From: Bolinopsis microptera
Taxonomy: Eukaryota; Ctenophora; Tentaculata; Lobata; Bolinopsidae
DNA length: 64,000 bases
Direction of reading: 5' to 3'
NCBI RefSeq assembly: GCF_026151205.1
Contig: NC_087083.1
Coordinates: forward strand, 7,790,460 to 7,854,459
Below, piece after piece: positions 1-64,000 of the stretch. The translations under genes and the position numbers were made by a program. Positions within the stretch are counted from its first letter, which is position 1, and the number at the start of each line of letters is the position of its first letter. A model generated the notes under the pieces. That model made no database searches. It was not told the origin of the DNA and saw nothing but the letters and a program-made list of their open reading frames with translations.

Positions 1-130
1 ATAATATAAAAACATAATAATATTATAATGTATCAGAACATATTATAATATATAAAAACATAATAATAGCATAAACAAATCAAGGTATACAGTTCTTGGA
101 ATAAAGTGATTAGATAAGACTACCTACCTA
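1..130. other. AT-rich leader, no gene seen
   Basis: A simple AT-rich sequence with a repeated AACATATTATAAT word. It contains no open frame or RNA signal. Confidence 0.6.
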
Positions 131-1008
131 TATTGGGGGGGGGGGGGGGGGGTACTGTGCTGACCTACCTATAGTGGGGGGGGGGATACTGTGCTGACCT
201 ACCTAAGCTATAGTGGGGGGGGGGGGGGGGGGACTAGGGGGGGGGGGTACAGTGCTGACCTACCTATAGTGGGGGGGGGGGGATACTGTGCTGACCTACC
301 TATAGTGGGGGGGGGGGGGGGATACTGTGCTGACCTACCTATATTGGGGGGGGGGGGGATACTGTGCTGACCTACCTATATTGGGGGGGGGGGGGTACTG
401 TGCTGACCTACCTATATTGGGGGGGGGCGGGGGGTACTGTGCTGACCTACCTATAGTGGGGGGGGGATACTGTGCTGACCCACCTATAGTGGGGGGGGGG
501 ATACTGTGCTGACCTACCTATAGTGGGGGGGGGGGATACTGTGCTGACCTTCCTATATTGGGGGGGGGGGGTACTGTGCTGACCTACCTATAGTGATTAG
601 TGGGGGGGGGGGGGGGGGTACTGTGCTGACCTACCTATAGTGGGGGGGGTACTGTGCTGACCTACCTATAGTGGGGGGGGGGGTACTGTGCTGACCTACC
701 TATAGTGGGGGGATACTGTGCTGACCTACCTATAGTGGGGGGGGGGGGTACTGTGCTGACCTACCTATAGTGGGGGGGGGGATACTGTGCTGACCTACCT
801 ATAGTGGGGGGGGGGGGTACTGTGCTGACCTACCTATAGTGGGGGGGGGGGGGGCAGTGCTGACCTACCTATAGTGGGGGGGGGGGGGCAGTACTGACCT
901 ACCTATAGTGGGGGGGGGGGGTACTGTGCTGACCTACCTATAGTGGGGGGGGGTACTGTGCTGACCTACCTATAGTGGGGGGGGGGGTACTGTGCTGACC
1001 TACCTATT
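131..1008. repeat. G-tract minisatellite 1
   Basis: About 25 copies of a unit combining TACTGTGCTGACCTACC, TATAGT and a run of 6-20 G. All G-runs are on the + strand, so quadruplexes could form there. It lies upstream of exon 1. Confidence 0.9.
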
Positions 1009-1246
1009 GCTCTATTGAGGCTGTTAAAACTTGTAAGAAATGACACTATGTTGACGATTGAAAGAAAATGTTCTAATTTGTACTGAAGATTGGAATTTGT
1101 CGTGATAATTCAGAATATTTTAATCTATTCTAACTAAAATTATTCAGCCAGCATTAAGATTATTTTGTAAAGAATAAAACTTGAATTCAAAAAAGGTTGA
1201 CGCTAGAACGGTTGCGATTACAATAATTTGACCTTGTTTCTATTTC

Positions 1247-1826
1247 AGCATGCTCCACTAGTAACCCTAACCACACTAGTTACCACACTAGTAACCACAC
1301 TAGTAACCACACTATTTCAGCATGCTCCACGTGCGCCTGCAACTAAGATAACCTCACCTTGTTTCTATAGTAACCACAGTAACCACAGTAACCACACTAG
1401 TAACCACACTATTTCAGCATGCTCCACGTGCGCCTGCAACTAAGATAACCTCACCTTGTTTCTATAGTAACCACAGTAACCACACTAGTAACCACACTAT
1501 TTCAGCATGCTCCACGTGCGCCTGCAACTAAGATAACCTCACCTTGTTTCTATAGTAACCACAGTAACCACAGTAACCACACTAGTAACCACACTATTTC
1601 AGCATGCTCCACGTGCGCCTGCAACTAAGATAACCTCACCTTGTTTCTATAGTAACCACAGTAACCACAGTAACCACACTAGTAACCACACTATTTCAGC
1701 ATGCTCCACGTGCGCCTGCAACTAAGATAACCACACCTTGTTTCTATAGTAACCACAGTAACCACAGTAACCACACTAGTAACCACACTATTTCAGCATG
1801 CTCCACGTGCGCCTGCAACTAAGATA
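1247..1826 (+). repeat. Minisatellite made of repeated 3' splice sites
   Basis: About six units of roughly 85-100 bp. Each holds ACTATTTCAG, the first bases of exon 1 (CATGCTCCACGTGCGCCTGC) and then CTAGTAACCACA-type filler. The last unit supplies the acceptor at 1796/1797; exon 1 continues where the repeat breaks off. Confidence 0.85.
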
Positions 1827-1945
1827 ACCTCTTACGAGCCTCCTGATCTGCGGGATGAGTCTCCACTACTGCGCGCATCACGTGATCTCTCCATGTCTAG
1901 AACCAGTATTGACGATCTGAGGAACAACAGGGCATCTACCCCCAG
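1797..1945 (+). CDS. CH gene, exon 1 (first seen)
   Basis: The acceptor TATTTCAG is the last of several tandem copies of the same acceptor. The frame starts HAPRAPATKITSYEPPDLR and ends STPR, with two bases of the Arg codon before GTTTGT. It is Arg/Ser/Asp-rich. Earlier exons must exist, because the frame is open at its 5' edge and has no usable start codon. Confidence 0.7.
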
Positions 1946-4900
1946 GTTTGTGGAATATGGTACAGAAGTGTATTTTGTAGTAGAGCAGTATGTATAGTGG
2001 AGAGCAGTATCATGTATAGTGGAGAAGTACAGTGCGTATAGTAGAGAATTAGTGCAGAGTGTAATATCTGACAAGCCAATGTGACAGATCATGATTATTA
2101 TATCTACTAGAGTGTTACGGTACTGTGCTGACTATAATAGTGGGGGGGAGGGGGTTCTGTGCTGACTATAATAGTGGGGGGGGGGGGGGGGGGGGTACTG
2201 TGCTGACTATAATAGTGGGGGGAGGGGGGTACTGTGCTGACTATTATAGTGGGGGGGGGGGGGGGGTACTGTGCTGACTATAATAGTGGGGGGGGGGGGG
2301 TACTGTGCTGACTATAATAGTGGGGGGAGGGTTCTGTGCTGACTATAATAGTGGGGGGGAGGGGGTACTGTGCTGACTATAATAGTGGGGGTACTGTGCT
2401 GACTATAATAGTGGGGGAGAGGGGGTACTGTGCTGACTATAATAGTGGGGGTACTGTGCTGACTATAATAGGGGGGGGGGGGGGGGGATTGTGCTGACTA
2501 TAATAGTGGGGGGGGGTTCTGTGCTGACTATAATAGTGGGGGGTACTGTGCTGACTATAATAGTGGGGGGGGGGGGGTACTGTGCTGACTATAATAGTGG
2601 GGGGGGGGTTCTGTGCTGACTATAATAGTGGGGGGTTCTGTGCTGACTATATATAATAGTGGGGGGGAGGGCGTATTGTGCTGACTATAATAGTGGGGGG
2701 GGAGGGGGTACTGTGCTGACTATAATAGTGGGGGGTACTGTGCTGACTATAATAGTGGGGGTGGGGATTCTGTGCTGACTATAATAGTGGGGGGGAGGGG
2801 GGTACTGTGCTGACTATAATAGTGGGGGGGAGGGGGGTACTGTGCTGACTATAATAATGGGGGTTCTGTGCTGACTATAATAGTGGGGGGTGGGGGGGGG
2901 GGGGTTCTGTGCTGACTATAATAGTGGGGGGGGGGGTTCTGTGCTGACTATAATAGTGGGGGGGGGGGGGGTACTGTGCTGACTATAATAGTGGGGGGGG
3001 GGCGTATTGTGCTGACTATATAATAGTGGGGGGGAGGGGGGTACTGTGCTGACTATAATAGTGGGGGGGGGGGCGTATTGTGCTGACTATATAATAATGG
3101 GGGTTCTGTGCTGACTATAATAGTGGGGGGGGGGGGGGGGGGGGGGGGGTTCTGTGCTGACTATAATAGTGGGGGGGGGGGGGTTCTGTGCTGACTATAA
3201 TAGTGGGGGGGGCGTATTGTGCTGACTATATAATAGTGGGGAGAGGGGGGTACTGTGCTGACTATAATAGTGGGGGGGGGGCGTATTGTGCTGACTATAA
3301 TAGTGGGGGTTCTGTGCTGACTATAATAGTGGGGGGGGGGGGGGGTTCTGTGCTGACTATAATAGTGGGGGGGAGGGGGTACTGTGCTGACTATAATAGG
3401 GGGGGGGGGGGGTATCTGTGCTGACTATAATAGTGGGGGGGAGGGGGGTACTGTGCTGACTATAATAGGGGGGGGGGGCGTATTGTGCTGACTATAATAG
3501 TGGGGGTTCTGTGCTGACTATAATAATGTTGTAATCACATGTTGTAATCACATGTTGTAATCACATGTTGTAATCACATGTTGTAATCACATGTTGTAAT
3601 CACATGTTGTAATCACATGTTGACTTAATCTGCTGTCTTGAGGTATTATACCGTGGTTAAATATATTATTATTGAGCCAGATCATCAAATACATGACTTA
3701 TATTATCTTACCACTGTCAGATGTCCAGTCTCAAGTCATGAATTAATGTTATTGTCCCACCAATGTAATATGATATGGTATATTGTATAAACATTATTAT
3801 ATTGTATATAATATAATAATGTTAACATAAATATAACGTTAATCGGCTGTTTGTTATCTAACATATAATTCCCTGTTTCAGTTCTGCAAGCAGACCAGAT
3901 AACAAAAGACCTATAAGAAGTACGTGCTTTCTTTCATCCTTTTAACTTTAAACTTTAAACTTAATAATGACTGTTAACTTAATAATGGCTGTTAACCTGA
4001 TAATGACTGTTAACTTAATAATGGCTGTTAATGATGATACCTGTCCGGGTAAACTGTAAATCAAATGTTCGGAGTAATTCTATCAGTCAAGATTCTTGAG
4101 TTGTAGCGTGTAGGCTGTGTAGAATCTACACTGTAGAGTGTAGATGAACTGTAATAAACTCAACATTCTTCACCCTATATTTTCCATACCGTCAAGGATT
4201 TTGTACAGTCAATCAGATAATTGCTGCATGAGGAATCTAATGAGAGAGTTTTATAACAACATGATAATATGTGGTACCCAAGATAAGACCTTTAAATAGC
4301 TTTAAATTCTAGTAGTTCTAGTTTAAATAGTTTAAACAAGATACTGAGATGTTATTTTCTAGCTGGATAAGAAAGTGGACCAGGAAATGAGGTTAAGTCA
4401 GGTAATCAAATGTGAGCGGGTTTGATAGAGTGGAGCCTTATTGTTAATTGAATCTGAGTATTAGATCTTTATTTACACATAACTTCGGTACTCCAGAGAT
4501 GGTTATAATATGTGAAAGGTTATTCTGCGGGTAAACTCCAAGAAATGAAGACCTTTTCTTCGCTTTTACTTCCTCGAGTGCACTTTCTCTTTGCTTAAAC
4601 ATGATCACATACATTTCTAGTAGTGGTATTAATTTCTTATATATAATAGGAAGTGGAGAGTTAAAAATACCATAAAACAGAACGATAATAAATTGTAATG
4701 ACTCTTGTAACCCCCTACCCCCCTAACCAGAACGATAATAAATTGTAATGACTCTTGTACCCCCCTACCCCCTAACCAGAACGATAATAAATTGTAATGA
4801 CTCTTGTAACCCCCTACCCCCCTAACCAGAACGATAATAAATTGTAATGACTCTTGTAACCCCCTACCCCCCTAACCAGAACGATAATAAATTGCAATGA

Positions 4901-7900
4901 CTCTTGTAACCCCCTACCCCCCTAACCAGAACGATAATAAATTGTAATGACTCTTGTAACCCCCTACCCCCCTAACCAGAACGATAATAAATTGTAATGA
5001 CTCTTGTAACCCCCTACCCCCCTAACCAGAACGATAATAAATTGTAATGACTCTTGTAACCCCCTACCCCCCTAACCAGAACGATAATAAATTGTAATGA
5101 CTCTTGTAACCCCCTACCCCCTAACCAGAACGATAATAAATTGTAATGACTCTTGTAACCCCCTACCCCCCTAACCAGAACGATAATAAATTGCAATGAC
5201 TCTTGTAACACTACTAGTTACCATGGTAACACTACTATTTGTACCCTCCCAGTGACGCCCCATCTACTAAACTCCCCGCCGCGCTCGCGCCGCGTCTCCT
5301 CTGCCAGTGTGGAAGTGAAGTCCACCACAACCCATCTGAAGACTCACCGTCGTACCTCCTCTGATAACGCTCTCTTAGACCCCTCTCTTAAACCTTCTGC
5401 AAAGTCACGTGATAATGTGAACAAGTCACGTGAAGGCAGACGGGGATCACGTGATAGCATATCACAGTCACGTGAGAGTCCCCATAAGTCACGTGAGAGT
5501 CCCCATAAGTCACGTGAGAGCCCCCACAAGTCACGTGAGAGCCCCCACAAGTCACGTGAGAGTCCCCACAAGTCACGTGAGAGCCCCCACAAGTCACGTG
5601 AGAGTCCCCACAAGTCACGTGAGAGTCCCCACAAGTCACGTGAGAGTCCCCACAAGTCACGTGAGAGCCCCCACAAGTCACGTGAAGGCAGACGGGGATC
5701 ACGTGATAGTTTACAGAAGTCACGTGAGAGCCTGCAAGCCTCACCGTTTAAACAATCCCCGGTAATGTGGGAGATCCTGTCGGAGAGAAGTAGTTCCTCT
5801 CCTGGTTTACTTGACACTGATCCTGAGGATGAACAACTTTTGCAGAGTCTGTGTTTATCAGACACTGAGGAGCACTCTCCTAAAAACGAGGAGCACTCTC
5901 CTGAAAACGAGGAGCACTCTCCTGAAAACGAGGAGCACTCTCCTGAAAACGAGGAGCACTCCCCTGAAAACGAGGAGCACTCCTCTGAAAACGAGGAGCA
6001 CTCTCCTGAAAACGAGGAGCACTCTCCTGAAAACGAGGAGCACTCTTCTGAAAACGAGGAGCACTCTCCTGAAAACGAGGAGTACTCCCCTGAAAACGAG
6101 GAGCACTCTTCTGAAAACGAGGAGTACTCCCCTGAAAACGAGGAGCACTCTTCTGAAAATGAGGAGCTTTGTCCTGAAGACGAGGAGGATTCATCTGAAG
6201 ACAGAGAAGGTTTACCTGATGAGGAGGATTCATCTGAAGACAGAGAAGGTTTACCTGATGAGGAGTTGTTTGAACCACTCCCAGAGCCTAAAGCGTTTGC
6301 GTTTGTAATTGACGGGTCTGATATGGACATGACCCCGATAAAAAAGAAATCCCGACCTAAAGAACCTGCACTCGTGTTAGGAGATCTCTCCGAACTGACT
6401 AGATTCAGCTCAAAGTCAAAGGCCTTCAAGAAGTCGCAGGCGCGCATCAAGAATAAATATGATACAATGATCGATTCGTGTGAGTGAACAGTGTGATTTC
6501 AGGCATTTCAGGTGTGATTTTGTGCACTCGAAGGTATGTGTGATTAGAGCCCTAAGATTGTTACAGTCAGCACATAACGACCTATCTGCCTATCTCAGCA
6601 TGACCTAATACACACAACTTTGATTCTTATCTCTTTTATTGTCTCGACGTTTCCTTTTTTTCTTCTCTCATTCGTAATTCCCCACTGTCGAGCCATTCTT
6701 TGATGAGCATGACTTAACACTTTCCCTAACTATTTTAAAAACATTGCCTATCATTTCAGATTATTGATAGTTTAAACTTACTCTCGTATTAAAAGCAAAT
6801 ATCAACACGGTTGGTCAGAAGTTGTTTAAATATTTTATACAGATATTTCAGAAATCAAGCATTGCATCATATACAAATACAACACCCCTCATTCCTCAAT
6901 TAGCCATACTAGTAACCACACTAGTAGCCACACTAGTTACCAAACTAGTAACCACACTAGTAACCACACTAGTTACCACACTAGTAACCACTGTTTAACC
7001 CCTCCCTCTCCTCTCAGATAAGGGACCTAAGGGAAGTGCATTGTATGGTCAGCCTACTTGGTGGGGAGAAGAAGAAGATAACAGTCACCCTCCTTCAACA
7101 CCTGATATCGTGCAGAGTCAGAGGGTACGTTTACACTCCTTACACTCCTTACACTCCTTACTCTCCTTACTATTTACACTCCTTACTATTTACACTCCTT
7201 ACACTCCTTACACTCCTTACACTCCTTACACTCCTTACTCTCCTTACTATTTACACTCCTTACTATTTACACTCCTTACACTCCTTACACTCCTTATACT
7301 CCTTACACTCCTTACACTCCTTACTCTCCTTACACTCTTTACACTCCTTACACTCCTTACACTCCTTACACTCATTACACTCCTTACACGCCTTACACTC
7401 CTTACACTCCTTACATTCCTTACACTCCTTACTATTTACACTCCTTACTATTTACACTCCTTACACTCCTTACACTCCTTAATGCTTACACTCATCGTTT
7501 CACTCCTAGAACTCATTATTTCACTCACTCCTTGAACTCTATCTTATACCGGTTTACATTCCAGTTGATCTTACCACGTTTTTTCTACCCTTTACACAAA
7601 AAGGTGATTCACAAATTTACAATTTACATTTCACAGTAGTCAGTAGTCAGTGTATGTGTACAAGTATTTAACATACTGCAGAATACTGCAACAGATAAGG
7701 TGCTAGAAAACTACAAAAGTTTAAACATCTGCAGTCTGTCTTGTAAATACAACAATCAACACTCCTCATTCCACGTCTGAAGCTAAACTAGTTCACTAAT
7801 CTCGCAATGTAACACTAGTAAATCACTTAAGTAATTCACTTAAATACCCTAAATTACGAGCTATAATTAGTGTCCCCCGAGAGGCCCGGTATAGAGAGGT

Positions 7901-10900
7901 TTCGCTGTATCATTATTAGAATGATATGACAGTTAAAATCCCAACAAATGTGCACGCTGTTTTTTATTTTGTTCTCTATGGCTATTCTTGTAGGCAGGGG
8001 TGGGGGCAGGGACAAAAGGAAATCGTGGCATGTACGGAATCGCGATTTTTCCCATTATTTGCGACAAATTTTATGTATAGTTTAATGTATAGTCTGTTAA
8101 AATTCGCGGTATCGCGATTTTTGGCCAAAATTATCGCGAAATCCTTTTGTCCCTGGGTGGGGGTGGGGGTGCAAGAGGAGGGGAGGGGTGTATGAATAGG
8201 GGTGGGGTAGGAAGAGGGGAGTGGTGTAGGAAGAGGGGGGAGATGATTAGAGATTTCAAACTCTTTCTTTAGTACCGAAAGAGCCCGGGAATAGAGAAGA
8301 TAAGATAACCAACAAATAGTTCAAATAAGGAACTTCTTATCTTCTGAATACACTTTACTAAATACTGATTGCCTATATTTCACAATCTCTAGAATCCCCG
8401 CAAAGTTATTTAAATGATAAGAACTGCTCACAAGTTCCTCCCTACTAGAACTGCTCAGTTTGAGTCCAAATAAAGTCACAGTGAGAGTGTGTAAGTAGAC
8501 ATGTATGTGTTATATGTAACGGTGGACTTCTCTAGAATAACTCATCTTACTCAGACAACGACACGATGTGTGTCTAACAGGATACAGGATACAGGATACA
8601 GGATACAGGATACAGGATACAGGATACAGGATACAGGATACAGGATACAGGATACAGGATACAGGATACAGGATACAGGATACAGGATACAGGATACAGT
8701 ATACAGGATACAGGATACAGGATACAGGATACAGGATACAGGATACAGGATACAGGATACAGGATACAGGATACAGGATACAGGATACAGGATACGGCAT
8801 ACGGGATACAGGATACAGGATACAGGATACAGGATACAGGATACTGTACTATATATATATATATAATGCACATTGCACCTGGCTTTACAAATGTGCACAT
8901 GTGATAATGTTAATTGTATACTGTCCTGTAATACAGACTACTTATCACAGAGTGTATACTGTATAATATTATATATATACAGTATTCATATAAAATTACT
9001 CACCTCTACTATACCTACTTTAACTGTATTAACTCTCATAATATGGAGGCCCGGATCAAATGTACACTATTGACTTCTTTACTTTAACAAGTTTTAAAAC
9101 TTATCAGCAATATTTGATGAGATATTTAAAGTGCTAAAGATTATACAAGTTAGTAGCAGGGAATAGTAGAGTATTAGCACTCTCTCGTTAGTGGCACAAT
9201 GACATTTGTTTTCTGACCACTTTTAAGTGTTGCTTACTAAGGTAAACGTAACGTAAGTGACTTGATGCTGTTTTAAAACACTGTGATATTGAGGGTTAAT
9301 GGGGAGCTGTGTGTGATATTGACAACAGCAAAGTAACATATTGTTAGCTAATAGCGAATGTGCAGTTCACTTCAAAGCTGCATCATATTAATGATCTAAA
9401 GTATGTTGATAAATTCAGCTTTAAGTTTTATTTGTCTCAAATTTTAGGATTATACTAGAATGTTCCTGTGTCCACTCATTTAGTGAGCATTGAGCACGTT
9501 ATTGAATAGGATAGGAGGTAGGTAGAGTTACATTAAAAAAGATAACTGACAACTATTGTGTGGCAGTTAAAACACTTTAATTTCCGGACCATGTTTCCGG
9601 AACACGTGTTAAAACTCCGGATATAGAACTGAGTACAGTAGTGTCACTAGTTACCACACTAGTTAACACACTAGTTACCACACTAGTTACCACACTAGTT
9701 ACCACACTAGTTACCACAGTAGTGTCACTAGTTACCACACTAGTTACCACACTAGTTACCACAGTAGTGTCACTAGTTACACTCCCCTCCCTCCGGATAG
9801 GTAGATAATGGGTGGGGTATATACTTTGTAGTGATATATTATGTGTAGTTGGAGTTTATAGTGTATACATAACATTGCACTGGTAGGGCTGTTATTTGTC
9901 ACATAATAAAGAGTAGAGAGTCAGTAATCGACCGGGATTCCCGGCGCCGTGAAATCCCGGCACCGGGGGAGCTATTTCTTCCCGGCCCCGGCCGATTTTC
10001 AATTTTTGCCGGGAATTTTTGATCGAAATCGGCCTAAAACTTTCATATAAATCTTAAAATGGATTTTCAATTTTGAAAGGATGATGTCCAGAGTGCCAAC
10101 TTTCAGATCCTAAGTCCTGAAAAGTTCTAACTTGGCCGTGGATTTATTAAATTCACGGCCCCGGCCCCGGCCAAATTCCAGAACGGCCAATTCCCGGCCC
10201 CGGCAAAATTTGGACATTCCCGGCCCCGGCCCCGGCCAAATCCTACCCACGGTCGTTTACTGTAGAGAGTAACTTAATATAGTACTGGAGCTTAATATCA
10301 TGTTATATAATATATATACGTCTCAATCATTATGGACTACTATTTTGGGCTGAATTCGAACTCACTTCCTCGTTTTAAGGACGGTACTAGTCGGTATATA
10401 CTTGATAATATGAAGATATGAACCTGGTTTCACTCGATATAATATTAATACGCCGAGATAGTGGATATATAATACAGATAGAATATAGCTGTGGATTGTA
10501 TTTACTATTGGGTCTAGTGATGAAATTATTTATGTAGCTTCGGATGTGGAAATTTGTCTGCTTCGGATGTGGAAATTTGTCTACTTTGGATGTGGAAATT
10601 TGTCTACTTCGGATGTGGAAATTTGTCTACTTCGGATGTGGAAATTTGTCTACTTTGGATGTGGAAATTTGTCTACTTCGGATGTGGAAATTTGTCTACT
10701 TCGGATGTGGAAATTTGTCTACTTCGGATGTGGAAATTTGTCTACTTCGGATGTGGAAATTTGTCTGCTTCGGATGTGGAAATTTGTCTACTACATCAGC
10801 TGTCACTCTGATGAAGTAATCCTCTAGTTGTCCTCTAGTTGTCCTCTAGCTAAAGGGATCATTTGGGACACTTTCCAATGGAGTGATCCATTGTTTCATC

Positions 10901-13900
10901 TTCCGTGAGGCAGTGAGGACATGTTATTGAAATTCTTGTTCTGCTATATTTACTAGAGTTATTAATATAACGTTCTTGTTTACTAGACATTGTATCGGCA
11001 AAGTCTGACATTTGTATAAGCTCAAAGAGTTAATACCGCACACACAATTATCTAGTTATATTTCCCCAACAATACAAGTATTAAACAGTGGTCCTAACTA
11101 TTAAGTAATATATAACCAGTAACTGATTACTAGGCCCCAATTACCCTACCATAGAAACATCTGGAATGTTCGAGTGTCAATTACACACTAAATGTATACA
11201 GTGTACACAATATATACAGTCCCTAATTACACACTAAATGTATAGAGTGTACACAATGTATACAGTCCCTAATTATACCATATATGGTACGGTGCATTTC
11301 CTGGTTCTAAGTTGGACTATAGATCTACCAGGCTGTATATACTACTAGTACTATAAGACCCATTATATATTACTGTGTTACTGTGAGAGCATCACATAGA
11401 ATCATAGAATAACACACGATATTGTAATTTACAGAGAGCTGAGACCTGCATTAATTAAACAAACTCTATATTATATAATATATTTGTTTCTTCAGTGGAT
11501 CAGAGGTATGATTTATGAAATACACGATACACATTAGTGTAGATAGCTGACCTATTATTTTTAATCTCGAGCTCTTAAATTTTCCGACTTATTAAGACAG
11601 CGGTTTTTAAACCTGTATACTTAATTTGATATTAACATATCATTAATATTAACATATCGGTGCAGTTAAAAGTAAAACTATGTAGGTATGTTTTGTAGCT
11701 ATGTTTTGTTGATATGTTGAATCCTCAGGGGACTAATCGTTATCATTTTATTTTTGAAAACCAAATAGAATAATATATAACATTTATATTTACAACAACG
11801 TACATTTATATTTACAACAACGTGTATATATGGATAAGATTTTTATCATCAATTCATTGATTCCGTTGGACTCCTAGTTAACTAAACGTTGATACAAAGC
11901 ATGCAAACTCAAAGTCGCTCTCACAACTTTTGTCAACTGTATTGACAGAAGATCTGGTTCCTCTTATACACAGGAGAACCAGCTTCCTGATAAAAAAGAT
12001 AATTTACATCTTAAACAAGAATTGCGCCCGTTGTTTCGTTTTGGCGGACGCTAGATTTCCATTTCACTATAACTATTAATATAAGCTCTAATCAGCTCAC
12101 CTTATAATAATAATATTGAAACATCAGTAGACTACGCGTGCCACATTCAAGTTGGGCTTATAACAAAATACTATACATTACTAGTATACATTAAAATACG
12201 CTCGTGCCGCGCATTCATTGACCACAGACTAGCTATACACCACATCTCCGCAAGCAATCCCCGTGCGCGTGCGCGCGGCAAGTTGACATGGTAACGAACG
12301 GAAGCAAGTAAGTAAGGAACACGACATATATTTGACCCACCTACCGCTATCTCAAAAATCCTCGTTTTTCTGCAAAAACGTCCATTCGTAACCTTTCACT
12401 ATTGCCTTTTTTCAAAAGGGTGAAAAGGAAAAAATTAACAACATCTGAATAGTTCTGTTGAGTCTTATGAGATATTTTCTCACACAATAATCTAAACAAG
12501 AATTTCGCCGCGGTTAAACCACGCAAGATCAATTTTCCCTACCATGTACTTGTACCATTAATTCTTTTGAGTGAAAAGTGTGACTGGAAAAAAGTGCACC
12601 ATATTTACATAATAATTAATATGTTTTTTATAAACGAGTGGGATTCGTGCATGGTAAAAATTGACGATTTATTTGTCCAATGCAGCGCCGCGCATCAACA
12701 ATAAATGAATCCAGAAAATTGCGGAAAATAACTTTGCGAAGGAGTAATTTCACTGTAATTAATTAACACATGGCTAGCGTCGCGCGCAGCATAACAGACG
12801 CTTCCTATACACTTAATTATAGGGGACTGGTCTATATTGCGAAGGAGCAGACTTTTTTCATCACCGCAGGTCCATCGGGCCACCTCATATATCCAAACCC
12901 GATTACTTATTCCCTACGATCTTTTTGCCTTCGGCAAGAGTAGGGAAAAAAATGTCCTTGCTTCTGGCCCGCTGCCACCCGTTACAGAGTACACCAGTGG
13001 ACAAAAACTCCCATGTCCGACATTTATAATTCTCTCGTTATATAACCTCCGCTTCTGAGTCTCAGCTCTCTCGTATATTTTTCCCGTTGATTATGAGAGA
13101 TAAGACTCAGAATTGGGATTGAGAAATTTTATGTTATAATGAGATAAAAAATAATTGCTCCTTAATCAACTATAGCAGTAAAACTAGCATTGTAGGTACA
13201 ATACTAGCAACACTATAGCAGTAGAACTAGTTGTCATAGCAACACTATAGCAGTAGAACTAGTTGCTATAGCAACACTATAGCAGTAGAACTAGCATTGT
13301 AGCTACAATACTAGCAACACTATAGCAGTAGAACTAGTTGCTATTGCAACACTATAGCAGTAGCACTAGTTGCTATAGCAACACTATAGCAGTAGAACTA
13401 GCATTATAGCTAGCTACTCCTCCTGACGTGTATGTAGCTAAGTGTCAGTTTGTTAGTTTGTGTGTTGATGCGTGTGTAGTGTGTGTTGATGCGTGTGTAC
13501 TGTGTGTACTGTGTGTGTTTTTACTTCTAGTTGATACCTTAATACAGCTCTTACGTTATCACTTATACACTACAGTCAACAGTACACTACTACTACTAGT
13601 AGTCAACACTACAGTCAACTGTTAATACAGAACCAATCAGAGAACCAATCAGAGAGCTGTATTCTAGTCACGTGATAAAAACTAACCAATCAGAGAGCTG
13701 TATTCTAGTCAGAAATGAGATTTCTATAGCACTACAGCTGGGTAGTAAAGCTGTCACATAGGACTATAGTGTGACGTACAACGTACAGTGTACTATTATA
13801 CTACAATTATATATTTAGAACTTATTATTTTATTTAGTTTAATTTCTACAACGAGTTGTGTGTAGAGTGTACGCTTACTCGGTTACACAGTTACCATGGT

Positions 13901-16900
13901 TACACAGTTACCATGGTTACACAGTTACACTGGCATGTCACCTACATGGTACAATGTGACGTGAAGATGTACTGTAAAGTATGTTTTCTTTACTGATTAC
14001 TGTTCGATAATATACCCTTAGTAATACTAAAGTACACTGTAATACTAATACCTCTAGTGATACTAATACTGTAATAGTACACTGTATTAGTTAAGATTGG
14101 TGGTGATCATGAAGACTTGAAAACGACGTATCTGGTTCAGGCTTGTGACTCGACAAGTTTCGGCTTTTTACATGGAATCTTATACACTAATAAAATAGAT
14201 GTGTAGTGTCGTCATTATTTTAAATCTTATACACCAATAAAATAGATATGTAGTGTCGTAATTATTTTAAATCTTATACACCAAGAAAATAGATGTGTAG
14301 TGTCGTAATTATTTTAAATCTTATACACCAATAAAATAGATGTGTAGTGTCGTAATTGTTTTAAATCTTATACACCAATAAAATAGATGTGTAGTGTCGT
14401 AATTATTTTAAATCTTATACACCAATAAAATAGATGTGTAGTGTCGTAATTGTTTTAAATCTTATACACCAATAAAATAGATATGTAGTGTCGTAATTAT
14501 TTTAAATCTTATACACCAATAAAATAGATATGTAGTGTCGTAATTATTTTAAATCCTCTACACCAATAAAATAGATATGTAGTGTCGTAATTATTTTAAA
14601 TCTTATACACTTATAAAATAGATATGTAGTGTCGTAATTATTTTAAATCTTATACACCAATAAAATAGATATGTAGTGTCGTAATTATTTTAAATCTTAT
14701 ACACTAATACACTGTAACAGCACTATCAGTGCTGACCTAATATTGTTCCTTAATTAATTAATTCAGCTACAAAATGGTTCTGTATCTTAATCATCGTACT
14801 CAATTAGATATTAATCCGGTAGGTGTCTCAGTACAATAACTAAACATTAGTGAAAGTGAAAGTGAAAGTGAAGTATTGCTGCCATGTACTCAGTGTAGCT
14901 TACAATAGTCTATACGTGTAACGTGTCATTGTTAGAAGTGCAATGTGTCACTGTACGGACGAGTTAGTTTACCATTACAAGAGGGCACACTAGTACTAGT
15001 ACCACACTAAGAGGGCATGTTAGCAAGCCTTAGTGACTAGGGACCAGTGTACAATGTGTAGATTTATAGAGGTACAGTGTTAAGCTCATCTAGATTCTAG
15101 AGGCTGCGGTAATGAGGCCAGGGTGTTCAGGGGGAGGGGTAATGAGGGTTTCCAGAGAGGGGGTTGGAGGACCGGCAGTTCGGTTGTTGATTCTCATGAG
15201 GAAAGGTTAGGTGTTTATATTTATTATCAAGCTCACAAACGGTTGATAGTAAGAACCTGTTAATTATACTTTTTACACTTAGCTCTGTAACTTGTTCAAG
15301 GTTCTCCGCATCACTACACTAATCACTACACTAATTACTCTCACACTCTGTGAGGTTCAGTCTCCAGTACCTCAGGGGCACGCCCCTGTAGTATCTCAGG
15401 GGCACGCCCCTGTAGTATCTCTTATTTAGTGAGTTTACTACTTATTTAGTGGGATCAGGAAATTAAGACAGTCCTAGTCAGGTTAAAGTTGTACAGTCCT
15501 AGTTATGGAGATAACCACACCTGGTCTCGAATACAAACTAACCAATCAGAGAGCTGTATTCTAGTCACGTGATACACACTAACCAATCAGAGAGCTGTAT
15601 TCTAGTCACGCGAGTAAGTGTATTAAAGTGAACCAGCGGTGTGAAGTGACTATAACACACAACGCGTACAGGGGGACTTTATAACACTCTCACAGAGTGG
15701 TTCCTGAAATTAAAAGAATGAGCTTGCTCACACTATTAAGAAGTGTTATATTCAATATTCAATATCCATTTGTTAGATGTCACCAGATCAATGTGTGACC
15801 TCACTGTTCTATCTTCACTGTTATATAATATTATGTAATACACTATGATATTATATCCCCTCCCTTTACTGTACACAGGTTACACAATAAACTATACACT
15901 GTACGGTAAACTATACACTGTACGGTAAACTATACACTGTACAGTAAACTATACACTGTACGGTAAACTATACACTGTACGGTAAACTAAACACTGTACG
16001 GTAAACTATACACTGTACCGTAAACTATACACTGTACGGTAAACTATACACTGTACGGTAAACTATACACTGTACGGTAAACTATACACTGTACAGTAAA
16101 CTATACACTGTACGGTAAACTATACACTGTACAGTAAACTATACACTGTACAGTAAACTATACACTGTACAGTAAACTATACACTGTACAGTAAACTATA
16201 CACTGTACAGTAAACTGTACACTGTACAGTAAACTATACACGGTACAGTAAACTATACACGGTACAGTTTACTGTACACTGTACAGTTTACTGTACACTG
16301 TACAGTAAACTGTACACTGTACAGTAAACTATACACTGTACAATAAACTGTACACTGTACAGTAAGCTGTACACTGTACAGTAAACTGTACACTGTACAG
16401 TAAACTGTACACTGTACAGTAAACTGTACACTGTACAGTAAACTGTACACTGTACAGTAAACTGTACACTGTACAGTAAACTATACACTGTACAGTAAAC
16501 TATACACTGTACAGTAAACTATACACTGTACAGTAAACTATACACTGTACAGTAAACTATACACTGTACAGTAAACTATACACTGTACAGTAAACTATAC
16601 ACTGTACAGTAAACTATACACTGTACAGTAAACTATACACTGTACAATAAACTATACAATATACAGTAAACTATACACTGTACAGTAAGCTATACACTGT
16701 GCAAGTGTATACTGTAAAACATACAGCTGATGATAATGTTGTGTCCAATCTCTGTGAAATTTAATATCAATATCGGCTTTGTAACTCTGTATAAATCACG
16801 AGATTATCTCTACCTGTCGATTATCAATAAGAGAGCATAAGACAGCTGTTTTCTAGTCACGCAATACAAATTAACCAATCAGAGAGCTGTAGTCTATTCA

Positions 16901-19900
16901 CGCAATTCAAATTAACCAATCAGAGAGCTGTATTCTATTCACGCAATACAAATTAACCAATCAGAGAGCTGTACTCCTGTCACGCAATACAAATTAACCA
17001 ATCAGAGATCTGTATTCTAGTCACGCAATACAAATTAACCAACCAGAATTGGAGGTTCAAACCTAAATTCAGAATTTTACCGCCTAACTCAAAAATCCGG
17101 CTCGATAAGTAAGGTCCTGAGGCAATTTTACCCATATCTTGAAAATTTTATGGAAAAATATTGAAAAATAAAAAAGCCTGTGGTGAAGTCACTTTCGTGA
17201 AAATTGCCAACTTTTTGATGGTCTTATTGCCTTTGTTTACACATTTCTATAGAGCTATAGATATTAAGCTATAATAGATCTCAGAGAATGTATAGTTGAG
17301 GCTGACCTTTTATATAAAGTTGGTTTCTTTCAAAAATATTGATATTTGATCAATTTATGGGCGAAAAATCTATCAAATTTGGTGTCTAATCCCAAATATG
17401 GGCATATTGGTTTTTGGTTCATAACTCAGCCAATTTTTGTCCAATCTGGGTTTTGGGCATGTTAAGTTGATTTGGCATAATTGGGATAAAAAGGGAAAAA
17501 ATATGGGCGTGGCTGGGGTCCGGGACGTGGACCCCCTCAAAAGTTCGGTCTCGGAAACAAGTTTCACAAAACCTTCAGGCTGCCTCCTAATTAACCTCTC
17601 TTTCTTAGAGGACGCCCCGACACAGTCACTCTACTGAGTTTGATCCGTTTGATGGCTACTCTGACAGACACGATTTCGCTGACTACCCCACACCGCGCGA
17701 ATCTAGAGATAACGGTCACCGTGGTGATAGAGACAATGGTTACCGTGGAGACAGAGATAACGGTTCAAGGAGCGGTGGGTTTCCCAGAGAAAGGTAAACT
17801 ATTTAGCATATAGATATAGCGAACTAAATATTACCTCTAGCTTGTTGATGCAGAACTTTAACATTAAGGTTTCTGAGTATCAGTCCTGGATAATCGTGTT
17901 AATAGGAAATACTGCAGACAGCAAATATTAATTAATTAGAATTTGTACGTCTCTATTTCTTTACCAACTCTTTATTTAAAGGTCTGTGATATTTGTAAAT
18001 GACTCCACTTTTTATTTTTGTATGTGTGAGTTTGTGTGTGTGTGTGTGTGAGTATGAGTATGTGTGAATATGTGTGAATATGTGTGAGTGTATTGTGTAT
18101 TGTGTATGTAATGTGAGTGTATTGTGTATGTAATGTGAGTGTATTGTGTATGTAATGTGAGTGTGTGTGAGTGAGTGTGTGCGTGTATTTTGTAAGGTGT
18201 CTGACTTTGCCCCCTGTGTGCAGAAAGAAAAGTGTAACAAGAAGAGAGGCGTTGCGTCAGTGTGTAAAACGAGACAAAAACCTCAAAAACATTTTCAAGA
18301 GGTGAGAAAGTACAGCATATCCAGTCTTCCAGTGAGAATCCAAATTTCAGAGCCGATGTTTCTTTTGTCTGGGATAACACGTCTGGGATGAAATTAATTA
18401 AGGGGGGGGGGGGGGTTCACACTGAACCCCCCTCCCTTAATTAAGAGGGGGGTTCACCCCTCTCCCTTAATTTGTGGTATTCTTTCTTTCTGGTTCATTT
18501 TCATCGAATTCCATGAAATGTAACCCATAGACACATACATTAATATACTTGTTGATTAATTCTAATGCACGATCTGCGGGATATATAATAATTTCCAAAT
18601 ATATTTGTATGATTTACAGCAGAAATCTCATATAAATTGCAACCTGGACAGCATTATCGGCCGTCAAAATGTCTCTATCTTTGTTGATTGCATGTAATAA
18701 TTGATTTTAGTTCCGAATCTGTAAAACTAAGGGAACCACAAGCTTGTAATGATGGAGAGTTGTATATGATAATATAGTGATATTATATATAATGTGAGTG
18801 TGTAATATATAATAGTATAGTGATATTATATATAATGTGAGTGTGTAATATATAATAATATATTGATATTATATATAATGTGAGTGTGTAATATATAATA
18901 ATATATTGATATTATTATATATATATAATGTTCTGGTTATGTGGGAGAGAGCGCCAGAAAACACCTTGCTAATAACAGCACACTGCTCTTCATTTCAGAC
19001 TGATATATAAAGTTGCAAATTAACGACGTTTTCAGTTTGATCAAGGCTTGGGTAGATTTTGGGGGAATAACACACTGTAGTCTGTCATTTCATTATATCA
19101 TTCAACTCTTCCTCGCAGACTATTGGCGTTGCCCCAGTAGCACAAATTTGCGAAACATGGCTCGGGTTAGATTGAAATTAAACGGGAAATGAGTTAGTGA
19201 ACATTATTCCCTGATGAAATAAAACTTTGAATCTATAACCGGCAGCAAGTTAGTCTGAAAAGGACAATAATCACCTTAATAAGGCCGGGTTACACTAGTA
19301 ATAACATATTCTCACAAAATGTTATTAAAGCACTTGACCGAATATATTCAACAATACCTAGGCTCTCACTAATTATACTATGTAATTATGTTACTATCTA
19401 TATGTGGTTACTAGTGTATGTGGTTATTCTACATTACTTTAACCAGTATTTAATAATGTATCGATAACTAATTTCTCAGGAGCTATAATGGTAACCATGG
19501 TAACCATGACAGCCCCGCGCGACCCACATCCGGCTTCTACGAGGATGACAAGTATAGCGAACGCAGCTACGACCGCAACACTGACAGGTACTGAACTACC
19601 ATAGTTACTATAGTTATCATAGTTCTAAACTAGTGCCATTCTTTCTTAACTAGCAAAACTAGCGCCACTCTTTATGTGTACCCAGTAAGTACTGACTGTT
19701 TATAATGTTGTCAGGTCGTACCCTCCAGTCGAAGAGAGACGTAATAATCGAAATCCTCCTCAGCCTGTGAGTTTAAATAATTATTAATTATTATTGTTCA
19801 TTAATAAATTTTTAATTTTCAATTGTTTGTATTTTACTTCTGAGTTGAAAGACAGTTTACAGTGTAGTGTGCGGAATTTTTCAAGTTATTTTGTAGTATG

Positions 19901-22900
19901 TGAGACTTGTTTGCGTTCATTTTTATCTCACATTTCTGCTTGCACGTGTAATTTAATTAGGAATATGACACCTCTAGAAAGTTCTCTGACCATGGGACCA
20001 AGGAAGCTAATTTGGTCGGCTACGAAAGGTTTTAGTATTAACGGCCTGTTTACCATTAAATTGTTGTGGATAGATCGTAGTGCTAAGAATAACTGGAGAC
20101 CCGAGACTGCATCATGATTGCCACGAACCAGGAACTATGTACCAATCTGGCCAATTTTATCATGGCGATATTTGTAGCGCGCTGCGACAACTCTGTGATT
20201 ATTCCCGCGCAAATATTTGCGCGCGCTTTGTCCTGATCACATTGAATTGAAATCGAATATTCTAAGTGATATGGTCTGCTGAATACTTCGCATTGAATAA
20301 CTTTCAAGTTTCAGCTGCATTATTTTTATTTTGTTCAACCAGAGAGTTGTCAACGAGAGTCAGCATAATCCAGTTATGAGGATTTACAGATCTCGTACTG
20401 TTAACCACCTCTCCAAAACCTATAATTTCAGAGGTTTGAGGAGAGAGTTTACACGCCTCCTCCCTCTAAACCGGGGATGGCGTTCCAGATAACTTTTGAC
20501 GAGCCAAAATCATCCTCACCTCGACATCCTGGTAAATAGCTAGAATTATGTATGGCCCGGCCCCTCTCTTCCTACACCCCTGGTGTGGGCCCCTGCCCCC
20601 TCTCTTCCTACACCCCTGGTGTGGGCCCCTGCCCGCTCTCTTCCTACACCCCTGGTGTAGGGCCCCTGCCCCCTCTCTTCCTACACCCCTGGTGTACGGC
20701 CCCTGCCCGCTCTCTTCCTACACCCCTGGTGTACGGCCCCTGCCCGCTCTCTTCCTACACCCCTGGTGTGGGCCCCCTCTCTTCCTACACCCCTGGTGTG
20801 GGCCCCTGCCCCCTCTCTTCCTACACCCCTGGTGTAGGGCCCCTGCCCCCCTCTCTTCCTACACCCCTGGTGTAGGGCCCCTGCCCCCTCTCTTCCTACA
20901 CCCTTGGTGTGGGCCCCTGCCTCCTCTCTTCCTACACCCATGGTGTACGGCCCCTGCCCCCTCTCACCCCTGGTGTTGGGGCCGGGGGAACTTATTTACA
21001 CAAACAATATAGATAGGTAAAATAGGTGGAATTGTGATACAATTAACTCGCAGGAAAGAAAAAGAAAGGGACGCCACCTAAACCAGATAATGAGAATGAT
21101 AAGAAAAGTAACGTTTCAGTCACCTCTGATAGGAGCAGGAAATCAGTAGACTCGAACAGGTTCGATTATAACTAGTAGGCAAGGGTTACACTAGTATTGG
21201 TTATTTTGTAATATTATATTGTTAGGTGGGGGGAGGGGGGGGGGGGGGGGGGTGTCATGAGTATTTTGAGAGTCCCGACGAAAATGCCAAATTCTCATTC
21301 CCAAAAATTATTTTTGAGTGTTTTTGAGACAAGTTTGCAGGAGAGGCGAAAAACTCATTCTCAAAAATTTATTTTGAGTATTTTTGGACCACATTGCACT
21401 GGTTAGTCCAGTGCACCACACTAAACTAACCACACACACCACATACAAAAATAATTTGGTATATCCCAATTTTTGAGTGGACAATTTTTGAGTGTTCCCG
21501 GCGAAAATGGCCAAATTCTCAGATTCAAAAATTCTCAAAAATACTCATGATCCCCCCCCCCCTCTTTGTTAGTCCCTGGATCTAGTTATTTTTAAGCCTA
21601 ATTATAATTTTTTAGTAATAGACTCAAAATGCACAAAGAAACATCGAAGATTTTCGAAAAAAGGCTGTTTTAATGAATATTAAACTTTCTTTATGTCAGG
21701 TCATCAGAGAAACAGTTCGATCGGAGGTCAGATAAAAACTCAGATAGGCATTCAGACAAGGGGTCAGATAAGGGGTCAGATATGAAAATAGATGATATCG
21801 AGCTGTCTCTTCCTGATGAGGTAAAAATATAATGATATAATTTTCTTGAGCTATATTAAATGTTGACTTCTGAGAGTATTCTGCCCCTAGGCTACACCTG
21901 GCCCTCCACAACCTTTTAACTCAATGTGAGGATTACCATTCCACGAATCACTACTACTACTACTACTACAGTAATAGTAATAGTAATAGTAGTAACTATA
22001 CTAATCACTACTACTACTACTACTACAGTAATAGTAATAGTAATAGTAGTAACTATAATAATCACTACTACTACTACTACTACTACTACTACAGTAATAG
22101 TAATAGTAATAGTAGTAACTATACTAATCACTAATACTACTACTACTACTACAGTAATAGTAATAGTAGTAACTATACTAATCACTACTACTACTGACTT
22201 GACTTGACTTAAGGCGGCTTCAGCGTCCGAGTATTGATGCGCTGTCTCCATAAAACTCTATCCGCCATAAGTCCGCCCATTTCTCCAGTGTCGTTGAGAC
22301 CCGTGTCAGCTCGTAAGCTATCAACATAAGTCATGGCTGGTCTCCCCCTACTCCGCACCCCATGAGTTGGTTCCCAGAGTAGCAAGCGGTTTGCGACTAG
22401 TTCTGGTCGCAATTCAGTACTACTACTACAGTAATAGTAATAGTAATAGTAGTAACTATACTAATCACTACTACTACTACTACAGTAATAGTAATAGTAA
22501 TAGTAGTAACTATACTAATCACTACTACTACTACTACTACAGTAATAGTAATAGAAATAGTAGTAACTATACTAATCACTACTACAGTAATAGTAATAGT
22601 AATAGTAGTAACTATACTAATCACTACTACTACTACTACAGTAATAGTAATAGTAATAATAGTAACTATACTAATCACTACTACTACTACTACTACAGTA
22701 ACAGTAATAGTAATAGTAGTAACTATACTAATCACTACTACTACTACTACTACTACTACAGTAATAGTAATAGTAATAGTAGTAACTATACTAATCACTA
22801 CGACTACTACTACTACAGTAATAGTAATAGTAATAATAGTAACTATACTAATCACTACTACTACTACTACTACTACAGTAATAGTAATAGTAAAAGTAGT

Positions 22901-25900
22901 AAATATACTAATCACTACTATTACTACTACTACAGTAATAGTAATAGTAATAATAGTAACTATACTAATCACTACTACTACTACTACTACTACAGTAATA
23001 GTAATAGTAATAGTAGTAACTATACTAATCACTACTATTACTACTACTACAGTAATAGTAATAGTAATAGTAGTAACTATACTAATCACTACGACTACTA
23101 CTACTACAGTAATAGTAATAGTAATAATAGTAACTATACTAATCACTACTACTACTACTACTACTACAGTAATAGTAATAGTAATAGTAGTAACTATACT
23201 AATCACTACTACTACTACTACTACAGTGATAGTAGTAACTATACTAATCACTACTACTATGCTCCCACTAATCAGCTGTAATGTGGTTGGTTTCGTTCAG
23301 GTTTATAAGCGAAATGTCCATGAGAAGTTCAATCTTACTAATTAAAAGTTCAACTTAAAGTGGAATCGAAAGTGGCTTATAAATTCTCTTCGTTTGATTC
23401 CAATGTTTCCAAAATAGTTTGAAATTTTCAGAATCTTTTAAACGTTTCCCTTCTTTTAAGGGTAAGAATTTGTGATAGCTGCAATATAGCTAAACCCTGC
23501 TATCAGAGCTATTAGTGTAGCTAAATCCTGCTACCAGAGCTATTAGTGTAGCTAAACCCTGCTACCAGAGCTATTAGTGTAGCTAAACCCTGCTACCAGA
23601 GCTATTAGTGTAGCTAAACCCTGCTACCAGAGCAGTTAGTGTAGCTAAATCCTGCTACCAGAGCTATTAGTGTAGCTAAACCCTGCTACCAGAGCTATTA
23701 GTGTAGCTAAACCCTGCTACCAGAGCTATTAGTGTAGCTAAACCCTGCTACCAGAGCAATTAGTGTAGCTAAACCCTGCTACCAGAGCGATTAGTATAGC
23801 TAAATCCTGCTACCAGAGCAATTAGTGTAGCTAAACCCTGCTACCAGAGCTATTAGTGTAGCTAAACCCTGCTACCAGAGCAATTAGTGTAGCTAAACCC
23901 TGCTACCAGAGCAATTAGTGTAGCTAAATCCTGCTACCAGAGCGATTAGTATAGCTAAATCCTGCTACCAGAGCTATTAGTATAGCTAAATCCTGCTACC
24001 AGAGCTATTAGTGTAGCTAAACCCTGCTACCAGAGCTATTAGTGTAGCTAAACCCTGCTACCAGAGCAATTAGTGTAGCTAAACCCTGCTACCAGAGCTA
24101 TTAGTGTAGCTAAACCCTGCTATCAGAGCTATTAGTGTAGCTAAACCCTGCTACCAGAGCTATTAGTATAGCTAAACCCTGCTACCAGAGCAATTAGTGT
24201 AGCTAAACCCTGCTACCAGAGCTATTAGTGTAGCTAAACCCTGCTACCAGAGCGATAAGTGTAGCTAAACCCTGCTACCAGAGCGATTAGTGTAGCTAAA
24301 CCCTGCTACCAGAGCGATTAGTGTAGCTAAACCCTGCTACCAGAGCAATTAGTGTAGCTAAACCCTGCTACCAGAGCGATTAGTATAGCTAAATCCTGCT
24401 ACCAGAGCTATTAGTGTAGCTAAACCCTGCTATCAGAGCTATTAGTGTAGCTAAACCCTGCTACCAGAGCTATTAGTGTAGCTAAACCCTGCTACCAGAG
24501 CTATTAGTGTAGCTAAACCCTGCTACCAGAGCGATTAGTGTAGCTAAACCCTGCTACCAGAGCAATTAGTGTAGCTAAACCCTGCTACCAGAGCAATTAG
24601 TGTAGCTAAACCCTGCTACCAAAGCGATTAGTGTAGCTAAACCCTGCTACCAGAGCGATTAGTGTAGCTAAACCCTGCTATCAGAGCTATTAGTGTAGCT
24701 AAACCCTGCTATCAGAGCTATTAGTGTAGCTAAACCCTGCTATCAGAGCTATTAGTGTAGCTAAACCCTGCTACCAGAGCTATTAGTGTAGCTAAACCCT
24801 CAAACCCTGCTATCAGAGCTATTAGTGTAGCTTAACCCTGCTATCAGAGCTATTAGTGTAGCTAAACCCTGCTACCAGAGCGATTAGTGTAGCTAAACCC
24901 TGCTACCAGAGCGATTAGTGTAGCTAAACCCTGCTACCAGAGCGATTAGTGTAGTTAAACCCTGCTACCAGAGCGATTAGTGTAGCTAAACCCTGCTACC
25001 AGAGCGATTAGTGTAGCTAAACCCTGCTACCAGAGCGATTAGTGTAGCTAAACCCTGCTACCAGAGCGATTAGTGTAGCTAAACCCTGCTATCAGAGCTA
25101 TTAGTGTAGCTAAACCCTGCTACCAGAGCTATTAGTGTAGCTAAACCCTGCTACCAGAGCGATTAGTGTAGCTAAACCCTGCTACCAGAGCGATTAGTGT
25201 AGCTAAACCCTGCTACCAGAGCGATTAGTGTAGCTAAACCCTGCTACCAGAGCGATTAGTGTAGCTAAACCCTGCTACCAGAGCAATTAGTGTAGCTAAA
25301 CCCTGCTACCAGAGCGATTAGTGTAGTTAAACCCTGCTACCAGAGCGATTAGTGTAGTTAAACCCTGCTACCAGAGCGATTAGTGTAGCTAAACCCTGCT
25401 ACCAGAGCGATTAGTGTAGCTAAACCCTGCTACCAGAGCAATTAGTGTAGCTAAACCCTGCTACCAGAGCGATTAGTATAGTTAAATCCTGCTACCAGAG
25501 CTATTAGTGTAGCTAAACCCTGCTACCAGAGCGATTAGTGTAGCTAAACCCTGCTACCAGAGCGATTAGTGTAGCTAAACCCTGCTACCAGAGCTATTAG
25601 TGTAGTTAAACCCTGCTACCAGAGCGATTAGTGTAGCTAAACCCTGCTACCAGAGCGATTAGTGTAGCTAAACCCTGCTACCAGAGCGATTAGTGTAGCT
25701 AAACCCTGCTACCAGAGCGATTAGTGTAGCTAAACCCTGCTACCAGAGCTATTAGTGTAGCTAAACCCTGCTACCAGAGCAATTAGTGTAGCTAAACCCT
25801 GCTACCAGAGCAATTAGTGTAGCTAAACCCTGCTACCAGAGCGATTAGTGTAGCTAAACCCTGCTATCAGAGCGATTAGTGTAGCTAAACCCTGCTACCA

Positions 25901-28900
25901 GAGCAATTAGTGTAGCTAAACCCTGCTACCAGAGCAATTAGTGTAGCTAAACCCTGCTACCAGAGCGATTAGTGTAGCTAAACCCTGCTACCAGAGCGAT
26001 TAGTGTAGCTAAACCCTGCTACCAGAGCGATTAGTGTAGCTAAACCCTGCTACCAGAGCAATTAGTGTAGCTAAACCCTGCTACCAGAGCAATTAGTGTA
26101 GCTAAACCCTGCTATCAGAGCGATTAGTGTAGCTAAACCCTGCTACCAGAGCGATTAGTGTAGCTAAACCCTGCTATCAGAGCAATTAGTGTAGCTAAAC
26201 CCTGCTACCAGAGCAATTAGTGTAGCTAAACCCTGCTACCAGAGCGATTAGTTAGCTGTTAGCCTATGTAACTATGGTAACAAGTGTTGTAACTATGGTA
26301 ACGATTAGTTAGCTGTTAGCCTGAACTAATACTGTTTATATGTTAACTTACACATTAGCTCTTAACTGTGCACCTCACTTTTTCAGCTGTGATTAATACT
26401 CTCAACGTAAGATAAATACGCTATCAATACGCTATCAATACGCTATTGCTCTATTGATTATCATTTATTTACTAATAACTATGTTTCAGCCTTCTAATGA
26501 GGAGGTGGCATGCAGGAGCGACGAAGAAGTGTCCGTATCTTCGTAAGTGGAACTCACTTATTTACTTTACATTAGTTTATTTACTTTACATTAGTTCATA
26601 TTTGAATGATAAAATATCAGGACGAATAAGGGAAACGAAAGGATTGAAAATAAAAAGGGAAAATATGAAATGTTAAAATTTTCAGGGGGAGTCTGCCCGA
26701 TGTGCACATGGAAGATCCTGCCATAAAAAAGGTGAGAGTTAAAATTCGTATCGTTAATTCTGAATAAGCATTTTTATATAAATATAATTACATAAGAATG
26801 GTAATTAGGTAATTTGGCAGGGAACTCAAGAGTCAAGATTAAGCACGGGTTACACTAGTAATTACATAGAATGAACACTAAGCTAACTCATTGTTCAGGA
26901 ACTGACAAAGTGGGCGAACTCAATGTTAAAAACTAAAGACTACGTGCCTGTCTTTTCTATACACGACTCAATGAAAGACGGCAGAACACTGGCCCAACTG
27001 CTTCATAGTATAGGTAATTAATTAATTAATTAATTATTATGGTTCAGTCGAATTATTTACTTTTCCATCTTATTAAACACAATATGATCGTTAAGAAAGT
27101 TGAAAATTCTTTCTCAACAACATTGTTTCTATGGTAACCATCTGTAATAGCATTTGTTAGGTGCTTTGTGTATTAACAATCTGTTTTCGCTCTTTTGAGT
27201 GGGTCGATCATATAATTGATGTTTTGGGACAAAGTGAGAGTCTCCACTCCGTTTTTCAAACGTATAGTTTTCAACTATTATCAACTATTTGTTTGAAAAA
27301 CTGAGTGGAGACTCTCACTTTGTCCCAAAACATCAAGTGTATTAATTGTTTGTTCACATTCAATAATTGCAACAGAAATATTTCATTGTTAACGTACGTA
27401 AATTTCAGCCGATGAACGTGTGTCAGACTTGAACAAAGACCCTAAACTTAGGGTAGAAATTCTACCAAACATCGACAAATGTTTAGCCTTCTCAAAGGTA
27501 ACTAGTAGTGTAACTGTGGTAACTAGTAGTGTAACTATGGTAACTAGTGTTTAGCCTTCTCAAAGGTGCGACTATTTTTAGGGTTTACTTTTGGCAGATT
27601 GTTTCAAGTAGTATGTGATATTATTTATATATTATACCTTATATAATACAAGGTGGAATTTGGAGCATCTGATTTTGGTTTAGTTTTAATTAAACTCGGA
27701 GTTTCTTTAGTTAAGTAAAGGAAATGAAAAACAAGTCACAAAGGAGATTATCATTTTCTCACATTTCAGCAACGAGACTTCTTGTCTGGTCAAACAATCC
27801 TCGTAGGGAAAGTAAATTTTTAGTGTGTCAAAATTAGTGTAACTATGGTAACTAGTAGTGTCAAAACGTTCCATTATTATACAATTATTGTACATTCATG
27901 TTCATTGTCCAAGATCAGTAAAACAACACTTGATTAATTCATGTACAGAGTATTAACAAAGTTATAAAAATTGTGTATGGTAAATGCGATCATACAGTTG
28001 TCCATGTAGAAACCTCGGTTAACATGACCTCACACTTCAAGCAGAGGGGTGAATAGTTACTCATGTTATCAAGCGAAATGGAAGTAAAATTTTAATTGTA
28101 AGCTTAATTGTTGGTTTACCCTGACTTGTAGTGTAATTATGGTAACTAGTAGTGTAATTATGGTAAGTGGTAACTAGTAGTGTAACTATGGTAACAAGTA
28201 GTGTAACTATGGTAACTAGTAGTGTAACTATGGTAACAAGTGTTGGTTTACCCTGACTTGACTTGTCCCCAGCAAAACAACCTGATGGTTGGCGACATTG
28301 CATCACGTGATATTGTAAAGGGGAACGAGCTGCAGATAACAATTCTTCTGGAACAACTCCGAGCCGCGCACAAGAGGAAATTAGAGGTTCGTTATCTGGA
28401 CTGTGTTAAACTGGAGTAGAACTTAGAAGCTTTAAACGATGGAAATCATTTATACTATTCATTAATGAGTTGACCAATTAATAAGTTAAATGATTTCTCA
28501 GCTTATAAGTTAGCTATTGAAAATCTTGGACCTCAAAAAATCGTTATGATCAATCTCTTCTAAATGGTCCCTAGAACATATCCTGAAAGTTTCAGGGTGA
28601 TTGCTCAAAAAATGTGGGAGAAGATAGATTTTTAGACTCGATTTTCAGAATTTGTGATTGAAAATCGCTCGCGCAATACAATTACACATAAGCGCTGCCC
28701 TTAGACCAGCGATAATTTCGGCCAGGAACAATATTTTTCCATGGGACCAAAAGCAGCTGATAGATATCACTCCCTTTTATCAGAAACAACTAAAAAGTCA
28801 ATTTCGAGAGAATTTTGATGAAGACCCTCACCCCCGGCCCCTTAATTAGTTAATTATTTAATACCTTAATTAGTTAAATATTTAATACCTTAATTAGTTA

Positions 28901-31900
28901 ATTATTTAATACCTTAATTAGTTAATTATTTAATACCTTAATTAGTTAATTGACCTGATCCTCAGAGTGGTGAAATGACCGAAGTAAGCAGTTATCAGGT
29001 GTTGTGTTGTTTTAATGTCATGTGATAATGTCTATACTCTACTGCAGTCGTATTATTAAACAGCGCATGTGTAAAACTGTAAACTATTAACGTATTCTAC
29101 AAGATTCGGGACTTCCTCACCATTACATACATACAATATACATGTTACCATGGTAACCTTACCATTAGCCGACGTGAATTCAAGACGTTTTGTCGGTGAT
29201 TTCCAATGTAATCTCCATATTTTCTGTCTTGTATCATGAATCATGATATTTATCAAACCATTTGGTTCGTTGTTACTTGAATTTCACATCAACACATTTG
29301 CATTTGTTTAATTATTTTTAATCGCCTTTGAATAATATAAACTGTCATTCATAAGTAAACATAATTAACTAGGATATTTTCAGCGACCGGCTGTACCTAA
29401 ACCAGATGAAAGTAAAGGTAAATCCTTATTTCCTTGTTTATAAAACTTATTTCAGTCAGTATTTTAATCGTATTTTAAATACTTAAGATTTCAATATTAT
29501 ATGTATCATTTTAGCACATGTATTTGTCTGACAATATATCCTTCTCACAGATCCACTACATACACCAAACCTGGCGAGTGCGTCTAATCACACCTTGTCT
29601 AGTCACACCTTGTCTAATCACACCTTGTCTAGTCACACCTTGTCTAATCACATGTCACTAGAGAATAACACAGATAAGCTGGTAACTAGTAGTGTAACTA
29701 TGGTAACAGATAAGCTGATATTGGGGCACCTAGATTGGAACTTATCACAAACTTGGCTCAAATATCTGGGTAAAGATTCATCATTTTAAATTTGGCATTT
29801 CATCAATTTATTAAATAACACATATTTTGTCTTCATTTCCCATAAAGGCTATTTCCCATCATCACTAATTTCCACATACGTCATTCATGGTCCTGAAATC
29901 TGAAAAATTGATACTTTTTCAAAATCTCTCACACGTTTGATTTTATCAAGAAAAAGTAAATATTATTAACAAGGAAATATCAGTGTCAGAAGCGGAGTAG
30001 TGTAACTATGGTAACTAGTAGTGTAACTATGGTAAATATGATTAACAAGGAAATATCAGTTTCAGAAGCGGAGCTGACGGACGAAGAGGGAGTTCTCCCG
30101 TTCAGAAGAAACAAGACAATGGCTGCTCCTCCTCGGTCTAAACGTTCTCAAAATCACACTTCATCTAGGTATAGATAATTAATTATCTTATTAGTTAAAT
30201 ATTTTAGATTACCTCTAATCCTCCTTTATCGATATCAACTAAATTAGACCTCCATTATTTTATATCCACTAAAACCAACTTTCTCGTTCACTTTGTGTAC
30301 TTCGTTAACTGATGATATATTTTCACTTTAGCTTTGTTAACACACAATACACTTTCTCTTTCAGTTTAGAGACAGGAGATTTTCGCTTTGTTAACACACA
30401 ATACACTTTCTCTTTCAGTTTAGAGACAGGAGATTTTCGCTTTGTTAACACACAATACACTTTCTCTTTCAGTTTAGAGACAGGAGACTTTCGCTTTGTT
30501 AACACACAATACACTTTCTCTTTCAGTTTAGAGACAAGCCTTTCGCTTTGTTAACACACAATACACTTTCTCTTTCAGTTTAGAGACAGGAGACTTTCGC
30601 TTTGTTAACACACAATACACTTTCTCTTTCAGTTTAGAGACAGGAGACTTTCGCTTTGTTAACACACAATACACTTTCTCTTTCAGTTTAGAGACAGGAG
30701 ATTTTCGCTTTGTTAACACGCAATATACTTTCTCTTTCAGTTTAGAGACAGGAGACTTTCGCTTTGACAACACACAATACACTTTCTCTTTCAGTTTAGA
30801 GACAGGAGACTTTCGCTTTGATAACACACGATACACTTTCTCTTTCAGTTTAGAGACAGGAGACTTTCGCTTTGACAACACACAATACACTTTCTCTTTC
30901 AGTTTAGAGACAGGAGACTTTCGCTTTGATAACACACGATACACTTTCTCTTTCAGTTTAGAGACAGGAGACTTTCGCTTTGTTAACACACACTTTCTCT
31001 TTCAGTTTAGAGACAGGAGACAAGCCTACAGATCAGATAGAGCGAATGTTATTACACACATTAAACACTCTCACACAACAGCTGAAGAGTAAAATAGACA
31101 AATCTGCAGTATATTCACTGTAAGTAACTATGGTAACTAGTAGTGTAACTATGGTAACTATGATTAACAAATCTGCAGTTTATTCACTGTAAGTTGTTAT
31201 GTGTTTTAAATACTCACTCTTATTGAATACCCTCACAATGGTCACGTGACGAGTTTCTTCATTTGAGGGTAATATTTTAGATTAGTAGATTTCTATTGAA
31301 TCCTTACAAACCCTCCTAGACACATAAAGGAAGAGTTAGACTCGCTAGCAGGAAATAACGCCCCGGAAGACTTCGCTCCTAACTCCATGACCGGGCCTCC
31401 CCCTCCTGGTTCTGACAACAACGCTATACCTGACTCAGTTAGTTACATCATTATCCTGCCCTCTTTTTTATTGTGCTGCAATTTGTTCAACTTTAATTTA
31501 TTATAACTTTTTCAAGAAGTACTCCTTCGTTTCCACTCACCGCTATACTATGATAATTCATACGACTGATTTTGATACAAACTTCTATATTTTGACTTTT
31601 ACTTAAATTTTTTAAAGGAAAGCTCATTGACTGACTTGGTAACTGAAAAACTGACTGAGAATACTAAATCTGAGTTGATAGCTGAGGGACTGACAGATAC
31701 TGACCAACTGACTGACCGTAAAACTGAGCAAATAATCCTACATTTTGCGGAAGTATTGTGTCCAGGAGTATGTTCTCCAGACGATACAGACAGATCCATA
31801 TCCCCCTACATGAGGCAATCTCCCTCGTTAAACTTAACACGTGACGTCACCACACCACGTGACGTCACCACACCACGTGACGTCATCACACCACGTGACG

Positions 31901-34900
31901 TCACCACACCACGTGACGTCACCACACCCCCTGTCTCGTCTCCAAACCCCGACATTCTCCCCAAGTACAGGACTCTTCCTCCTCGCCTGCGCAGTCCAGG
32001 AGTAAAGAAACGTGAGATGAAGATAAAGATAACGAGGAGAGTGAACAAGAGAGAGCCCACAAACTCCCTGCCCCGCTCAGTCAAACTGACGGAGTTTGCG
32101 GACCAGAATCCGGAGGTGATGGACAAACTCCGGGACATGGCATTCCCGGAAATGATCATGGAGCACACAAACGTGACAGTTAGACCTAGAAAGAGGAAAT
32201 CCCGGTCTAAACGGGGGAAGACGGCTCCCAGAGACCGGAGGAATAATGCTCCGGTCAGTCACGTGACCATGGTAACGGTCAGTCCACATGTTATAGAACC
32301 AGGATCTCTTGAGAAGGGGAGAGTTAGTGATTCTACTTTGGAGGCGGACAGTATACCATATCTCCATCATGATGAGGTAGAGTTACTCTCTCCTTCTTCT
32401 CTCACGCACGTCACCCCTCCTCCCTGTCACGTGACGTCACCAGGACAAGTGACGTCACCAGGATTTCTGCTCAACAAATACTACGAAATATTTGGAACCG
32501 AACTCCCGGCCAACTCCTCAGACAGTTGCCTGGAATACAAGGCCGGTATCTGTGATAAAAAGACACGTGACGTCACACCACGTGACGTCACATCGCCATG
32601 TGACGTCACTAGAGACAAGTGTTCACGTAAGAGCAAACTGACTGAGCAGTATATAGATGAGTTGGGGGGTTCTGTTAGCTGCGATCAGTGGATAAGTTGG
32701 GTCCTGTGTACTCACTACGATCTGGAGTGGGGAGCCGTGCAGGGACTGGCTCACCAGCTCCTTACAATTAATCCTAAATTTGCTGAGGTGAAAAACTAGA
32801 GTTCCTAATTCACTTATTGACTGATTGACTAAGATTAGTTACTTCTACTTGACTAACGATTCACTAAATTAGTTCTTTATAATTACTTAATGTAATGATA
32901 CTTTATATTTTACATCTTTATTTCTTCCTAGGAAATAACTGAAGCTCTGAAGAATTTGCGGTTCTTAGAAAGGAAACTGACGGAAATAGAAGAAAACTTA
33001 GTTCACGTTAGGAACGAGACCATACCTACGGTAAGAAAATTCTAGATTTTTTAATCAATAAATTAGTCAATTAGATAATAGTTCCAATTAAAAGTATTAT
33101 TTTTATGTATACTTTACCTCTCTCTTTACTTTTTCAATTAACTAACTAATGGTTTTCCCAGCTGGCGAAAAAAGGGATGGAGAAACCTAAGAAGAAAAAG
33201 AAAGGTAAATAAAATTATTTATAATAATGTGTTAAATATCTGTATAGTCTAAAGGCGTGATTAAAATAGCTTCAAACTTTCTTGAAAAGGTTCAAACGTG
33301 TTAAATTGGATCTCTGAAAGAAACTTTTAGCAAAAAAGATATGAAACAAAATCCTGCAAAGATAAAATCCATCAAGTTTTTGAAACAATTTTCTCACTCG
33401 TATGGTGGCTGATAAATTAGCTTTTAAACGCTGACCCGTAACAAATGTTGCTGACAAACTCTGTTTAATTAGTTTACAAAGTGTGCTGTGATTCCTTATG
33501 TAACCTAGTAACTCAAGTAACTATTTCATGACTAGTAATGCAGTGACTACTTGGTGACTAATAATGTAGTAACTATTTCATGACTAGAAATGCAGTGACT
33601 ACTTGGTGACTAATAATGTAGTAACTATTTCATGACTAGAAATGTAGTGACTACTTGGTGACTAATAATGTAGTGACTATTTCATGACTAGTAATGCAGT
33701 GACTACTTGGTGACTAATAATGTAGTAACTATTTCATGACTAGAAATGTAGTGACTACTTGGTGACTAATAATGTAGTGACTATTTCATGACTAGTAATG
33801 CAGTGACTACTTGGTGACTAATAATGTAGTGACTATTTCATGACTAGTAATGCAGTGACTACTTGGTGACTAATAATGTAGTGACTATTTCATGACTAGA
33901 AATGTAGTGATTACTTGATGACTAGTAATATAGTGACTACTTCATGATTTTTAATGTAGTGACTATTTCGTGATTTTAAATCAAAATGTCCGACTAAGAG
34001 CTGCAACCCAAAAGTAAACAAATTATTTATTTTCGGTTAAAAATAAATAACATACTTAAATATAAATAACATACTTAGCTATAAGTAACATACTTAGCTA
34101 TAAATAACATACTTAGCTATAAATAACATACTTAGCTATAAATAACATACTTAGCTATAAGTGGAATGATAATCATGGATAATGATAAAATTACTTTGAT
34201 TTAATTGTTAAGCGGGTCTTTATTTGCACCAACGATTCATTGTATCGATAACGAACGTGACATCACGTTATGTGTAACATGACGTCACGTTATGTGTAAC
34301 GCGTGATAACGTCGTGAGACTGTGTTTGATTTAAGAAAAGTTTCATTGCTTCTGAAGTAGCTATCAGTTCGCCGGTCATTGTTGGGTATAATACTCAAAT
34401 GTTTTATTGTGTTCATTTTAGGTGCACTATAACGCAGTACTACTACAGTGTACAGGGGTAGGTGAGGTGTGAGATAGGCATGTGTATTTATTAAATAGTA
34501 TCAGTTATACTATTAAGTAAATAGTATTTATTATACTACTTAATTGATAGTATTATTTATGCTATTTATACACATTTAATGAGCACGATTCTATTGAATA
34601 GATTATTTAATGCTTGCACTGCACAACAAATTAGTGATTACTTCCCTAGTTTCAAAATTTTATTACTGATATGTCGATTAACAAATTAATTAATTGAAAT
34701 TAACATTTGATTAATCAAATATTTGAAATAAAGTGACTTAATCTGATTGTTTAGTTCCTAGGGAAGCTGAGAGTTCGGTTTAACCTCCCACTTAAAGCTT
34801 TTGTCAGTCCCTTGTAAAGGTAGAACCTTAGTGAGAGTATCCGTTATGTTTATTTTGGGTACTGTCATTTTTTATCTTGTAATTTTCTTACCATGTGATT

Positions 34901-37900
34901 TTCGTAAATTATAAACTCCTGTTTTATTTGGGTCGTGAAGCTTTGTCGTGTTTAATTTATGTTTAATTTATACCGTTCCTTGCACGAGACCTTATACTGT
35001 AAAATAAAATATACGGTAAATATATTAGTTATAATATAAAAAGTTTTGTGTGATTACTTGCACGTGATGTTAAATCAATATTCTGCTGAGATTCATTCTG
35101 AAAATCTATCAAAGTTTCTTTATCTAATACTATATTAATACTGTTATATGATACTATCTTACTATCTTAATACTGTTGCAACGCTCCAATACACCCACTT
35201 TACTTCCATTAAAACAAGTTGTCTTTCCTAACAAGCTGTGATGCTCTAAACACTAAAATCTTTCCTAATCTTACTAAGTTTGGGTTTAGATTAGTCATTA
35301 ATATGATCATTTTTATTGAAGCACTCTCGAGACATCTTTTTAACCTTTATACCTTTATTATAACGATTACATGTAATTTAAATGTTTGTTAAAAGCATTG
35401 TATTTCCAAAGCACTGTAGACCCTGGTCATTAGGAAATGTTTCTAATGACCAGGGTCTGTAACCGGTTTTCACTAGGTCATTAGCTACTGCATAGCAATG
35501 ATATAGGGGTGTCGATAATGGAACGCAGTTTTAAATCATAAGGGTGCCGATCATAGAGTGAAATTTAAAATAATCATTTAAATCACACGTACTGAAGTAC
35601 TGAAGTACTGATTACTCACACGTACTGATTTACGTGACTCAGTAAAGAGGCTCATAAATACAGCTCCTTCATAAATACAGCTCTAATATCTCCCACGTAG
35701 TTTCAACAATTAAAATATCATTTTCTCAATATAACCCGACAACATATTCTTATGTTTGGCCTTTAATTTACAATTGATCAAACAACAAAAGCTATTGTGA
35801 GCGCTAATCGGCTAATGATTCATCCCGCTTTGCTATAATGTAGTATTATAATGTAGTATAGCATGATTTGTTAGAAAGATCTAGTCAAAAAGCCGATCAA
35901 CATTAAGTTGAGAAATCATTGCATTCATTACCGCTGAATTCTAGCAAAGCATTTTATTCGCGATGAACGTGCAAACCTAACATGCGACATATTGCACGTG
36001 CAAACCTAACATGCGACATATTGCACGTGCAAACCTAACATGCGACATTTTGCACGTGCAAACCTAACATGCGACATATTGCACGTGCAAACCTAACATG
36101 CGCCACGTGTTTTATGCGCTGCTTGTAAGTTGTACAGTGTACACTGTTGAAGGTGCAATGTGTGCTGTATGTAGATTGTAGAAACTGTTGCACGTGTATA
36201 ACACGTGTATAACACGTGTATAACACGTGATAAGACGTGTATAACGACACCCCTATATCTTGCAGGGGCAGGAAGCGTATTGGGGTGCCTTACTCCGCGG
36301 AATCCCACGCCGGTAGATGACTGAGAGATTACGTGACTGTTAAATCACGCGTTACACATAACGTGACGTCACGTTCGTAGACAGAGAGTTCACGTGACGT
36401 AACAGAATAATCAGAACATGGGGTTAGGGGCTGGGAAGTCTTTAGTCAAACTGTCTTACTTGAACTGATGTGGTTGTGTTTATTGCATGTGTGTGGGTAT
36501 GTAACTGTAACATTGTACTATGTATATACTATATAGTATTAGTAATTATGTTAGATTTGTTGTTGTTTGTTGGAATGGAGGGTTAACTGAACAAGTGGAG
36601 ACTTACTTAATCAGTTACGGGTAATTAGGTGTAATTACGGGTAATTAGGTGTAATTATGTGTAATTACAGGTAATTAGGTGTAATTAACACTGGAAATAC
36701 TACATATATAATACTAGTACTACTTATCATCTCCACTGCTAGTTAATTAACCCTTGATTCTGGAAATGACATGGAACTGTTTTTAGTCGCGGGTTAAGTT
36801 TAATGTATTGAATTTTGTTGTGATAAGATAATTTAACATGTAGATAATTGTAATTTCAATATTTCATGTTCTTGTTCACGAACCTAAAAACTGGTTTGCC
36901 GGGCCTGCCCCGGAACTTTAACACACGTTGACAATTTATTAATTTAGTTGCTCGCAGTTTCGTTAAAGTCAGGTTGTTAAGTAACACTAGCAGATTCGTT
37001 AAAGTCAGGTTGTTAAGCAACACTAGCTGTCACGTCTCTCAAAAAGTTGTTTTGAATTAGTGCGCTTACTATTTAATTGTGCGAATAATTTTATTTTTGA
37101 AGATATAATTGAAAAAGTTCTTTTTGTTGATTACACCTGAATAAATACTTAAGGGATGCTATGATGTTTTTAATTTTTCAATCGGATGATTTTTGTTTTT
37201 GGATTGGATGTGAGATGAATAGTGAAAATAGTGACTATGGTAACTAGTAGTGTAACTATGGTAACTATTGGATGTGAGATGAATAGTGACAATAGTGACT
37301 TGTTTATCCGATATTGTGGAGCTTTGAAATAGAAGTTAGCATTTGTAAACTTATATTTAATTCTAAGTGAAATTTGCCTTTTGATTTTTGTACGTCGCTG
37401 TATGCTAAGATGTTGATACTTCATCAAGATCATTTCATGGCCTCATTTTTTTACTCGTTAATCAGTGAAGCATATTTTTGATTTTCCAACTTTCGTCGTT
37501 TGGGAGAATCTAAATAGGACATGTACAAAGAGATAATAAGTGTTTAACGAAATATTTCACCTTCAATTGCGTTCACACTAATTTTTATTTCATAATGATT
37601 AGAATATTTTTATTGGAGGGCTTCAGTACACGTCCGCCGGGTGGAGAGCAATCTCTATAAAAAACTGTGGGAAACATTTTGAGTTAAGCAATTATTTTGA
37701 TGTTGAAAATTTGCTGGATGATGACTTACTGACTTAAGTCGGCTTCTTGGTCCGAGCAACTACAATTCCTCGCCACACGTCGCGGTCAAGCATAACAGAT
37801 CTTATCTCTTCAACACAGGAAAGGCTGGTGTCCTTCTTTAGCATGTCCAGAAACGTAAGGTGGGGCCTCCCCGGTCTCCTGTATCCATGCTGAGGGTCCC

Positions 37901-39354
37901 AGAACAGAAGTTGGTTTGCCAGAAGGTCGTCATGCCTGGCTACATGTCCAGCCAGTCTCATTCTTCTGGAGGCTATCATCGCTGATGGCTTGGGGATGTT
38001 GCCGTATAAATCACTGTTGTTGATGATTTGTGGCCAACGTATGTTCAAGGCCATCCGGAGCATTCTAGTGTAGCATCCATTGCTGGATGATACAGTAGTA
38101 GTAGTACAGACAATTTGCACTTATGAGAGTGTATTCCTTAATGATGAGCATAGAAATAAAGTGGCTTAAAAACTTAATCAGTGTTTTAGCCGAGGAAAAG
38201 TGTTAAGAAAAAAAAGAAGATTTTTCCTGTTTTTATGTAGTTTTTACAGACAATACAGTGCTTCTATCTCAACAAACTTGATTGAAGATAATGTGTAATT
38301 CTAATAATGCAGCCGAAGTTTTTATTTATTTTATGAATTACGACTATTTTATTTGTCCACTAAGTTACACTGTAAAGTAACCTGAGGTAAGAATAATAAA
38401 AGAAAACACGCGATTCGTTATTATACACGGGACCATTATCACAGCTCAATAAGTATTCCGAGCTTAAACTATAATTTCTTATACAGTGGTTTTCAAGAAA
38501 CTCAATCATCACTTACTGATAATCTATATAAGTATTTGAACTGTAAATGATGGAGACATTAGACAATTATTCAATTACTTTGATTAGTAAAAATGATTGT
38601 TTTTAGAAAAAGACAGGGAGAGTAACCGTGAGTATTGCGTGTTGACCTCCGATTGTTTTCCATTTACCAATTTCATAAATTCTCTTGATTTTATCTTTAA
38701 TCAAGTTCTTGCTGTTTCTAAAACGCATTTCAGATTTTATGCTATAGCTTGTGCGATTTATGTCATTTTCACGAAAATTTCATTAACTTGCTTTTTAGAG
38801 ACTAAAATTCTTTAGACTTCAAGTCTCTTCAGAAGATGATAGCATACTTAGCCTAGATTGCTATGTTTGCCTCCTGATTACATTCTATGAATCTTATCTA
38901 GCATACTTTAATCAGTAGTGCAATCGAGGAAAATATACTAGGATTTTATTTTTAAATATATTAGTAAAAAATAAAGTCCTCGTCTATAATAATATATGTT
39001 CTCATTTCTCAATTGTACTACTGAATGCAGTAGCACTAGTAATGTTCAATGATTCAAGATTTCATACAAATCAGTATTTTCACAGAGTAATCCTCTTATT
39101 GTTAGTGTGCACAATGTGTCTTTATTATTCTATTATTTATTCTTGTAAATTAATTATAATTCTTTACCCCAGGTCTGAGTGGTATGTTTAGGAGTAAGGA
39201 CTCTAGCAGTAAAGACTCCCTTTCTAATCTGAAGAGCGCTAACTCAGTAGCGAGCATTAACAGCATTAACAGCCTGTCAGACAGTGGACTAGCTTCAGTT
39301 GGGGGCGGTCCCCCCGGCTCTGTGACTAACGAGAAGGCAAATATAGTCACGTGA
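1797..39354 (+). CDS. Large multi-exon CH-domain protein gene (5'-incomplete)
   Basis: A chain of 24 exons, each bounded by AG/GT and consistent in phase, gives one open frame of about 1,550 codons. In order it encodes a basic Ser/Arg region, two heptad-repeat blocks (exon 3), an RD/RS-rich middle, a calponin-homology domain over exons 13-15, a short helix likely to form a coiled coil (exon 19), a long Ser/Thr/Pro-rich exon (21) and a Lys-rich tail. CH hallmarks are LTKWANSML, DSMKDGRTLAQLLHSI, NIDKCLAF and DIVKGNELQITILLEQL. CH domains bind actin or microtubule-linked partners, so a cytoskeletal role is inferred. The CH looks closest to single, neuron-navigator-like domains, but no orthologue could be named. 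No start codon was identified, so upstream exons are missing. Exons are listed separately below. The exon model is my own reading and has no transcript support. Confidence 0.8.
2105..3525. repeat. G-tract minisatellite 2
   Basis: About 45 copies of TACTGTGCTGACTATAATAG followed by T and a variable G-run. It shares the core TACTGTGCTGAC with array 1 but carries a different spacer, so the two arrays are diverged relatives on either side of exon 1. Confidence 0.9.
3526..3622. repeat. 13-bp array ATGTTGTAATCAC
   Basis: Seven near-identical copies at the edge of the G-tract array. Confidence 0.9.
3882..3919 (+). CDS. CH gene, exon 2
   Basis: A 38-nt exon between CCTGTTTCAG and GTACGT. It joins exon 1 in phase to read SSASRPDNKRPIR and leaves one base that exon 3 completes. 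Short and basic. Confidence 0.65.
3920..4679. other. Intron 2, little structure
   Basis: It contains a short run of TTAATAATGACTGTTAAC-like repeats (3958-4032) and otherwise unique AT-rich DNA. No further exon is supported. Confidence 0.5.
4680..5205. repeat. 50-bp array before exon 3
   Basis: About 10.5 copies, each with CCAGAACGATAATAAATTG and a CCCCCTACCCCCCTAA block, differing by a few bases. It ends 47 bp before exon 3, and a short CACTACTAGTTACCATGG motif of the GTAAC family follows. Confidence 0.9.
5253..6479 (+). CDS. CH gene, exon 3 with two heptad-repeat blocks
   Basis: A 1,227-nt exon after ACCCTCCCAG, ending at GTGAGT. It encodes a basic leader, ten copies of SRESPHK (5461-5690), a linker, then about fourteen copies of EEHSPEN and variants (5866-6165), and an end containing KAFAFVIDGSDMDMTPIKKK. 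Both repeat units are exactly 21 bp. One block is basic and the other very acidic, so the two could attract each other; this is inference. No globular fold is expected. Long open frames on the opposite strand come only from the repeats. Confidence 0.85.
6908..6992. repeat. ACTAGTAACCAC 12-bp array
   Basis: Seven copies of ACTAGTAACCAC in the intron before exon 4. It is the same word as in the arrays at 1247 and 9648, which links these to the GTAAC family. Confidence 0.85.
7018..7124 (+). CDS. CH gene, exon 4
   Basis: The acceptor CCTCTCAG and donor GTACGT fit. The exon completes a Tyr codon with exon 3 and reads KGPKGSALYGQPTWWGEEED, ending IVQSQR. It is followed directly by a 9-bp tandem array that starts within the donor region. 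Confidence 0.8.
7126..7482. repeat. 9-bp array ACTCCTTAC
   Basis: About 38 copies of ACTCCTTAC with TATTT variants, beginning at the exon 4 donor. Long open frames here are repeat artefacts. Confidence 0.92.
7999..8163. mobile_element. 149-bp hAT-like MITE
   Basis: Terminal inverted repeat CAGGGACAAAAGGA (8007) and TCCTTTTGTCCCTG (8142), flanked by the 8-bp direct repeat GGTGGGGG on both sides. An eight-base target duplication is typical of hAT transposons. The flank is G-rich, so the duplication could be partly by chance. Confidence 0.65.
8579..8844. repeat. 7-bp array GGATACA
   Basis: About 38 almost perfect copies. It is open in all three + frames and several - frames, so the overlapping ORFs have no meaning. 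Confidence 0.95.
9648..9780. repeat. CACTAGTTACCA array
   Basis: About ten copies of CACTAGTTACCA, with CAGTAGTGTCACTAGTTACC inserts. Related to the GTAAC family. Confidence 0.9.
9914..10270. mobile_element. 341-bp GC-rich hAT-like MITE
   Basis: The ends CAGTAATCGACCG and CGGTCGTTTACTG are inverted repeats, flanked by the 8-bp direct repeat TAGAGAGT at 9914 and 10263. The interior is full of CCCCGGCC motifs, unlike the AT-rich surroundings. It has no coding capacity. Confidence 0.8.
10271..10535. other. Intron 4, AT-rich, no feature
   Basis: Unique AT-rich intron DNA without exon or repeat signals. Confidence 0.5.
10538..10793. repeat. 23-bp array TTCGGATGTGGAAATTTGTC
   Basis: Eleven copies of a 23-bp unit, with TTC/TTT variants. 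The array is open in all three + frames because the unit lacks stops. Confidence 0.92.
10820..13150. other. Long intron stretch, mostly unique
   Basis: AT-rich sequence with a two-copy duplication around CCCTAATTACACACTAAATG (11160-11280) and a doubled ATTTATATTTACAACAACG (11780-11825). Some GC-richer DNA at 12000-13000 resembles transposon sequence, but I saw no ends. No exon is supported. Confidence 0.45.
13159..13412. repeat. AACACTATAGCAGTAGAACT array
   Basis: Seven to eight units of AACACTATAGCAGTAGAACT with AGTTGCTATAGC or AGCATTGTAGCT ends. Confidence 0.85.
13632..13717. repeat. CCAAT-containing repeat, cluster 1
   Basis: Copies of AACCAATCAGAGAGCTGTAT followed by TCTAGTCACGTGA. The unit includes a CCAAT box and a CACGTG E-box. 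The same unit recurs at 15537 and 16858. Confidence 0.8.
14165..14712. repeat. 47-bp array
   Basis: About eleven copies of a unit holding CTTATACACCAATAAAATAG and TGTAGTGTCGTAATTATTTT. Confidence 0.92.
15372..15421. repeat. Two palindromic CAGGGGCACGCCCCTG units
   Basis: CAGGGGCACGCCCCTG is a near-perfect inverted repeat that occurs twice, 24 bp apart. It could form stable hairpins. Confidence 0.75.
15537..15612. repeat. CCAAT-containing repeat, cluster 2
   Basis: Two copies of AACCAATCAGAGAGCTGTAT with TCACGTGA or TCACGCGA, as in cluster 1. Confidence 0.8.
15886..16712. repeat. 19-bp palindrome-rich array
   Basis: About 43 copies of GTAAACTATACACTGTACA with GG/AG variants. Adjoining units form perfect palindromes such as TGTACAGTGTACA, and two units near 16262-16300 are inverted (CAGTTTACTGTACA). 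Confidence 0.93.
16858..17048. repeat. CCAAT-containing repeat, cluster 3
   Basis: Five units of about 40 bp with AACCAATCAGAGAGCTGTAT and TCACGCAATACAAATT. Here CACGTG is changed to CACGCA. Confidence 0.85.
17060..17600. other. Intron end before exon 5
   Basis: Unique AT-rich DNA followed by GC-richer sequence around 17490-17580. Possibly part of an old transposon, but no ends were recognised. Confidence 0.4.
17609..17793 (+). CDS. CH gene, exon 5
   Basis: After CTTTCTTAG the phase-0 frame reads RTPRHSHSTEFDPFDGYSD, then repeated DN/RGD-type motifs (RDNGHRGDRDNGYRGDRDNG), and ends before GTAAAC. The acceptor two bases downstream would give an early stop, which supports this start. The preceding intron is about 10.5 kb. 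Confidence 0.8.
18015..18185. repeat. TG-rich microsatellite
   Basis: GTGTGA, GTATGA and GTGTATTGTGTATGTAAT units in an intron. Confidence 0.85.
18395..18480. repeat. G-run inverted repeat
   Basis: A run of G and GGTTCAC is followed by inverted TGAACCCCCCTCCC and CCTTAATTAAGAGGGGGG. A likely hairpin or remnant of a G-capped element like that at 21226. Confidence 0.55.
18765..18932. repeat. About 54-bp AT array
   Basis: Three to four copies of GTGATATTATATATAATGTG with AGTGTGTAATATATAATA. Confidence 0.8.
18933..19479. other. Intron 5 end, no gene
   Basis: Unique sequence. The phrase GGGTTACACTAGTAATAAC at 19285 has close relatives at 21184 and 26848, each a few hundred bp from an exon. Confidence 0.5.
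19480..19587 (+). CDS. CH gene, exon 6
   Basis: Bounded by ATTTCTCAG and GTACTG. It reads SYNGNHGNHDSPARPTSGFY and ends YDRNTDR. It contains the duplicated GGTAACCAT motif, related to the dispersed GTAAC family, as coding sequence (NGNHGNH). Confidence 0.8.
19715..19766 (+). CDS. CH gene, exon 7
   Basis: A 52-nt exon between TTGTCAG and GTGAGT. It reads SYPPVEERRNNRNPPQP and ends in phase 0. Confidence 0.75.
19767..20431. other. Intron 7, no exon supported
   Basis: A 107-codon open frame at 19794 lacks coding character and splice support. The GC-rich CGCGC block at 20175-20225 suggests an old mobile element. Confidence 0.45.
20432..20531 (+). CDS. CH gene, exon 8
   Basis: Bounded by TAATTTCAG and GTAAAT. 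It reads RFEERVYTPPPSKPGMAFQI then TFDEPKSSSPRHP. The phrase MAFQITFDEP resembles KAFAFVIDGSD in exon 3 and may be a repeated short linear motif. Confidence 0.8.
20556..20974. repeat. 34-bp C-rich array
   Basis: About 12 copies of CTCTTCCTACACCCCTGGTG plus GGGCCCCTGCCCC in intron 8. CACCCCTGGTG is partly self-complementary. The overlapping open frames are repeat products. Confidence 0.92.
21054..21159 (+). CDS. CH gene, exon 9
   Basis: Acceptor CTCGCAG, donor GTTCGA (weak). It reads GKKKKGTPPKPDNENDKKSN and ends SRKSVDSNR. The basic KKKKG stretch could act as a nuclear-import or acidic-surface-binding patch; this is not proven. Confidence 0.75.
21219..21572. mobile_element. G-capped inverted-repeat element
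   Basis: Ends: a run of G then TCATGAGTATTTTGAGA on the left, and TCTCAAAAATACTCATGA then a run of C on the right. Inner copies of GAAAATGCCAAATTCTCA are direct and inverted. TTGTTAG flanks both sides (21219, 21566). About 340 bp, non-coding, in intron 9. Confidence 0.7.
21700..21820 (+). CDS. CH gene, exon 10
   Basis: Acceptor TTATGTCAG, donor GTAAAA. It reads SSEKQFDRRSDKNSDRHSDK and ends IDDIELSLPDE. It carries a repeated SDK/GSD motif. An acceptor at 21890 could add a short alternative end ATPGPPQPFNSM followed by a stop. Confidence 0.75.
21950..22194. repeat. (ACT)n/AGTAAT array, part 1
   Basis: Units of about 54-66 bp: an (ACT)n run, CAGTAATAGTAATAGTAATA and GTAGTAACTATACTAATC. Interrupted by a LINE fragment at 22196-22415; part 2 follows. 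Confidence 0.92.
22196..22415 (-). mobile_element. LINE 3' fragment inserted in the ACT array
   Basis: The - strand encodes a reverse-transcriptase C-terminal tail (ELVANRLLLWEPTHGVRSRG, RPAMTYVDSL, DRVLWRQRI) like the one at 37.7 kb. The 3' end carries a short GACTT/CAAGT repeat tail. The array continues on both sides, so the element inserted into a pre-existing array. 5'-truncated and inactive. Confidence 0.75.
22418..23262. repeat. (ACT)n/AGTAAT array, part 2
   Basis: About 14 units as in part 1. The frame reads as Tyr/Ser/Asn on + and Val/Ile/Thr on -, both meaningless. Confidence 0.92.
23477..26250. repeat. 31-bp satellite of about 89 copies
   Basis: Unit GTAGCTAAACCCTGCTACCA plus GAGCNATTAGT, almost without gaps over 2.77 kb. 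Units differ mainly at one position (GCTATT, GCGATT, GCAATT) and in TACC/TATC. Runs of identical variants point to local amplification. One unit near 24799 holds a short extra duplication. Confidence 0.96.
26245..26322. repeat. GTAAC-family insertion (a)
   Basis: A perfect 21-bp direct repeat beginning CGATTAGTTAGCTGTTAGCC lies at 26245-26265 and 26302-26322. Between them sit two GTAACTATGGTAAC words. The left copy starts in the last satellite unit. Confidence 0.85.
26490..26542 (+). CDS. CH gene, exon 11
   Basis: A 53-nt exon between ATGTTTCAG and GTAAGT. It reads PSNEEVACRSDEEVSVSS. It is acidic and lies just upstream of the CH domain, after the 2.8-kb satellite intron. Confidence 0.75.
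26686..26731 (+). CDS. CH gene, exon 12
   Basis: A 46-nt exon between TTTTCAG and GTGAGA. It reads GSLPDVHMEDPAIKK and leads directly into the CH domain. Confidence 0.75.
26899..27013 (+). CDS. CH gene, exon 13: CH domain, helices A-C
   Basis: Acceptor TTGTTCAG, donor GTAATT, phase 0 in and phase 1 out. It reads ELTKWANSMLKTKDYVPVFS then IHDSMKDGRTLAQLLHSI. The Trp of the first helix and the DGxxLxxLL core are the standard CH signature. Confidence 0.88.
27216..27336. mobile_element. 121-bp hairpin MITE in the CH-domain intron
   Basis: Arms of 46 bp (27216-27261 and 27291-27336), starting TTGATGTTTTGGGACAAAGT, with a single mismatch and a 29-bp loop. Probably a foldback mini-transposon; transcripts would form a long hairpin. 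Confidence 0.8.
27409..27497 (+). CDS. CH gene, exon 14: CH domain, middle
   Basis: Acceptor AAATTTCAG. It reads ADERVSDLNKDPKLRVEILP then NIDKCLAFSK and ends before GTAACT. The donor belongs to an inserted GTAAC-family repeat; the original exon end is duplicated at 27548-27567. Reading through the repeat would hit TAG, so the first donor is preferred. Confidence 0.85.
27480..27567. repeat. GTAAC-family insertion (b) at exon 14 end
   Basis: A perfect 20-bp direct repeat TGTTTAGCCTTCTCAAAGGT at 27480-27499 and 27548-27567 flanks three GTAACT-type words. The repeat contains the last 18 bases of exon 14 plus GT of the donor. Confidence 0.88.
27770..27811 (+). CDS. Possible optional 42-nt exon in the CH domain
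   Basis: Bounded by ACATTTCAG and GTAAAT, phase 0 on both sides, reading QRDFLSGQTILVGK. It could be inserted between exons 14 and 15 without breaking the frame. Without it the CH domain aligns naturally (CLAFSK followed by QNNLMVGDI), so it is either an alternative exon that disturbs the fold or a chance pairing of splice sites. Confidence 0.35.
27825..27866. repeat. GTAAC-family insertion (c)
   Basis: The 9-bp direct repeat GTGTCAAAA flanks GTAACTATGGTAACTAGTAG, shortly after the optional exon. Confidence 0.65.
28109..28260. repeat. GTAAC-family insertion (d)
   Basis: A perfect 20-bp direct repeat TGTTGGTTTACCCTGACTTG flanks about 112 bp of GTAACTATGG/GTAACTAGTAGT repeats. The right copy lies 12 bp before exon 15. 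Confidence 0.88.
28273..28386 (+). CDS. CH gene, exon 15: CH domain, last helices
   Basis: Acceptor TGTCCCCAG, donor GTTCGT, 38 codons in phase 0. It reads QNNLMVGDIASRDIVKGNEL then QITILLEQLRAAHKRKLE. The DIVxGN...L..L pattern matches the final helix of CH domains. Confidence 0.86.
28387..28844. other. Intron after exon 15, no gene
   Basis: Unique DNA. A 63-codon frame at 28658 has no splice or start support. Confidence 0.45.
28845..28950. repeat. ACCTTAATTAGTTAATTATTTAAT array
   Basis: Four to five copies of ACCTTAATTAGTTAATTATT with short ends. Confidence 0.85.
29384..29417 (+). CDS. CH gene, exon 16
   Basis: A 34-nt exon between ATATTTTCAG and GTAAAT. It reads RPAVPKPDESK and leaves one base. 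Confidence 0.7.
29551..29769 (+). CDS. CH gene, exon 17 with in-frame GTAAC insertion
   Basis: Acceptor CTTCTCACAG. It reads DPLHTPNLAS, then a 15-bp coding repeat (SNHTL/SSHTL), then SLENNTDKL. A 36-bp insertion of the GTAAC family with a duplicated ACAGATAAGCTG follows and stays in frame as VTSSVTMVTDKL, after which ILGHLDWNLSQTWLKYL ends at GTAAAG in phase 1. Only this longer exon joins exon 18 in frame; a shorter form ending at 29681 would give an early stop. Confidence 0.65.
29670..29717 (+). repeat. GTAAC-family insertion (e), coding
   Basis: The 12-bp repeat ACAGATAAGCTG flanks GTAACTAGTAGTGTAACTAT. The net insertion is 36 bp, within the open frame of exon 17. Confidence 0.8.
29956..30073 (+). 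repeat. GTAAC-family insertion (f) at exon 18 start
   Basis: A 42-bp direct repeat (29956-29997, 30032-30073) with two mismatches holds ATTAACAAGGAAATATCAG and the first bases of exon 18. The GTAACTATGGTAACTAGTAG filler lies between. In the upstream copy the frame ends in TAG. Confidence 0.88.
30066..30168 (+). CDS. CH gene, exon 18
   Basis: The acceptor TATCAGTTTCAG offers two sites six bases apart (30060 or 30066), both in frame. It reads EAELTDEEGVLPFRRNKTMA then APPRSKRSQNHTSSR before GTATAG. The acceptor region and first exon bases are duplicated 76 bp upstream, where the frame would end in TAG. Confidence 0.72.
30340..31005 (+). repeat. 54-bp array of 3' splice sites before exon 19
   Basis: About 12 copies of a 54-bp unit with ACACTTTCTCTTTCAG followed by TTTAGAGACAGGAGA, the start of exon 19. 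One copy (30510-30540) is shortened and carries GACAAGCC of the exon. The last unit lacks five bases, so only the final acceptor feeds the correct frame. Confidence 0.9.
31006..31119 (+). CDS. CH gene, exon 19 (helix, predicted coiled coil)
   Basis: Uses the last acceptor of a 54-bp tandem array, CTCTTTCAG. It reads SLETGDKPTDQIERMLLHTL then NTLTQQLKSKIDKSAVYS before GTAAGT. The spacing of Leu and Ile suggests a coiled coil. The donor end is duplicated about 70 bp downstream. Confidence 0.8.
31098..31194 (+). repeat. GTAAC-family insertion (g) at exon 19 end
   Basis: A 28-bp repeat at 31098-31125 and 31167-31194, one mismatch, covers AAATCTGCAGTATATTCACT and the donor GTAAGT. The GTAACTATGGTAACTAGTAG filler lies between, so two donors are present. 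Confidence 0.88.
31320..31437 (+). CDS. CH gene, exon 20
   Basis: Acceptor ACCCTCCTAG, donor GTTAGT. It reads LHIKEELDSLAGNNAPEDFA then PNSMTGPPPPGSDNNAIPDS. It continues the helix of exon 19 and then becomes Pro-rich. Confidence 0.78.
31618..32787 (+). CDS. CH gene, exon 21 (390 codons)
   Basis: Acceptor TTTTTAAAG, donor GTGAAA, phase 0 on both ends. An acidic start (ESSLTDLVTEKLTENTKSEL) is followed by five DVTTPR-type units (31840-31925), basic segments, a second block of DVT repeats (32560-32615) and a more folded-looking end with WISWVLCTHYDLEWGAVQGL then AHQLLTINPKFAE. That last part is hydrophobic and helix-like and could be a small domain of unknown type. Confidence 0.85.
32252..32284 (+). 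repeat. Possible GTAAC-family insertion in exon 21
   Basis: CGGTCAGTC occurs at 32252-32260 and 32276-32284 around ACGTGACCATGGTAA. The net gain is 24 bp, in frame (HVTMVTVS). Confidence 0.5.
32932..33030 (+). CDS. CH gene, exon 22
   Basis: Acceptor TTCTTCCTAG, donor GTAAGA, 33 codons in phase 0. It reads EITEALKNLRFLERKLTEIE then ENLVHVRNETIPT, a likely amphipathic helix. Confidence 0.8.
33162..33204 (+). CDS. CH gene, exon 23
   Basis: Acceptor TTTTCCCAG, donor GTAAAT. It reads LAKKGMEKPKKKKK and leaves one base. The Lys-rich end could interact with tubulin or other acidic surfaces; this is inference. Confidence 0.75.
33533..33965. repeat. About 54-bp array
   Basis: Eight units of TAGTGACTACTTGGTGACTA plus ATAATGTAGTAACTATTTCA in the intron before the last exon. 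Confidence 0.9.
34036..34160. repeat. 19-bp array ACATACTTAGCTATAAATA
   Basis: Six to seven copies. Confidence 0.88.
34422..34432 (+). CDS. Possible short alternative last exon
   Basis: A good acceptor (TTGTGTTCATTTTAG) is followed in phase by GAL and a TAA stop. AATAAA sequences follow at about 34730 and 35000. This would end the protein soon after the Lys-rich stretch, as an alternative to the exon at 39173. Confidence 0.35.
34433..35417. other. Possible 3' UTR, then AT-rich intron
   Basis: Holds the AATAAA words that could serve the short alternative end. Otherwise AT-rich and without an exon signal. Confidence 0.4.
35418..35458. repeat. Perfect 16-bp hairpin
   Basis: AGACCCTGGTCATTAG and its exact complement are separated by 9 bp. 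Probably the closed end of a foldback element. Confidence 0.7.
35965..36105. repeat. 29-bp array with CACGTGCAAACCTAACATGC
   Basis: Five copies of GTGCAAACCTAACATGCGAC plus ATATTGCAC. Shorter CACGTGTATAA repeats follow at 36190-36240. Confidence 0.88.
36330..36400. repeat. GTTACACATAACGTGACGTC, inverted to 34240-34315
   Basis: The stretch CGTTACACATAACGTGACGT is the reverse complement of sequence near 34290. The pair could be ends of a 2.1-kb element or two fragments of one repeat family. Confidence 0.45.
36615..36690. repeat. GGTGTAATTACGGGTAATTA array
   Basis: Four short units. A two-copy repeat with GTTAAAGTCAGGTTGTTAAG follows at 36960-37026. Confidence 0.75.
37203..37300. repeat. GTAAC-family insertion (h)
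   Basis: A 34-bp direct repeat beginning ATTGGATGTGAGATGAATAG, one mismatch, at 37203-37236 and 37267-37300. GTAACTAGTAGTGTAACTAT lies between. No exon is nearby, so the process is not restricted to splice sites. Confidence 0.88.
37711..38091 (-). mobile_element. 5'-truncated LINE fragment with target duplication
   Basis: The 12-bp direct repeat TTGCTGGATGAT flanks 357 bp. The - strand encodes a typical LINE C-terminal tail (RMLRMALNIRWPQIIN, RRMRLAGHVARH, GYRRPGRPHLTFLDML, DRDVWRGIV). It ends in a short CAGTAAGTC tail, not poly-A. Related to the fragment at 22.2 kb. Confidence 0.85.
38092..39172. other. Intron before exon 24, no repeat
   Basis: Unique AT-rich DNA. An in-phase acceptor at 38606 would give EKDRESNREYCVLTSDC, but no coding character follows. 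Confidence 0.4.
39173..39354 (+). CDS. CH gene, exon 24 (terminal)
   Basis: Acceptor TTTACCCCAG joins exon 23 in phase. It reads GLSGMFRSKDSSSKDSLSNL, then a Ser/Asn-rich stretch, and ends EKANIVT with TGA at 39352-39354. A donor GTGAAG at 39351 would remove the stop and link to 39614. Confidence 0.75.
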
Positions 39355-39613
39355 AGGTGAGGGTCTTAGTGTTATCCACCATTATATGTTAACAATTAAC
39401 ATATCCTTATCATACTCAGTACCTAATATCTGTGACTTAACCTTATCAATTATCATACTGGGATGGTCTGATTTTCTATAAGTATAGTTATTTGTTTTTT
39501 CAGTTTCATGAAAGTAGTCATTTCTAATTTATAGTTTATTGGCATATTATTTAGTTGATTGGCTGTTTAATAAATTTAAACAACCTAGTTTCTGAATTAT
39601 AACTTATTTTCAG

Positions 39614-39737
39614 ATTTGGGAAAAAAGAAATCAGAAGGAGTAATTCTCTACAGAACGTGAGAGCCAGTAAATACAAACCGCTCCTAGTCCCACTTAATCT
39701 AGAAGCAGGGCATAGTCCTGCTGCTAACTGCTGCTAA
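39614..39737 (+). CDS. Alternative last exon of the CH gene
   Basis: If exon 24 is cut at 39350, acceptor TTATTTTCAG at 39613 continues the frame as TFGKKEIRRSNSLQNVRASK and ends AGHSPAANCC with TAA. The RRSNSL stretch looks like a kinase or 14-3-3 type site. Its last codons come from the CTGCTAACTG tandem repeat. Confidence 0.5.
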
Positions 39738-40727
39738 CTGCTACTAGTTACACTAGTACTCATCTTTATCAGTTTCACGGAGTGCGCGGCTCAAATATCG
39801 TGCGTATATTGGAGTGTGCGGCTCAAATATCGTGCGTATATTGCACGTGTCTCGCAAAACTAAGTTAAACTACACCACTTATGCTGACTACTGTAAACTT
39901 TAATAGAACTATTAGATATTAGTAGTTTTTAGTGACGCATGATTATCTTGTTAATGAGTATACAGACTTGATATTGTCAATTAATCATCATAATCATATT
40001 ATGTGCAATGTGTCAATCAAACTTGTTGTCGATTTACAATTCACAAATCTCATATCTTGAGGTTTGAAATCTTCACATTTATGATTTAAGTTTTTAATCG
40101 TGTTAAATAGTTAACTTTTTCTTATATTATGACAAAATGATAAATGGAGATTGTTGCATGTTGAATAACTATGGTAACTAGTAGTGTAACTATGGTAACT
40201 AGTAGTGTAACTATGGTAACTAGTAGGAATATACTGAATATATATATATAGTATTGAACAATACTGACTCTCTAAGACAATATTGGTTTCATTTTGACTA
40301 TTTTCTTATTTTTGACAGCTGGTATGTGTTACACAGATATAATTGCCACATTGGTGGGAACCTCCATGATTTTCAAATTTCTTGGCTAAATGTTGAGATA
40401 ATAACCGATGTAGATTTTGTCATACGTTGTATGACCCGCCTGTAGCGTCGAAGACGCTACTATAGTGAAGCGACCGTGGGGGTCACCACGTGATACAATG
40501 TGGATTGTAGGCAGCATTATCTCAATATTTAGTCAATATCTTCAGACTCGTAATCGTGTTGTTATTATTGTTCGGTTTTTGTTGTTCAGTAAATACTGTA
40601 GTACATTTTTGATCATTGTTCTTGGAAATCTTCTCTACTAATTATACATTGTAGTTATAACTTATAACTTATAACTTATAACTATTACTGCTGAAAGTCG
40701 ATCGTTATTATTATATTTTACTGGGCG
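39738..40727. other. Region after the CH gene
   Basis: Duplicated CGGCTCAAATATCGTGCGTA (39785-39840) and the GTAAC copy; the rest is unique AT-rich DNA. A 63-codon frame at 40254 is unsupported. Confidence 0.45.
40165..40226. repeat. GTAAC-family copy (i) without clear flank repeat
   Basis: Three GTAACTATGGTAACTAGTAG words. Only a weak GAATA match flanks them. Confidence 0.75.
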
Positions 40728-40803
40728 GCGCTCAGCCTGTCATTCCGCCTAATCTCTATTCATATATGTTTATGAACATGATAGCCTGAGGTCCCCAGGT
40801 AAA
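40728..40803 (+). mobile_element. Short hAT-like MITE B, copy 1
   Basis: Starts TTACTGGGCGGCGCTCAGCC and ends GGTCCCCAGGTAAA. The ends TTACTGGG and CCCAGGTAA are imperfect inverted repeats. The flank TTATATT appears on both sides. About 75 bp, non-coding. Confidence 0.65.
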
Positions 40804-40836
40804 TTATATTGAGAATTTAGTATCTGATATCGTATA

Positions 40837-41189
40837 CCCAGGAAACCTTACTGATAGGGAGGAAGTGAAAAGAAATAGAAAGGTTTTCAACAAAATGTTC
40901 GTTTCGTGAAACTAAAGTTACCTCCCCAGGAGGAAAATTAGGGACATTATAGATTTTGAATTATCGCGAAAAGTCTTATTTTGGGCCTTATAAATTGCGC
41001 AGTTTTAACTTTGCGAATTCTTGTTCTCTGATTGGCTGAATTGTATCACGTGGTACGTGGTGAAATTGCATTATTGGAATGTTGGAAGCGTGCAAATGCA
41101 ATGAACTTATGAGCGCGCGCGGAGCTCAACAAGCAGTGAAAACGCAATTTCATCTGTAGTAATATCGCCAGCCAGTAAGGTTTGCTGGG
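40837..41189. mobile_element. MITE A, copy 1 (353 bp)
   Basis: Inverted ends CCCAGGAAACCTTACTG and CAGTAAGGTTTGCTGGG. The interior includes TTGCGCAGTTTTAACTTTGC and TTCTCTGATTGGCTGAAT, shared with copy 2 at 42012. No open frame. Confidence 0.72.
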
Positions 41190-41246
41190 TTAACATATTA
41201 TTATGTAATAAACTTTTTTTAAAATTGTATTGCTATAAGGGGTTTA

Positions 41247-41372
41247 TACTGGGCGGCGCTCAGCCTGTCATTCCGCCTAATCTCTATTCTATATGTTTAT
41301 GAACATAATAGCCTGGGGTCCCCAGCTAGGTAAGATTAGATAGCCTGAGGTCCCGGCCCCAGCTAGGTAATA
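41247..41372 (+). mobile_element. MITE B, copy 2 (right end duplicated)
   Basis: The same start as copy 1 (TACTGGGCGGCGCTCAGCCT). The right part GGTCCCCAGCTAGGTAA is present twice. Confidence 0.6.
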
Positions 41373-42011
41373 TTAGTTCACATATCAATCGACTACAACT
41401 AAGGTCGGGGTGGTTGGGGTTTCTAAATGATTACGATAATTTTGACACAATACTATTACTATAGTGTTTGTATCGTAATCGTATTTGGATCATGATCTGT
41501 TAAAGCATAGCTCTATTATTTGTAGCGCGATGCACTACTTGGCCGCGCCGCGCATATTCTGTAGATCGGCGAGATGCCGCGAAGGATTGACATCGTGAAT
41601 CAAGGCTTTTATATCATTTTAACATTAACTTTGCATAGTGATGATACGTTTGTCGTTTATTGTGCCTCTTGTGATTATCTATTTCTCCAGTGTTACGTTA
41701 CCCCGACGCTCCTTGTATCACGTGGTGACCCCCTCTTGCCTCTGTCGCTTCACCCCTGTAGAGTTTCTACGATCTGAGATGGGGGGGGGGGGGGGGGGGG
41801 GGTTGATGGCGAGTTATGCTTTGTCAAAGTGGATGCTTTTAAAAATGAAATATAAAATGAATAACGACCCAATCATAAGGTAAAAAGTATAGGCTGTATT
41901 TTAAGGGCTAATCTCAGTCCATCTAAGTCGTAAGTTTGGAGGAATAATACGGCTAATTTTGCGATTCTTTAAAGTCTTGAACCAAAATACCCTGCTGCGC
42001 CGTCAACTGGG
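41373..42011. other. Between MITEs, no gene
   Basis: Unique sequence with a 20-G run at 41780-41801. Two short overlapping frames here have no support. Confidence 0.45.
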
Positions 42012-42473
42012 CCCAGGAAACCTTACCTGAGGACCCCAGGCTATTATGTTCATTAACATAATATAGATTTGGCGGAATGACAGGCTGAGCGCGGCCCAGT
42101 AAAGGAAACCTTACTGGCTGGAGCCTAACTTTGAAAGTAAAAGAGATAGCGTCTTCCGGTTTTTTGCAAAATGTTCGTTTCGCAAAAATAACGTTTCCCC
42201 CCCAGGGGGAAAATTGAAAACAACGTAGATTTTGAATTATCGCGAAAAGTCATATTTTAGGCCTTATAAATTGCGCAGTTTTAACTTTGCGAATTCTTGT
42301 TCTCTGATTGGCTGAATCGTATCACGTGGTACGCGGTATTTCTTGGAATATTGCATTCTTGGAATATTTGAAGCGTGCAAATGCAATGAACTAGCGAGCG
42401 CGCGCGGAGTTCAACATGCTGTGAAAAGGCGATCACCCTGTAGTAATATCGCTAGCCAGTAAGGATTGCTGGG
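42012..42473. mobile_element. MITE A, copy 2, interrupted by MITE B
   Basis: Left end CCCAGGAAACC at 42012, interior as in copy 1, right end GCTAGCCAGTAAGGATTGCT then GGG. A MITE B sits at 42023-42102, so the insertion order is A first, then B. Confidence 0.7.
42015..42110 (-). mobile_element. MITE B, copy 3, with 8-bp target duplication
   Basis: Element TTACCTGAGGACC...GCCCAGTAA (42023-42102), flanked by AGGAAACC at 42015 and 42103. It lies in the opposite orientation to copies 1 and 2. Confidence 0.75.
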
Positions 42474-42498
42474 TATGAGATAGCCGAAAAGCTGCAAA

Positions 42499-42554
<56 letters not shown>
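42499..42554. repeat. 56-bp uninterrupted G run
   Basis: A pure G homopolymer between MITE A and the anoctamin exon. Such length is unusual and error-prone in sequencing, so the true length is uncertain. A second G-rich run is at 43294-43322. Confidence 0.85.
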
Positions 42555-42555
<1 letters not shown>

Positions 42556-43177
42556 AGAGAGACACAGTGAAACCAGCCACCGCGGGGAGGAGCAACCAGG
42601 AGATGTAGTTAGTTAACCAGGCAAAGTAGAGGGCCACATTGGACCCGAAGTAGTGTTCCACGAGATCACAGAACGACCCTTCAAGGGGACCAGCGTGCCA
42701 GGAAGCTGTGCACTCTTCTGAGCTGGAGTGGAGGGGCCAGAACTGTACCATTTCTACCCGCTCTAATGCTAGAATAAGAGGGTCGCTCTTCAGTAGTCCA
42801 CACTTGGGCCTCGGGAAGAAGTCAGGGAGGGTTTTCATTTTGATTCGCTTCAGAACCTCGCTGGTTATGTAAGATAGTTCGGATGGTTTGAAGATTGATT
42901 GGGTGGATGTTTTGTTAGTGTAGGGTGGCTGGTATTGTTTGTGCTTTCCACTCAGATACTCACGTTTGAACCCCTTTAAATCCCGTTTTAGAAACCCCCA
43001 ACCTTCTGCTTCCTTCGTTATCAGCTCTTCTGGGGCTGTGACAACAAATGCTGAATAATTTGCATTTTCTGGATGGTCATGACATGACATGTTCAGTCCG
43101 TTATCTTGGATTCTTCCTTTCACAAAATCCAAAAGGTTTTGATCTTTTGTCTTTAAGATAACAACATAGTCACCCAT
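42555..43177 (-). CDS. Anoctamin (ANO10-like) N-terminal exon, partial
   Basis: From ATG at 43177 the - strand encodes about 207 residues: an N-terminal cytosolic part (MGDYVVILKTKDQNLLDFVK, GLLKSDPLILALERVEMVQF, WPLHSS) and the first membrane segment (HYFGSNVALYFAWLTNYISW, LLLPAVAGF). The YFGxxVALYFAWL stretch is characteristic of anoctamin/TMEM16 proteins, membrane lipid scramblases or ion channels, here of the ANO10 type. The rest of the protein was not found downstream on this strand. The exon runs into a homopolymer at 42499-42554, and its donor is unclear (a GTGTCT or GTTTCA near 42572-42580 is possible). It is either a gene with distant exons, a broken gene, or an assembly artefact. 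Confidence 0.75.
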
Positions 43178-44715
43178 TTTGCGTTAAAAGAGTTGCTAAC
43201 ACCTGCGGTATGACGTTAATCAATTTATCAATTAATTAATTACATTAATCAGTTACATATTATTATGGTACACTTACAGATGCGGATTCTGCTGGGGGGG
43301 GGGGGGGGGGGGTGGGGGGGGGTGAGGCACAATTTTTGACACGTGACAGCAGTAAACCAATCACCTTCCGTTATAAAATATACACTGAGCAATATAAAAA
43401 CCCCAGAATTATGGTATTATCTTGTTATGCATCCAGAATATTATATGCCTCACCTCCCCAACAGTATCTAGCCCCATAAAGCTATGATAATGAGGCACCC
43501 TATAAGTTACGGCTGTATCAAAGTGATTAAGTGATACCAGAAAGATTCACACATACGGTGAGATCAACCCTTCGCTTTTCAAAACTAAACTGAGAAAGTA
43601 AAACAACCGTCATAAAACCAAAGGTTTGAAGTAACTATTGGAAGGGCGAATGCCAATAGCTACACATGGAGAATAGCTATGCTAGATTCAAGTTACTAAT
43701 ATAATAATGTGATTATGAGCTATTACTAGCTTACTAGCAATTGGACAGCAAGCTTTGAGAAGTATCAAATAACGAATAGTTTCTAATGATGGTAGAGAGC
43801 ATGTATAATAGAGTGACATGTCGGGAAACAGTACACCCTGACAACTATAGCATTATGTGCAGCTACTTTATGGATACTTAATGTATAAAGTAATGGGTTA
43901 ATGTAGCGAATTAGCTTTTAAATATACAGATATATACACCACACAGAAATACCGAGAATTCTATATTTATTTGTTTGTAATGCCGGTCCCCAACTAAAAG
44001 GCTTAACCCTGGCCACTACCCTGGCCACTACCTGCACATACTTAAGTTAATGTTATGTAGATAGCGAATTAGCTTTTAAATAGATGTTTCTTTGTTTATA
44101 ATACCCGTCCACCATCTCGTATTGGGAAATAATCCAACTCAAGGGTTGGGTGTAAATAGTACTTACTAAATAAAATGTATTGAATACAGAAAATAAGTGC
44201 AGTGCTGATGCCCAATGGTAATCGGAATTTAATTTAGATTAAATCACAGGATTATAATAGGATGATAAAGTTTAAGATGCTGAGTAAGCTTGAAACGTTT
44301 AAGTTAATGATAAACTGGGATGAACTGGTAACCATGGTGATGTGTTAGTGTGCAGGCTCAATCTTCATGCTGTGCAAACAATGTAATGATAATGTATCTT
44401 ATAAGCTTATACATCAACTTTCACGTTTCTAATGAGATCGGAGCGATTGAAACAAAGTTAACAATTAAAATTGTAGTTATTAACTTTAAGACAAGGCAGT
44501 AGTTGGATAAAGAAACAGTAGATAGCTTGCTGACAGGGTATATACTAGCCCCTATTCCGTAGCCACAAGGACCGTATTTAAGTATTTATTGCGACAGAAT
44601 CTTGAACATGTTTTAACATGTTTTAAAATTTTAAAATGTGCGGAGAAATATTTTCACCCCTCGACTTTTCACCCCCTACCAGTGCCATCTGTAACAAAGT
44701 ACTTGGGTACTGACT
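43178..44715. other. Upstream of the anoctamin exon
   Basis: Apart from the G run at 43294, unique AT-rich DNA; possible promoter or 5' UTR introns of the anoctamin gene. Related phrases GCGAATTAGCTTTTAAATA occur at 43908 and 44063. Confidence 0.4.
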
Positions 44716-44932
44716 GCAGTGGAGATGGGGGGACTGCGTGGAGATGGGGGGACTGCGTGGAGATGGGGGGACTGCGTGGAGACGGGGGGACTGCGTGGAG
44801 ATGGGGGGACTGCGTGGAGATGGGGGACTGCGTGGAGATGGGGGGACTGCGTGGAGATGGGGGGACTGCGTGGAGATGGGGGGACTGCGTGGAGATGGGG
44901 GGACTGCGTGGAGATGGGGGACTGCTGCAGTG
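44716..44932. repeat. 19-bp array GGGGGGACTGCGTGGAGAT
   Basis: About 11 copies, some 18 bp. Open in most frames on both strands, and not a gene. Confidence 0.92.
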
Positions 44933-46433
44933 GGGGACATGACCTTTCCGGCAACAAACAATCAACTTCGGCCATATCGGGCCCGTAATAACTTAATAAA
45001 ACAATAACAGCGGACATGGTCACACTAAGCCCCATGAGCGTGTGGCCATGTCACAGCGTGTGGCTTTGTATTGACCCAGCTTTTTGTTGAGTTCGCCCAT
45101 TACATATCGGGCCCGTAACAAACAAAAAGGCAAAAACAGTGGCATGCTAGCTCACCCTAGTGCTAACCCATGTGATCTCAGTGAATGCCACGTGACTTGT
45201 CAAGATGGTCCGTTCTAATTCATATTGTGACCACACGCGGTGGTCTCACGAACCTTACATTTTGACGAATAACCTGCCCTCGTAGCCTAAGTGTCTGGCT
45301 CTTTATCAATTTACACTATCAATAGTGAGTTATATTAATGCGCTCGTTCAACTTAAAGACTTAATAACTTATGTAAACTTAATTACTTATTACTTAATTA
45401 CTTATAACTTTATTAGCAGTAAAGGAGGTAGCAGTTGCCAGATCACTTAAAGCCACTTAGAAAGCCACTAAAACCCAATAAAACTAGGCTCATGACGTGG
45501 GAATTCTGTGGACTTGACGATGTTATGAGTAGAGTCCCAGGAATTCTGTATACGATCCTCAACATAGCACAGTAAATCGTGCGGCAATGAGGAGATACCA
45601 TGAGATTAGTGCTTAATATTATCGGGGCGTGCTTTTCTCTGCTCTACGCTACTGTACACTTCTCAGCTTTTAATTACTGCGCACTTATTACTTTTTTAGT
45701 AGAAGCTCTTACGGGAATTTTCTGTTCGATACATAGGGACTTCAGATACACCTTTCTAGACGTATTTTTGACTGTAGAATTGATTAAAAGTGGTTTTTAA
45801 ATGATAAGACTAAGTTTCCCGGGTAAAATCGCCAAAAAACATGGTTTTTGAACTATTCAGCAAGTTAATTTTGTTGGCATATCAGCAAAATTTGCATGAA
45901 TATAGCTGAAACACAGCCGCACATGATGGCATTAAAATTAAGCTATTATTCCAGGATTTTCCCGGGTAAAAATCCGAAAAGGTGGTCAAAATGTGCTCCT
46001 TTTTGCTTAACTTTGGAATAATTTTCTGCAGTTATATTAAATCAACTCAAAAATAGTCGTTTCGTGTTTGCCTACATTTTTCCTTTTCGAGAAGTGTACC
46101 CAGTTGATATACTTTATCGAAGTTTAAATATTGTCAATCCGCAAGCGTTTTTGTCACACATTTCCGACGCGAGATTACGTCTGTTTTAACTAATATTTTC
46201 ACACCGAATAGAAAACAATGTGATTTTATTGCTGACAATATATGAATATAAATACTTTATTGGCCTAAGAGTTATAGACTGTCAAAGTTTAAAACGCGCA
46301 TTGGTATAGCATGTGACTAATAAGGTCCTATTTATATTTCTAAACATATTCTTGATCCTTACACGTCATACTCTCGTGGGCCCATACTTGTGCAGGAGTT
46401 GCATTTTGCTCTCAACATCTGTGTTTTGGTGAC
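44933..46433. other. No gene seen
   Basis: TATCGGGCCCGTAA occurs at 44975 and 45107, suggesting two copies of a small repeat. The 66-codon frame at 45600 lacks a known family. 45800-46200 looks like old non-coding repeat. Confidence 0.4.
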
Positions 46434-46441
46434 CCTCAGGT

Positions 46442-46479
<38 letters not shown>

Positions 46480-49214
46480 AGGCTGGGCCTGGTTGGCCCA
46501 CGAGAGGATAGCATATGGATGCTTTGCCTACCTCTGGGGTATGGCAGTCCTGTGGGAGGATGCCAGTGGAATCAAGATGTGTAATCACGGATGATGGTGA
46601 GTGTTGTGGGGTGTGTTATAGATAAACGGTTAAGTGGTGGTTGAGTGTGGAAGAGAGGGGCGAAACAAGACGGCGTTAAAGTAGTCGCTATGTTACACCT
46701 GTCTGGTCCAACTCCTCCGGCACCACTAAGCGTTTAGTGTGGTTTGTAAAGTTGACAATGGTGGAGATGTGTTGGTTGTCGAATATGTCATTGACAGAGA
46801 GGTAGTAGTCCCGGAAATATTGACCTCTTATTTGGGCAATAGCCGGGCACTGTCCGAGAAAGTGTGAGACAGTCTCCTCTCCGTCGCCGCATTTAGGACA
46901 AGCACTTGTGTCTGATTTGTGAATGGTGTGTAGGTGTTTGTTGAGGCCACAATGTCCCGTGATGAGGTGCACTGCAGTTCTGTAATTTTGTCTGTTGTTA
47001 CAGAGAGTAGTGTTGAGATTTTTGATGATGTTGATGTTTTTATGTCCAAGTGTCAGTTTAGTGTGTCTGGGACCATTAGTAATCCATGATTCTTGATTAA
47101 GTTTTGTGACTTTGTCGTTGATCAGGCGTTTGATGTAAGATTGTGGAATTGGGCAATTCAAAGTGGATTCACTGGTTGTGCCATTTTTGGCCAGCTCGTC
47201 TGCTTTTTCATTACCCCACAATCCGATGTGTGCTGCTATCCATCTGATCTCTAAGGTGTTAGTGGATCCGAGTGTGTTGAGGGTGTCGTAGCAGTCTCTA
47301 GTGGTTCTACTCCTCGTTGAAGGTGAGGATATAGCTTGAATAGAGGAGAGACTGTCTGACCATATGATGATATGTGTGTTTGTGTAAGTTGATAGATATT
47401 TACAAGCTTCGATGATGGCAGTGAGTTCTGTTTGATAAACGGTGCAATAATCAGGAAGCTTGAATGATCTTTCATCTAGTGTAGTTTTGTTGTTGTCTGT
47501 GGTGATAATATAACCAGCCCCGCTACCTGAGTCTGTGCGTGACCCGTCTGTGTAGCAGGTGATGGTTTCACTGGGGATGTTGTCGATGGTGTTTTGGAGT
47601 GAGCCTCTATATTCAATGTTGTCAGCTCCAGGAGTGGTGACCGTGAAGCGTCGTTCAAGCATCATGGTTGGTATAGATAGGTCTCTCTCTGCTTTGGGTG
47701 GTATGTTGAGGTCTACCATGAATTGTTTGTTGATAGTGGTGTGAGTTGTGATGGTACCTTTTCTGGGGGCGATAGTTTCGAGGGTTAGGCTTCCATATGC
47801 TTGAAGCCTGGCTGTGCCCTTTGCTGCTTCACCTCTCAGGAAAAGTATGATATCTGGAGTGTTAGTGAGGTGGTTCAGTGCGATGAAGGGAGTACTAGGC
47901 ATGGCACCAGACATCATTCTTAATGCCAATGCCTGAACTCGTTTGAACTTCCTCGCGTTGGTGTCTGTTTGGGTTGCCCTAATCCATATACTACAGCAGT
48001 ATGATAGAATAGGTCTGATGACAGCGGTGTACATCCATTTGCATGTTTTAGGGCTCATACCCCAAGTGGGGCCGACAGCTCTTCTGCATTGCATAAGGGA
48101 TGCCGTAGCTTTTTTGGTGGTATTGGTGATATGTTCATTGAAATTGAGCTTGCTGTCGAGGGTCACTCCTAGGAATTTGGCAGATTTGGATAGTCCTATA
48201 GTGGTGTTACCCACCACCACAGGTCTAAGGGTCCATTTCTTATTCCAGGTAAACATGACTATTTGTGTTTTGAGTGCGCTTATGGATAGATCTTTGGTTT
48301 GGCACCATTTTTCTATTGTGTTGATGGTTTTGCGTGTTCTGTTCCAGATGATGTCTAAATCATTCCCCTCCGCTAGAGAAAGCAGATCATCTGCAAAAGC
48401 TTGCAGATAACCTGGTATGTCTCTTGCGGTGTAGGCCAGGAGATCATCGACTACCAGGTTCCAAAGGAAAGGGGAAAGGATGCCACCTTGGGGGCACCCT
48501 CTCCGGATCCGAACCCTTTTCGACTTATCCTTATGATTTAATGTGATGAATCTGTTAGTTACCATGTTGATAATCCATTGTGCTGTGGCCGGGTCCACTT
48601 TCGTGGTCTTGATAGCGTCAGAAATAGCCTTGAAAGAGACATTATCAAAAGCTCCCTCTATATCTAGAAAGACTCCTAAGACATATCCCTTCTTAGCTAT
48701 CCTGCGCTCGATGGTGTGAGTAACTTTATGAAGGGCTGCTTCGGTTGAACATCCCTTCTTAAAGCCAAATTGTCGTTTGTTGATGTCTTTAGCGATATTA
48801 AGGTCGTGTTGCATATGCCACAGTATCACCTTCTCCTGTAGTTTTAACATCACAGGAGAAAGGGTGATAGTGCGAAATGATTTTGGTTGGTTGTAGTCAG
48901 TTTTTCCAGGCTTTGGAAGAAAGATTCCAAGGGATTCTTTCCACAAAGTTGGAATGTGTTGGGTTTCATGATTTTTTGTCATAATGGTTCTGGTGATGTC
49001 TTTGATGTGTGTCCAAGCTTTCTGTATGATGATAGGTTTGAGGGTGTCGGGTCCAGCAGCTTTTAACGGATCAAAGGATTTAAGAGCCTCCTCGATTCTG
49101 TCTGGGCTGTAGATGGTATTGAGTAAGGTGGTGGTGATTGGTAGAGGTCCAGGTGGAGGCACTGGCGGGTCAGTGACACTATCCTTGAAGTGGGTTTGTG
49201 TCCTCAGGTCCTTT
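46434..49214 (-). mobile_element. 5'-truncated LINE with A-tail and target duplication
   Basis: The direct repeat CCTCAGGTCCTTT lies at 46434-46446 and 49202-49214. On the - strand the element ends in an A-run (T-run at about 46443-46472) and begins inside ORF2, so the 5' part including the endonuclease is missing. This is a classic target-primed reverse-transcription product. Confidence 0.9.
46688..49201 (-). CDS. LINE ORF2: reverse transcriptase and RNase H (5'-truncated)
   Basis: An uninterrupted frame of about 837 codons, open at its truncated 5' edge (THFKDSVTDPPVPPPGPLP). It includes the reverse transcriptase domain (GVFLDIEGAFDNVSF; GCPQGGILSPFLWNLVVDDL; active-site AFADD near residue 250), an RNase H domain with CYTDGSRTDSGSGAGYI, TELTAIIEAC, WSDSLSSIQAI and IAAHIGLWGNEKADELA (all acidic residues present), and a C-terminal CPKCGDGEETVSHFLGQCP zinc-binding motif. 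RNase H places it with the I/R1/LOA-type LINEs. No stops or frameshifts, so a recent insertion; it cannot move alone without its endonuclease. The long antisense frames are shadows. Confidence 0.9.
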   Translation of the reverse strand, partial: TQTHFKDSVTDPPVPPPGPLPITTTLLNTIYSPDRIEEALKSFDPLKAAGPDTLKPIIIQKAWTHIKDITRTIMTKNHETQHIPTLWKESLGIFLPKPGKTDYNQPKSFRTITLSPVMLKLQEKVILWHMQHDLNIAKDINKRQFGFKKGCSTEAALHKVTHTIERRIAKKGYVLGVFLDIEGAFDNVSFKAISDAIKTTKVDPATAQWIINMVTNRFITLNHKDKSKRVRIRRGCPQGGILSPFLWNLVVDDLLAYTARDIPGYLQAFADDLLSLAEGNDLDIIWNRTRKTINTIEKWCQTKDLSISALKTQIVMFTWNKKWTLRPVVVGNTTIGLSKSAKFLGVTLDSKLNFNEHITNTTKKATASLMQCRRAVGPTWGMSPKTCKWMYTAVIRPILSYCCSIWIRATQTDTNARKFKRVQALALRMMSGAMPSTPFIALNHLTNTPDIILFLRGEAAKGTARLQAYGSLTLETIAPRKGTITTHTTINKQFMVDLNIPPKAERDLSIPTMMLERRFTVTTPGADNIEYRGSLQNTIDNIPSETITCYTDGSRTDSGSGAGYIITTDNNKTTLDERSFKLPDYCTVYQTELTAIIEACKYLSTYTNTHIIIWSDSLSSIQAISSPSTRSRTTRDCYDTLNTLGSTNTLEIRWIAAHIGLWGNEKADELAKNGTTSESTLNCPIPQSYIKRLINDKVTKLNQESWITNGPRHTKLTLGHKNINIIKNLNTTLCNNRQNYRTAVHLITGHCGLNKHLHTIHKSDTSACPKCGDGEETVSHFLGQCPAIAQIRGQYFRDYYLSVNDIFDNQHISTIVNFTNHTKRLVVPEELDQTGVT

Positions 49215-49785
49215 GATTACATACATTTTGTCCTAGAAAATCTGATTTTATCGGAGTCTTATACTTTTGAGAAAATTTAATGTTGTTCATTCATTGTGTA
49301 AATTTGTATGTAATTGATCGATTTGAAAGATTTCAATAAAAAAATTGTGTCCAATTAATGGTTAGGTCTCCAAACTCAGAAAACACGTTTTTTGCCCGTA
49401 AGAGCCTCTTCTATAATAAAACACGAACAAACTTAACTATAGCTGCAGTACTGAAAACAACGACCAGGAGGATGAAAATAACCCAAGCAGTAAGTCAGTG
49501 AGTGCCCACATTCTAGCCATACAAATTTAAACACAATTAGCCATTTTGATTTATTGTTATTAGAAATATTACCACTAAAAAGGATGCGAGTATAAACTTA
49601 TGAAGAGAATGCACATAGCAACGGTAACATAGCAACGGTAACAGAAAGATTAGGGAACTATTCCGTTATTGGTATGTGGGCCTAATGTTTAACATATTAC
49701 TTCCTACCTACCTTATACTTTGATCGAGTTGTACTTCATGATCATATCAATCACTCAACAAGAACAAAATTAGATTTTGGTGTTG
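49215..49785. other. No gene seen
   Basis: Unique AT-rich DNA with a doubled CATAGCAACGGTAA at 49615-49640. Confidence 0.45.
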
Positions 49786-50289
49786 ACATCAATATGTAAT
49801 ATTGCAATGTAACTCCACTTTCAGAGAGAGTTCATAAATCCCGCTGAAAAATGTTTGGGCACATTCTTCGTAGCGACTGCAACTCACCACCACAACTAGC
49901 TCTAAATTTTGCTGTTGATAGTATGTCAAATATGAGGGGAAGGATTGGTAGACATCAATGTAATATTTTTAAAACTATTTTAGACGATTTGAATAAAAGA
50001 AATACTTATTTGAATAATAGTGACGACTTGACAGACTTAAGGTATTTAGCCTCGAACCGCCAATTGTGGAGAAATTTATTTTGATTTTGTTTAGTTCGAT
50101 AATTTCAGTTTTAAGTTCAATTTTTTGCATAATTTTTGATTTTGATAATTTCAGTTTTAAGTTCCATTTTTTGCATTTATTGTAAGTTTTCAGTTCTGCA
50201 AGTCTTTTAAGTAGACTTATCAGGTCTTTAGGATGTTCTTAGTAACTACTTTGGATTTGTGTAAAGTTTGATAATAATAACATCAATAT
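49786..50289 (+). mobile_element. LINE 3' fragment with probable target duplication
   Basis: Encodes a LINE C-terminal tail (MFGHILRSDCNSPPQLALNF, RGRIGRHQCNIFKTILDDL, LRYLASNRQLWRNLF; 49851-50084) and a 3' UTR with a doubled TTTTAAGTTC motif, ending in an ATAATA tail. ACATCAATAT flanks it at 49786 and 50280. A different family from the 46-49 kb LINE. Confidence 0.72.
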
Positions 50290-50353
50290 CTTTATTTGAC
50301 TCTCAGGACATCGAGCAAGGGTTCATCAGCGTTACCAAATAAAATATAACCTA

Positions 50354-51063
50354 CTTGCAGCCATAGTTGGTTCGTGCGTCAATTTTTCGGGAAAAGTACG
50401 TAAAGTGCGTTTGAATTATTTCGTGCGTTAAAAGTGCGTTTAAGTACGTTTACCGTTGAATTCACCAGCATTTTCTGTAGACTGCAGCAGTGTAGCGAAC
50501 AGATCTTACACGTTCTGGAAAATTCTTTCTTATATCACGTTACAGATTACACTCAGTCCAGAGGCAACGCCCGCAACACTGCACACGCACACTGGCATTC
50601 CAAAAATAGCTACTGTACAGTGTAAGGCTCACCAATGACAGTTTATGTGAAATCTTGGAAATAACACTGTTATAAGGTTGGTCTGAAACAAACTTTTAAA
50701 AATTAGCAAAAAATGAAAAATTGGAAGCAACTTAAGCAAAAAATAGCTCTTAAGTTGAAACTAAGCAAAAATCAAAGTATAAACTTAGTTCAAAAATTTT
50801 GCTTGAATATTTGCTAACTTTGTTACTTAAGTTGGTTTTCGGAACGGATTTTAGAAAAAAAGGGAAAACCAAGCAATATTTACTACTAAGTTTCATTTCG
50901 GAAAGGACCCTCTGATGTTTTGAACTGTGTATTCAAAAATGAAAAAACCGCAAATGGCCCAGCGAAGTAAGGTAAAAGTGCGTTTTACGTTTTTTCGTAC
51001 GTTAAGTGCGTTACGTTTTAAAAGCACGTTAAGTGCGCACGAACCAACTATAATGCTTGCAGC
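50354..51063. mobile_element. 694-bp hAT-like non-autonomous element
   Basis: Ends CATAGTTGGTTCGTGCG and CGCACGAACCAACTATAATG are inverted. The 8-bp CTTGCAGC flanks both sides (50354, 51056). Subterminal GTGCGTTTAAGTACG-type words recur near both ends, as expected for transposase sites. No transposase is encoded. Confidence 0.82.
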
Positions 51064-52330
51064 TGCTGAAACTGGAAATTTATTCTAGTTCACTGGCAAG
51101 TTGCCAAACGTTTTATCACACACATGAGCAGTGTGACCACTATTTGTTCATTAATCATAATGCTGACAAGCGCGACTGTCGCTTTTATGTCATAACAACG
51201 AGCGTTTCATTTCGAGGAAAATATTTAGGTAAGTTAGAACTCCTGACTAAACGAGTCCCGAAGGCACGAGTTTATAGATTGCTTATGGTACGGCACAAGA
51301 CAACAGTCTTGGGAACATTTTCCGACTAAAATATTGAAATTCCTGTCATGCTGCTACCATCGTGTTACTCTCGTGATTGCCACATGACAGCTTACCTAAC
51401 TGCTATTGGACAGCGTACTTTTGTCACATGACGATTTGATTATCAACACTTATTGAGAATGAGTACTGTATTTCATAAATCACATAGGTACAGTCCTTAA
51501 TAAAATAATTCCTTTGCGATAGATACTCCTCTAATTTCCAACGATTACGGTGATATTTCAAGCTTGACTCAACCCTTGCTGTTCTCTCAAACTATAAGGA
51601 TGTAATTGTGAATCTAATTTTGGTTGAGCATGAAATCCAGCCTTTCTCGCTGGCTAATATAGGTCACGTTATCTATCAAATGACTGTACCTCGTGACTGC
51701 GTCACTCGGTTACCACGTGCTCGACAAACTGGTGCCGTACCATAATTACTCTTAGTGAATTCTATATATTCTAGTTAGCTCTACAAATCGGAACGAAACG
51801 AAACGAAATTAGTTTCGTTTAATTAGTTTTTTAATCAATTCTGGGTCCCCCTTTTATGTTTTTGTGAATTGAAAAAAAGGAGTTCATGCCAAAACAAGAA
51901 TAAATTGTTGAACCTTTTTAAGTTTGAATACTGTTTAAGACCCTTTTAAACATGAAGATTTGGCTATAAATAGAAAATAGCAACGTTAGTTTTATTATAT
52001 AATATCCCACAATCCACGGTTGTTATAGGTAATTCAATACCAGTGTTCTACTTTTGTACAGATGACATTGACTCATGGGAATACGTGCTTGGTTATCGTG
52101 TATATGGAGTAGCGAAGTAGTGAGTACACTGCACTTGACACTCAGACAAAGTTATTCGGTACCTAATTTGTCCGTGTCGCATTTCAAATGTTAAATCGCA
52201 TTTTTATCGATTTATTTATCAGTTTTGCAAGTTGTCTCTGATTAATCTTTAGATTTTAATCTGCAATCAATTTACAGATATAAAATCCCAAATAATGTAT
52301 ACCATACTTTGATGACACTTTCTTTCTTCC
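51064..52330. other. Upstream region of the sulfotransferase
   Basis: No exon is recognised. A 90-codon frame at 51057 crosses the transposon border and is rejected. It may contain the promoter and a 5' UTR exon ending before the acceptor at 52333. Confidence 0.45.
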
Positions 52331-52335
52331 CAGCG

Positions 52336-53556
52336 ATGATTAAGCGACTTAGAAAAATTAGTTATGCCGTCATGGTGTTTTTATTCTTGGTCTTTGTCTT
52401 ACTTTGGAAAGAAATCATCAGGAACCCGGGAATTATGGAGCTCTCCTCCATTAAAGATAAAAGGATTTCAGAACGCGTATATCCTGACCCAGCTTTTAAT
52501 CTTTCCTTAAATCCCAAGAAAAAGATAGTAATTCTGTTAACTTCATTTCGCGGTGGATCTACATTTCTAGGCCAAATTTTTGATAGCAATCCCAGGTTAC
52601 AATATCTGTTTGAACCGTTTTATGATGGAAGTATCAGAAAAATGTACAAGGAAGGGGATATCCTCGGAGCTCGACCGGACCACACAGAGTACGAGCTGCG
52701 AATGCTGTACTTACAGCAAATAATGCACAACTGTTCTGTGTATCCAACTAACTTTCCGGAGAAGCATGAACGGTGTGGAACCGCTGAAGAGAACTTGGCA
52801 CGGTTCAACTCTACAGTGTGCGGTGATAAGAGCTACAAAAAAGGAGAACTGTACCAAGAGATCTGTAGATACCGTGCTACAACCATCCTTAAAGTTATAC
52901 GTATGAAAAACATTGAAGACCTGCTAAAAATAGAGCAGATAAAATCTGCTAATGTGAAGATAATACATCTTATCCGGCACCCGATACCACTGATGATGTC
53001 GAGGAGGTACGGTGGCTTGTTCTACATGTGGGATCAGAAACTAGTGTTGGAAAGTAACTACCAGCACTTTCCCAGTTGGAGGGTGAAAGTGGCGTTAGAA
53101 ATGTATGATTACTGTTCTGAAAATATCAGGAATTTAGCGTTTGCTGAGTCCAACAGTTGGATCAAGGACCGGTACATGATGGTAAGTCATCGAGATATGA
53201 GTCTTACACCCCAGGAAACTACTGAGAAAATATACGATTTTGTAGGGGAGAAACTTACTAGTGAAATTAGAAACTACATAACAGATATAACGGGAGCGAG
53301 TTCCGAAGGATTCAAAAAGAGAAGTAGCAATGCTCTGGAGGTGTATAGGAATTCAACTGAGCTTTCAGACAAGTGGAAAGAACTTGGGATGTTTGGTAAA
53401 TATTGGAATCTGTTTTCTGTTGAGCTTCAGTGTAGACAAGTGTACGATCTATTGGGGGTAAGTTCTACTGTAGACAACATATCGCGAGCAAAAGCTTTGC
53501 GGACCCAATCAGACATATCTGATAGAAATCTTTACAACTATTTTAGTCAAATTTGA
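52336..53556 (+). CDS. Carbohydrate sulfotransferase, Golgi type II membrane protein
   Basis: A single-exon frame of 406 residues. The ATG at 52336 sits three bases after a good 3' splice site (CTTTCTTCCCAG), so an upstream 5' UTR exon is likely; an upstream in-frame ATG at 52312 would lie inside that intron. A basic start and a membrane anchor (residues 10-24, AVMVFLFLVFVLLW) fit a Golgi signal anchor. The PAPS 5'-phosphosulfate loop SFRGGSTF is at 70-77, followed by FEPF, and the 3'-phosphate loop KIIHLIRHPIPLMMSRR is at about 208-224. Such enzymes move sulfate from PAPS to glycan chains such as keratan or chondroitin sulfate (CHST1/3/7-like); the substrate cannot be told. NCS, NST and similar sequons suggest N-glycosylation. 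The length fits the family. Confidence 0.88.
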   Translation: MIKRLRKISYAVMVFLFLVFVLLWKEIIRNPGIMELSSIKDKRISERVYPDPAFNLSLNPKKKIVILLTSFRGGSTFLGQIFDSNPRLQYLFEPFYDGSIRKMYKEGDILGARPDHTEYELRMLYLQQIMHNCSVYPTNFPEKHERCGTAEENLARFNSTVCGDKSYKKGELYQEICRYRATTILKVIRMKNIEDLLKIEQIKSANVKIIHLIRHPIPLMMSRRYGGLFYMWDQKLVLESNYQHFPSWRVKVALEMYDYCSENIRNLAFAESNSWIKDRYMMVSHRDMSLTPQETTEKIYDFVGEKLTSEIRNYITDITGASSEGFKKRSSNALEVYRNSTELSDKWKELGMFGKYWNLFSVELQCRQVYDLLGVSSTVDNISRAKALRTQSDISDRNLYNYFSQI

Positions 53557-53788
53557 AAATATGAAATTATGGAGCTCTTGATGGACACGATTGTATTTGT
53601 ACATATATTATTGACCATTGTTAATGGTCTGGCCCGGCGCGCGCTACTTCGAAGAAATTTAGACGAGTAACATCCGTCAAATTCATTATTAATATTGACA
53701 TATTGATATATCATCTGAATTCTGAGTCTTGCAACTAAAATTTTAACTTCTAAGAAAGAATTTTGATAAAAAAAAGAGTGTCCATGTG

Positions 53789-54005
53789 TTAAGTAACTGT
53801 GCCTTATCCATGCCCAATCCGTACCTAAGTTGCCCCTCAACTTAAAGTCATAAAGTGTGCATGAAGTGTCCACCGACAGATTATCGAATTGCAATGCAAC
53901 AAAACAAATTATTCCGATTCATAAAGTTTAAATGAAGTTACTCAGCATTATAGTGTAAAATGATTACATAGCATGATTGGGCATGGATAAGGCACAGTTA
54001 CTTAA
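53789..54005. mobile_element. 217-bp MITE with perfect 31-bp inverted ends
   Basis: TTAAGTAACTGTGCCTTATC at the left is matched exactly by its complement ending at 54005, over 31 bp. Both termini begin with TTAA, as in piggyBac-type insertion. No coding capacity. It lies 230 bp after the sulfotransferase stop. Confidence 0.85.
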
Positions 54006-54350
54006 CTGCTGCTCACTGCTGCTCACTGCTGCTCACTGCTGCTAACTGCTGCTAACTGCTGCTCACTGCTATTAAATGTTACTGGGCGGCGCTCAGCCTG
54101 TCATTTCGCCGAATCTTTAATCTTTATTCGGGCTGAGTGAATTGTGACTTCCATCGCCCTAAAAAAAGTGTGAATGCTCATTGGATGTTAACAGTTAAAG
54201 CGCACGTGACTCGCATTCACGTGATCACAGGAGGAGCAAAGACCAAAGTGCAAAGAAACTGCCACAAACTGCTACTAACTGCTAATAACTGCTAGAAACT
54301 GGCACTAACTGCCACAAACTGCTACTAACTGCTACAAACTGGCACTAACT
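54002..54350. repeat. CTGCTCACTG / CTGCTAACTG repeats
   Basis: Two runs (54006-54070 and 54255-54350) of 9-15 bp units such as CTGCTGCTCACTG and CTACTAACTGC, also seen at 39719, 55542, 55830 and inverted at 56528-56564. Confidence 0.8.
54080..54130 (+). mobile_element. MITE B, left half of a split copy
   Basis: Begins TTACTGGGCGGCGCTCAGCC, then diverges. Its probable right half is at 55784-55826. Confidence 0.6.
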
Positions 54351-54351
54351 G

Positions 54352-55532
54352 CTGCCGTTTTCTCAGAAAAGGCAGTAAGTCCATATTTGCCATTTCGAGA
54401 TATTGCGACTTTTGCGTTTATGGTTTTTTCTCCGCTTACTTTTTGCGTAAGATCAAAAGTAAACACGTTGAGTTATCAATAATTAGTCAAATTTTAATTT
54501 GTCAAAAAAATTAAAGCTTTGAGCCGTCCATAAGCTTAGATATAACCATTTTTATGCCAAATAATCGAGCTTATTTTTCATACTGGATGGACTTACTGCC
54601 TTTGCTGAGAAAACTTGGACTTACTTCCTTTTCTGAGAAAAATCTCTGTTCAATATTTTTCTGAGAAGGAAGTAAGTCCAAGCTTTTTACTAAATATTTG
54701 AGGTTTGGATCTATGTATTTTGGATTATATTGTAAAATATAAACAATTAGGTAAATCTAAATTGCTCCATATCATATAATAAATGTTTTTGAATAGTAGT
54801 ATGCCCTTATTTAGGCAAACTCGCCAATTTTGAAAGATTTCAGTGCATTAAATGATATCCTATCGATATTTTGATGAAAATGAACTTGATCTAAAAGATG
54901 TACCTAAACTAAACATTCTCTGCGATTATAACAGCTCAATAACTGCTCCAATGTTTATGTTTTGCAAATAAAATACATCCGGCGTTTTTGAAAATCGGCC
55001 ACCAAATTTTTTTGAGGCCTAAATGAAAATTTTGATCACTTAAGTAAAGTTGAAATGTAATTATACATCGATTCTGAAAATTTCAAGCGAAAATATCAAT
55101 CGGCAGTAAAGTTATGTTCTTTTTGGGAAATCGCTTTCTAAAATTCCGCTTTTAGCATGCTTTTATAGGAAGTATGTCCAGCTACTTCTTCCTATCACAG
55201 ATAATTTATCTCAGAAAAGGCAGTAAGTCCACGGAATTACTTCCTTATCTCAGAAGATTTTCAAGATTTTCTCAGAAAAGGCAGTAAGTCCGGACTTACG
55301 TCCTTCTCTCAGAAAATAATTGGCCAAAACCGAACATAATGTTTCTCAACTGGGACTTACTTCTTTAGAAATTGCATGCAACTATGTTTCTTACTTCCTT
55401 AGAAATTGCATGCAACTATGTTCTATACATTAATATGTAGCTCATGTTGTAGAGAATTTTCTACTGAAAATTTTGATACCAATATTGTCATATTTCGAAA
55501 AATTGGACTTCCTTTTCTGAGAAAACGGCAGA
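54352..55532. mobile_element. 1.18-kb inverted-repeat element with internal motif array
   Basis: Ends TGCCGTTTTCTCAGAAAAGG and CCTTTTCTGAGAAAACGGCA are inverted. The words TCTCAGAAAAGGCAGTAAGT and the reverse GGACTTACTTCCTTTTCTGA recur about ten times in both orientations (54360, 54593, 54630, 54655, 55210, 55240, 55270, 55295, 55505). No open frame. Confidence 0.75.
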
Positions 55533-55783
55533 TTACTGCCACAAACTGCTACTAACTGCTGCAATCGCGCCCACGCATTCGTGCGCCGTTTGTGTGTGAT
55601 CGTTCACAGTTCAGAACCAATTACAGCCTAGCCGCGCAAAAGATCACGTGCACGCTAACTACCAATAAGAAAGAAGTGATGTATGTGCTACAAAAGACGA
55701 GCCCTGAGTTAGATTGTAAAATCTGATTATTTGATTGTAAAATCACATAAACGCGCGTTTTAGAGGGTTCAATTACGCCAGGC

Positions 55784-55826
55784 GCTATGTTTATGAACAT
55801 AATAGCTTGGGGTCCTCAGGTAAACT
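55784..55826 (+). mobile_element. MITE B, right half of a split copy
   Basis: TATGTTTATGAACATAATAG followed by GGGTCCTCAGGTAAA matches the right half of MITE B. With 54080-54130 it brackets 1.65 kb of later insertion. Confidence 0.55.
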
Positions 55827-55829
55827 AAA

Positions 55830-56850
55830 TGCTGCTCACTGCTGCTAAATGCTGCTACCGCGCGCACGCCATTTTCTGAAGTTGCGCGCAGCGTGCGTGG
55901 CGCAGTAAAAACGCCATTTTTTTGGGCGAGCAAATTATAATGTGTTGGTTCAGCCGAATTAATTTTTATCAATTTTATTTTTATTTTTAGTTAGTTGTTA
56001 TCCGGCCAAACAATAAGAAACTTATAAAAATAAAAATATGACATTGTAATTTTGCATAGCTGAAATGTAACAATTGATCTATATTCAAATTAATTGAATT
56101 TTCAGATGAACAATAAAGTTTTTCGTCTCGAAATCAAACTTCGTATTAATTTACTTTTTTATTTATTTATTAGTTAACGTACAATATAATAGTATAGTAA
56201 TAGGCGCACGTTATATCTCCGCCAAAAGCAAATCCATGTCCAATTTGATACGCATAAAATATGTTTATAACTTCCTTGATTGAGCATTGGTTGACGATGT
56301 CAACCCATTGAGATCGTTCGCGTTGCTTTGCAAAGCAGAGCAACGATCGACGATCAGAATGCTAGTTCGCGCGGCGCGTTGAAGCAGCGAAGTCCTCCAA
56401 GATTGTGCACTAAGTTGGCGTTTTTCGACCAAAATTGAACGGGGAATCGTTTAAAATAATTGTTGAGGCACCTCGATAAAAGTAAAACAAAATTTAAGTA
56501 AAACAAAATGTCGCGCGCGCGCCCATATCAGCAGTGAGCAGCATTTAGCAGCAGTGAGCAGCATCGGCGCCATAGTAATAACATACAATTTTCTTAATCA
56601 TGTGAAATGCAAGATATTCTCATTATTCACAATGTCAATCTTTCGCATCTCGCCGATCTGTGGTTGCGTGAAAATGTTAAATGCGCGGCGCGACCCAGTA
56701 ATGCATCGCGCTACAAGATATTTTCAAAATGTTTACCTTTTCACTTGCTTATTGCTACGATGATATCTTTTTATTTTTTAAACGTTTCATTGCTGTAAGT
56801 AGTAAATACAAATTATGACATCACGTCATTACATATGTTTACAAAGTATT
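55830..56850. other. No gene seen
   Basis: AT-rich DNA with CGCG-rich patches at 55850-55910 and 56360-56380, 56510-56525. Inverted CAGCAGTGAGCAGCATTTAG at 56530 mirrors the repeats at 54.0 kb. Confidence 0.45.
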
Positions 56851-56948
56851 CTTGCACTTTACCTGGGGACCTCTACTCAGGCCAGGCTATCATGTTCATA
56901 AACGGAATGACAGGCTGAGCGCGGCCCGGCCCAGTATAATCTTGCACT
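56851..56948 (-). mobile_element. MITE B, copy 5, with 8-bp target duplication
   Basis: CTTGCACT flanks both sides (56851, 56941) of TTACCTGGGGACC...GCCCAGTATAAT. This is the cleanest evidence that family B makes eight-base duplications. Confidence 0.82.
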
Positions 56949-57550
56949 ATGTGAAAAATACAATAAATATTTTCCCACCATCATTCATAATGAATCAAGT
57001 AAGACAAGCAATAGTGTAAGCAGAAGGACACCATTCTCATCTATTTTTTCTTTAGAGAATGATGCATAACTGTTTGTACTCCAAACATTTATTTTTTGTT
57101 TTAATTCGTCCTGTTATACTGGGTGAAAGTGCCGATTTTACATTTTTACATAATATATTCTTAGAGATTTTTGCAAATTTCGTAGCTCCAACCTGGTACC
57201 GACTGTTCAATCAGTAAATTTGTTCCATATAGGCAGATCCTTATGAGAGAACTATAATTCCTGTGTGCAGTTGCTTCTCTCATTCCAAATTATCCCATGA
57301 ACTCCACTTCTCCCCATTCATATCTAAATTTACGGATAGAAATATCACTCGAACAAATTAATTGAAATATATTTGTCATGCAACTTTAGGAAGGGATTCA
57401 TCTTCACAATAAAAGATATCACATTAAAAGACATACTTGACGGAACAAATTTGGAGACAATTTGTAATTATTATTAATATTTGTAACTTTCATTCTTTTA
57501 AGCTGTGAAACGCCATTTGATAATATCAAGTACAATTATCTATTTGCAGT

Positions 57551-58206
57551 ATGAGCAATGAAGAAGTCACTGTTTCTATAGAATCTCCAGCCAAATCGTC
57601 AGCAATTTTAGAAGGTATATATTATACATTTTAGTGATGTAAAACAGTCATTAATTGTTCTTTGTTAAAAATGATAGGTATATTCTACTCACAAATGGTT
57701 ATGTCTGAGAAGTATGGATTTTGAAATCTGATTCTTTATATTAGCTTTATCTGGCAACTATTTTTTTCAGATACAGTTATTGAAAACAAATGTGTAGAAA
57801 ATAAATTAGTGATCAACGTTCAACCTGGTGAGTCAAGTAGTCTTAGTTTAAATGATATATGTATAATGTTCGTCTAATAAATAATCATCCAATCACTCAA
57901 CTTGCCTGCCATTTTGGTACATAGCGAAAGCTTATGTAAGAGCAATGCTATAACACTGTGCCATTTGAGTATATACTATTTTCTACAGTATCAGATTCCA
58001 CTGTGTGCGAAGACACTGACACAGCAGAGGGAGAAAAACGCAAACAAATAGAGAATTATAAACATAAGAAAGCTACTGTAGGAGGAGATAAGGTTGATAC
58101 TCCCTCAAGAAGCAAGCATGTCCCTCACACTTTTCTTACTATGCCTGATGGTAAGAGATTTACCACTTGTGTGCTGCAAGTTTTACCAAAGTTGACTTAT
58201 GATTGA
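57551..58206 (+). CDS. Small three-exon gene, unknown function (112 aa)
   Basis: Exons 57551-57614, 57771-57827 and 57989-58206 all join in phase 1. The protein begins MSNEEVTVSIESPAKSSAIL and continues VIENKCVENKLVINVQP, then a charged segment (CEDTDTAEGEKRKQIENYKH) and the end KRFTTCVLQVLPKLTYD. It is hydrophilic, with no signal peptide or membrane helix. The start ATG lies one base after an acceptor (TATTTGCAG), so a 5' UTR exon exists. AATAAA at about 58231 supports the 3' end. A GTAAGA at 58151 is also a donor-like site in phase 1, so a longer form cannot be excluded. No family was recognised. Confidence 0.6.
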
Positions 58207-58430
58207 AATTTTTGTTTTGCAATTTATAGTAAATAAAAGGTATCAATATCAAAAACAATCAGTATATGATTTGAAATACAAGATTATACAGAAGATTTCG
58301 TTAAAAAATCGTTAACAAATTGTCTTGAATCCATATTATGAGGGATCAGAGAAAATTTATGAAACAATTGTTTTAGTATAACAATTGCTTTATTATAATA
58401 TATTTATCAGTCTAGATATTAAGTAATATT
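58207..58430. other. Short tail-to-tail spacer
   Basis: 3' ends of the small + gene and the - GPCR face each other. AATAAA on + at 58231. No other feature. Confidence 0.5.
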
Positions 58431-58714
58431 CTACTTGCCGGCTCCAACTGCCTCTTTCCCTCTCGCAATTTTCTTTTTGCAGTACCCTCTAAAACTTTTA
58501 TTTGTAAGATAATATATAAAAGGATTGATGAAGCAAGAAGTCTGCATGACAATGAAGGTGAATCGTGTGTATATAACCAAGCTTTTACCATCAAATAAAC
58601 CTATCACATTGTAAAAGTCTAAACACCATAGAACATATGGGAAGTTACTGATGAAAAACATTGTAGTTGTCGCCAGAACTATTAGAATATTCTTCCTTTT
58701 CACCTGACCTCTCC
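58431..58714 (-). CDS. GPCR exon 4 (helices 6-7, C-tail)
   Basis: Acceptor TTCTTTACAG. Reads RGQVKRKNILIVLATTTMFF to the TAG stop at 58433-58431. Confidence 0.88.
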
Positions 58715-59816
58715 CTGTAAAGAAAAATAAGCAAGCCTTCTTTAATTTGAATTTTTTCATTATGATTTAGTGGTTCAAATGTACCGAAAGGAATAAATCT
58801 CATGGAATATAAAATATTTAAAAATCTCACACATACCCTTGACTCCGGCTATTAGAATAAGAGCACTATTACTAAACACCAGCATGACAATAGGAACTAT
58901 CACTACAATCAGGGATAAGATAACATCAACTGAAGGGTTTACAAACAGGTTCACTCCCGTGGTATTCTCTTGTGGGGTGCAGCCCATGTAATCTTGTATG
59001 AAACTGAAATAAAGTTACTATCAGTTAAACAAGGTTACACAATAACATAATATATGAAAATCTTTAAAAAATAATTGTAATTTAGGATAATTTTGCAATG
59101 TTAAATGTTGCGTTGTCAAGTAAGGGATCATATCTACCAAATGATTGAGGAACAGTTGTTTTTTCTGTTTTTTGACTCTTGATTGATAATCAACATCATT
59201 CAGTCAAACATCACCTGCTTACCTAACTTGAGTTGACGTGATGGCCTGATATAGAGTTATGGACATATATATAGAACTAGTAGCCACTCCACCACATGTC
59301 ACTATCACGCAATGCCATTGCTTCGGAGACCGCGCAAGTGGCACCATGCATCGGTACAACTTGTTTACCACAAGCGCATTCACAAAGAATGAGTTCGCGT
59401 CAATGAAACAGTATTTGATGGCAAGAAGAATTTTGCAGACGGTGGACCATTCATAACCAGTTATCAGAACAATGATGGTTGGGAAGACGTTGAAGAGACC
59501 GCGCAGGATATCCGCAACAGCAAGGTTTTGTACGATCCACACTGACATTTTATCAAGTTTTATTGCGTCATGTTTGACTGTGGCATGCATCACAACGAAG
59601 TTACCTGAAGTAACAAAACTGGTAAATTCTGTACTATCTGTATGATATTAGTATAACATTTCAGAAATTAAGGAGGAGGAAATGTATTCAAATACTTTAT
59701 ACTGTTCTACAAATATAAAGGTTTAAAAATTTACCTGTAAGGCATAAGACGAGAGCAATGACATACCATACAATTATAATAATCTCCTCGTGTATTAGCA
59801 TAGAAGAAGAATCCAT
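58431..59816 (-). CDS. Rhodopsin-like G-protein-coupled receptor (304 aa)
   Basis: Four exons on the - strand (59816-59735, 59604-59223, 59003-58837, 58714-58431) join in frame from MDSSSMLIHEEIIIIVWYVI to KEAVGAGK and TAG. Seven helices can be counted. Class A landmarks: GN at 28-29 in helix 1, NLAVAD at 54-59 in helix 2, W80 and C84 for the loop disulfide, a second Cys in loop 2 (MGCTPQEN), FISNFPYVLW in helix 6 and SCFINPFIYY (NPxxY) in helix 7. The usual DRY is NKL (108-110). The N-terminus is short, suggesting a small or peptide ligand; the ligand cannot be told. The C-tail is basic and short. Complete and uninterrupted. Confidence 0.88.
58837..59003 (-). CDS. GPCR exon 3 (loop 2, helix 5)
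   Basis: Acceptor TTTATTTCAG, donor GTATGT. Reads SFIQDYMGCTPQENTTGVNL through NSALILIAGVK. Confidence 0.85.
59223..59604 (-). CDS. GPCR exon 2 (helices 2-4)
   Basis: Acceptor TTACTTCAG, donor GTAAGC. Covers NFVVMHAT through YMSITLYQAITSTQVR. Confidence 0.85.
59735..59816 (-). CDS. GPCR exon 1
   Basis: Start codon at 59816-59814, helix 1 sequence, donor GTAAAT, one base left over. An acceptor-like TTACAG lies immediately before the ATG, so a 5' UTR exon upstream is likely. Confidence 0.8.
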
Positions 59817-60237
59817 CTGTAATAATGATGCGGTTAATTGGTTAAATCAGCTCATTGAATGTTGTCATCATGTTGTCGTGTCACGTGATTTAGCTAGTAC
59901 TCGTACATCTTCAGTAAAGTAACTGTATTACCTCTTATTACAAATCTATGCTGGTAGCTTTACTACAGTAACAATCTTTCCACGTGCACTTTCCGCTCTC
60001 GTTACTATGCCACCTTTTGATTTATAGCCAATTTGCACGAAGGTGGTCAGACAGAAAAAGAGAAATCTCCGAATTATAAGTTAGATATTACCCCTAAATA
60101 CAAATATGTGCTGGTAGCCTAATTATAGCCACATATAAAAATAGCATGGAGATTCATAATCAATTCAATCGAAGATACTGATTTTCGTTAAGTATCACGG
60201 TCAAAAATAAAGATCAGGATTCGTTAAATTTGGAAAT
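59817..60237. other. Upstream of the GPCR
   Basis: Probable promoter and 5' UTR side of the receptor; no motif I can support beyond CACGTG at 59882 and 59981. Confidence 0.4.
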
Positions 60238-60597
60238 AGTAGTTGTACAGCAATACTAAGGTAATGGGACTACTGCAGACCCTCTACTGTCAAGGTTTGG
60301 TGAACGGTAGTTAAAAGCGATTAAGGGACATAAGTCAAAGTGGTACAGCAACATCATGTAGTGGACATCTTGAGAAATGAGTAATAGGTAGAATGTAAGG
60401 TTTCTCCTTCATAAATCGTATTTTTCTCCGATAATAAATTGACATCAAGTCTTGAAAATTATTCGAGATTCTGACTTATGTCCCTTAATCGCTTTAAACT
60501 ACCGTTCACCAAACCTTGACTGCGGCTTTGTTAACAAGGTTTGGCCGGTAGAGGGTCCGCAGTATCCCAAAACCTTAGTATTACTGTACAACTACTA
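60238..60597. mobile_element. 360-bp foldback MITE
   Basis: TAGTAGTTGTACAGCAATAC at the left matches GTATTACTGTACAACTACTA at the right. Inner arms CTTGGTGAAC-type and AGCGATTAAGGGACATAAGT (60316) versus ACTTATGTCCCTTAATCGCT (60473) extend the pairing to over 100 bp per side, with an extra 25-30 bp insertion in the right arm. Non-coding. Confidence 0.8.
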
Positions 60598-62490
60598 CAG
60601 AAGTAATCCCGATAACACTCGACCTCTGCCTGATTCAGAGGATGTCACCCTTTTACCTTCACACGCTGTAAGAAGATGACGATCAGACCTCATTAAATAT
60701 GGAAATAGATACAAAAACTGCGAACTGATATAATATGTTTCTCCATTACCTGGAGTTCACATTAGATCTGTACTGATTCTGTACTTATTCTGTACTATAA
60801 GAGAACATTAGAGTATCGTATCACTCTATCAAACGACCAACCAATAAATGTTGACCGGACAAACAAAATACTTGATAACCATTTTAATTCCATTTTGAAC
60901 AGTTTTGCTAAAGATCTCTCGAATGAGTAGTTGCAGTATACTTGTACTACAGCATGATGTTGTGATACATATGATGTGTTTTTCTACTCTGTCTGCTTCA
61001 TCACATGCATCAACATCGTCATACATAATATGAAAAGATATGTGTTCTTTCGATGTTTCTTTTTTTTAACTGGTAATCTATAACATGTGATGTCACACAA
61101 GTGATTTATAGAACTTATTAGATGGATTTATAGAATTGGTTAGACTCAAAATAAGGAGTAAAAATAAGGAACAAATAAGGAGCAAATTTTCCAAACTCGT
61201 GGACTCATAAAGTGATCAAGAAATTTGACCTGCTTGAGCAAGGGGAACAGCCCAAAACAGAGTATCAGGAAGGCCCGGTACCCAAAATCCTGATTAACTA
61301 GCAAGGATAAAAGATAACAATAGGTAAAAGCTAAATATAGACACCAATACTATACCAGATTATTCCTTCTGATCATGCAAGGGGGCTGGCTGTTTAGGAA
61401 CAAAGCAGAATCTCACTGTACATGCAACTGATTTGATTCGAAACGTTCATCAAATAAGTTTAGATAGAGAATAGTAGAGAATTATTCGGGAAATTAACAT
61501 GAGATAGGTGTTGTTAAAGCTTCCATAGAAATACAATCTGTATTCAATGTAATAGGGACCTTACCAAGTATATGAGATATTCTAACGCCATGCAGCTGGT
61601 ACAAACACCTTAGTAAATCGATAAATGTTTACAATATAATTCTAGAATAAAGTTGGTATTGTACACAAAACCCTCAAATTTTTCCCGATTATACTGTTAT
61701 AGAAGATCTAACTAACTAGATCTAACTACTGATTAACTGATGGAGAACGATACTTTGACACGTGACAGTTATTTACGGTAACCAATGCGCTTCAAGTATT
61801 ATATACGTCACTGATACGCATATGTAATATGCGTTGCTTCACTGGCTCGACTGAATAGTGTGGCTACTATAATAGTACTATGATCTATCTTATTATATCT
61901 ACTTTATCACCACCATAGTGCGCATCTGAGTGATGTGTGTCACAGACTGTCTCTGTGGCATTCTCGTGCTTCATCTCCTGCCATTCATCTTTATACGTCT
62001 CCAGACATATCACGTCTCAGCTCTCATAAGCAATTGAATCTTACGAGAGAGAAACCGTTTCAAATTAATCAGCGACACACCGGACAACCGGTCATAATTA
62101 GAAAACAGGATATTACGTGCAGTTTATTAATTGTGAGTCGCCATGCAATTCACGTTTTGATATGTTGACTTTAGTAAAGTCATTTTAAAATAATGTTAGA
62201 TAGCAAGCACACAACATTACACTATCGGGAGTTAATCTAGTTTATATAGATCTGAATAAAGCGGATATATACAGAGAAATTGTAACGTGTTTGAAACTTA
62301 GTAGATATTTGTGTTCGTCCGATAAGATAATTACTACCAAAATTTAATTACATAATTAACTGATTAATTAAATTGACAGAGATTTGGGGGTTTATTTAGT
62401 TATGATTAGATCTTCCAAGTAATGTTGAAATGGAAATATAACGAGGTCATCTTCTTACAGCGTTACTTACTACAGAAATGGAAATATATC
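60598..62490. other. No gene seen
   Basis: Unique AT-rich DNA. Frames of 65 and 77 codons at 60829 (-) and 61935 (+) lack splice sites, domains or start context and were not called. Confidence 0.45.
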
Positions 62491-62750
62491 CATTCTTCCG
62501 TTTTCTGACAGCATGAGTGCCTAAGACCATTTAAAGATCGGAGGTCTTTTGACACATTTTTGACACATTTTTGACAAATGTTTGCATTTTAGGCTTTTCC
62601 AAAAGGGGGTTTCTTGGGGCCGGCGATTGATTTTAATGAATTATGATGGTTTTTTAAGGATAGTTCTTGACCCAAAAGAATTAAGGTTAAAGAATTCGGA
62701 ATTTCAAAAATGTTAATTTAACACATTTGTCAGAAAACGGAAGCATTCGA
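62491..62750. mobile_element. Probable short inverted-repeat element
   Basis: CATTCTTCCGTTTTCTGACA (62491) and TGTCAGAAAACGGAAG (62728) are inverted. Inside, TTTTGACACATTTTTGACAC repeats. No clean target duplication was found. Confidence 0.5.
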
Positions 62751-62865
62751 ATGAAGCAGAATACCAATACATTTAAATATAAATTGCACAAAATCTATCG
62801 ATTATTGATTGAAATAATACCCGTACTACACATTACCAAGTACGTTACGTGGGAGATTGTGCGAA

Positions 62866-63030
62866 ATAAAATGAAATAAAGTGAAATAAAGGGAAATAAA
62901 GTGAAAGAAAGTGAAAGAAAGTGAAAGAAAGTGAAAGAAAGTGAAATAAAATGAAATAAAATGAAATAAAATGAAATAAAGTGAAATAAAGTGAAATAAA
63001 GTGAAATAAAGTGAAATAAAGTGAAATAAA
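62866..63030. repeat. 10-bp array GTGAAATAAA
   Basis: About 16 copies of GTGAAATAAA with GTGAAAGAAA variants in the middle. The Phe/Ser/Leu-rich - frames are artefacts. Confidence 0.93.
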
Positions 63031-63280
63031 GTTCACACGGTACAGCAATCTGATGCAGTACATTTGACAGAGTGAACTGTAGAAAGCTTAATAGTTTAGC
63101 TAATAATGACACGGTTAATAATAATTAACGTAATAAAATAATGGGGGGTTACGAGCTGTCTAGACAAATAACCTGCCATTATTATTTGTAATATTTGTAA
63201 TTCAATGTGGCATATTCAATGAGTTCAATCAAGAAGTGCGGTTAAGATGGGAGCTTCATTGATTAGAACAGTAAAGCGTT
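63031..63280. other. Spacer between arrays
   Basis: Unique AT-rich DNA with no supported feature. Confidence 0.4.
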
Positions 63281-64000
63281 ATGAGCTATAAAATCACATA
63301 CCTAACTATGCATTAAGAGTACAGGATTTTGTAAACCACAATCACATACTGTGCACTTATAGTGCAGCGTTATGAGCTATAAAACCACATACTGTGCACT
63401 AATAGTGCAGCGTTATGAGCTATAAAACCACATACTGTGCACTAATAATATAGCGTTATGAGCTATAAAACCACATACTGTGCACTAATAATATAGCGTT
63501 ATGAGCTATAAAACCACATACTGTGCACTAATAATATAACGTTATGAGCTATAAAACCACATACTGTGCACTAATAATATAGCGTTATGAGCTATAAAAC
63601 CACATACTGTGCACTAATAGTGCAGCGTTATGAGCTATAAAACCACATACTGTGCACTAATAGTGCAGCGTTATGAGCTATAAAACCACATACTGTGCAC
63701 TAATAATATAGCGTTATGAGCTATAAAACCACATACTGTGCACTAATAGTGCAGCGTTATGAGCTATAAAACCACATACTGTGCACTAATAGTATAACGT
63801 TATGAGCTATAAAACCACATACTGTGCACTAATAATATAGCGTTATGAGCTATAAAACCACATACTGTGCACTAATAGTGCAGCGTTATGAGCTATAAAA
63901 CCACATACTGTGCACTAGTAGTGCAGCGTTATGAGCTATAAAACCACATACTGTGCACTAATAATATAGCGTTATGAGCTATAAAACCACATACTGTGCA
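63272..64000. repeat. 43-bp array running off the window
   Basis: About 16 copies of GCGTTATGAGCTATAAAACC plus ACATACTGTGCACTAATAGT. The spacer alternates between AGTGCA and AATATA types in short runs. The array is cut by the window edge. Confidence 0.95.

Follow-up and report, generated by a model that had tools for sequence, protein, structure and literature searches.

Short arrays of a 21-bp repeat, apparently placed between duplicated host DNA during break repair, are found throughout the genome of Bolinopsis microptera

Arrays and Genes in the Window

In the window, i.e., the whole stretch of 64,000 nucleotides of Bolinopsis microptera DNA that was analyzed, tandem repeats mask 27% of the sequence, and very large minisatellites occupy positions 142-3506 (34-bp G-rich unit) and 23487-26257 (31-bp unit, about 89 copies). 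Of four open reading frames (ORFs) submitted to Pfam analysis, one encodes a reverse transcriptase/RNase H, one an anoctamin fragment and one a sulfotransferase, whereas the last has no family; no relative of the sulfotransferase was found among solved structures. The reverse transcriptase/RNase H ORF, located on the minus strand at 46444-49216, is followed on its 3′ side by 30 consecutive T (46444-46473) and is a poly-A type element. An inverted repeat at 27210-27342 (60-nt arms, 92% complementary, 13-nt spacer) lies in an intron-like stretch. Also, an array of AGTCACGTGAGAGTCCCCACA at 5466-5685 carries a 24-bp flanking direct repeat and is perhaps a second inserted family. Another array at 31838-31928, inside an ORF, is related to the unit CACGTGACGTCATCACAC; at a sampled locus (L022:9203-9397), a direct duplication of about 50 bp surrounds an array of this different unit.

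A sequence-only reading of the region had described a short dispersed element, eight copies of which were bounded by direct duplications of host DNA. All eight duplications were recovered where this reading had placed them, five exact and three near-exact (1-2 differences), and the distance between paired target copies ranged from 24 to 112 bp. The exact target copies, all on the plus strand with the array in between, are 26245-26265 and 26302-26322 (insertion 1, 21/21), 27480-27499 and 27548-27567 (insertion 2, 20/20), 27825-27833 and 27858-27866 (insertion 3, 9/9), 28109-28128 and 28241-28260 (insertion 4, 20/20), and 29670-29681 and 29706-29717 (insertion 5, 12/12, array at 29682-29705). 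The near-exact ones, with the same strand and arrangement, are 29956-29997 and 30032-30073 (insertion 6, 40/42), 31098-31125 and 31167-31194 (insertion 7, 27/28), and 37203-37236 and 37267-37300 (insertion 8, 33/34). A further plus-strand array of 2.9 units at 40166-40226 has flanks that share GAATA only, a weak 5-bp likeness. The repetition itself is real, with 16 matches of GTAACTATGG (shuffle mean 0.24) and 13 of GTAACTAGTAGT (shuffle mean 0.02) on both strands of the window. What had been called an element, however, has no fixed sequence: it is a run, variable in length and found genome-wide, of a 21-bp minisatellite unit composed of 12 + 9 bp. A likeness by description only is offered by an unplaced scaffold of Mnemiopsis leidyi, which PMC11797021 presents as a tandem repeat of an 18-bp unit, also with GTTAC.

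Some of the targets touch putative splice sites, as judged by inspection. The target of insertion 2 comprises the last bases of an open frame and a GT, and the array start would read as a donor-like AAAG/GTAACT. The target of insertion 6 covers an acceptor-like stretch, and that of insertion 7 has a donor-like GTAAGT at its end. In insertion 5, the array and one target copy lengthen an open stretch, a predicted exon, by 36 bp without shifting the frame.

Genome-Wide Distribution and Sampling

The 22-mer GTAACTAGTAGTGTAACTATGG has 630 + 635 exact matches (1265) in the 264.65-Mb genome (232 contigs), the reversed control giving 0. Among the matches listed (of the 1265), 98 of 100 are located within the initial 0.93 Mb of contig C1 (26.2 Mb); pattern searches found sites on all 13 large contigs, which measure 15-26 Mb, as well as on C16, C17, and C40. 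The long sample comprised 20 stretches of 10 kb, 16 of them on C1 and picked for the 22-mer, and four adjoining the window. The right-side sample (80 stretches of 700-900 bp) and the left-side sample (28 stretches of 400-520 bp) were picked by patterns fixing the right and the left side of the array, respectively. Nearly all loci were selected for carrying the motif, and duplication rates are therefore given per sampled array.

Duplication of Host DNA Around the Arrays

An ungapped direct repeat scoring at least 10 flanks 106 of 180 arrays, higher-order repeats included. Among 1923 mismatched pairs of flanks taken from different loci, 15 reach this score, and some of the 15 derive from segmentally duplicated loci. 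These 180 arrays, each of at least 20 bp, come from the window and loci L009-L108, and the remaining 74 score below 10. The flanks are far better than random; the opposite outcome was the one that the sequence-only reading had named as fatal to its proposal. Tandem arrays of other sequence reach the same score in 8/307 cases, vs. 10/45 for arrays of the motif and 4/2660 for mismatched pairs; four of these eight have GTTAC/GTAAC-like units, two contain CACGTGA, and two have neither.

At a score of at least 12, distinct events were obtained by removing 43 tandem rows, 9 array-containing rows and 1 duplicate, which left 44 distinct insertions, with 83 arrays below the threshold. De-duplication varied with the analysis, two others reducing 66 rows to 51 and to 60. 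In the 44 insertions, target copies measure 12-79 bp (median 19, the value of 12 being about the search floor) and inserts 19-399 bp (median 47.5).

This spread of target lengths, without any fixed insert length, agrees with the earlier claim that the duplications are too variable for a cut-and-paste transposon, and the absence of terminal inverted repeats was likewise upheld for the array insertions. A cut-and-paste transposon was rejected as a candidate on constant duplication length and on defined termini, left phases being about random (see below). The sequence-only reading had also considered an introner-like unit, for which the target contexts hold one favorable feature: splice-donor-like GTAAG occurs seven times in the array sense, within 6 of the 44 contexts, and never antisense, against background counts of 18 and 16 in eight times as much sequence. 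An introner-like or cut-and-paste element is nevertheless extremely improbable, since neither terminal inverted repeats nor a fixed length are present and the range of target copies is wide; some earlier-described introner families have target duplications of 3-9 bp according to PMC9860276. The introner-like reading of the unit found no support: one copy (29682-29705) lies inside an open stretch, in frame, inserts go down to 19 bp, and by inspection the unit seems devoid of a polypyrimidine tract. Also, 28 of 36 neighboring array pairs have the same strand. This sharing and the GTAAG bias could each reflect transcription-linked breaks or, equally, microhomology between the unit and splice donors.

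Empty Site and Fate of the Insertions

Loci L012 and L014 are paralogous stretches. L014 carries an 81-bp insert between 22-bp target copies (L014:615-691), and L012 has the same flanks, a single target copy and no insert. Since L012 holds one target copy, the direct repeat at L014 is a target duplication made with the insertion. A search with joined flanks gave one clean empty site among the matches listed, many of the others being matches to the array alone.

Inserted arrays later change in length and are amplified. At the paralogous loci L067 and L068, a single insertion is represented by inserts of 98 and 191 bp, and the single array of L058 is found at L059 with array and flank doubled. 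At L010, L014, L018, and L019, host DNA and array units have been amplified together with spacings of about 50-150 bp. The minisatellites at L018:1795-2740 (period 54) and L019:7478-8087 (period 53) combine host DNA with a GTAAC unit, and each apparently grew from one insertion. Arrays amplified, doubled or resized at paralogous loci thus indicate that insertions can seed minisatellites.

Junctions and Phase of the Array Ends

Microhomology is present at both junctions. On the left, where 23 of 44 insertions have a direct junction, the register of the array extends a mean of 2.83 bases into the target, compared with 0.50 when targets are exchanged (largest of 2000 permutations, 1.35). On the right, the mean is 2.06 bases (32 of 44 insertions) and the permuted mean 0.44 (largest of 2000, 1.00). 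The other junctions of the 44 insertions show extra non-array bases or altered units. Base composition at the target edges of these insertions revealed no strong preference and no endonuclease target consensus.

Such junctions are what would be expected of DNA-templated alternative end joining of the polymerase-theta type, in which overhangs are filled and a break end copies part of an existing GTAAC array via microhomology. The extra bases at some junctions and the common strand of neighbors also speak for it, and small tandem duplications are a documented outcome when break ends are filled (PMC8355091). We regard this explanation as a serious contender, nearly as likely as RNA-templated synthesis. 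Against it, rare unit variants are common to 4/32 neighboring pairs (at two loci) vs. 83/1508 distant pairs, and local templating is therefore not supported by these variants. End joining by itself predicts neither a one-sided register nor that, of the many tandem arrays, one family should predominate.

The register of the array ends was examined by phase. In an initial test with a uniform null, which omitted that the search patterns fix the phases of short arrays, the best block of six phases held 22/30 right ends and 20/47 left ends. With a later null that retains those restrictions, in the window and the 10-kb stretches, 20 of 28 right ends fall in the best block (null 12.0, p < 0.0001); for left ends the count is 14/28 (p = 0.13). 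A second left-end count gave 23/55 (p = 0.25). When only arrays of 43 bp or more are considered, on which locus choice cannot bind, 12/17 right ends (null 8.1, p = 0.006) and 11/30 left ends (p = 0.98) are in the best block. Short left ends are mildly clustered (9/14, p = 0.035), and in the window alone 6/8 right ends are in the best block, which is not significant (p = 0.07). The right-end preference survives control for locus choice but is weaker, and left phases are not clearly distinguishable from random, apart from the mild clustering of short ends. The preferred right end falls directly after TATGGTAA, within the next C, T, A, G, T. When array exits are simply counted over the genome (48, 69, and 62), the phase preference is not visible, and we think that internal unit variants confound these counts.

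This asymmetry bears on the possibility that circles or fragments of satellite DNA, once excised from arrays, were integrated. Short arrays are indeed scattered genome-wide, and satellite dispersal is a theme of the literature; yet such fragments should act alike at both ends, and the clear phase preference is on the right only, which makes their integration very unlikely.

A variable target duplication, a free left end and a preferred right end also recall target-primed reverse transcription. The arrays could in this case be the 3′ tails of an extremely 5′-truncated non-LTR retrotransposon, or of a short element that depends on the enzyme of such a retrotransposon. When the flanks of the window and loci L009-L108 were compared after masking, which was needed as unmasked flanks contained other arrays, no element body was found, the matches being paralogous stretches and a few scattered repeats. 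The lack of a body common to the array flanks in the compared loci and of a strong base consensus at the target edges renders the retrotransposon tail quite unlikely; moreover, the reverse transcriptase ORF of the window is followed on its own strand by a poly-A type run and not by an array of the 21-bp unit.

Origin of the Insertions

Filler added during the repair of staggered breaks, one of the proposals of the sequence-only reading, is supported as far as insertion with target duplication is concerned, with variable target length, microhomology on both sides and one empty site. Plain filler is insufficient because one repeat family predominates (8/307 vs. 10/45) and the right ends favor a single register. 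Arrays whose terminus is favored on just one side and free on the other point to primed synthesis from a template register; if arbitrary stretches of DNA arrays were copied, such an asymmetry would not arise. Our leading, still tentative explanation is thus that the arrays are break-repair insertions of the minisatellite unit, whose synthesis at staggered breaks would be primed and start at a favored register of the template. We infer staggered nicks, an RNA template and a reverse transcriptase.

According to this scheme, two nicks roughly 10-80 bp apart would expose overhangs. The right-hand 3′ end of the bottom strand (relative to GTAACTAGTAGTGTAACTATG) would pair over a few nucleotides with a unit-bearing template, and would be extended from the preferred register, around TATGGTAACTAG, by one to many units. 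The new strand would then join the left end by microhomology, and filling of the overhangs would duplicate the target. Afterwards, the array may change in unit number, or array and duplicated host DNA may be amplified into a minisatellite.

Primed synthesis is in line with the flanking repeats (106/180 vs. 15/1923), the empty site with its one target copy, the in-register bases at target edges, the right-end phases, the lack of a common body and the family preference. Telomerase, besides, is known to insert TTAGGG at breaks with in-register nucleotides (PMC2246262). Several observations fit it less well. The template RNA and the enzyme are both postulated, and the 21-bp unit would not be expected from ordinary telomerase copying its usual template, TTAGGG being present separately. 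The phase signal is weaker under the restricted null, with mildly clustered short left ends and p = 0.07 in the window alone. The strand sharing of neighbors (28/36) would be unexpected of a genome-wide RNA without a link to transcription or microhomology. Also, a duplication scoring at least 12 is absent from 83 of the 127 arrays that are not higher-order, and the empty site is a single one.

For primed synthesis, the template suggested by the right-end register and the free left end is an RNA, and the enzyme copying it a reverse transcriptase of the telomerase-like or target-primed kind. A more specific version, which we consider rather unlikely, is a telomerase-like ribonucleoprotein that does not make telomeres and whose template of about 21 nt plus an alignment stretch would extend the 3′ ends of staggered breaks genome-wide, including in genes, with a target duplication at every event and, potentially, a new minisatellite as the outcome.

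The insertions constitute a readable record of the healing of germ-line breaks in an animal, and they outline in concrete terms how a break can lead to a short array and this, in turn, to a minisatellite. Should the template be RNA, they would reveal a reverse transcription system for break healing that is distinct from telomere synthesis.

Comparison With Known Systems

No earlier report of minisatellite insertion between target duplications was found in the open-licence literature. Target-primed reverse transcription of non-LTR elements gives a variable target duplication, a preferred 3′ end and a free 5′ end. The present arrays are similar in their variable target duplication, preferred right end and free left end, and differ in that neither an element body nor a strong target consensus was found.

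In rice, patch-mediated repair reportedly yields duplications of tens of bp that are ascribed to the filling of staggered ends. The small tandem duplications from filled break ends in PMC8355091 are likewise of tens of bp and ascribed to staggered-end filling; unlike here, no recurrent insert between the copies is described in the abstract. The satellite-like arrays carried by oyster Helentrons are also short and scattered through the genome; according to the title of PMC7492417 they ride a mobile element, whereas the arrays of B. microptera are bare, between target duplications.

The interstitial telomeric sequences of primates and rodents, as described in PMC2246262, are similar in being short arrays at breaks, with in-register nucleotides and some target duplication. 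There, one or more in-register nucleotides are seen at 67-80% of informative loci, duplications accompany 6/130 rodent and 4/25 primate loci, and deletions about half. The unit differs, being 21 bp here and not TTAGGG. In the B. microptera genome, four tandem copies of TTAGGG have 2242 + 2031 matches (4273, overlaps counted), the 100 matches listed being interstitial on C1, and TTAGGG is presumably the telomeric repeat; four sampled contig ends, which are not true chromosome ends, hold by eye neither TTAGGG nor the 21-bp unit. Since TTAGGG exists separately, synthesis of the 21-bp unit would need another template.
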